From a virus: a stretch of 30,322 bases of DNA. Within the stretch, counting starts at the first letter, position 1, and each line of letters begins with the position of its first letter. The notes below the pieces were generated by a model that was not told the DNA's origin, searched no databases, and was given only the letters and a program-made list of their open reading frames with translations. The DNA lies in IMG/VR virus record IMGVR_UViG_3300047492_000267, positions 1 to 30,322 of that record. One strand, 5' to 3'. The position numbers were made by a program, and so were the translations under genes. This document shows positions 1 through 30,322 of this stretch, piece by piece.

Positions 1-169
1 AACCAAACAAGAAATTAAAGAAGAAATCATTGAGTTGTATGCCGCACAAAAAGCATACTCTGAAATTGTGGAATTTGCTCACAAACAACAGGTGGATTCG
101 ATGAAAAAAATGATGGCATTGAATCAAATGTTGAAAGACATGGATGACGAGGAGAAGAATCATGACTAA
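1..169 (+). CDS. Partial small protein, C-terminal end only
   Basis: Reading from base 2, an open frame of 55 codons runs in from the left edge and ends at TAA 167-169. The visible part is strongly charged and helical (many K, E, Q and M), ending in an acidic D-D-E-E stretch, which suggests a coiled-coil or amphipathic helix. It overlaps the next ORF (ATG at 162) by 8 nt, and that ORF's GAGGAG ribosome-binding site lies inside this frame. This coupling matches the rest of the rightward small-gene array. The function is unknown and I do not recognise a family. The true start lies outside the window. Confidence 0.6.
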   Translation, partial: TKQEIKEEIIELYAAQKAYSEIVEFAHKQQVDSMKKMMALNQMLKDMDDEEKNHD

Positions 170-440
170 AGAAGACATCATCCGCATGGCGCGGGAGGCA
201 GGACTTGATCCTGACCTTTGGAATTACACCGATGCTTTTGAATACTTTGCATATCTTGTTGCCGAGCATGAGCGCGAAGCTATATGGAACTTGCTGTTTG
301 AGTACGCAGGTAGAGATGATTTATCTGATTCAGATCAATCGCTGCTTAAACATTTATCAGATCTCATCGCAGCAAGGTGGCAAGAATGGAGTAACAAAGA
401 AGGGGAAGAATCATGGATAGAGAAGACATCATCAAGCTAG
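162..440 (+). CDS. Small phage protein of the tandem EREAC-type family, copy 1
   Basis: This ORF encodes 92 aa. I chose ATG 162 over an in-frame ATG at 144 because GAGGAG lies just upstream of 162. The N-terminus carries the motif EDIIRMAREAGL, shared with the next two genes. A middle segment F-x-Y-L-V-A-E-H-E-R-E-A matches the family core F-A-A-L-V-A-x-H-E-R-E-A-C, but the cysteine is replaced by isoleucine and the C-terminal I-R-A-R-G tail is absent. It overlaps the next gene by 28 nt. Such short paralogues are frequent in phage early regions, but I know of no assigned function. Degeneration of the C-terminal half suggests it is the most diverged of the first three copies. Confidence 0.72.
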   Translation: MTKEDIIRMAREAGLDPDLWNYTDAFEYFAYLVAEHEREAIWNLLFEYAGRDDLSDSDQSLLKHLSDLIAARWQEWSNKEGEESWIEKTSSS

Positions 441-673
441 CGCGGGAGGCTGGTTTTAACCCAGTCTCATACACGGGCGCAAACCTCGAATTATTTGAAC
501 GCTTCGCCGCACTTGTCGCAGCACATGAGCGTGAGGCGTGTGCGGAGGCGTGTGAAGAAGTTGAATCACGAGCCGAAGAACTTTGGGACAAGTTTGCATA
601 TCCAGAAGATCAAGGAATGGCAAGCGGTGCAAGACAGTGCGCCACCGCCATACGAGCAAGGGGAAACACATGA
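413..673 (+). CDS. Small phage protein of the tandem EREAC-type family, copy 2
   Basis: This ORF encodes 86 aa and is the clearest family member. It starts with MDREDIIKLAREAGF, has FAALVAAHEREACAEACEE in the middle, and ends C-A-T-A-I-R-A-R-G. ATG 413 follows a purine-rich AAGGGGAAG site and lies inside the preceding gene. The stop overlaps the next ATG in an ATGA junction at 670-673. The paired cysteines of the C-A-x-x-C segment could bind metal or be buried helix positions; the sequence alone does not decide. The function is unknown. Its 3' end contains the first copy of a 35-nt direct repeat (641-675). Confidence 0.78.
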   Translation: MDREDIIKLAREAGFNPVSYTGANLELFERFAALVAAHEREACAEACEEVESRAEELWDKFAYPEDQGMASGARQCATAIRARGNT

Positions 674-675
674 AC
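641..675 (+). repeat. 35-nt perfect direct repeat, first copy
   Basis: The 35 bases at 641-675 recur without mismatch at 976-1010, a spacing of 335 nt. The repeat spans the end of one family gene (codons for A-T-A-I-R-A-R-G-N-T), the ATGA overlap and the first codons of the next gene. This is the footprint expected of a tandem gene duplication with selection or recent exchange at the junction. Confidence 0.9.
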
Positions 676-1008
676 ATAGAAGACATCATCCGCATGGCAC
701 GAGAGGCTGGATTGGCTTACGGATCTGACGAAAAGCCATTAGGTTCTGTAACACGCTTCGCCGCCCTTGTTGCTACTGCCGAGCGAAACAAGCTGGCCGC
801 ATGGATGATGCGACAAGGCTACGCAACAGGGCACGGTGACAGCATAGAAAAATTGTTGGAAGAACTTGAGTGGCAAATTGAAGAGCGCATAAGAAACGAG
901 CGTGAAGAGTGCGCGAAGGTGTGTGAAGACGCAATCAGCAGCAATCAGGTAGGTAAAAATGTCTGCACAAATCTAGCCACCGCCATACGAGCAAGGGGAA
1001 ACACATGA
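670..1008 (+). CDS. Small phage protein of the tandem EREAC-type family, copy 3
   Basis: This ORF encodes 112 aa from ATG 670, which overlaps the previous stop by 4 nt; an upstream in-frame ATG at 583 lies wholly inside the previous gene and is not needed. It repeats the N-terminal EDIIRMAREAGL and the middle R-F-A-A-L-V-A. A charged insert of roughly 35 residues precedes the R-E-E-C-A-K-V-C-E-D core, and it ends with A-T-A-I-R-A-R-G-N-T, the same six final residues as copy 2. Its last 35 bases, with the next start, repeat exactly those at the end of copy 2, so the array probably grew by unequal recombination. The function is unknown. Confidence 0.78.
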   Translation: MNIEDIIRMAREAGLAYGSDEKPLGSVTRFAALVATAERNKLAAWMMRQGYATGHGDSIEKLLEELEWQIEERIRNEREECAKVCEDAISSNQVGKNVCTNLATAIRARGNT

Positions 1009-1010
1009 AC
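976..1010 (+). repeat. 35-nt perfect direct repeat, second copy
   Basis: This is identical to 641-675. It again covers the 3' end of one small gene, the translational-coupling overlap and the start of the following gene. Sequence identity stops directly after the fifth base past the repeated start region, where the downstream genes diverge. Confidence 0.9.
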
Positions 1011-1265
1011 CGAGGTGACATTATGACCCTGGTTGAACGTTACGCACTGGCAATGAGATTGGTAGATCGCCACGGCAATCAATATGGCGACCGCGACTTG
1101 TTGACGCTAACACATCAACAAATCCGAGAGGGTCTTAAGGCACTTGTTGTTTCTGAACGTGAGGCGTGTGCGAAGGTGTGTGATGTGCTTGCTGTACATC
1201 CTGAATATGCGTCAGACATTACAAAGGTGGCCGCGCAAGCAATCCGAGCAAGGGGTGAGAAATGA
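1005..1265 (+). CDS. Small phage protein of the tandem EREAC-type family, copy 4 (diverged N-terminus)
   Basis: This ORF encodes 86 aa, with ATG 1005 overlapping the previous stop by 4 nt. The N-terminal M-N-R-G-D-I-M is only a weak echo of the family start. The second half is a close match: L-K-A-L-V-V-S-E-R-E-A-C-A-K-V-C-D, then A-A-Q-A-I-R-A-R-G-E-K. The DNA around the E-R-E-A-C codons is also nearly identical to copy 2. The conserved C-terminal half and variable N-terminal half suggest a shared helical scaffold with an exchangeable front part. The function is unknown. Confidence 0.75.
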   Translation: MNRGDIMTLVERYALAMRLVDRHGNQYGDRDLLTLTHQQIREGLKALVVSEREACAKVCDVLAVHPEYASDITKVAAQAIRARGEK

Positions 1266-1564
1266 GTGGCGATCACAATCTATATCAAAAGTCCAAGTCT
1301 TATTTGGATGAAAAGGAGGTAGAAGCAATCACAGCTTTAGCTGTTGAAGCTGGTATCGTTCCTTGGGTCAGACACGAGTTCATCAATAACTGTTTTATTC
1401 CTACGGACGATGGCATGGATGGCGATCATGCTTCGTTGATTCAATTTGCCCAGCTCGTCAGGGATCAGGAGCGTGAAGCGTGTTCCTTGTTGTGTGAAAC
1501 GATGGGCGCGGAGGGCTATGGAACGTTAGCCATTGCCGCTGCCATGCGTGAAAGGAAGCCGTGA
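1262..1564 (+). CDS. Small phage protein of the tandem EREAC-type family, copy 5
   Basis: This ORF encodes 100 aa, with ATG 1262 overlapping the preceding stop by 4 nt. The family core is recognisable as I-Q-F-A-Q-L-V-R-D-Q-E-R-E-A-C-S-L-L-C-E, and the end is A-A-A-M-R-E-R-K-P, a variant of A-x-A-I-R-A-R-G. The N-terminal segment, with A-L-A-V-E-A-G-I, resembles the M-A-R-E-A-G-L element of copies 1-3 but is preceded by about 20 extra residues. It is translationally coupled to the zinc-ribbon gene that follows (stop TGA 1562-1564, ATG 1564). The function is unknown. Confidence 0.72.
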   Translation: MSGDHNLYQKSKSYLDEKEVEAITALAVEAGIVPWVRHEFINNCFIPTDDGMDGDHASLIQFAQLVRDQEREACSLLCETMGAEGYGTLAIAAAMRERKP

Positions 1565-1761
1565 TGCTTTGTCCTTTTTGCGTGGACAAGCATTTGAACA
1601 CGCACAACACCAAGGTCCTTGATTCGCGATCCTTTTGGGATCCAAACCGAAAAAGGTTTTACGTAGAACGGCGACGCGTATGCAGCCATTGTGAAAATCG
1701 TTTTAGCACAACCGAGTATTCACCTGTTGCTAAACATCTTATAACCACCACTGGAGATTAG
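1564..1761 (+). CDS. NrdR-like zinc-ribbon protein without ATP-cone
   Basis: This ORF encodes 65 aa from ATG 1564 (TGATG junction with the previous stop); a GTG at 1561 in frame would add one residue. The order M-L-C-P-F-C, then V-L-D-S-R, then E-R-R-R-V-C-S-H-C, then R-F-S-T-T-E copies the N-terminal zinc ribbon of the bacterial ribonucleotide-reductase repressor NrdR. The metal ligands would be C3, C6, C40 and C43. NrdR is roughly 150 aa and carries an ATP-cone after the ribbon; that part is missing here and the protein ends soon after. By family knowledge the ribbon binds DNA. A role as a small transcription factor or decoy for host nrd control is inference only. Confidence 0.8.
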   Translation: MLCPFCVDKHLNTHNTKVLDSRSFWDPNRKRFYVERRRVCSHCENRFSTTEYSPVAKHLITTTGD

Positions 1762-1763
1762 TC

Positions 1764-2033
1764 ATGTCAACGGATGAGGAAGCAGAAAGAGAAGCAGAAG
1801 CTTTTCTTGATCAGCATGAAAAAGTAATACGTATGCGTATGAAGGAGATGTATGACCTTGGCGGAAGGAACATGTTGGTCCTTTGTCAGTCAGCCATCTT
1901 GAACTGCCGCGATTCGTGGGCCTTGACCCATGAGCAGCGAAACGCGATCAATCGCATTTTAGAAGGCCTTGAAGCATCCATCGATAAGATGGATGCCCTT
2001 GTTATTCCACCCCATGAAGGACCGATGCAATGA
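1764..2033 (+). CDS. Small acidic helical protein, unknown function
   Basis: This ORF encodes 89 aa. ATG 1764 is preceded by GGAG at 1752-1755 at good spacing. The N-terminus is rich in E (D-E-E-A-E-R-E-A-E-A) and the whole chain looks helical; no metal-binding or catalytic motif is visible. It does not carry the E-R-E-A-C core of its neighbours. It overlaps the next start by 4 nt, so it belongs to the same rightward operon. I do not recognise a family. Confidence 0.68.
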   Translation: MSTDEEAEREAEAFLDQHEKVIRMRMKEMYDLGGRNMLVLCQSAILNCRDSWALTHEQRNAINRILEGLEASIDKMDALVIPPHEGPMQ

Positions 2034-2260
2034 CACAGATAGAACTTGAAAAGCTTGCGATTGAATCAGGATTTAAAAAGGATTCAGCAGGGCTCTACCA
2101 TCCGCGTTTCCCTGATATTCATGATCTTGGACTTTTAGTGTTTGAGTTTGGCAAGCGCGTGGCCAATGCTGAGATCAACGTAGCGCTTGATTTGTCGCTC
2201 AAACAAAGCATCACACCTAAGGATATCCATCGGGTGATGCTTGATAGGATCATTCGATGA
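2030..2260 (+). CDS. Small protein, possibly a remote member of the array family
   Basis: This ORF encodes 76 aa, with ATG 2030 in an ATGA overlap with the previous gene. The N-terminal I-E-L-E-K-L-A-I-E-S-G-F parallels the D-I-I-x-M-A-R-E-A-G-L element of copies 1-3, and a later L-L-V-F-E-F-G-K-R-V-A segment sits where F-A-A-L-V would be. The E-R-E-A-C cysteine motif is absent. It may be a very diverged paralogue or merely share a short helical pattern. The function is unknown. Confidence 0.66.
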   Translation: MTQIELEKLAIESGFKKDSAGLYHPRFPDIHDLGLLVFEFGKRVANAEINVALDLSLKQSITPKDIHRVMLDRIIR

Positions 2261-2550
2261 TTACCACAAGCAAACTCAAAGAGATCCAGGCTTACGTAAC
2301 CCACATGCTAAAGCGTGTAAAAGACGACGAAAAGCTACGTGAAGAGGAAGGCTTGGACGATGCCCCTATTAATTGGAACGATATAGCCTGTGATGATGCT
2401 ATTTGCTGCCGGAACGTGGACGACGATGTATGGGTCTGGGTCCGTGTTTCAGAAGCCTCGCCCGATTGTTTGGTGCTCCATAGCTATCTTTTTGATTGCC
2501 TATCGGAGATGTTCTTGGACATTCAATTTGAAATTAGCTCGGAGTGGTAG
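2257..2550 (+). CDS. Small acidic protein, unknown function
   Basis: This ORF encodes 97 aa, with ATG 2257 overlapping the previous stop by 4 nt. It is strongly acidic (clusters D-D-E-K, E-E-E-G-L-D-D, N-V-D-D-D-V), with a C-terminal half rich in V, W, L and C. This composition is seen in DNA-mimic and host-takeover proteins, but there is no specific similarity to support such a role. The adjacent cysteines C-C in the middle are the only other notable feature. Confidence 0.66.
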   Translation: MITTSKLKEIQAYVTHMLKRVKDDEKLREEEGLDDAPINWNDIACDDAICCRNVDDDVWVWVRVSEASPDCLVLHSYLFDCLSEMFLDIQFEISSEW

Positions 2551-2552
2551 CC

Positions 2553-2864
2553 ATGCAAAAACGAGATATTAATGCTTTGATGTTTGCGGTAGAAATGCTT
2601 GAAAAGCTACAGCCTCAAGCCAGTAAAGAAGTAAAAGCGCAGATCACGATGGCTGTTGAAAGCTTGCACAATGTGATCAACCGAAAGATTGAATCCTTGC
2701 CTGCTTACTCATCGGATTGGAACCGAATCAACGTGGGTCCTTACACCATTTTCCAACCGATGGAGGGTTCGGTATACATCAGTCATGTGGAGGGGGAAGG
2801 AGGGGCGTTTAGTACCTCTGCTTTCCTTAGCGCAGTGCATGGTTTTTTTCAGGAGAATTTTTAA
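2553..2864 (+). CDS. Small protein of the left-arm operon, unknown function
   Basis: This ORF encodes 103 aa from ATG 2553, chosen because GGAG at 2541-2544 lies at correct spacing; an in-frame GTG at 2544 would itself overlap that site. The first half is helical (M-L-E-K-L-Q-P-Q-A) and the second half has a beta-like stretch with a G-E-G-G-A-F turn. No known motif is seen. Its stop TAA 2862-2864 shares a base with the start of the next, 36-codon ORF. Confidence 0.66.
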   Translation: MQKRDINALMFAVEMLEKLQPQASKEVKAQITMAVESLHNVINRKIESLPAYSSDWNRINVGPYTIFQPMEGSVYISHVEGEGGAFSTSAFLSAVHGFFQENF

Positions 2865-2974
2865 TGCATGCACTGACTACTGCATTTATTTTTACTTTGT
2901 TTGATGCGAGCTATGGCTGGTGGGCCTTGTTTGCCATCATCTTGTTTATTGAGATGATGGTCACTCTTCATTGA
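2864..2974 (+). CDS. 36-aa predicted single-pass membrane peptide
   Basis: This short ORF is ATG 2864-2866 to TGA 2972-2974. It has AGGAG at 2851-2855, eight bases before the start, and a one-base overlap with the preceding stop (TAATG), the same coupling style as its neighbours. The product is almost wholly hydrophobic: an F-I-F-T-L-F segment, then G-W-W-A-L-F-A-I-I-L-F-I-E-M-M near the C-terminus, enough for one membrane helix. Its stop is directly followed by the convergent polymerase stop (2975). It could be a small membrane effector or holin-like peptide; this is inference. It could still be a chance ORF, but the RBS and coupling argue otherwise. Confidence 0.55.
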   Translation: MHALTTAFIFTLFDASYGWWALFAIILFIEMMVTLH

Positions 2975-4840
2975 TTACTTGGCCTCACCCCAACTGGGGC
3001 CAACTTCCACATCACAGCGGCTGGGTACTTCCAGCCTAACAGCATCAGCCATGATCCGTGAAGCGCGCTCCGCTTCCTCCTTGCTTTTTACACTGACCAC
3101 CACTTCATCATGCACTTGTAGAAGGATCCTGAAACCTTCTTTGTGCAGGGCGACCATACCCGCTTTGGTTTGATCAGCAGCCGATCCCTGGATTAGACGG
3201 TTTAATCCTTTATAGGTGTAGGCTCGTTTAATGCGGTGGCCATACTCTGCAACGGCCTGTTCGCGCGGCAGTGCTTTGTTCACGCCCCATTCCATGGGTT
3301 CCCACAAATTGAATCGGCATTTCCTGCCAAGCAGCGTGCGTATAGAACCATTGGATGCGGGATGTTCAATACGGCGCATCACAGCGTTAACAGTGCCTTT
3401 AAGAAAAGGAACGTTATGGTGAAACTTGGTGATGAGCTCTTCAGCCTCATCCATATGCAAATCAAGCGACGCAGCCAGCTTTGATTTGCCCATGCCATAC
3501 ATCAGGCCAAGGCCAATGGTTTTGGCTTGCTTGCGTTTGATGCCTGCTAGATCAGCCACCATTTGATGGAAGTCCGTGTTGGGATTTTCATGGTAAGCGC
3601 TCACCAAACTGTCTGCGCCGGGAAGATCCAATAAGCTTGCATAGTGAACCAGGAGCCGTGGTTCTTGAGACGAGAAATCGATAGACCCCCAAAGTTCCTC
3701 TTCTTCTGGCAGGAACAGACCACGGACGAGTGGACCGATGATTTCGTGGCGTGCAGGCACCTGCTGTAGATTGGGTTGAGCCATGCTCAGCCTGCCTGTA
3801 ACCGTCCCACCCTCATCTGAGCGAAGCTGATTGATATGGGGGTGTATACGTCCTGTCTTTGCAGAGAACTGTAGGTAAGGTTCTAAAAAAGTACCGTGCG
3901 TTTTATTGTATTCACGAGCCTCGGTAATGAGCTTGGCAATCGGATGCTCATGACTATCCAAAAAGCTTTTGGTAAAGCTTGGAAGGCCTGTCGCGGTTTT
4001 GGGATAACCAATCCCAAGCTTATCAAAGGCTTTGGCAATGCTGGCTGCAGCCCATATATCCACACCAACGCCTGACATGTCTTTGATTGCTTTGATGGCC
4101 TGTTTTTCTTTGGCCTTTAATTCTTCAATCAGCCGTGCGGCTTTTTGTCTGTCAAAGCGAATACCCTTAAACGTGATATCCATCAACGCAGGGAAGACTT
4201 CTTTTTCTACATTCCAGATGGATTCAACTTCTTCTTTGCGTAACAGAATTTTGAACTGCTGCCAGAGCCGCAAGGTCAGTGCAGCGTCTTGCTCGGCATA
4301 CTCCCCGACATACATCGCAGGAAGTTTCCACAATTCTTTTTTGGGATGCACCCCAAAGTCGGCTGCAGCTTGTCTTAGTCCTGCTTCTGATTTGGTTTCT
4401 TGGAGATAGTCAAAGCCAAGTGCGTTGAGCGAATAGCTGAAGCGATTTTCGTCAAGCAGGGGTGCCGCCAACATGGTATCCACAATAGGCCCGTGGACCA
4501 CGAAACCTGAGGCAAGAAGCCACCCAAGGTCATAGGCGGCGTTATGCATAACCTTGACAGCGGGTGTTTTGAGTGTATCTCGGACCCAACGTTCGACAAC
4601 ACCCTTATCAAGGTTGCCTCCACCTGCATGGGCGATGGGGAAATAACCGGACCAACCGTCAACTGCAAGAGCATAGCCGACGATGAAGCCATCATGCCTA
4701 GGCCATCCGGGGCCGTAAGTTTCCAGATTCGGATCGCACGTTTCCAGGTCAATGGCGATCTCTTTGGCTTGGGATAGATTGGGAAAGTGATCAGGTGGGA
4801 TCCATTCAGTGGGCGTTGGAAATAAGGGTAAGGTGCTCAC
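2975..4840 (-). CDS. Family A DNA polymerase (PolA-like) with 3'-5' exonuclease, Leu762 type
   Basis: This ORF encodes 621 aa, the replicative polymerase of the phage. The exonuclease domain carries D31/E33 (DLETCDP), HNAAYD with D104, and YAEQD with D185. The polymerase domain has motif A at D388 (DFSSQEPR), the O-helix R436-xxx-K440 ending L-M-Y-G (Y448), and motif C H577-D578-E579 (QVHDE). The residue matching E. coli F762 is Leu444. The start is GTG 4840, supported by AAGGA eight bases upstream and a GTGA overlap with the helicase stop. There is no 5'-nuclease domain, as is usual for phage PolA. It ends flush against the convergent 36-aa ORF with no room for a terminator. Identification is secure. 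Confidence 0.97.
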   Translation of the reverse strand: MSTLPLFPTPTEWIPPDHFPNLSQAKEIAIDLETCDPNLETYGPGWPRHDGFIVGYALAVDGWSGYFPIAHAGGGNLDKGVVERWVRDTLKTPAVKVMHNAAYDLGWLLASGFVVHGPIVDTMLAAPLLDENRFSYSLNALGFDYLQETKSEAGLRQAAADFGVHPKKELWKLPAMYVGEYAEQDAALTLRLWQQFKILLRKEEVESIWNVEKEVFPALMDITFKGIRFDRQKAARLIEELKAKEKQAIKAIKDMSGVGVDIWAAASIAKAFDKLGIGYPKTATGLPSFTKSFLDSHEHPIAKLITEAREYNKTHGTFLEPYLQFSAKTGRIHPHINQLRSDEGGTVTGRLSMAQPNLQQVPARHEIIGPLVRGLFLPEEEELWGSIDFSSQEPRLLVHYASLLDLPGADSLVSAYHENPNTDFHQMVADLAGIKRKQAKTIGLGLMYGMGKSKLAASLDLHMDEAEELITKFHHNVPFLKGTVNAVMRRIEHPASNGSIRTLLGRKCRFNLWEPMEWGVNKALPREQAVAEYGHRIKRAYTYKGLNRLIQGSAADQTKAGMVALHKEGFRILLQVHDEVVVSVKSKEEAERASRIMADAVRLEVPSRCDVEVGPSWGEAK

Positions 4841-6339
4841 AGTGTGAATCCTTGATCGGCGCGTTTAGGTAGTACCAAGTGAAGCGATTTTTTAGCGCGG
4901 GTGACAGCCACATAAAACATGCGTTGCACGTCATCAGGGTTTTCCTTATAGGCCTTAGTAAACTTCGGCCCGAGGTCCATGAGCAATACGACATGATCTG
5001 CTTCGCCACCTTTTGCACCGTGAATGGTGGATAGTTGGATACGACTCACCGATGAAAGCTTGGTTCCGCGCCGTAAAACAGCGGTGAGATAAATTCTATA
5101 TTCTTCGCCAATCTTTAACAAGGCCTCATGCCACACAGGTGAGTCATAAAGCCCGTGGTCCTTGAGCAGTTCTTCAAGATCGTAAGTTGCAGATTCATTT
5201 CCTGTTTTAAAGCTACGATTTTTATAATTGAACATGCCCGTGTCCATGTAGCGGAAGATGTTCTTGACTTCTTCAAACCCTACCCGCTGTCCACGGCGAA
5301 GACGCTCCCAGGACGAAACCGCTTTGAGCATGTTAAGCGGCATGCTAGGAACACCGCTACGTTCAAAAAGAATACCGTTAGCTTTGAACACTTCATGCAC
5401 AGGATTAAGCATGTAGTTTGTTGCAGCAAGCACGAGCCACGAGTCATCAGACGTGATCGCTATGTCTTCAAAACGGCTATAGGTTTGAATGGATCCTTCG
5501 TAGTCCCTTGGGCTCCATGTTTTGGGTTGACGATGCTTGATGCGTTTAACGATATTGTTGGCCAGTGAATGTACCTTGGCAGGGATTCGATAGGATTGGT
5601 TAAGTACCAGCACATCACCGGGAAAATCAAGAAAGGCTTGGACATCGGCCCCTGACCAAGCAAAGACCGCTTGATCATCATCACCTGCCAAATAAGCTTG
5701 GCCGCAGCGATCCACTAAGGCTTTAACAAGTTCCCATTGCAATCTTGAGAGATCCTGAGCTTCGTCAATGATTAGCAGATCCAGTTCTGGCAAAAGTTCT
5801 GGCTGTTGAATTACAAGCTCAAGCATGTCGGTGAAATCCACCAAGTTGCGCGATTGCTTATAGTGTCGGTAAGTGCGTTCAACAAACTCAAAATGGTGCC
5901 ATTCGATGTCAAGCTTTGATTCGTTGTAGTGCTGCTTTAGATCACGACCCTTGATCCGTGCGAGGTGGATCTCGTTCATGATGGGGTTGTCCGCGCGTCT
6001 GGATATCTCATCACCTTCGTTAACAACGGTGATCGTTATACCGGCTTCGGCTGCAAACTCGTGGAAGTTTTCCTCTTGCATGATCAGCTCTGTGCGCAAG
6101 TTCAAGCACCGGAAAGCGAGCGAATGCAGGGTTCGAAAATGAGGAAAATCGTTTTTAGGATGCAGGTAAGGAAATTTCTTGATGGCCCGATCCCGTGCTT
6201 CATCGGCAGCTTTACGGGTGAAGCTGAAGTAGCCGATGAAATTGCTGCGAACATTGTTCTCGAGCGCTTGCTCAACAATGTTAAGCAAAAATGTGGTTTT
6301 CCCTGTGCCTGGAGATCCGAAGACTTTGGTTGTTTTCAA
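4837..6339 (-). CDS. UvrD/Rep-like superfamily 1 DNA helicase
   Basis: This ORF encodes 500 aa. The motifs appear in order: Walker A GSPGTGKT (residues 8-15), Ia FTRKAADE (40-47), Walker B DEAQD (192-196), motif III GDDDQAVFAWSG (219-230), motif IV with S-Y-R (249-251), motif V STIHGAKGGEAD, and motif VI YVAVTRAKK near 476-484. It is shorter than E. coli UvrD (about 720 aa), so accessory subdomains are trimmed. The start codon is TTG 6339, supported by AGGGAG seven bases upstream and a TTGA overlap with the primase stop; no ATG precedes Walker A. The place between primase and polymerase suggests it is the 3'-5' unwinding partner at the fork. Confidence 0.95.
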   Translation of the reverse strand: MKTTKVFGSPGTGKTTFLLNIVEQALENNVRSNFIGYFSFTRKAADEARDRAIKKFPYLHPKNDFPHFRTLHSLAFRCLNLRTELIMQEENFHEFAAEAGITITVVNEGDEISRRADNPIMNEIHLARIKGRDLKQHYNESKLDIEWHHFEFVERTYRHYKQSRNLVDFTDMLELVIQQPELLPELDLLIIDEAQDLSRLQWELVKALVDRCGQAYLAGDDDQAVFAWSGADVQAFLDFPGDVLVLNQSYRIPAKVHSLANNIVKRIKHRQPKTWSPRDYEGSIQTYSRFEDIAITSDDSWLVLAATNYMLNPVHEVFKANGILFERSGVPSMPLNMLKAVSSWERLRRGQRVGFEEVKNIFRYMDTGMFNYKNRSFKTGNESATYDLEELLKDHGLYDSPVWHEALLKIGEEYRIYLTAVLRRGTKLSSVSRIQLSTIHGAKGGEADHVVLLMDLGPKFTKAYKENPDDVQRMFYVAVTRAKKSLHLVLPKRADQGFTL

Positions 6340-7868
6340 AAAGGACTCCCTTTGGTTCGTTGAGTCTGTGTATCAAAAGGCGCATCTTGTTTATCGTAAT
6401 TAGGGATGCGCCAGCAACGGATAGTTCTATTTTTGATGAACATCGATGTGGGCTCACCACCAATGTCTCGCAGCCGCTGTGCCATGCGTGGTGGCGTAAG
6501 GCCAAAGAAGTTATTGCGTTTAAGATGTGACTCAAGATCCTTGAGCCGGAAATACGTCATCCCCTCTTCTTCGGACCGCCACGGTCTGCCCATGATAATT
6601 TCATCGCGATCAAGGGCCTCTTGCATGTGCGTAGTGAACTCTTCCAATAGATCAAAGAATTTGCCCGTGGTCCGCGCATCTTCAGGCGCTTCCGTGATTT
6701 GTTCTGTTTCAACCATTTCCTTAAGCAATGCATTGAGCATTTGCTCCCAATCTTGCTTACGCAGGGTTGGTGGAAGGATGTTGACTTTCTCTACACAGGC
6801 TTTTTGAAAAAGCGACTGTGTGTACAGGCTTTCAGTGTCTAGTTCAATGCGTTTGCCATTGATATCTAAAAACCAAAGCGGCGGCTCTGAGGTGTATTTG
6901 GACAGCGATGCAATCTGAGGAGCATCTGGCCCGTGAGCCCCGATCCCATACTTACGCGTCCTACACAGACCGCTGTTACAAAAACTGTTGATGGGGGCAT
7001 CTTTGCACTTATAAAGGTAGTCCTTTTTGATGAGCTGCTTGATAATGATTTGCAGTTCATTGTTGCCAAGCGGTGGCGATACATATTTCAAGTTGTACTC
7101 CGCCATCTTGTCTTGCCAGTTCGTCGGGTTAGCTTTTTTTAGGTAGACCCCGATGTTGAAGAGTGCGTTGTTTCTTGTTCCTTCAGGAACGCCTTGCGCA
7201 CAGATGGCTTGCAAGCACGGAGGACCGTCCTTAATTGGGCTTTCAACTTGCTTAGGCCCCTCAGGCATGGATAAAGGCACATCCTGAGCAAACTGCGCAT
7301 GCAGCGCATAAAATTGCTCCAGCGAGGCCGCCGAACCATCTTGATTAAAAGCATAACGAAGTGTTGCATCGCCAGCAAAGTAGGGTAGGTTTAAGAAGTT
7401 CCCTGTATCGCCGCGATCAACGAGTATCTCGGCCTGTTTAGGGAAGATTTCACGACCTGCTTCACCAAGCAGTGCAGCGGCCGTACGAAGATATTGTTGG
7501 AAATCGCGTGCAGGTGCTGGCGTTTTCGTAAACAAGAAAACATGCGCACCGCCTGATTTAGATCGGCAGACAACTAATGGAAGTTTGAGCCTTGCGATTT
7601 TTTCCACCAAGCCCTTGTGGTCCAGTGGATACTGATCAATGTCAATGCAGCCCCAGATACAACTGTGATCAGAGCGAATAGGAATAATACCCAGGGAAGG
7701 CTCAACACCATTAAGATGCTTGACCCAAAGCTCATCCACCGGGGGTTGCCGAACAACAACCGCTTTACCTGATTGCTTGCCGTCATCTCGGGTTTTTTCA
7801 ATTTTGTAAGTTCCATAGGCGATATCAAGACCCTCAAATATCGCACGGAAACGAGTGATGTCAGTCAT
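6336..7868 (-). CDS. Archaeo-eukaryotic-type primase (AEP), TOTE-like
   Basis: This ORF encodes 510 aa. The catalytic pattern of AEP primases is visible: hydrophobic strand with D76-x-D78 (CIDID), S-G-G-A-H (H109), then F-P-K-Q (142-145) and G-N-F-L-N-L-P-Y (156-163). The last two are typical of the primase domain described in TOTE conflict systems and many phages. A second region has a PriCT-like helical part (residues ~220-285) and a cysteine cluster C289, C298, C303 followed by R-T-R-K-Y-G, probably zinc-binding. The C-terminal ~190 residues carry no Walker motif, so no helicase is fused. It starts at ATG 7868. It would synthesise primers for the PolA downstream. Confidence 0.9.
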   Translation of the reverse strand: MTDITRFRAIFEGLDIAYGTYKIEKTRDDGKQSGKAVVVRQPPVDELWVKHLNGVEPSLGIIPIRSDHSCIWGCIDIDQYPLDHKGLVEKIARLKLPLVVCRSKSGGAHVFLFTKTPAPARDFQQYLRTAAALLGEAGREIFPKQAEILVDRGDTGNFLNLPYFAGDATLRYAFNQDGSAASLEQFYALHAQFAQDVPLSMPEGPKQVESPIKDGPPCLQAICAQGVPEGTRNNALFNIGVYLKKANPTNWQDKMAEYNLKYVSPPLGNNELQIIIKQLIKKDYLYKCKDAPINSFCNSGLCRTRKYGIGAHGPDAPQIASLSKYTSEPPLWFLDINGKRIELDTESLYTQSLFQKACVEKVNILPPTLRKQDWEQMLNALLKEMVETEQITEAPEDARTTGKFFDLLEEFTTHMQEALDRDEIIMGRPWRSEEEGMTYFRLKDLESHLKRNNFFGLTPPRMAQRLRDIGGEPTSMFIKNRTIRCWRIPNYDKQDAPFDTQTQRTKGSPF

Positions 7869-7881
7869 TCTGGTTTTCTCG

Positions 7882-7899
7882 GTCAGTGGGGCTACTGAC
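7882..7899 (-). other. Hairpin in the 58-bp gap before the primase gene
   Basis: GTCAGT at 7882-7887 and ACTGAC at 7894-7899 form a perfect 6-bp stem around a 6-base loop, in the only sizeable non-coding gap of the leftward replication operon. No T-tract follows on the minus strand, so it is not a standard terminator. It could be an RNA-processing or mRNA-stabilising site that sets primase levels below those of the upstream binding protein. It could also be chance. Confidence 0.3.
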
Positions 7900-7926
7900 G
7901 ATACACGCGTTCGCCCCGAAGCTCAA

Positions 7927-8697
7927 TCAAAAGGGTGCTGCACCGTCAGATGCTTCAGCGCCTTCGCCTTCATGCTTTACCTTAATTTCACCGGCACTGA
8001 TTTGTCCAGCAAAAGCTTTGGCAGCAACGTAAAGGTGTTTGTCTTCAACAGGACCGATACGCTCCACTTCCCAACCAAACCACTTACCTTTGTCATTACT
8101 TTCGGCTTGGGTAGTAAGACGGTAGAGTTGTGAATACATCGGGGGCGTGAAAGGACCGTTACTTCCCATCATCTTGACTGACATCATCATGCTGTTCCAC
8201 TTCCTGGATTTCTTCAGTTGTGTGGATTTCATGGTGATCAGCGCCGGGGACCACGAACCGTCGTCCTCAATCACCATCACATAATGATTAGCAGTGTTTT
8301 CAATGTAGTTGCCGTTATCCAGGTAATCCTTGTTTTCACCGGGAACGCGATGCGTGCGGCTCAAAACATCAGAGGTTGCTGGATAGATATTGATCGGGGC
8401 TCCCGATCCACTGCCACGAGGTGCCCATTCAATATATTGGCGGACATATGCGCAGGGAACAACCTCAATACCTGCTTTGCCATCGTAAAGTTTTCCCGAT
8501 ACAGAATTCAAAACTTTCCCTGGCATTGCACCATCCATCACGCCAACTTCAGGCGAGGTGTTGGTTAAAAGGCGCAAGAAGGGAAGTGCAAAGTCTTCCT
8601 GGCTCATGCCATCAAAACCATGGTGGGCATCGCCCTCAAAGTCCGTCATTAAAGCTAACGCGAGGCTTGCTTCGCTTTTCTTTGTTACTGCATTCAT
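7927..8697 (-). CDS. Putative single-stranded DNA-binding protein
   Basis: This ORF encodes 256 aa from ATG 8697, preceded by AAAGGAAAA; the open frame extends to 8778 but without a comparable start. The C-terminus ends E-G-E-G-A-E-A-S-D-G-A-A-P-F, an acidic tail with a final phenylalanine, like the partner-binding tails of T7 gp2.5 and bacterial SSB. The core is beta-rich with several aromatic and lysine positions. Position just upstream of the primase fits an SSB expressed at high level. I see no specific family signature beyond the tail and context, so another recombination or replication accessory role is possible. Confidence 0.55.
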   Translation of the reverse strand: MNAVTKKSEASLALALMTDFEGDAHHGFDGMSQEDFALPFLRLLTNTSPEVGVMDGAMPGKVLNSVSGKLYDGKAGIEVVPCAYVRQYIEWAPRGSGSGAPINIYPATSDVLSRTHRVPGENKDYLDNGNYIENTANHYVMVIEDDGSWSPALITMKSTQLKKSRKWNSMMMSVKMMGSNGPFTPPMYSQLYRLTTQAESNDKGKWFGWEVERIGPVEDKHLYVAAKAFAGQISAGEIKVKHEGEGAEASDGAAPF

Positions 8698-8710
8698 GAT
8701 TCGTTTTCCT

Positions 8711-9268
8711 TTAAACTGATTTAATGGATGCTTTTTGGCCAATGTAAGCACCAAAAAGTTCTGTGGGGAACTCAACACCTTGTTCCACCATTTCCCGAAC
8801 CCAAGCTTTCAACGTCTGGGGTTCGACCTTTTGCGCTTGCTCAACTGGAAAGCCTTGCGAGCGCAATTGGGCTAGTAGGTCCTCGCACAAACGGTCCTCA
8901 TTACGACCGAAGCGAACGGACACTGTATTCTTGATGATGTCATCATAGCCATGCTGACGCAGCCACTCAAAAGCCTGCGCACGGTTTTCCTCCTTGATAC
9001 TGGCTGAGTAAAACGGTTTGACATCAACGGTACTGCCATCGGCCATCTTGAACGATTTCATGCCCAGTTCAGCAAGCATGCCGGGAATGGTTTCCTCAAG
9101 CAGTTTGCGGTATTGGCTTTTACGTTCATCAACGATGTCCTCAAGATCCTTGATTTCTTTCTCAAGTTCCTTGGCGCGTTTAGCAAGTGCCCCAATGCTG
9201 GATAGGTCCTCATTCTTGACCTGCAACGCACCTGCATCTTCCTCAAACAGATTGGTCATATTACTCAT
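8711..9268 (-). CDS. Coiled-coil phage replication-region protein
   Basis: This ORF encodes 185 aa from ATG 9268, with a strong AAAGGAG site. Residues ~25-60 form a heptad-like coiled coil (L-A-K-R-A-K-E-L-E-K-E-I-K-D-L-E). A beta segment F-K-M-A-D-G-S-T-V-D-V-K and a helical C-terminal part follow. I recall similar small coiled-coil proteins next to SSB and PolA genes in environmental phages, usually listed as a domain of unknown function. It may be a replisome scaffold or loader, but that is inference. It overlaps the upstream gene by 8 nt. Confidence 0.7.
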   Translation of the reverse strand: MSNMTNLFEEDAGALQVKNEDLSSIGALAKRAKELEKEIKDLEDIVDERKSQYRKLLEETIPGMLAELGMKSFKMADGSTVDVKPFYSASIKEENRAQAFEWLRQHGYDDIIKNTVSVRFGRNEDRLCEDLLAQLRSQGFPVEQAQKVEPQTLKAWVREMVEQGVEFPTELFGAYIGQKASIKSV

Positions 9269-9590
9269 CTCTTTCTCCTTTCTCGGTCACATCAATATGG
9301 ATGGGGATGTAAAGCTTTTCGCGTCGGTCCCACTTCAGAACCGAATACTTGCCTGCGTTGAGATAGGCTACTATGGCACAGGCCAAACCAATAGCAGCGG
9401 GATCGCCCGTCAACAGCAAAAAGTCTTCTTTGTTGAACAGAGCCAGTTTACGACGCAGCATCCTAACCGCTGGAGCGGTGGAAAAAGCGATCTGGAAGTT
9501 CGACGGCAAAAGAATTTTGATGTCGCCAAAGCGCATAGCGGGTGAGATGTCATGATTAAACATCTCCTGAACAACGTATACGTTCGACAA
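9261..9590 (-). CDS. 109-aa phage protein, first gene of the leftward replication operon
   Basis: The start is TTG 9590, chosen because AAAGGAG lies seven bases upstream on the minus strand, identical to the site of the next gene; the next in-frame ATG would drop nine residues and lacks an RBS. The product has a hydrophobic patch G-D-P-A-A-I-G-L-A-C-A-I-V-A-Y and a C-terminal W-D-R-R-E-K-L-Y-I-P-I. No catalytic motif is seen. As the promoter-proximal gene it may be an early regulator or replication accessory protein. The function is unknown. Confidence 0.68.
   Translation of the reverse strand: MSNVYVVQEMFNHDISPAMRFGDIKILLPSNFQIAFSTAPAVRMLRRKLALFNKEDFLLLTGDPAAIGLACAIVAYLNAGKYSVLKWDRREKLYIPIHIDVTEKGERDE
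9271..9284 (-). promoter_or_regulatory. Ribosome-binding site, identical 14-nt copy shared with the operon's first gene
   Basis: On the minus strand this reads GAGAAAGGAGAAAG directly before ATG 9268. The same 14 bases occur at 9594-9607 before the TTG start at 9590. Two exact copies of a strong Shine-Dalgarno leader on consecutive genes decide both starts. Confidence 0.7.
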
Positions 9591-9666
9591 TTACTTTCTC
9601 CTTTCTCAAAACGTAACGATAGTGTACAATATATTTTCAGGATGTCAAACAGAAAGGAAGAAAGTG
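9591..9666. promoter_or_regulatory. Divergent promoter region between the replication operon and the SNF2/nuclease operon
   Basis: This 76-bp gap separates the leftward TTG start (9590) from the rightward ATG (9667). It holds the leftward RBS (9594-9607), the rightward RBS AGAAAGGAAG (9651-9660) and an AT-rich centre. TACAAT at 9625-9630 is a possible rightward -10, and a TGTACA palindrome overlaps it. I cannot find a convincing -35 on either strand, so a phage-specific or activator-dependent promoter is possible. Confidence 0.5.
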
Positions 9667-11130
9667 ATGGAAGAAGCAACGTTCTTAGCCAAGTACCCCT
9701 TTAAAAATAAGCCCTTTGTGCATCAAAGCGCTTATCTTCAGCGCTTTTGGAAGGAGCCCACAGTAGCTTTATTTGCCGAGATGGGAACGGGCAAGAGCTA
9801 CATGCTGATTAACAATCTTGCCATGCTATATGACCGAGGCGCGATTGATTCAGCCTTGATCATTGCTCCTAAAGGGGTGTACCGAAATTGGTATATCAGC
9901 GAGTTCCCTAAGCATATGCCGGATCATGTTCCGTGTTCTATAGCTTGTTGGTCACCTAATCCACGCAAGGCAGAACAGCAGCAGATGGACAACATGCTTG
10001 CCGAGGTTGACAGGCTTCGTATTTTAATTATGAATATTGAAGCATTCAGCACGGAGAAGGGTGTTACGTTTGCAAGAACGTTCCTAAGAATCACACAGTC
10101 ATGCTTCATGGCGGTTGATGAAAGTACTACGATCAAAACGCCTTCTGCCAAGCGGACTAAAAGCATTGTCAAAGTGGGCCGTGAAGCGCGGTTCAGGCGC
10201 ATTGCCACCGGTTCCCCCGTCACTAAATCCCCACTGGATCTTTACGCGCAGTGCGAATTTCTTGATTCATCCTGTCTGGGTATCCCAAGCTACTATGCTT
10301 TTCAAGCACGGTACGCGATTCAGGTTGAACGACGCTTACCCACGCACACATTCAAACAGACTGTTGGTTATCGCAACCTGGATGAATTAAAACAAAAGTT
10401 AGATCGTTTTTCTTTCCGAGTAACCAAGGATGAATGCTTAGATCTTCCTGATAAAGTTTATACACGTCGTGATGTGGAGTTAACACCTGATCAAAAGAAG
10501 TACTATGATCAGATGAAGCTGATGGCGTTGTCCATGTTTGATGATGGCAGCATCATGAGTACCAATAATGCATTGACTCAGCTTATGCGGTTGCATCAGA
10601 TATGCTGTGGCCACATTAAGCTTGACGATGGCAGGCAGGAGGACATCCCCAGCAATCGAATTGAAGAACTCAAAGCAGTGCTGGCAGAGTCCTCAGGCAA
10701 GGTCATCATTTGGGCCACCTACCGACGTGACATTGAAAACATCAAGCTTGCCTTGCAAAAAGATTACGGCATGACTTCCGTGGCTACCTACTTTGGTGAC
10801 ACCGAAGCAGAGGATAGGCAGAACATCGTCACACAGTTTCAAGATCCTCATTCCGACTTGCGATTCTTCGTCGGTAATCCACGCACAGGGGGTTATGGGC
10901 TGACGTTGACTGCTGCAAATCTTGTGGTTTACTACTCCAATAGTTTTGATTTGGAAGTGCGGCTGCAATCCGAGGACCGCGCTCATCGCATCGGGCAGAC
11001 CAGCAAAGTAACCTATGTGGATTTGATTTCCACAGGAACGGTGGATGAGCATATCGTCAAAGCACTTCGCAACAAGATTGATATAGCAAGCCAAGTGCTT
11101 GGTGAACAACTTAAAGAATGGCTCATCTAA
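9667..11130 (+). CDS. SNF2-family helicase/ATPase
   Basis: This ORF encodes 487 aa from ATG 9667, which has AGGAAGAAAG upstream; the open frame to 9622 has no RBS. The motifs are Walker A E-M-G-T-G-K-S (38-44), I-I-A-P-K-G (Ia), D-E-S-T (151-154), T-G-S-P (181-184), T-G-G-Y-G-L-T-L-T (V) and Q-S-E-D-R-A-H-R-I-G-Q (VI, ending at 444). This is the Swi2/Snf2 translocase pattern in a compact phage form without accessory domains. It is expressed apart from the main replication operon, together with a nuclease. Likely roles are branched-DNA remodelling, recombination-dependent replication or clearing bound proteins; which one is not shown by the sequence. Confidence 0.95.
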   Translation: MEEATFLAKYPFKNKPFVHQSAYLQRFWKEPTVALFAEMGTGKSYMLINNLAMLYDRGAIDSALIIAPKGVYRNWYISEFPKHMPDHVPCSIACWSPNPRKAEQQQMDNMLAEVDRLRILIMNIEAFSTEKGVTFARTFLRITQSCFMAVDESTTIKTPSAKRTKSIVKVGREARFRRIATGSPVTKSPLDLYAQCEFLDSSCLGIPSYYAFQARYAIQVERRLPTHTFKQTVGYRNLDELKQKLDRFSFRVTKDECLDLPDKVYTRRDVELTPDQKKYYDQMKLMALSMFDDGSIMSTNNALTQLMRLHQICCGHIKLDDGRQEDIPSNRIEELKAVLAESSGKVIIWATYRRDIENIKLALQKDYGMTSVATYFGDTEAEDRQNIVTQFQDPHSDLRFFVGNPRTGGYGLTLTAANLVVYYSNSFDLEVRLQSEDRAHRIGQTSKVTYVDLISTGTVDEHIVKALRNKIDIASQVLGEQLKEWLI

Positions 11131-11870
11131 TGCAACTCATCCCTATCCGCCGCAAATATGTCTACCAATCCATGCGCCGATTGGATAGTGATCTTGGCCG
11201 TGTCTACAGCATCAATGATCATGTGCTACCCAGTGTCACAAGTATCCTATCGGATACAAAAGACAAGACTGAACTCAATGCGTGGGCCGCGCGCGTTGGT
11301 CAGGATGAAGCGAATCGTATTAAGCAAGACGCTGCAACCGTGGGTACGCATATGCATAGCGTTGTTGAGCGGTTGCTGTTAAATCGGGATCTATCGGTTC
11401 CACGATCATGGCTCGCGGTCCGTGGTTATGCCATGGGATACCGTTTAATTGAGCATTTCTTCCCACGAGTCCAGGAGGTATGGGGGTCAGAAGTTCCTCT
11501 TTACTACCCAAGTAAGTATGCAGGGACCTGTGATTGCGTAGGCATTTTTGACAACAATCCATCCATCATTGACTTTAAACAGACCAACAAACCGAAACAA
11601 CGCAAGTGGATTGATGATTATTTCTTGCAACTTGCGGCCTATGCCTTGGCCCACGATACGGTACACGGCAGCAAAATTGATCATGGCGTGATCATGATGA
11701 TCAGCCAAGGGATGGAGATACAGGAATTTGTCACTTGCGGTCGCGAGTTTGACGAATACAAGGACCGATGGTTGCGTCGTGTTGAAGCTTACGAGGCAAA
11801 AAAATCGGGGTCCATTGCGGACCCCGAAAATATCTCACAACCAAAGGAGACTACAGGGAAGCAGTCCTAA
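11118..11870 (+). CDS. PD-(D/E)XK nuclease, RecB/Cas4-like exonuclease
   Basis: This ORF encodes 250 aa from ATG 11118; an equally plausible ATG at 11130 sits in a TAATG overlap with the helicase stop and would give 246 aa. The visible core is G-T-H-M-H-S-V-V-E (76-84), G-T-C-D-C-V-G with D139, I-I-D-F-K with D152 and K154, and Q171-L-A-A-Y175, the order of RecB-type nuclease motifs. No cysteine set for an iron-sulfur cluster as in Cas4 is apparent. Co-transcription with the SNF2 gene suggests a helicase-nuclease pair for end processing or host-DNA breakdown. Its last codons contain the late-operon terminator on the other strand. Confidence 0.92.
   Translation: MAHLMQLIPIRRKYVYQSMRRLDSDLGRVYSINDHVLPSVTSILSDTKDKTELNAWAARVGQDEANRIKQDAATVGTHMHSVVERLLLNRDLSVPRSWLAVRGYAMGYRLIEHFFPRVQEVWGSEVPLYYPSKYAGTCDCVGIFDNNPSIIDFKQTNKPKQRKWIDDYFLQLAAYALAHDTVHGSKIDHGVIMMISQGMEIQEFVTCGREFDEYKDRWLRRVEAYEAKKSGSIADPENISQPKETTGKQS
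11798..11827 (-). terminator. Intrinsic terminator of the leftward late operon, inside the convergent nuclease gene
   Basis: TCGGGGTCC (11805-11813) and GGACCCCGA (11819-11827) form a perfect 9-bp, mostly G-C stem with a 5-base loop. On the minus strand the stem is followed at once by seven T (A7 at 11798-11804 on the plus strand). The minus-strand gene before it ends at 11876, about 50 bases upstream of the hairpin. On the plus strand only AAAA follows, so the site works leftward. Confidence 0.88.
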
Positions 11871-11875
11871 GTATA

Positions 11876-12106
11876 TTACCTGTATTTTGCTGTTTTGGCA
11901 GCAATTTTCTTGGGCTGTTTAACGAATTGTTTACCTGCACGATTGCCTGCAGCCTTGGCTCGGTTAGTGGCAGCTTTTTCTCCCGGGCTAAGGGATTCCC
12001 ACGCGGCTTCAGGAAGGTAGCGCAGCTTTCCCTTGGAAGGTTTTCCGCTAGAAGTTTTCCACTTTTGAGCAGTCCAATCTCTCAAAGATTGCTGTGGATC
12101 TTTCAT
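11876..12106 (-). CDS. Small basic protein, DUF5872-like
   Basis: This ORF encodes 76 aa from ATG 12106, overlapping the preceding 59-aa gene by 4 nt. It is lysine-rich, with elements R-D-W-T-A-Q-K-W-K-T, S-G-K-P-S, R-Y-L-P-E-A-A-W and an end F-V-K-Q-P-K-K-I-A-A-K-T-A-K-Y-R. I recognise this order from a widespread small family in phages and large DNA viruses (DUF5872, from memory). It is the last gene of the late operon, just before the terminator. The basic character suggests nucleic-acid binding or packaging with the genome; the function is not established. Confidence 0.75.
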   Translation of the reverse strand: MKDPQQSLRDWTAQKWKTSSGKPSKGKLRYLPEAAWESLSPGEKAATNRAKAAGNRAGKQFVKQPKKIAAKTAKYR

Positions 12107-12282
12107 GATTTGTATCCACCACCCTTAGCTTTGTACTCCCGCGCAAGCATTTGTGCTTTGCGCGCGGACCATTCCCCAGGATCACCGCCCTTGGTGCCTG
12201 CTTTGATCTTGTTGAACAAAGCTTTACGCATACCGGGTTTGGTATAAACCTTGGCTTGATTGACTTTGGATTTTGTTGCCAT
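12103..12282 (-). CDS. 59-aa basic protein paired with the DUF5872-like gene
   Basis: This short ORF has ATG at 12280-12282 and ends with TGA at 12103-12105, overlapping the next start (ATGA). The product has ten or more Lys/Arg residues and the segments K-A-G-T-K-G-G-D-P-G-E-W-S-A-R-K-A-Q and Y-K-A-K-G-G-G-Y-K. I recall the G-G-D-P-G-x-W-S-A-R-K-A-Q pattern as common in short phage proteins. It begins two bases after the stop of the 1109-aa gene, so it is in the same operon. It may act with its neighbour on DNA or in the virion; this is inference. Confidence 0.75.
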   Translation of the reverse strand: MATKSKVNQAKVYTKPGMRKALFNKIKAGTKGGDPGEWSARKAQMLAREYKAKGGGYKS

Positions 12283-12284
12283 AC

Positions 12285-15200
12285 CTACCTCACTGGTTGA
12301 CCTTGTTGAATCTGTGTTTGCCGTGCCTGCAACAATGCACTGATGGGGTCGTTAGGGAATAGTGCCGGATACATGAGATTGACCTGCGGAGGTCCTGCCT
12401 GTGTTGGAGCTACCGTTTCAGGCGCACGCAGATTTAATCCGCGTGTTGGCGGAGCAGGGGGAAGGGTTCGCAACATCTGGGCGGCTGAAGAAGGAACGCT
12501 AGGTACGTTGTCCTGAATGGTTTCATCCGCCTTTGCAAAATCAGCGATTTCCTGAGCCGTGGTCCGTGCAGCTTTAGGGACGTAAGCACTTGGTGAAATT
12601 CCAATCTTTTGCAACTGAGCGGCTACCTGTTTAGCTTGCTGGACAGTACCCACTTGCGTAATACGACGCGCAAATTCAGGATCTTCCAGCGCGCGGGTAA
12701 AGATCCGTTTGTAGACTTCGTTCTCAAGATTTCCTGCTAAACGAATCATCAGCGCCAATGCACCAGTTTCCGGAGCAATCCTGCCGACTGCCGCTTCACG
12801 GAAGGTTGTGGTTAAGTACTGGATACCAGAGCCAAAAAGACGTTTGATGGATTCATCCACCGATTCAAAGGCTGGGATTTGTCCCGTAACATCCGCAAAA
12901 GCATTTACTCTTCGTTGCAGATCGGCAAGCTTTTTAAGATCGTCTAAATGCTGTGTGTTCTCAAAGAGCACACGCAATGATTTTTCATTGTTGTCGATAA
13001 ACGTTTTGATAGCACCGCCGCCTCGAGCGCCCTCAACGGCTATGTCAAATACCGCACGGCGAAGCGCTCCCATTTGCTCGGGGTCTTTACCAAGTTGATT
13101 AACCAGCACGCGCATCGTGGCAGGATCGCGAAGCGCAGAATTCAGTATTTGCCTTGGATCAGCGTCGGTCCGTGCAGCTTTAGAAAGCAAACGATCAAGC
13201 TCGTTGTCTTGGGCGGTGACTCGGCGCTGTTCAATTTCACCCATCCGACGAACATAGTCATCAGCCAAGGTCACCTCATCACGGAACATCTGTTGAATGT
13301 TTGTAGGCAACGCTTCAACGATATTGCGATTCTTATCCAAAATGGTACGTATCTTCTTTGGATCAACTAACCCTTCTGCGGTCACAGCGCCTTTGCTGCG
13401 AAGCCAATCCAAAGCACCCTTTTGTAAAAGCTCTTCGCCAGCAGGAACACCTGCCAAAGCAACTTGTAAATCGCGAAGATTCTGAGCGTTGGAAAAAGCC
13501 GTCTGCAGCAGACGCTCATTTGGGAGCAAAAACTCTTCGCCCCCACGAACCTTTTTAGTCATAAGCAACGGCAGACTTCTTTCAAAACCTGCGCGGTAAT
13601 CATCAATCACCGCCTTCATGTTGCCGTACTCATTCCTGATCCGTGGAACGTGATCCAGGATCAATTTTTCAACATCACGAAACGTTGCGTTGCCTGCATC
13701 AAGGAATCGTTGCGCATCAGTAATGCGCACCCGACCACGATCCATGGCGGCGTTATAGCGTGCAAGCGAATCGTTGCGATAGCGAATGGCCGATTGCAGG
13801 TAATCCATCGCCTCAGGCAGATTTATATCAATTTTGGTATTAGCTTCCGCTAATCGCGCAGCATCTTCTGCCAAAGCTTTGGGGTTAATTTCAATAGCCC
13901 TACCCCCTGCGACGGGGATACGAACTTCACCCTCTGCACCTTTAAAGAGTTCACGAGCCTGGACTTTACGCTTAGGACCCTTGGCTCCAGCACCGCGAAT
14001 CGCGGCCATGACCTCGGATTTAAGCGATTTCATAAAGTCAGCATCTTGCAAGAGCGACGAACCTTCAAGTTGCTCACGCATCCGCTGATCAACCAGTTGA
14101 TCCATCATCTGCGCTTCCATGCGCTGACGCAGTGCAAGACGGCTATCGACAAAACCTTTCAGTAACGCAATAGGTGTGGGTAACGATAGACGACCGGTCG
14201 GGCGCTCGGGGGTATACTTTTGTATAAGCTTGATCGCTGCATCTTCCATGTCCTGCGACGGAAAAAGGGACTTACCTTCTTCACGTGTGGCCATTGGAAG
14301 TCCTTCAGGAGAAACAGCCTGACGCAGACCCATACGACGAAGGATTTGATTGCGCTGTTGGGCATCAATTTCCATCGTATTCATGAGCACGCCACGTAGC
14401 TCATTGTTTAGCTGATCAATATTCTGTGGGCCAAGACGCTCGGAAATGGCCATGACCTCAGCATCCGTCAGATCCTTTTGCTGGCGCAAAAGACTTTCAA
14501 ACAAAGCCTGACGCTCTGCCTGTGCCTGTTGAAAAGCTTCAACAATCGGTTTTCTTGCAGCCGGTGCAAAGCTATCAAACAAAGCATCCAATTTCTGCTG
14601 GTTTTCATTAATACGTGCTTTGGTAGCTTCAAGTTCTTTAGGACCAAGTTGCTCCAAGAGTTCTGCTTTACGGCGCACCAGCGGTGCGTACATAGACTGC
14701 TCGGCTGCATCAAACAAAAAGCCTGCCTGGGCTACGCGAGGGTCGGCCATCGCAGCTTGCAGTTGACGCAAAGCTTCTTGAGCCTCGGGGCTTTGATTGA
14801 TAGGCCCGAACACTTGTTCAAGTTTGCGCTCAGCGTTTTTAATAAATTGCTTAGGCAAAATATCAACAACAGGTAAACGAAAACCGCGCGGCAGACCTGC
14901 CAAAACTTCCTTTTCAATATCATCCAGACCACCGGATGCCGAGGCTATCTTGTTGCGTGCCCAACCAGCAGCCTGTACGGAGGGAAGCTTAGACACTGCC
15001 AAAGGAATGCCTAAAAAAGCTCCCATTGGCAACAATTCTTTGTAGAGTTGCTTGTTAGGATTCGCTTCGTCTACTTGTTCCTCAACCGCCTGACGAAGGC
15101 TTTCATAGCCTGCACCAAACGCAACGTCCACTGCCGCAGCGACAGCAGGACTTTTTTGAACCATGCTGATAGCATCATCTGCGATTCCTTTAAAAAGAGT

Positions 15201-15614
15201 AGTCGCTTTTGGAGTAGCATTTACCAAAGGACGACTAGCTGCTGCCCAAGCAAGAATACCTGTAAAGGGCATTGAAGCTCCAATCCCTTCACCGATAGCA
15301 CGCGAGTAGCGATCAGCGGCATTCTTTGGTGTTTGCTGGCCTTGGTTAAAAAAGCGACCAAATTCAAAAGCTTGGCCTTCATCAAGACCAATGACTTTGC
15401 CAACATTGCGAGAAAACATATCGGGCAATGCAAAAAGCGCTGAGTTAAAGCCCCACGATAATTGTTGCGCTTTTTCCCAAAGGCTACTAGGTCCCTGATC
15501 AGGACCTGTTTTACGCATATCCGTGGAAGGAACAGGGGCTCCTTCCTGACGCCCGACCACCTCACCGGTGGCTAGGTCAACCAGTTCACCTTTGGTGTTC
15601 GTAATCGTGGGCAT
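12285..15614 (-). CDS. Giant virion protein, probable internal/ejection protein (1109 aa)
   Basis: ATG 15614 begins 1109 aa of mainly alpha-helical, A/Q/R-rich sequence. Residues ~100-230 hold glycine/alanine-rich hydrophobic stretches (G-I-G-A-S-M-P-F-T-G-I-L-A-W-A-A and A-A-V-D-V-A-F-G-A-G) that could insert in a membrane. Long charged helices follow, as in the ejected inner-core proteins of T7-like phages. No lytic transglycosylase motif was found. It lies last among four giant proteins in the late operon, two bases before the small basic gene. A structural role is well supported by position and size; the exact role is inferred. Confidence 0.65.
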   Translation of the reverse strand: MPTITNTKGELVDLATGEVVGRQEGAPVPSTDMRKTGPDQGPSSLWEKAQQLSWGFNSALFALPDMFSRNVGKVIGLDEGQAFEFGRFFNQGQQTPKNAADRYSRAIGEGIGASMPFTGILAWAAASRPLVNATPKATTLFKGIADDAISMVQKSPAVAAAVDVAFGAGYESLRQAVEEQVDEANPNKQLYKELLPMGAFLGIPLAVSKLPSVQAAGWARNKIASASGGLDDIEKEVLAGLPRGFRLPVVDILPKQFIKNAERKLEQVFGPINQSPEAQEALRQLQAAMADPRVAQAGFLFDAAEQSMYAPLVRRKAELLEQLGPKELEATKARINENQQKLDALFDSFAPAARKPIVEAFQQAQAERQALFESLLRQQKDLTDAEVMAISERLGPQNIDQLNNELRGVLMNTMEIDAQQRNQILRRMGLRQAVSPEGLPMATREEGKSLFPSQDMEDAAIKLIQKYTPERPTGRLSLPTPIALLKGFVDSRLALRQRMEAQMMDQLVDQRMREQLEGSSLLQDADFMKSLKSEVMAAIRGAGAKGPKRKVQARELFKGAEGEVRIPVAGGRAIEINPKALAEDAARLAEANTKIDINLPEAMDYLQSAIRYRNDSLARYNAAMDRGRVRITDAQRFLDAGNATFRDVEKLILDHVPRIRNEYGNMKAVIDDYRAGFERSLPLLMTKKVRGGEEFLLPNERLLQTAFSNAQNLRDLQVALAGVPAGEELLQKGALDWLRSKGAVTAEGLVDPKKIRTILDKNRNIVEALPTNIQQMFRDEVTLADDYVRRMGEIEQRRVTAQDNELDRLLSKAARTDADPRQILNSALRDPATMRVLVNQLGKDPEQMGALRRAVFDIAVEGARGGGAIKTFIDNNEKSLRVLFENTQHLDDLKKLADLQRRVNAFADVTGQIPAFESVDESIKRLFGSGIQYLTTTFREAAVGRIAPETGALALMIRLAGNLENEVYKRIFTRALEDPEFARRITQVGTVQQAKQVAAQLQKIGISPSAYVPKAARTTAQEIADFAKADETIQDNVPSVPSSAAQMLRTLPPAPPTRGLNLRAPETVAPTQAGPPQVNLMYPALFPNDPISALLQARQTQIQQGQPVR

Positions 15615-15615
15615 A

Positions 15616-18540
15616 TCACTGTCCGATCAATTGACGCAATTGCGTGGGATTGAAGGCATCCACACGACCATTAGGTAACCGCAAATAGACCGTGGCCCGT
15701 GGATCTTGGAGCTTGCCAATCGTACTACCAAGGAAGGTATACATCATTTTCTGCTGCTGCGGATCAGCCGAAACAACAAAGGGATCGCTTTGTGTGCCGG
15801 TGTTAGGTGTGCGCATCACATAATCGTTGTTTTCGTAACCCAACTGTGTCAAGACCTGTTGACGTGCATTACGCAAGATGGTTTCAAGGCTATTGAACTG
15901 CTGTGCAGCGATTTCCTTGTTAGAAAAGAATCGTGTGGGATTGTTGATGCCTTTAGCTGTTTCGCGAACCCACTCCTGCTCTTGGACCGCGACCCGCCCA
16001 CCATCGTTGGCCGAAGCGATATTCTTCATGATGCTATTTAAACCAACCTGCACTTGCGTTGCAGCATCTTCCTGTTTTACATCAGGTCTGATCAAACCAC
16101 CTGAAATAGGAACCAAGAGGTTGTTAACTTTGTCCTGGAACCACGTACCGGGGCTATAAAGTTCTGCGAACTTACCTTTCAGGTTATCCAGCGTATTAAG
16201 GCTGTTATCCAAAGACCGTAAGGTTGATGTCAGCTTAACGCGTTCCGACTTATCTGTTTCAACCGAAGTCGGTGCTTCTCCACGGTTTTCAACAAAAGGA
16301 TTGTCTGTATCACGAAGCGTGAATCGGCTAGCAACCGCCGACTTAACCGTTGGATCCTTAGGATCAATGGAAAAGCCTAAGAAACTTCCCTTATCGGTTT
16401 TTAGAACACGGCCCCCGGCTCCCGCGTCTTCCAGAACCTGAGTACCAGCTTTTTCAAGCTGCTTCTTCATCAGCTCAAAATCACCTCTGAGCAGTTGCAA
16501 ACGCATGGCTTGAGCATACTTATCCTGCTCTTGTACATCGCCGATAGCTTGCTGCAGTGCAGCAGTGCGAATCTTGATATCGCGATCTTGAGCCTGGGAA
16601 AGAATCGCTGCAAAACCACGTGGTAGTTCTGCTGCCGCTTCACTAATGGCCATTGCAGCCGTTGGCTGACGGGAAGTGCCTAGTTTAAAACCTGCTTGAG
16701 CAAGTAATAGCAAAGCATTGGATCTTGCCGTTTCTTTATCATCCCCCAGCAATTCCTTAAATAGTGGTGCTAATTCCTGATAGCCAGCCCTGATCCGTGA
16801 AGCGCGGTCCGTGGGCAACTCTCCTTTAGCCGCAGCTAATGCAGTGGCTAAGGCTTGAGGCGCAATATTCGCTTCTTCAAACGCTGCTTGGTCGGAGGGA
16901 CGCATCGTTGCGGCTTGTGCAGAAGGCTCTGGAATAGGCTGACCTACACCTGAGACATCCAACCGAGGTAACTCCTCTTTAATAGGTTCAAGAGGGACGT
17001 TAGCGGCAGGGGCCAATGACGTGGTCCGTTGACCGGGGATCTGTGCCAATAACATCTCACGCTCGGCATCGGCTTTTTTCTCTGCTTCAGAGCGTGTGTC
17101 TCTTCCGGTCAATCCTGCTATAAACGTTGCAGGAATACCCGCTGCAAGACCATAGCGTTGCAGCATGTCTGCTGCACGGGGATATTGTTGAGCCAACTGC
17201 TGTGTCCCAAGTCGCAAACCTTCCGTGAAGGTGGGCGATACAGGAGGAGTCAGCGTACCTGCCGGGGCGAATTGCGTACCTCTACCATAACTGATCACGC
17301 CTCCCGGCCCTTGGACCAAGGCGTTTCGCGCTTGGATACTTAAAGGCATAGGCGGTGTTCCACCCATCATTCGCTCAACACCGAACTGCGGACGCATTAG
17401 CAAATTACCGAGATACTGGTTGAGGTTTTGCGCTCCGGTTGCTCCCATCTGCGCCAAGCGTTGCCCCTGTGATACCAACATACCGGTCGCTGCGCGAAGG
17501 GGTGGCAAACCGTCCGGGGTCGGCGGAGCTTGTTCAGCCCCGCCCTGGGGGAAAGGGAGTGGGGGCCCTCCCATAGGAGCTTCCATGGGCGGAGGTGCCA
17601 TACCTTGGGCCTGGGGCAATGCTCCAATGCCTGCTTGCTGTGCAAGTTGGGTCTGCAACATGGCCAACACCTCAGGCGGCGTTTGCATCGCAGCTTCTTC
17701 GCCGACCATCTGAGCAAGCTCCATGTACCGCGCATCCACCGATCGCATGTCACCGCGCAGGTTGTTCATGAGGATTTCAGGGTTTTGAGGTGTGCGGGGA
17801 AGATCCAGTGCTTCATCTTCGTCTTCACTGCCTTCCTGTTCCATCTCATCTTCAAACCCGGAAAGAATGCCCGTGTTACGCGCCTCTTTGGATAAAGGCA
17901 TTGCGAACATGGCGCGCTTGAGAATCTCATCCTCCATTTCTGAATCTCCTTGCATTGCATCAGTAACAGAGCCGCCTTGAGCGAGCTTTACGATGCCTAT
18001 TTTTCCTTCTAAAGGAATAGCGGATGAATTTCCCCCACCACCGCTACCACCTCCGTATCCCCTCATACCACCCTGATTAGATGGTCCAAACATAGAACGT
18101 TGTACACTTTCTAGTGGGTTGTACTCCGGTTCTTTTTGATACTCGGGCAGCCGGTCATACGCGCTTTGCTGAGACGGAAACTGCTGAGACGGAAACTGCT
18201 CCCACATTAACTGCTGAGACGGAAATCCTACGAGGGGAATTGCTGGTAGTTGTTGGGGAGCTGCGAATTCTTGAATGGGCTTATATAACGCTTGTCGATT
18301 AATCGTTGTTCCAAAAGGGGAGGTATTTAACTGCCCGGGCAGACTTGTATTACCCATACCACCAGCCATACCTTGCAGGTTTCTCATTTGAGATTCTTGC
18401 TGGAGTTTGAAATCTCTTTGTGCTTGAGTTTCTGGCCCTCCTCGATACGCCATAGAAGCATTAAAGATATCAAAACCTCCAGGCTTAAGGGAATTTAAAT
18501 CAGGTAAAAGATACGAGCCGTAGGGGGAAGTCGTGGTCAT
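15616..18540 (-). CDS. Giant virion protein, low-complexity (974 aa)
   Basis: ATG 18540 has AGAGATC upstream. The N-terminal third is P/Q/G-rich, with repeated Q-Q-F-P-S-Q-Q and a glycine run (~residues 160-172). A very acidic patch E-D-E-M-E-Q-E-G-S-E-D-E-D-E follows near residue 235, then D-M-R-S-V-D-A-R-Y-M-E-L-A, a pattern I recall from other phage virion proteins. The rest is helical, with A/Q-rich coils and a more ordered end (~800-974). It overlaps nothing but is spaced by a single base from the next gene. A scaffold-like or internal virion role is likely; no enzyme motif is seen. Confidence 0.62.
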   Translation of the reverse strand: MTTTSPYGSYLLPDLNSLKPGGFDIFNASMAYRGGPETQAQRDFKLQQESQMRNLQGMAGGMGNTSLPGQLNTSPFGTTINRQALYKPIQEFAAPQQLPAIPLVGFPSQQLMWEQFPSQQFPSQQSAYDRLPEYQKEPEYNPLESVQRSMFGPSNQGGMRGYGGGSGGGGNSSAIPLEGKIGIVKLAQGGSVTDAMQGDSEMEDEILKRAMFAMPLSKEARNTGILSGFEDEMEQEGSEDEDEALDLPRTPQNPEILMNNLRGDMRSVDARYMELAQMVGEEAAMQTPPEVLAMLQTQLAQQAGIGALPQAQGMAPPPMEAPMGGPPLPFPQGGAEQAPPTPDGLPPLRAATGMLVSQGQRLAQMGATGAQNLNQYLGNLLMRPQFGVERMMGGTPPMPLSIQARNALVQGPGGVISYGRGTQFAPAGTLTPPVSPTFTEGLRLGTQQLAQQYPRAADMLQRYGLAAGIPATFIAGLTGRDTRSEAEKKADAEREMLLAQIPGQRTTSLAPAANVPLEPIKEELPRLDVSGVGQPIPEPSAQAATMRPSDQAAFEEANIAPQALATALAAAKGELPTDRASRIRAGYQELAPLFKELLGDDKETARSNALLLLAQAGFKLGTSRQPTAAMAISEAAAELPRGFAAILSQAQDRDIKIRTAALQQAIGDVQEQDKYAQAMRLQLLRGDFELMKKQLEKAGTQVLEDAGAGGRVLKTDKGSFLGFSIDPKDPTVKSAVASRFTLRDTDNPFVENRGEAPTSVETDKSERVKLTSTLRSLDNSLNTLDNLKGKFAELYSPGTWFQDKVNNLLVPISGGLIRPDVKQEDAATQVQVGLNSIMKNIASANDGGRVAVQEQEWVRETAKGINNPTRFFSNKEIAAQQFNSLETILRNARQQVLTQLGYENNDYVMRTPNTGTQSDPFVVSADPQQQKMMYTFLGSTIGKLQDPRATVYLRLPNGRVDAFNPTQLRQLIGQ

Positions 18541-18549
18541 GGCAGATCT

Positions 18550-21500
18550 CTAAAATAGTTTATTAGCGGCCGCTGCCGTGGAAATGGCCCCGATACCTAA
18601 GCCAAGAGCCTGCATAAAGGGGCTTTGCTGCTGTTGTTGCGTGATGCTTGTTGCCATTTGCGAGGTCGGTGCACCCTTATAAATATCCCCAACCAAGCCA
18701 AGTTGTTGATATGGTTGATAAATATTTTGTAGGGCTGTTTGCCGTTGTGCTTCAATCTGCTGCTGCTGCAACTGACGTTGTGCCTCGCCAATACCAAAGA
18801 GATTTTGAACGTCTGTCTGACCCATACGCTGGGCAGCTTCACCCAAAGCAGCTTGCTGAACACCAATATTGGCAGCTTGTGTGCCAAGTTGCCCCATGCC
18901 TGCCGCGCGCTGCAAGGCTGTCTGCAGTTGCTGCGAGGTTAAAGCACCAATACCTTGACCCAATTGCTGTTGTAATTGGGCTTGTTGCGCCAGTGTTCCT
19001 GCCTGCTGCGTGCCTAACGTGCCATATTGGCCAGCTAAAGCTGCACGCTGCGCAGCCTGTTGAGCAAGAATATTGGCTTGTTGCGTACCTAACTGACCAT
19101 ACTGAGCACCAAGTTGTTGCTGCAGTTGCGCTTGTTGTGCTTGAACGTTAGCAGCCTGCGTACCTAACTGGCCATACTGAGCACCAAGTTGTTGCTGTAA
19201 TTGTGCTTGTTGAGCAAGCACATTAGCAGCCTGCGTACCTAACTGGCCATATTGCGAACCAATAGCCGCTTGTTGTCCTGCCCCTGCCAAGGCACGCTGT
19301 TGTGCTTGTTCAAAGGCTTGTTGCGATGCACCAAGTGCCTGCCCATAACCTTGCTGTAGCGCACCAACAATAGCTGCATTGCGCTGCTCGGCTAAATTAC
19401 GTTCCAATTCAGCACGTTGAATGCCTTCGCGACTGCCGCCGAACGCTCCCGCACGAACAGCCTGCGCTTGGATGTTTTGGCGTGCAATATCGCCCTGACG
19501 ATTGATTTGCTTGATGGCCTCATCAATAACCTGCTGTTGATAAGGATTCATAAACTGGCCGATCTGAGCAGCAGGGGAATAAGCTGCCGAAGTTCCAGTT
19601 AACGCTTGTTGAGCCGCGCTTAATGCACCAATGCCACCTTGTAATCCGGGAGCAGCGGCACCCGCGACACCGCCCGTCGTTGTACCAGCCGCTGCTAATT
19701 GTTGACCTGCGGTAATCATGCTTGGAGCAGCAGCGCCTACGACACCGCCCGTCGTTGTACCAGCCGCTACTAACTGTTGACCTGCTGCAGTAATGCCTGG
19801 AGCAGCAGCACCCGTAATACCTCCCACTTCCTGGCCTGATACGTCTAGTTGAGTACCTGCTCTACCAAACTCAGGGAGAGCCTGCGCATAAATAGAAGAA
19901 ATTCCAGGTTGTGCTGCATACATAGCCGCTTGAGCCGGGGCAAAAGCTTCAGGAATTCTTAAACCTGATAATTCTTGTGTGGCAGGTTGAATACCTTGTG
20001 CCATGGCATAGCGTTGAGATTCTTGTCCTGCGCCAAGATAGGGTAGATAAGCACCAATACCTGTCTGAGCCAAAGCAGCAGCCTGTGCTTGTTGGGGCGT
20101 GAGCCCCGCAACTTGAAACTCCGGTAATGCATAAGGAACGCTACCAAGTTGCTGCGCACGTTGCATCAAACCCAGTTTGTAAGCCTCAACTTCTGGCGCT
20201 TCACGGACAAATTGCGTGGTAATGCCAGAGCCTGTTGGAATACCGGCGGCTGTTACAGCAGCAGGTTGGCTTGTGGCTTGTGTTTGACTTTGCGCGTACA
20301 ACGGACCCGCAGCATTAACCGCTGTTGAAATTGCCGAAACAGCGCCTGGGTATTTGGCAAGCAGTTGTGATTGCACATTAGCAAGGCTGTTGCCTGAACG
20401 TAGCAAGGCTAACGCTTCATCGCGAAGTGCATCAGCGCCGGGAAGATTAGCAGGGGGCTGCGTAGCGTTAGTTGGCGCGGGAATGCCTAATAATTGAAAG
20501 CTTTGAGCGGTTGCGTTAGCAGGATCAAGTTTTAAAATTTCTGCGCGAATTTGCTCTGCGGTGGCACCACCACCAAGCATCTGCCGCACCATATTTTGCT
20601 TGTCTGCAAGCGATGCTGCGGTATTCCATTGCGTGCCAAGGACGTTATAAATCGTTCCAGTGGTCGTCCCCGTTGTCGTTCCGCCAGTGGTCGTTCCCGT
20701 GGTCGTTCCGCCGGTAGTCGTCCCCGTTGTCGTTCCGCCGGTAGTCGTTCCCGTGGTCGTTCCGCCGGTAGTCGTTCCCGTGGTCGTTCCTCCGGTGGTC
20801 GTTCCCGTGGTCGTTCCGCCGGTAGTCGTCCCCGTGGTTGTTCCTCCGGTGGTCGTTCCCGTGGTTGTTCCTCCGGTGGTCGTTCCCGTGGTTGTTCCGC
20901 CGGTAGGAGGTGGTGTAACAGGTTTAGGTGCCCCGAGTAGTGTTAAGTTAGCCTCTGTTGCATTAACTGGATCTGCCGTACTAATCGCCTGACGAATCTG
21001 ATCAACAGAAATGCCCTGGTTTAAAGCCTTTTGAACATACTGCTGTTTTTGAGCAAGACTAGCTTGGGTGTCCCACTGTTGACCAAAAAAATTAAAAAAC
21101 TGAGGTGGGGCAGTAGTTGTTCCAGTTGCTGGTGAGACAGTAATGGTTTCAATTGAAGGGGGAGTTGTTGTTCCACCTGTTGGTGCAACAACTCCTGTTC
21201 CCGTTGGCGTGGTTGTAACGGTTGCAGTTGGCGTAAACGTAGGTGTAGATGTAGCGGCGGGGGTAGCCGTAGAAGTAGGAGTAGGAGTAGGAGTAGGAGT
21301 AGAAGTAGAAGTAGAAGTAGGGGCAGAAGTAGGGGCAGGAGTAGAGGGAGTAGCCTTCGGGATACCCAGCAAATCATATGTTGATTGCGTAGCACTAGCC
21401 GGATCTAGTTCAGCAATTTTGGCTTTAATTTGATCGCTAGTAATTCCTGAGTTCAAAAGTGTTTGAACATAACCTTGTTTTGTAGACAGAGGCGCAGAAG

Positions 21501-21903
21501 AATCCCATTGCAAACCAAAAACATTATAAGTTGGGGCTGATGTAGATGTAGATGTAGATGTAGATGTAGATGTAGATGTAGATGTAGGGGCAGAGGCAGA
21601 AGAAGCTGTATAAACAGGCTCCGGCTCGTAATAAACAGATTCTTGATAAGTGGGTTCTGGGGTATACGTTGTTGTGGGCGTGTTCGTTTGTTGAAGAACA
21701 GGTGCAGATGCAGATGCAGGTGCAGGTGCAGGTGCAGGTGCAGAAGGAGGACTATAACCGTTGTCAAGCATCCAATCGATGTCGGATTGCGGAACACCAG
21801 CACTTGCTAAATCCGCAGTTGTTACCCCGTTAGCATTAAACCAAGCAATTTTCTGTTGTGGCGAATAAGTTGCCCAACTTGAAGGTAATGTAGGTAGTGC
21901 CAT
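18550..21903 (-). CDS. Modular repeat virion protein with low-complexity linkers (1117 aa)
   Basis: The start is ATG 21903 with GAGGTAAATC upstream. The N-terminal ~50 residues contain the helical pattern Q-Q-K-I-A-W-F-N. Three homologous 57-aa modules follow at residues 126-182, 270-326 and 418-474 (N-x-x-G-x-Q-W, K-Q, Q-I, D-P-x-x-A-T, L-L-G-x-P). They are joined by S/T/P-rich linkers and nine G-G-T-T-T-G-T-T-T units (335-415). The C-terminal half is Q/A-rich, with 25-residue repeats built around Q-Y-G-Q-L-G-T-Q (plus strand ~18930-19265). It ends in a hydrophobic A-L-G-L-G-I-G-A-I-S-T-A-A-A-A helix. It is probably an ejected or extended tail component; the function is inferred from context. 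Confidence 0.68.
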   Translation of the reverse strand: MALPTLPSSWATYSPQQKIAWFNANGVTTADLASAGVPQSDIDWMLDNGYSPPSAPAPAPAPASASAPVLQQTNTPTTTYTPEPTYQESVYYEPEPVYTASSASAPTSTSTSTSTSTSTSTSAPTYNVFGLQWDSSAPLSTKQGYVQTLLNSGITSDQIKAKIAELDPASATQSTYDLLGIPKATPSTPAPTSAPTSTSTSTPTPTPTPTSTATPAATSTPTFTPTATVTTTPTGTGVVAPTGGTTTPPSIETITVSPATGTTTAPPQFFNFFGQQWDTQASLAQKQQYVQKALNQGISVDQIRQAISTADPVNATEANLTLLGAPKPVTPPPTGGTTTGTTTGGTTTGTTTGGTTTGTTTGGTTTGTTTGGTTTGTTTGGTTTGTTTGGTTTGTTTGGTTTGTTTGGTTTGTTTGTIYNVLGTQWNTAASLADKQNMVRQMLGGGATAEQIRAEILKLDPANATAQSFQLLGIPAPTNATQPPANLPGADALRDEALALLRSGNSLANVQSQLLAKYPGAVSAISTAVNAAGPLYAQSQTQATSQPAAVTAAGIPTGSGITTQFVREAPEVEAYKLGLMQRAQQLGSVPYALPEFQVAGLTPQQAQAAALAQTGIGAYLPYLGAGQESQRYAMAQGIQPATQELSGLRIPEAFAPAQAAMYAAQPGISSIYAQALPEFGRAGTQLDVSGQEVGGITGAAAPGITAAGQQLVAAGTTTGGVVGAAAPSMITAGQQLAAAGTTTGGVAGAAAPGLQGGIGALSAAQQALTGTSAAYSPAAQIGQFMNPYQQQVIDEAIKQINRQGDIARQNIQAQAVRAGAFGGSREGIQRAELERNLAEQRNAAIVGALQQGYGQALGASQQAFEQAQQRALAGAGQQAAIGSQYGQLGTQAANVLAQQAQLQQQLGAQYGQLGTQAANVQAQQAQLQQQLGAQYGQLGTQQANILAQQAAQRAALAGQYGTLGTQQAGTLAQQAQLQQQLGQGIGALTSQQLQTALQRAAGMGQLGTQAANIGVQQAALGEAAQRMGQTDVQNLFGIGEAQRQLQQQQIEAQRQTALQNIYQPYQQLGLVGDIYKGAPTSQMATSITQQQQQSPFMQALGLGIGAISTAAAANKLF
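18930..19265 (-). repeat. 75-nt tandem repeats encoding 25-residue Q-rich units
   Basis: The bases CGTACCTAACT recur at a 75-nt period near 19084, 19159 and 19234, with more diverged units on the left. On the minus strand each unit encodes about 25 residues beginning Q-Y-G-Q-L-G-T-Q followed by A/Q-rich sequence. The units are long regular helices, probably a fibrous or coiled-coil rod. Confidence 0.8.
20659..20901 (-). repeat. Nine tandem 27-nt units encoding (G-G-T-T-T-G-T-T-T)n
   Basis: The 243 bases divide exactly into nine units of 27 nt, identical in protein but differing at synonymous positions. They form a flexible Gly/Thr linker of 81 residues between modules 2 and 3 of the 1117-aa protein. 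Silent variation with no amino-acid change points to selection for the linker sequence. Confidence 0.92.
21271..21342 (-). repeat. Hexanucleotide array (AGGAGT/AGAAGT type)
   Basis: About twelve consecutive hexamers of the form AGRAGT, with two AGGGGC variants, encode a T/S/P-rich linker of the 1117-aa protein. Hexamer gain or loss keeps the frame, so linker length can change without knocking out the gene. Confidence 0.85.
21539..21586 (-). repeat. Hexanucleotide microsatellite, eight perfect GATGTA copies
   Basis: Forty-eight bases consist of eight uninterrupted GATGTA units. On the minus strand they encode alternating Thr-Ser, the linker before module 1 of the 1117-aa protein. Perfect copies suggest recent slippage. 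Confidence 0.93.
21701..21743 (-). repeat. Hexanucleotide array (GGTGCA/GATGCA)
   Basis: Seven hexamers GGTGCA or GATGCA encode an Ala-Pro/Ala-Ser linker after the N-terminal helical domain of the 1117-aa protein. It is the same kind of in-frame array as the two others in this gene but with a different unit. Confidence 0.85.
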
Positions 21904-21911
21904 GATTTACC

Positions 21912-23738
21912 TCACGCGCGAGCTGGAGCATTTTTCTCCAGCGTGTGCATTAAACGATAAAGGCGTTTTGCGCCCTCTCTACGTGAACCGTTACCGGCTC
22001 CGCGCACAGCACGTGCTGTGAGTACAAATTCCCCGTCCGAGAGCATGGCGGGAATGTCATCGGATTTTTCTGTACCGGGACCTGCAATCTGGCCCGTGCG
22101 CCGAGGATAACCGCCCCCTGCCATCATACTCATAATCCCGCCAGATGCCATACCTGGGGGTGGCGAAAGTCCGTATTTAGCTGGATTTTGTGCAAGCAGC
22201 GTAGCACCTGTGATTTTAGCGCTCTCAGGGATGTTAATAGGTTTCGTTTTAAATCCACCGGTTGCACCAAGAAGGCCAAGACCTGCAGCTACCGATGGGC
22301 CATAAGTTGCCAATACTCCAGGCATCGCTGCTCTTCTTGCAGCTTCAGCGGCTTGAAGTGCATAAAACTCGCGAGTGCTTGGTTGTAAGTTGGCATAAAG
22401 CGGATTACTCATTGCTTTTTGGAAAGCTTGACCTGCCGCTTGTTCTGCACGCGCGGCCCCTGCTTCTTGAATACCTCCGGGTGTTTGTCCCTTCAAGTAA
22501 TCCAAAGCCTGTGGCCCACCGGGAACCATCCCAGCAAGACGTTCAATACCGGTCAAAGGCTGATTAGCCGTGGCGCTTTGTCCGGGTATAGCTGGAGCAG
22601 CAACATCAATAGGAGCAGGACCTTGAATAGCTGGAGCAGCAGCTACAGGGGGTGTGACAGCGTTTGGAGCAAAATCGAGCGGCATGACCCCTGGAATACC
22701 TCCCGGAGGAGCTCCCATATTAGACCCGCCAGGGCTAGCTGCTGTCACATCACTCGGTGTAACAACATTTGATACAGGTGCTTGAGCGGGAGCCATGGCC
22801 TGTGAGCCTACGGTAGGACCACCTGCCGTAGCTGCTCGTGCTTCTTGCTGGCCCATTTGCTCATATTGATTCATGGTGTTTTGTAAGGAACTAGCACCTG
22901 CACTAATAATTCCAGACTGAATGCCACCACGAAGCGCTTCACCAAGTGACTGACCACGCGCTAAACCAACACCTGTTGAAAAGATACCTTGCGCAATATC
23001 CTTAACGTAAGGCTGAAGTGCCGTGGGCAACGATCCACCAATAAGATCACCAATAAACGGACTTACTGCCTGACCAACCCCTGCCGTAACACCAGAAATA
23101 AGCGCCTCTTTCCACGAACCGCCTGTCACTTTGGTGGTAATGGCCGAAGCAATGGGCAACGGGACACCCACTGATGTCAGGGCAATTGTGCCGACCACAC
23201 GAACTGCAGTTTTCAGGAAGCTCTTCCAGCTAAAGTACTCTGGCAATCCAGTGCGTGGGTTGATCGATCCACGACCACCCATAGAACGGAGCACAGCGGC
23301 TTCTTCAGGGCTTATGTGAGCAAGTTGCGTATCACCAAAACGACCCAAAGAGGCTAAGCCACCTTGAGCCATGGGCATCGTAGGACCGGCCCCGCTGGTA
23401 ATAAATTCAAGCAGACCTGCTTTAAGTGCAGCAAAAAACTGAGGATTAAACTGCTCGGGTAAATCTTCGGGATCTGCTAATCCCTGTGCAATCAGTTGTT
23501 GCCTTATCTGCGGGTAATTAGCAGCATTTGCGATGATGTAGTCAACAAGTTGCAGTAATTGTTGAGCATCTGCTGCGGTCATGCCCTCTGCGCCAAGACC
23601 TTCTTGAATGGCTGAGGAGAACTGCGCCGTTTGTTCAGGCGCTTGATCCATCGCAACTTGCTTGGCAGCAAGGTAGAGATTCTCGTCCGTTTCAGGCATC
23701 CCCTGATCAGGGAGGGACATGATTCCTTCGTTTTCCAT
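21912..23738 (-). CDS. Virion protein with tape-measure-like C-terminal motif (608 aa)
   Basis: ATG 23738 is preceded by the same GAGGTAAATC leader as the next gene. The N-terminal 130 residues are helical. Glycine-rich hydrophobic segments (G-T-I-A-L-T-S-V-G-V-P-L-P-I-A-S-A-I and I-S-G-V-T-A-G-V-G-Q-A-V) follow at ~185-230. The A/P/G-rich middle is disordered. The end carries G-P-G-T-E-K-S-D-D-I-P-A-M-L-S-D-G-E-F-V-L-T-A and G-A-G-N-G-S-R-R-E-G-A-K-R, a motif known from many phage tail and internal virion proteins. It lies between the nozzle region and the giant repeat protein, so a tail or ejection function is likely; details are unknown. Confidence 0.7.
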   Translation of the reverse strand: MENEGIMSLPDQGMPETDENLYLAAKQVAMDQAPEQTAQFSSAIQEGLGAEGMTAADAQQLLQLVDYIIANAANYPQIRQQLIAQGLADPEDLPEQFNPQFFAALKAGLLEFITSGAGPTMPMAQGGLASLGRFGDTQLAHISPEEAAVLRSMGGRGSINPRTGLPEYFSWKSFLKTAVRVVGTIALTSVGVPLPIASAITTKVTGGSWKEALISGVTAGVGQAVSPFIGDLIGGSLPTALQPYVKDIAQGIFSTGVGLARGQSLGEALRGGIQSGIISAGASSLQNTMNQYEQMGQQEARAATAGGPTVGSQAMAPAQAPVSNVVTPSDVTAASPGGSNMGAPPGGIPGVMPLDFAPNAVTPPVAAAPAIQGPAPIDVAAPAIPGQSATANQPLTGIERLAGMVPGGPQALDYLKGQTPGGIQEAGAARAEQAAGQAFQKAMSNPLYANLQPSTREFYALQAAEAARRAAMPGVLATYGPSVAAGLGLLGATGGFKTKPINIPESAKITGATLLAQNPAKYGLSPPPGMASGGIMSMMAGGGYPRRTGQIAGPGTEKSDDIPAMLSDGEFVLTARAVRGAGNGSRREGAKRLYRLMHTLEKNAPARA

Positions 23739-23746
23739 GATTTACC

Positions 23747-24388
23747 TCAAGCCGGTATGGAAGATACAAAAGCCATCGTCGCTATGACAGAAGGCGTAGC
23801 TGGTCTAGTTGGAGAAGAAGCAGCAACAATATGTTCAATTCTTACCAAAATGTCACTGGTGCGCCAATAAAGTTCCACATAGTCACCTGTTTGCATAGGC
23901 AAAAATAAATTCAAAGCTGCAATCAAATGTCCTTCAACCCCACCATGACTGTTAGGCACAGAAAACTGAGAATTGCTGTTTGAAACATTTGTCCCATTTA
24001 TCGCCGCCCAAACATCTACATCATGAATTTGTGTATCAGCATTAGCGAATTGAATACTGAATTGTAAATTGTAAACACCAGGGTAAGTAACGGTTAGTTT
24101 GGAATTGCCTGCTAAATAAACACTATCGGATATGTCAGTTACGTCATAAGTAATCGCGTACGCTGCCGTTGTACTAACCGCAGTTTGATCCGAATCGCTT
24201 GACCAAGCACCAAACGGATTACTCATAAACCGACCCCCATCAGGACCCAGTAGGCTGCGGGTAATGTTTTCAAGCCGGTTGAAATAAAGCCTTAAAACGT
24301 TTGAAAACTGATCCTGATATCCGGATGAGTATTCCCGTGGTGCAATCGGAAGATTGGGAACGGCAGGATTGTCAAGTTTTAGTGTCAT
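23747..24388 (-). CDS. Probable tail-associated jelly-roll (C1q-like) protein
   Basis: This ORF encodes 213 aa from ATG 24388 (TGATG junction with the nozzle gene); GTG 24391 would add one residue. Residues ~20-50 (Y-Q-D-Q-F-S-N-V-L-R-L-Y-F-N-R-L) form a short coiled helix that I recall from the attachment parts of phage virion proteins. From ~75 onward the strand-rich pattern, with Y-P-G-V-Y-N-L-Q-F-S-I-Q-F and L-P-M-Q-T-G-D-Y-V-E-L-Y-W, looks like a C1q/TNF-type jelly roll, common in receptor-binding or decoration proteins. The fold assignment is by pattern only. Confidence 0.65.
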   Translation of the reverse strand: MTLKLDNPAVPNLPIAPREYSSGYQDQFSNVLRLYFNRLENITRSLLGPDGGRFMSNPFGAWSSDSDQTAVSTTAAYAITYDVTDISDSVYLAGNSKLTVTYPGVYNLQFSIQFANADTQIHDVDVWAAINGTNVSNSNSQFSVPNSHGGVEGHLIAALNLFLPMQTGDYVELYWRTSDILVRIEHIVAASSPTRPATPSVIATMAFVSSIPA

Positions 24389-26523
24389 CACGCACCACGG
24401 CCCGTGGCCCGTCCATCCCCACGGATATCAAGGCGTGGAGCACCCAACTGCCAAGTACAGCCAACCTGGGTTGATTCCAGTTTTAGAATCATTTGACGTC
24501 CGCGAACACGGACATAGATTTGTCCAGTGAATTGTTCAATGGGCACCGTAGAAGTTCGTGTAATACTGGCTGAACTACTACCAGCAAGCGATTGAGGATT
24601 GTTATATCCAGATCCAGAATTCATCATGGGAATCAGTGTCATAACCGCTTGGGGACTCGTGGCCGTTGAGCCGTCAAACGTGATATCCGGCAAAATGCGA
24701 TACACAAATCCCAGGTTATGACCATCTTGGATGTCAAACTCTGATGTTTCAATCGTCGCTGTAATAGCTTGCGTGGTTCCTGTTTCGTTGTCGTCTACCC
24801 CAAATTCATGATCCACGATGTTGTAGTTGTAAGTCGCAGCCTGTGGGTACTGTCTCAGACCTGAATCACTCCAAGCAGTTCGTGCCATCGTGCCGTAGTA
24901 CCAAATGTCCTCGGCGTAGTTGTAGACTACATATCGATCAATCGTATTTGAGTTTGCAGAGCAATACCACCACCAAACCTCGTTAAAGCCCTCGCTCGTA
25001 CCGGCAAAAATCTGGAACTTTTGGTAGCGGTTGATGTCATTGAAAACATACCGACGTAAATCACACCGCAGTGTTTGCACACGACCGTTATAGCTGTAAA
25101 ACTTATCAACCCCCATCCAAAAGGTTATGCCCGAAGCTGTTGCAACAGCGTTAGGACCCATGATGGAGGTGTTGTCAGCAAGGATTTGCGAACCCCAAAC
25201 CAAAGGTGGACCAAGATACTGAATGGAAAATAAAGCAGAATCCGTCCAAGCAAGAATCTCTTGCCTAGTTTGCTGCACTGCAATAATCTGTGAGCCGTGG
25301 GATAAACGTAAGCTACCTGCTTGGTTTAACGCAGAGGGAACCCAATCAACCAGTGATTCCTGATCACCCCAACGAATAAGCATGGGATCGGCGGTAGAAC
25401 TTCCAATGGGGGTTGTTCCAAAAACAAGCAAGAACCGTGAAGCATCCGAAACCAGCATGTTGTATTGCACGGTAGGCACATCAACAAGCGTAGAAATACT
25501 TTGCGTTCCAGACTGTGCGCCTGATGTTGTAATAGCTGAACCGCCTAATGAACTGGCAAGATTAGCTGTCAAACCACTAACATTTACCAAATAATAGGTA
25601 GTTCCAGCCGTAAGGCCCGTGGGCAACGCACCTGTAGTTGCTAACTTGATTGCCGTACCTTCGGCCAAAGGTTGAGATAGCGTAATCACGCAAGGTGAAG
25701 CTATTGTCAGAGTAACAGTACCCCCAAGGCTGTTGAGCGCAACACCTCTTGTTGATAAGCCGTTAGTCGCATCCCAATAATAAATACCAGCCGTGCGTGG
25801 CCCAAAGACAAGGTCTTCACCCCAGTTATTGGCATTCCATATGCGCAATGGATCTGTAACCTGTGGCGTAACACCCCATGACCCACTACCCCAGGCACCT
25901 GCGCCCCAACCAATGAGAGGAAGTTCCGCGATCCCCGGTCCTGTATTGACTTGAAAAGCGCCAACAGAAGATCCGCCTCCGTTGCCTACATCCGAAGCAT
26001 TGGATGTAACGGCGGCTCCCGTTCCGGGATCCTTGGCAGTAAACTGAAATGTATTGGTCGTTACAGCAGTGATCTGGTATTGTTGGTTAAGGACCGCTGC
26101 CGTGATGTTTCCACCGAGGCTCACGGCTCCTGAAATAGTTACGAAATCGCCGACGATAGCGCCATGCGCAGCAGATGTTGCAGTGATGGTTGATGAAAAA
26201 GGCGCTACTGTAACAGCCGAAAATGTAACGGCTTGCGTTAAACGTATGGGAGTGATGTCTGAATAAGCACCGCCCTGCTCAATGTAGTACTTAAGGTTAG
26301 TTCCAACACCTAACAAATTGTTGTTGGCAAGCGTTACCCAGTTCCATAGGGACCGGCAGATACCCAAATACACAGCCTGGGAAATGCGCCGCCAACCACC
26401 TATTTTTTCAGGAGAACCTTGACGAAAACGTACCTTATCCGAGACATACCATCCCCCTTCGGACGAATATCGCGGAGTTTCTTTATTGACTCCAGGCTTA
26501 CTGAGAATCTTGGACAGTGGCAC
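24388..26523 (-). CDS. Tail nozzle / P22 gp10-like protein with two inserted beta domains
   Basis: This ORF encodes 711 aa. The start is GTG 26523, with GAGGTGA upstream. The N-terminus (P-G-V-N-K-E-T-P-R-Y, E-G-G-W-Y, K-V-R-F-R-Q-G, E-K-I-G-G-W) and the strand-rich W/Y-containing body look like the beta-propeller tail-closure proteins of podoviruses (P22 gp10 group). Two insertions stand out: ~97-165 (A-H-G-A-I-V-G-D-F-V-T-I-S-G) and ~268-343 (T-G-A-L-P-T-G-L-T-A-G-T-T-Y-Y), both familiar as mobile beta modules in phage structural proteins. The end, Y-V-R-V-R-G-R-Q-M-I-L-K-L-E-S, resembles the final strands of gp10. Nozzle identity is probable, not proven. Confidence 0.65.
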   Translation of the reverse strand: MPLSKILSKPGVNKETPRYSSEGGWYVSDKVRFRQGSPEKIGGWRRISQAVYLGICRSLWNWVTLANNNLLGVGTNLKYYIEQGGAYSDITPIRLTQAVTFSAVTVAPFSSTITATSAAHGAIVGDFVTISGAVSLGGNITAAVLNQQYQITAVTTNTFQFTAKDPGTGAAVTSNASDVGNGGGSSVGAFQVNTGPGIAELPLIGWGAGAWGSGSWGVTPQVTDPLRIWNANNWGEDLVFGPRTAGIYYWDATNGLSTRGVALNSLGGTVTLTIASPCVITLSQPLAEGTAIKLATTGALPTGLTAGTTYYLVNVSGLTANLASSLGGSAITTSGAQSGTQSISTLVDVPTVQYNMLVSDASRFLLVFGTTPIGSSTADPMLIRWGDQESLVDWVPSALNQAGSLRLSHGSQIIAVQQTRQEILAWTDSALFSIQYLGPPLVWGSQILADNTSIMGPNAVATASGITFWMGVDKFYSYNGRVQTLRCDLRRYVFNDINRYQKFQIFAGTSEGFNEVWWWYCSANSNTIDRYVVYNYAEDIWYYGTMARTAWSDSGLRQYPQAATYNYNIVDHEFGVDDNETGTTQAITATIETSEFDIQDGHNLGFVYRILPDITFDGSTATSPQAVMTLIPMMNSGSGYNNPQSLAGSSSASITRTSTVPIEQFTGQIYVRVRGRQMILKLESTQVGCTWQLGAPRLDIRGDGRATGRGA

Positions 26524-26526
26524 GGC

Positions 26527-26988
26527 TCACCTCATCAGTGCAGCTTCAGCATCACGCCGAATAACTAACCCACGCAAGACCTTACCGCCACCACGGACCC
26601 ACAGCTTAAGTTGCTCTATGGCTCCATCCCAATCTTGCTGGTTAATTTTGCGCTTAAGTGTAGAGGTCTGCAATCTGCCGACGCCAAGGTTATAGCAAAA
26701 ATCTACGATAGCATTAAGCTTACCCCAATCCTTGTTTTGAATAGCAAGGGTCAACAAGATGGGGCATTGCCTAATAGTTCCCGGTGCATAGGTATGAACA
26801 AGCTCGTGCATCAATAACCGTTCAGCATACTCACGGTCAATACTAGGATCGTCTTTGGTTACCTTATCCCCATTAGCGTAATACGTTGAACCGTAACCAA
26901 TCGTCCACACCCCCGCAGGGCATAGGTAAGGTTTGGCTGAAAACCCTTCAAATCTTCGGCACAGTTCAGCGGCTAGATCTAGTTTCAC
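26527..26988 (-). CDS. Lysozyme/endolysin, glycoside hydrolase family 24 (T4-type)
   Basis: This ORF encodes 153 aa. The start is GTG 26988, overlapping the holin stop in a GTGA. The catalytic pattern E-8x-(D/C)-5x-T is met by E14, C23 and T29 (R-F-E-G-F ... L-C-P-A-G-V-W-T-I-G-Y-G), so the aspartate of T4 lysozyme is cysteine here, an accepted variant of the family. There is no signal peptide or SAR-type N-terminal helix, so release should need the holin. It cleaves the glycan strands of host peptidoglycan. It sits between holin and tail genes, a lysis cassette embedded in the structural operon. Confidence 0.94.
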   Translation of the reverse strand: MKLDLAAELCRRFEGFSAKPYLCPAGVWTIGYGSTYYANGDKVTKDDPSIDREYAERLLMHELVHTYAPGTIRQCPILLTLAIQNKDWGKLNAIVDFCYNLGVGRLQTSTLKRKINQQDWDGAIEQLKLWVRGGGKVLRGLVIRRDAEAALMR

Positions 26989-27482
26989 GCTAATCCTCTA
27001 GCCTTCAAGGTACGGTCAAGGAACCAATAGTTAAACGTGCCTGCTACTAATGCAGCAAAGTCAGGTGACATGATCATCTTAAATACTTCTTGAACAGGCA
27101 GTCCTTCACGGGAAGCAATGATGGCAAACCAGATATGCGAAGCTGACCAGATAGCAAGAATCCAATAAGTAACCACGGGCCTGACTGATGCTGATAACGA
27201 AGCAACCCATCCGCCAGCAGCCTTTGCCATCTCGGTTTGTGAATTAATAGCTGCTTCAAATGCAGCCATAACACCCGTATCAATAGCCTTATCACGTTCA
27301 GCACCGATCTCAGCTAGCTTCATCTCACCACGGATTTGTTCTAACTCGCACTGGCGATTGAACATGGATAGTTCATGCTGCCTTTCGTTCTTGCGGTCAA
27401 GGAACTTTAGAACCTCCGGCGCTAGCCGGAATAAGCCACCGAAGATCGTACCGAAAAGACCGCCGCCAATGATGTCTAGCAT
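26985..27482 (-). CDS. Holin, probable three-TM family
   Basis: This ORF encodes 165 aa from ATG 27482, overlapping the previous stop by one base (TAATG). It has a hydrophobic glycine-rich N-terminus (L-D-I-I-G-G-G-L-F-G-T-I-F-G-G), a charged coiled middle (~25-70), then two membrane helices near 103-123 (V-V-T-Y-W-I-L-A-I-W) and 141-156, separated by a short loop. The S-V-R-P-V-V-T-Y-W motif recalls the GTA/phage 3TM holin group. Direct coupling to the lysozyme gene supports the holin role. The protein would form the membrane lesion that releases lysozyme. Confidence 0.8.
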   Translation of the reverse strand: MLDIIGGGLFGTIFGGLFRLAPEVLKFLDRKNERQHELSMFNRQCELEQIRGEMKLAEIGAERDKAIDTGVMAAFEAAINSQTEMAKAAGGWVASLSASVRPVVTYWILAIWSASHIWFAIIASREGLPVQEVFKMIMSPDFAALVAGTFNYWFLDRTLKARGLA

Positions 27483-27751
27483 TACTTCCTCCCCATCTTT
27501 TCACGTTCTTCAAGCAGCCTGACTTTGACCTGAAGTTCGTTGATGTGTTGCATCAGTTGCTCTTTCTGCAAAGCACGCCTCTCGGCTGATATAGGCGAAT
27601 CAGTCGGCACACCCTCTTTGGTAATGAGGGCAGGCATAGCACCTTCAATCTTGGTGAGCCGCGTGGAGAAGTCAGCTACTTGTTGTAACAACCACGCTAA
27701 TGATGCAACGATGACAGGGATGACTGCCTTGAGGACGTCGCTCCAATTCAT
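27482..27751 (-). CDS. Lysis-cassette membrane-anchored coiled-coil protein
   Basis: This ORF encodes 89 aa from ATG 27751. An N-terminal helix (V-L-K-A-V-I-P-V-I-V-A-S-L-A-W-L-L) could span the membrane, followed by R-L-T-K-I-E-G, P-A-L-I-T and a C-terminal coiled coil (L-Q-V-K-V-R-L-L-E-E-R-E-K). I recall small phage proteins with exactly this layout beside 3TM holins, listed as domains of unknown function (possibly DUF7201, from memory). A spanin-like or holin-regulating role fits the context. No lipobox cysteine is present. Confidence 0.7.
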   Translation of the reverse strand: MNWSDVLKAVIPVIVASLAWLLQQVADFSTRLTKIEGAMPALITKEGVPTDSPISAERRALQKEQLMQHINELQVKVRLLEEREKMGRK

Positions 27752-27766
27752 AGCAGTCTCCCACGT

Positions 27767-27916
27767 TTAGTCCGTCTTCTGTTCCTCAAGCTGGGCTACA
27801 GCCTGTGACTTGATCTTCTCAAACAGTGCTGCGATCTGCTTATAAGGAAGATTCCCCAGCGTATCTAGCACTGTATTGACTTCATCAAGGGTGAGTTCAA
27901 GCTTGAGCGGGTTCAT
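27767..27916 (-). CDS. 49-aa conserved phage protein between lysis and tail-associated genes
   Basis: This short ORF has ATG at 27914-27916 and ends with TAA at 27767-27769. It starts inside the end of the upstream gene (20-nt overlap). The product begins M-N-P-L-K-L-E-L-T-L-D-E-V-N-T-V-L and has L-G-N-L-P-Y-K-Q and L-F-E-K-I-K-S-Q-A, a two-helix pattern I recall from many short phage structural-region proteins. The function is unknown. Without it a gap of about 145 bases would be empty in an otherwise gapless operon, which supports it as real. Confidence 0.75.
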   Translation of the reverse strand: MNPLKLELTLDEVNTVLDTLGNLPYKQIAALFEKIKSQAVAQLEEQKTD

Positions 27917-28265
27917 TCACTTTCCATGAAGTAGTGGCTTCATCCCAGCTATACATCTGACCATCGGTCGGCATAGCCACCGGCGCTTCCCATTGTGCAT
28001 CAGCGTTCAGAATCCATGACGCAAAAGGTTTTGGTGCTACGAAAGCATCAATGTCAGCACGGTATGTGTAACCAATCCCGGCATAATTCTTTCTGATGTT
28101 TCCGTTGTAGGACGTTTGCTTCCATGTGCCGCCAAGGATTTTTTCCAAATGAGCCGCGCCGATGTGCTCTTTCTCCACACCAAAAGCATCCGAGGTGTCT
28201 TTGTTATCAACGACAACAACCTGCGTCACCACATTGTTTTCGTCAAGCTTGCAAAAATGCGCCAT
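27897..28265 (-). CDS. Conserved phage virion-region protein (122 aa)
   Basis: ATG 28265 is chosen over the TTG at 28271 because AGGAG lies six bases before it. The pattern A-H-F-C-K-L-D-E-N-N-V-V-T-Q-V-V-V-V-D-N, G-G-T-W-K-Q-T-S-Y-N-G and K-P-F-A-S-W is one I recognise from cyanophages and many aquatic myo- and podoviruses, where it is an uncharacterised protein near tail-fibre genes. The final segment with D-G-Q-M-Y-S-W-D-E resembles C-terminal elements of tail-fibre assembly proteins. Its RBS is encoded by the last codons of the HNH gene, so the HNH insertion kept translation of this gene intact. Confidence 0.75.
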   Translation of the reverse strand: MAHFCKLDENNVVTQVVVVDNKDTSDAFGVEKEHIGAAHLEKILGGTWKQTSYNGNIRKNYAGIGYTYRADIDAFVAPKPFASWILNADAQWEAPVAMPTDGQMYSWDEATTSWKVNEPAQA

Positions 28266-28267
28266 TA

Positions 28268-28732
28268 TCAACTCCTAGCAAATGTTCCGTGAAATTTGTT
28301 TCTTGCTTCAATTGCCACCAATTCAGCAAGTTCAATATCATCAAAGTACCCTATAACCCTGCGTTTTTTTTCAATGGTTATTTGGACAGTCCATTTATTA
28401 CATCCTCTGTCAAAATAAACATTCTTCATACCACTTTTGTTATTTATATGAACACGTCGGTTCAAACAATTCTGACTTTGTGTTACCTCTCTTAGGTTTT
28501 CTATTCTGTTGTCAGATCTATCATTGTTTGCATGATCAATTATTTTTGGGAAATACCCGTGGTGGTATAAAAATATTAATCTGTGGAGTGGATAAACTTT
28601 ACCAGCAACACGCATCCTAATGTATCTGTGATGATTAGTGATAGGAGTAAATTTTGGCTGATAACCTTGTTTAACATACAAAAAACCATCTTGGTAATCA
28701 AATAACGCTTTGAGGTATTGCTGAGTTACCAT
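28268..28732 (-). CDS. HNH homing endonuclease with AP2-type DNA-binding domain
   Basis: This ORF encodes 154 aa from ATG 28732 with a perfect GGAGG site six bases upstream. The HNH part is L-H-R-L-I-F ... I-D-H-A-N-N-D-R-S-D-N-R-I-E-N-L-R (residues ~48-84) followed by S-Q-N. The C-terminal part, K-N-V-Y-F-D-R to F-H-G-T-F-A, is an AP2/ERF-type domain as in many free-standing phage homing endonucleases. The gene is visibly richer in A+T than both neighbours. It lies neatly between two late genes with no intron or split gene visible. It is a mobile element in its own right. Confidence 0.92.
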   Translation of the reverse strand: MVTQQYLKALFDYQDGFLYVKQGYQPKFTPITNHHRYIRMRVAGKVYPLHRLIFLYHHGYFPKIIDHANNDRSDNRIENLREVTQSQNCLNRRVHINNKSGMKNVYFDRGCNKWTVQITIEKKRRVIGYFDDIELAELVAIEARNKFHGTFARS

Positions 28733-28733
28733 G

Positions 28734-29336
28734 CTAAACCTCCAATTTCAGTCCGGTTAAATCCATCTCTTCGCCAACCGTTCCGGCAGGGAAGGTATTA
28801 AATGACAAGCTAACACGAACATCTTCACCTTCCACCGTCGGCACCATGTGCGTCAAACTTGACGGAAAAAGAATCAGCCTGCCCGTGATCGCTTCAAACC
28901 ACCATGACTCACTGTTCCAGCTATTCCACTCAGCAGGAGGAAATTTAATCTGCTGGTAGCCGTCACGGTAGAAAAAGATCTTGTCGTTGGGATTGGTCTG
29001 GATATAAAACACACCAGACACAAATGAATTGGGATGCGCGTGTTTGTGGTGATACTGTCCCGGCTCCGAGTAATTCACCCAAGACTGTGTAAGCCTTAGC
29101 GTGACATCGTGCTTAGGGTTGGTTGTGGCTTTGAAATACTCAGCAACACAATCTTCCATCCAGCCGCGCAGGCTCGTCATCAACTTATCGCGCAGGACAA
29201 AGTTGTTCGCACTTGTGCGGTTGCCCATATTGGGACGCTGTTCCAACTCCATGAGGAAGAACTTCTCCTCATCAGACAGCGGTCTGCCAAGGTCAAAGAA
29301 CCCCACGGGCTGGGCAAATAGGCCGTGCAAATTCAT
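28734..29336 (-). CDS. 2-oxoglutarate/Fe(II)-dependent oxygenase (TIGR02466-type)
   Basis: This ORF encodes 200 aa from ATG 29336, overlapping the preceding gene by 4 nt. The jelly-roll core shows W-V-N-Y, then H-H-K-H-A-H-P-N-S-F-V-S-G-V-F-Y (96-111) and the distal R-L-I-L-F-P-S-S-L-T-H-M-V (H163) with V-R-V-S-L-S-F-N (R174). These are the Fe ligands and the 2OG-binding arginine expected of the family. The usual HxD dyad appears as a histidine-rich H-x-H-P-N segment, as I recall for this phage subgroup. The substrate is unknown; location among tail genes suggests hydroxylation of a virion protein, or of something in the infected cell. Confidence 0.87.
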   Translation of the reverse strand: MNLHGLFAQPVGFFDLGRPLSDEEKFFLMELEQRPNMGNRTSANNFVLRDKLMTSLRGWMEDCVAEYFKATTNPKHDVTLRLTQSWVNYSEPGQYHHKHAHPNSFVSGVFYIQTNPNDKIFFYRDGYQQIKFPPAEWNSWNSESWWFEAITGRLILFPSSLTHMVPTVEGEDVRVSLSFNTFPAGTVGEEMDLTGLKLEV

Positions 29337-29581
29337 CCGAGGGCTTCCTCAAGTTCTTGTTGCCTAATGCCCATTTGCTCCAGTTGCTCAGGCAACCACA
29401 TGGTAGGGATGCTGTCTTCAAATTCCTTGATTTTCTCCATGACCCAGTAGACCTCTTCAATAGAAGGGCAAGGCCGTGGATCATCCCAACGGGTAAATTG
29501 GTTGTTACTGATTTCCCACTTTGCGCCGGGACGCAACATTTGCATGGCTGTATCAATACCAAGAAACTTGTATACCTTCAT
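29333..29581 (-). CDS. 82-aa conserved phage protein (possible tail-fibre assembly type)
   Basis: The start is ATG 29581, with AGAGGTC upstream; it overlaps the oxygenase start by 4 nt. The sequence M-K-V-Y-K-F, A-M-Q-M-L-R-P-G-A-K-W, F-T-R-W-D-D-P-R-P-C-P and a helical end with E-Q-L-E-Q-M-G matches in style the short proteins next to tail fibres in aquatic phages (XkdW-like, from memory). It lies directly after the glycine-rich tail protein, consistent with a helper or chaperone role. No catalytic motif is seen. Confidence 0.72.
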   Translation of the reverse strand: MKVYKFLGIDTAMQMLRPGAKWEISNNQFTRWDDPRPCPSIEEVYWVMEKIKEFEDSIPTMWLPEQLEQMGIRQQELEEALG

Positions 29582-29588
29582 ATGACCT

Positions 29589-30322
29589 CTAGAAGTTGAC
29601 TTTTAGGATGACGATACCAGAGCCGCCTGCCGCTCCGTTGTAATTTAAACCGGGGTCACCATTAGAACCGCCGCCACCGCCACCACCAGAATTTGCTACT
29701 CCTGCTACGCCATTTCCTAGACCGGAGTAACTTCCAGAATTACCTCCGCCACCATATCCGCCAATTCCGCCTTGGCTAGAACCGTTGTAAGTGCCGCCAC
29801 CACCGCCACCAGCAAAATATCCCAAGGAGGGAGAGCCTCCCGGCCCAGCCGCACCAGCGGACAATGCAAATGAAGGGCCAATAATTCCTATTCCTCCGGC
29901 CCCTCCAGCAGAAGAAGTACCGTTGGAACCAGACCCACCAGCACCGCCACCGCCACCAGAACCTAATAAACTTGTAGTAGCTCCTGTCCCACCATTATTC
30001 CCTTGGCTGGGCGACGTTGATGGTGTGTTGCCTGACCCACCTGTAGCACCACTGTAGCCAGCAGCACCACCTCCTGAGCCACCATTTGCGCCACTACTAA
30101 TACTTGGGCCATCACCGCCACCACCGCCACCACCGTATGCTTTAAACGTATTTGTTCCGGCACCAGAAGGGTTCTCTGAAATTGGTGACCCTGCGATAGA
30201 TGAGTCATTACCATTTCCCGCTACCGTACTACCGGAATTCAACCCACCAGCACCACCAGCGCCAATAGTAATTGTGTAAGAAGATCCCGCAGTAATTGTT
30301 AAGCTTGTGCCTGTTCTATATC
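29589..30322 (-). CDS. Glycine-rich tail fibre/adhesin, C-terminal part (start outside window)
   Basis: The frame stays open to the right edge, so the gene is partial; the codon at 30240-30242 is TTG inside the gene and not a convincing start. Upstream codons read Y-T-I-T-I-G-A-G-G-A-G-G, the usual opening of glycine-rich tail domains. The visible ~244 residues are runs of G with S, N, A and T, punctuated by aromatic residues, ending S-G-I-V-I-L-K-V-N-F. Such polyglycine-rich domains form receptor-binding tips of phage tail fibres (known, for example, for T-even adhesins of the S16 type). It is the likely host-recognition protein of this phage. Confidence 0.85.
   Translation of the reverse strand, partial: YRTGTSLTITAGSSYTITIGAGGAGGLNSGSTVAGNGNDSSIAGSPISENPSGAGTNTFKAYGGGGGGGDGPSISSGANGGSGGGAAGYSGATGGSGNTPSTSPSQGNNGGTGATTSLLGSGGGGGAGGSGSNGTSSAGGAGGIGIIGPSFALSAGAAGPGGSPSLGYFAGGGGGGTYNGSSQGGIGGYGGGGNSGSYSGLGNGVAGVANSGGGGGGGSNGDPGLNYNGAAGGSGIVILKVNF

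Follow-up and report, generated by a model that had tools for sequence, protein, structure and literature searches.

The 1117 aa open reading frame at positions 18550..21903 (minus strand, ATG start) of the window, by which we mean the whole 30.3-kb IMG/VR virus record analysed here, very probably encodes a protein of the ejection (internal virion) class, from an uncultured aquatic, short-tailed phage in the LUZ24/phiEco32-like structural lineage, to which a modular front half has been added. The gene product thus combines a modular N-terminal half with an ejection-protein core. The core belongs to a known family, that of SU10 gp21; the mobile mini-module front half is new. Among the components of short-tailed phages, ejection proteins are understood least well. 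The first-pass annotation had proposed a flexible, ejected or extended, beads-on-a-string protein, and the ejected reading is favoured by the homology of the core to SU10 gp21, by a cysteine-free gene cassette and by the predicted contrast between a folded B module and a first linker modelled mostly with very low confidence. The identity of the product as an ejected virion protein is well supported.

Residues 1–555 can be described as modules of predicted fold, in the order A, B, B, B, carried on uncharged linkers (all coordinates given for this gene and its neighbours are on the minus strand). The A module (residues 6–53, LPSSWATYSPQQKIAWFNANG...DIDWMLDNGYSPP; 21745..21888; profile E = 9e-24) is followed by linker 1 (residues 54–125; 21529..21744), which is rich in P, A, S and T and has no K or R, and by B module 1 (residues 126–182; 21358..21528). 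The T/P/S-rich linker 2 (residues 183–269; 21097..21357) separates this from B module 2 (residues 270–326; 20926..21096), and linker 3 (residues 327–418; 20650..20925), an (GGTTTGTTT)n string encoded by 9.1 copies of a 27-bp tandem DNA repeat, leads to B module 3 (residues 419–475; 20479..20649). Linkers 1–3 are 72, 87 and 92 residues long, their charge is nearly nil, and T, S, P and G make up 61%, 76% and 97% of them, respectively. Three homologous 57-residue modules on low-complexity linkers had been described in the first-pass annotation; the linkers and all three modules are borne out, with the third module at 419–475 rather than 418–474. The distinct 48-residue A module, and the status of residues 1–555 as an add-on, were absent from that description.

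B modules 1 and 2 align without gaps and are identical at 29/57 residues (51%). Pairs of B modules gave BLOSUM62 scores of 126–152, whereas the highest score among 500 shuffles was 43. Across 10 module copies, 13 residues are invariant. Structure prediction, suggested earlier as a check on a single module, returned a folded B module: in AlphaFold2 models made with 22 sequences, it is predicted to form a beta hairpin and three helices (pLDDT 82–87), the A module three short helices (pLDDT about 75), and linker 1 lies mostly below pLDDT 50. When the A+B model was used to query the PDB and BFVD with Foldseek, no usable match was returned (best E = 1.9 and 2.7, respectively), and profiles of the modules found no significant match among PDB sequences (best E = 0.29 for B and 0.056 for A). 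Neither module significantly matched any entry in Pfam, NCBIfam, PHROG or the PDB; the Pfam/NCBIfam candidates CMD, SinI and MED7 were weak and below the cut-off. From these searches the modules could be linked neither to a ligand nor to a known fold or a related domain. A DNA-binding role is unlikely, as no module has an excess of K/R over D/E. For module A as a copy of B, hhalign gave a probability of 12%, which does not demonstrate such an origin. A third type, C, is present in the proteins of L004, L163, L185 and L211; kinship between B and the C module of L004 is probable, at an hhalign probability of 91%.

The conserved core occupies residues 556–1117 (18553..20238), is predicted to be helical and can be assigned, over residues of about 561–1116, to the SU10 gp21 family (PHROG 4287) by profile comparison. 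It carries the motifs QFMNPYQQ, GAFGGSREG and PYQxLxxxxDIYKGAP, and QFMNPYQQ and GAFGG-R are invariant in the core alignment. A core profile matched SU10 gp21 with 22.1 bits (E = 5e-9), rising to 43.3 bits after one iteration. In controls with 100 local and 100 global shuffles of gp21 every score was far below zero; the local shuffles reached at most -22.1 and -14.7, and reversed gp21 scored below -22. Thus, the score does not stem from the abundance of Q. A bridge between the two is provided by a 412 aa protein in MW202496, named 'chaperone of endosialidase', that scores 52 bits to the core and matches PHROG 4287 with an E value of 1.9e-32. SU10 gp21 and gp22 match PHROG 4287, 'DNA ejection protein', with E values of 1e-117 and 3e-109, and L166, a core-bearing A-module protein, with 1.6e-14; the window core alone is below detection by single-sequence hmmscan. 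LUZ24 gp53, annotated as 'phage particle protein', gave a weak match (E = 1.3e-6). SU10 gp20–24 are present in virions and absent from the genome-release intermediate (PMC9509320).

Two arrays of 25-residue repeats lie within the core. The first (19642..19813) has 2.3 copies of a 75-bp tandem unit and the second (19058..19262), which is rich in Q, A and G and predicted to form long helices, has 2.7 copies of a 75-bp unit with 83% matches. The 25-residue units previously reported in a C-terminal Q-rich region are therefore present; the accompanying term 'fibrous' is replaced by long helices, modelled with low to moderate confidence. The AlphaFold2 model of the core consists mostly of long helices and is weak (mean pLDDT 59.6), and Foldseek returned no usable match to it in the PDB (best E = 9). 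T7 gp14 was rejected as a relative of the core, as its score was equalled by its own local shuffles. A C-terminal membrane helix was likewise rejected: the most hydrophobic 19-residue segment has a hydropathy of 1.28, whereas shuffles average 1.50, and by this measure no membrane-spanning element of the T7 gp14 type stands out in the window protein.

Homologs of the core begin at window residue ~556–563, within their own first ~5–20 residues, from which it follows that everything ahead of the core, ~555 residues, has been added. Residues 1–555 are missing from the closer core relatives. Indeed, in DSL-LC04 (proposed 'Dishuiviridae'; OR003939) and in the IMG/VR contigs L006, L011 and L012, which have the same gene order and clear homology in the core and the neighbouring genes, the corresponding proteins start at that point and have no modules. 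SU10 gp21 and gp22 (Kuravirus) resemble the window protein in having a homologous core, in lacking cysteine and in being encoded in an ejection cassette, but at 350 and 322 aa they are without A or B modules and without a low-complexity front half.

The surrounding genes follow the layout of known ejection cassettes, whose cysteine-free composition their predicted products share. Two genes upstream, and in the same direction, is the gene for a gp10-like tail stabilization/nozzle protein (24388..26523; PHROG 3287, E = 2e-54), relatives of which are found in LUZ24-like phages, pelagiphages and lake phages. It is followed, all in one direction, by genes for proteins of 214 aa, 608 aa (cassette gene 1; 21912..23738), 1117 aa (the modular ORF), 974 aa (cassette gene 3; 15616..18540) and 1109 aa (cassette gene 4; 12285..15614). 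The 608 aa protein ends in a C-terminal GEFVLTARAVRGAG motif common to tape-measure and module proteins, and the 1109 aa protein is a relative of the DSL-LC04 'DNA transfer protein'. The order of the cassette genes is matched in DSL-LC04, L006 and L011. The core gene is also downstream of a gp10-like gene in L138, L159, L163, L164, L193 and L211, and in MW202496 the core relative comes directly after it.

The four cassette proteins, those of 608, 1117, 974 and 1109 aa, contain no cysteine in 3808 residues, where 36 would be expected from the 13 other ORFs in the window. Only one cysteine was found in 9013 residues of the proven ejection proteins T7 gp14–16, P22 gp7/20/16, SU10 gp20–24 and SP6 35–37, compared with 88 in 13338 residues of the other virion proteins of the same four phages (Fisher p = 8e-19). 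The N4 vRNAP (3500 aa) and two neighbours have none (0/4294), and the 71 distinct module proteins described below have six in 43450 aa, five of which are in two ORFs (L005/L127 and L107) with tails that are apparently frame-shifted. Low cysteine content supports ejection but does not prove it, as outer virion proteins can be cysteine-poor too. No statement that ejection proteins lack cysteine was found in a literature search that covered non-subscription journals. The near absence of cysteine may nevertheless serve as a simple sign for recognising unannotated ejection cassettes. P22 gp7/gp20/gp16 and T7 gp14/gp15/gp16 are also cysteine-free proteins that the phage head holds until they are ejected, and their genes come after those for the tail (PMC8954989), though no sequence homology between them and the window core was found.

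The modules were also sought beyond this gene, as the first-pass annotation had suggested, and they turned up in uncultured phages, in a total of 71 distinct proteins. Profile-guided scans of IMG/VR located B at 67 loci and A in 91 stretches. Neither A nor B had a match among 50,697 cultured-phage records or, at the sensitivity used, in GTDB genomes, and for this reason no host can be named. The orders in the 71 proteins include A-B, A-B-A-A, A-B-B-A-A, A-B-B-B-A-A, A-A-A, A-B-A, A-B-B-B and single A, and the linker between one B and the next ranges from 5 to 93 residues. C-terminal to the modules are a GEYVV-type tail, the ejection core or one of at least three other partners. Modules and core are fused in the window protein, L004, L164, L166, L178-180 and L189, with modules, a GEFV motif and core in a single chain in L164 and L189, and L157, L159, L162 and L211 encode the module protein in a separate gene directly upstream of the core gene. 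The same modules in varying number and order thus precede different domains, and they form one chain with the ejection core or occupy the gene before it. This fused-or-adjacent pattern argues that the modules and the core act together. In the largest group of module proteins (A-B-A-A or A-B-B-B-A-A with a GEYVV tail, e.g. L112), the gene is between those for portal and scaffold. No SU10-gp21-like core was detectable in the contigs of this group, and their nozzle protein shares only about 25% identity over ~170 residues with that of the window lineage. This group counts against the ejection reading of the window protein, as do the weak core model, the lack of an outstanding membrane helix and the S74 chaperone carried by some core relatives.

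Comparison of the window with L004/L005 revealed a 202-bp patch spanning B module 1 (21350..21551) that differs at a single base. The flanks of the patch are only 70–80% identical, the linker beside module 1 about 70%, and the gp10-like gene about 65–87% per 100 bp. Between the same sequences, dS is 0.03 in B module 1 and 0.94 in the neighbouring A module. Near identity over 202 bp inside such divergent flanks indicates that the modules are being swapped, and we conclude from this alignment that at least one module has been exchanged very recently. Ejection proteins that trade domains as mosaics have been described before: a peptidoglycan-hydrolase domain has been swapped between T7 gp16-like and gp15-like proteins (PMC8954989). 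The phage in the window appears to be a comparable case, except that it trades tiny repeated modules on simple linkers, whereas that swap trades an enzyme.

The protein is very probably packed in the phage head and leaves through the portal-tail channel, ahead of the DNA, to enter the host cell, and the core may help to form a conduit across the host envelope. We infer that residues 1–555 would be ejected too from their sharing one chain with the core, this half having no experimentally studied homolog. Beads of ~6 kDa on uncharged linkers would suit a narrow channel, passing it one at a time. Beyond it, the modules would most likely serve as interchangeable beads that dock on an envelope component or on a further ejection protein, held apart by the linkers; that they dock on a binding partner at the far side is a guess.

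Alternatively, the modules might act inside the virion, tethering ejection proteins to the portal, the scaffold or one another during assembly. This is a real possibility, albeit a doubtful one. It would suit the position of the L112-type gene between portal and scaffold genes as well as the fusion of modules to, or their placement beside, the ejection core; but the modules move among phages whose portals and nozzle proteins are only distantly related, a traffic that an assembly contact would be expected to resist, and their copy number is not conserved. Tethering and ejection are not mutually exclusive, and the likelihoods that we attach to the various readings do not sum to one. Returning to docking after ejection, its most specific form, in which A, B and C modules are mobile, exchangeable 'tips' of the ejection machinery that are delivered through the tail, dock on a host envelope component and adapt ejection, in addition to adsorption, to new hosts, is rather unlikely and is offered tentatively. 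Host specificity is usually looked for in fibres alone. Small modules that move between the ejection proteins of different phages under strong selection suggest that hosts are adapted to at a further level, after that of the fibres, and soluble 6-kDa module domains would offer a means to look for their partner.

A neutral origin for the modular half, as packing filler or a spacer of variable length that slippage and recombination have extended, might be proposed from the slippage-prone simple repeats of the linkers, with their wide range of lengths between B modules, and from the complete absence of this half in many core relatives. However, dN/dS of the modules between related contigs is 0.02–0.09, signifying strong purifying selection, and the invariant positions of the module copies and the predicted folds also speak against filler, which we regard as improbable. 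Exchange together with these dN/dS values indicates that the modules are selected protein domains moved by recombination.

That the protein is instead an external tail fibre or adhesin, with modules that bind the host surface prior to ejection, is most improbable: beads on P/T/S strings do look like extracellular adhesins, some core relatives (MW202496 and L211) carry the S74 intramolecular chaperone typical of fibres, and depositors have named relatives 'tail spike protein/chaperone', but the window protein has no Pfam match to Peptidase_S74 or to a receptor-binding domain, its core groups with SU10 gp21, which exits the virion at genome release, its gene sits within an ejection cassette, and it lacks cysteine, which is present in the fibres and other external proteins of the phages used as controls.

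Signs of exchange extend to the next gene of the cassette. The first ~200 aa of the 974 aa protein are an add-on too, absent from its relatives, and a 102-bp patch in its gene (18353-18454) is 90% identical to a central part of the L004 protein that shares the B module 1 patch, indicating that neighbouring genes have recombined as well.

The cassette at 12285–23738 in the window, whose four proteins contain no cysteine, was compared with T7, P22, SU10, SP6 and N4. The ejection proteins of T7, P22, SU10 and SP6 include only one cysteine in 9013 aa, whereas the non-ejection virion proteins of the same four phages show no such scarcity. The N4 vRNAP and two neighbours contain none in 4294 aa. Near-absence of cysteine is a usable marker for ejection cassettes.

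The first gene of the cassette (21912–23738) encodes a C-terminal GEFVLTARAVRGAG/GEYVVRRKAVNKYG motif (residues ~545–600) that is known from tape-measure proteins. This motif was found in the product of this gene, in the module proteins and in tape-measure matches, and contigs with it, besides the window, include L112, L157, L164 and L189. The 974 aa cassette protein carries a second N-terminal add-on (residues 1–200; 17940–18540), which its relatives lack. A 34-residue piece of the add-on (RGGPETQAQRDFKLQQ...) is also present in the middle of the module protein of contig L004.

Comparison of the lysis region (26518–27170) with contig L005 revealed approximately 98–100% identity per 100 bp, but in the adjoining gp10-like gene identity to L005 falls to approximately 76%. 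Judged by nucleotide identity, position ~26530 is a sharp mosaic border between the two. In L005/L127 (IMGVR_UViG_3300011116_000386), the modules and the core of the module protein are on different ORFs, and a frame change, either real or an error, appears to have split them. The 60335 bp L112 contig contains two gp10-like genes approximately 34 kb apart, possibly due to a duplicated or concatemeric assembly.

Elsewhere in the window, a 510 aa protein (6336–7868) matches TOTE-type archaeo-eukaryotic primases (E = 1e-10). With the neighbouring UvrD-like helicase and family A polymerase, it makes up a phage replication set.
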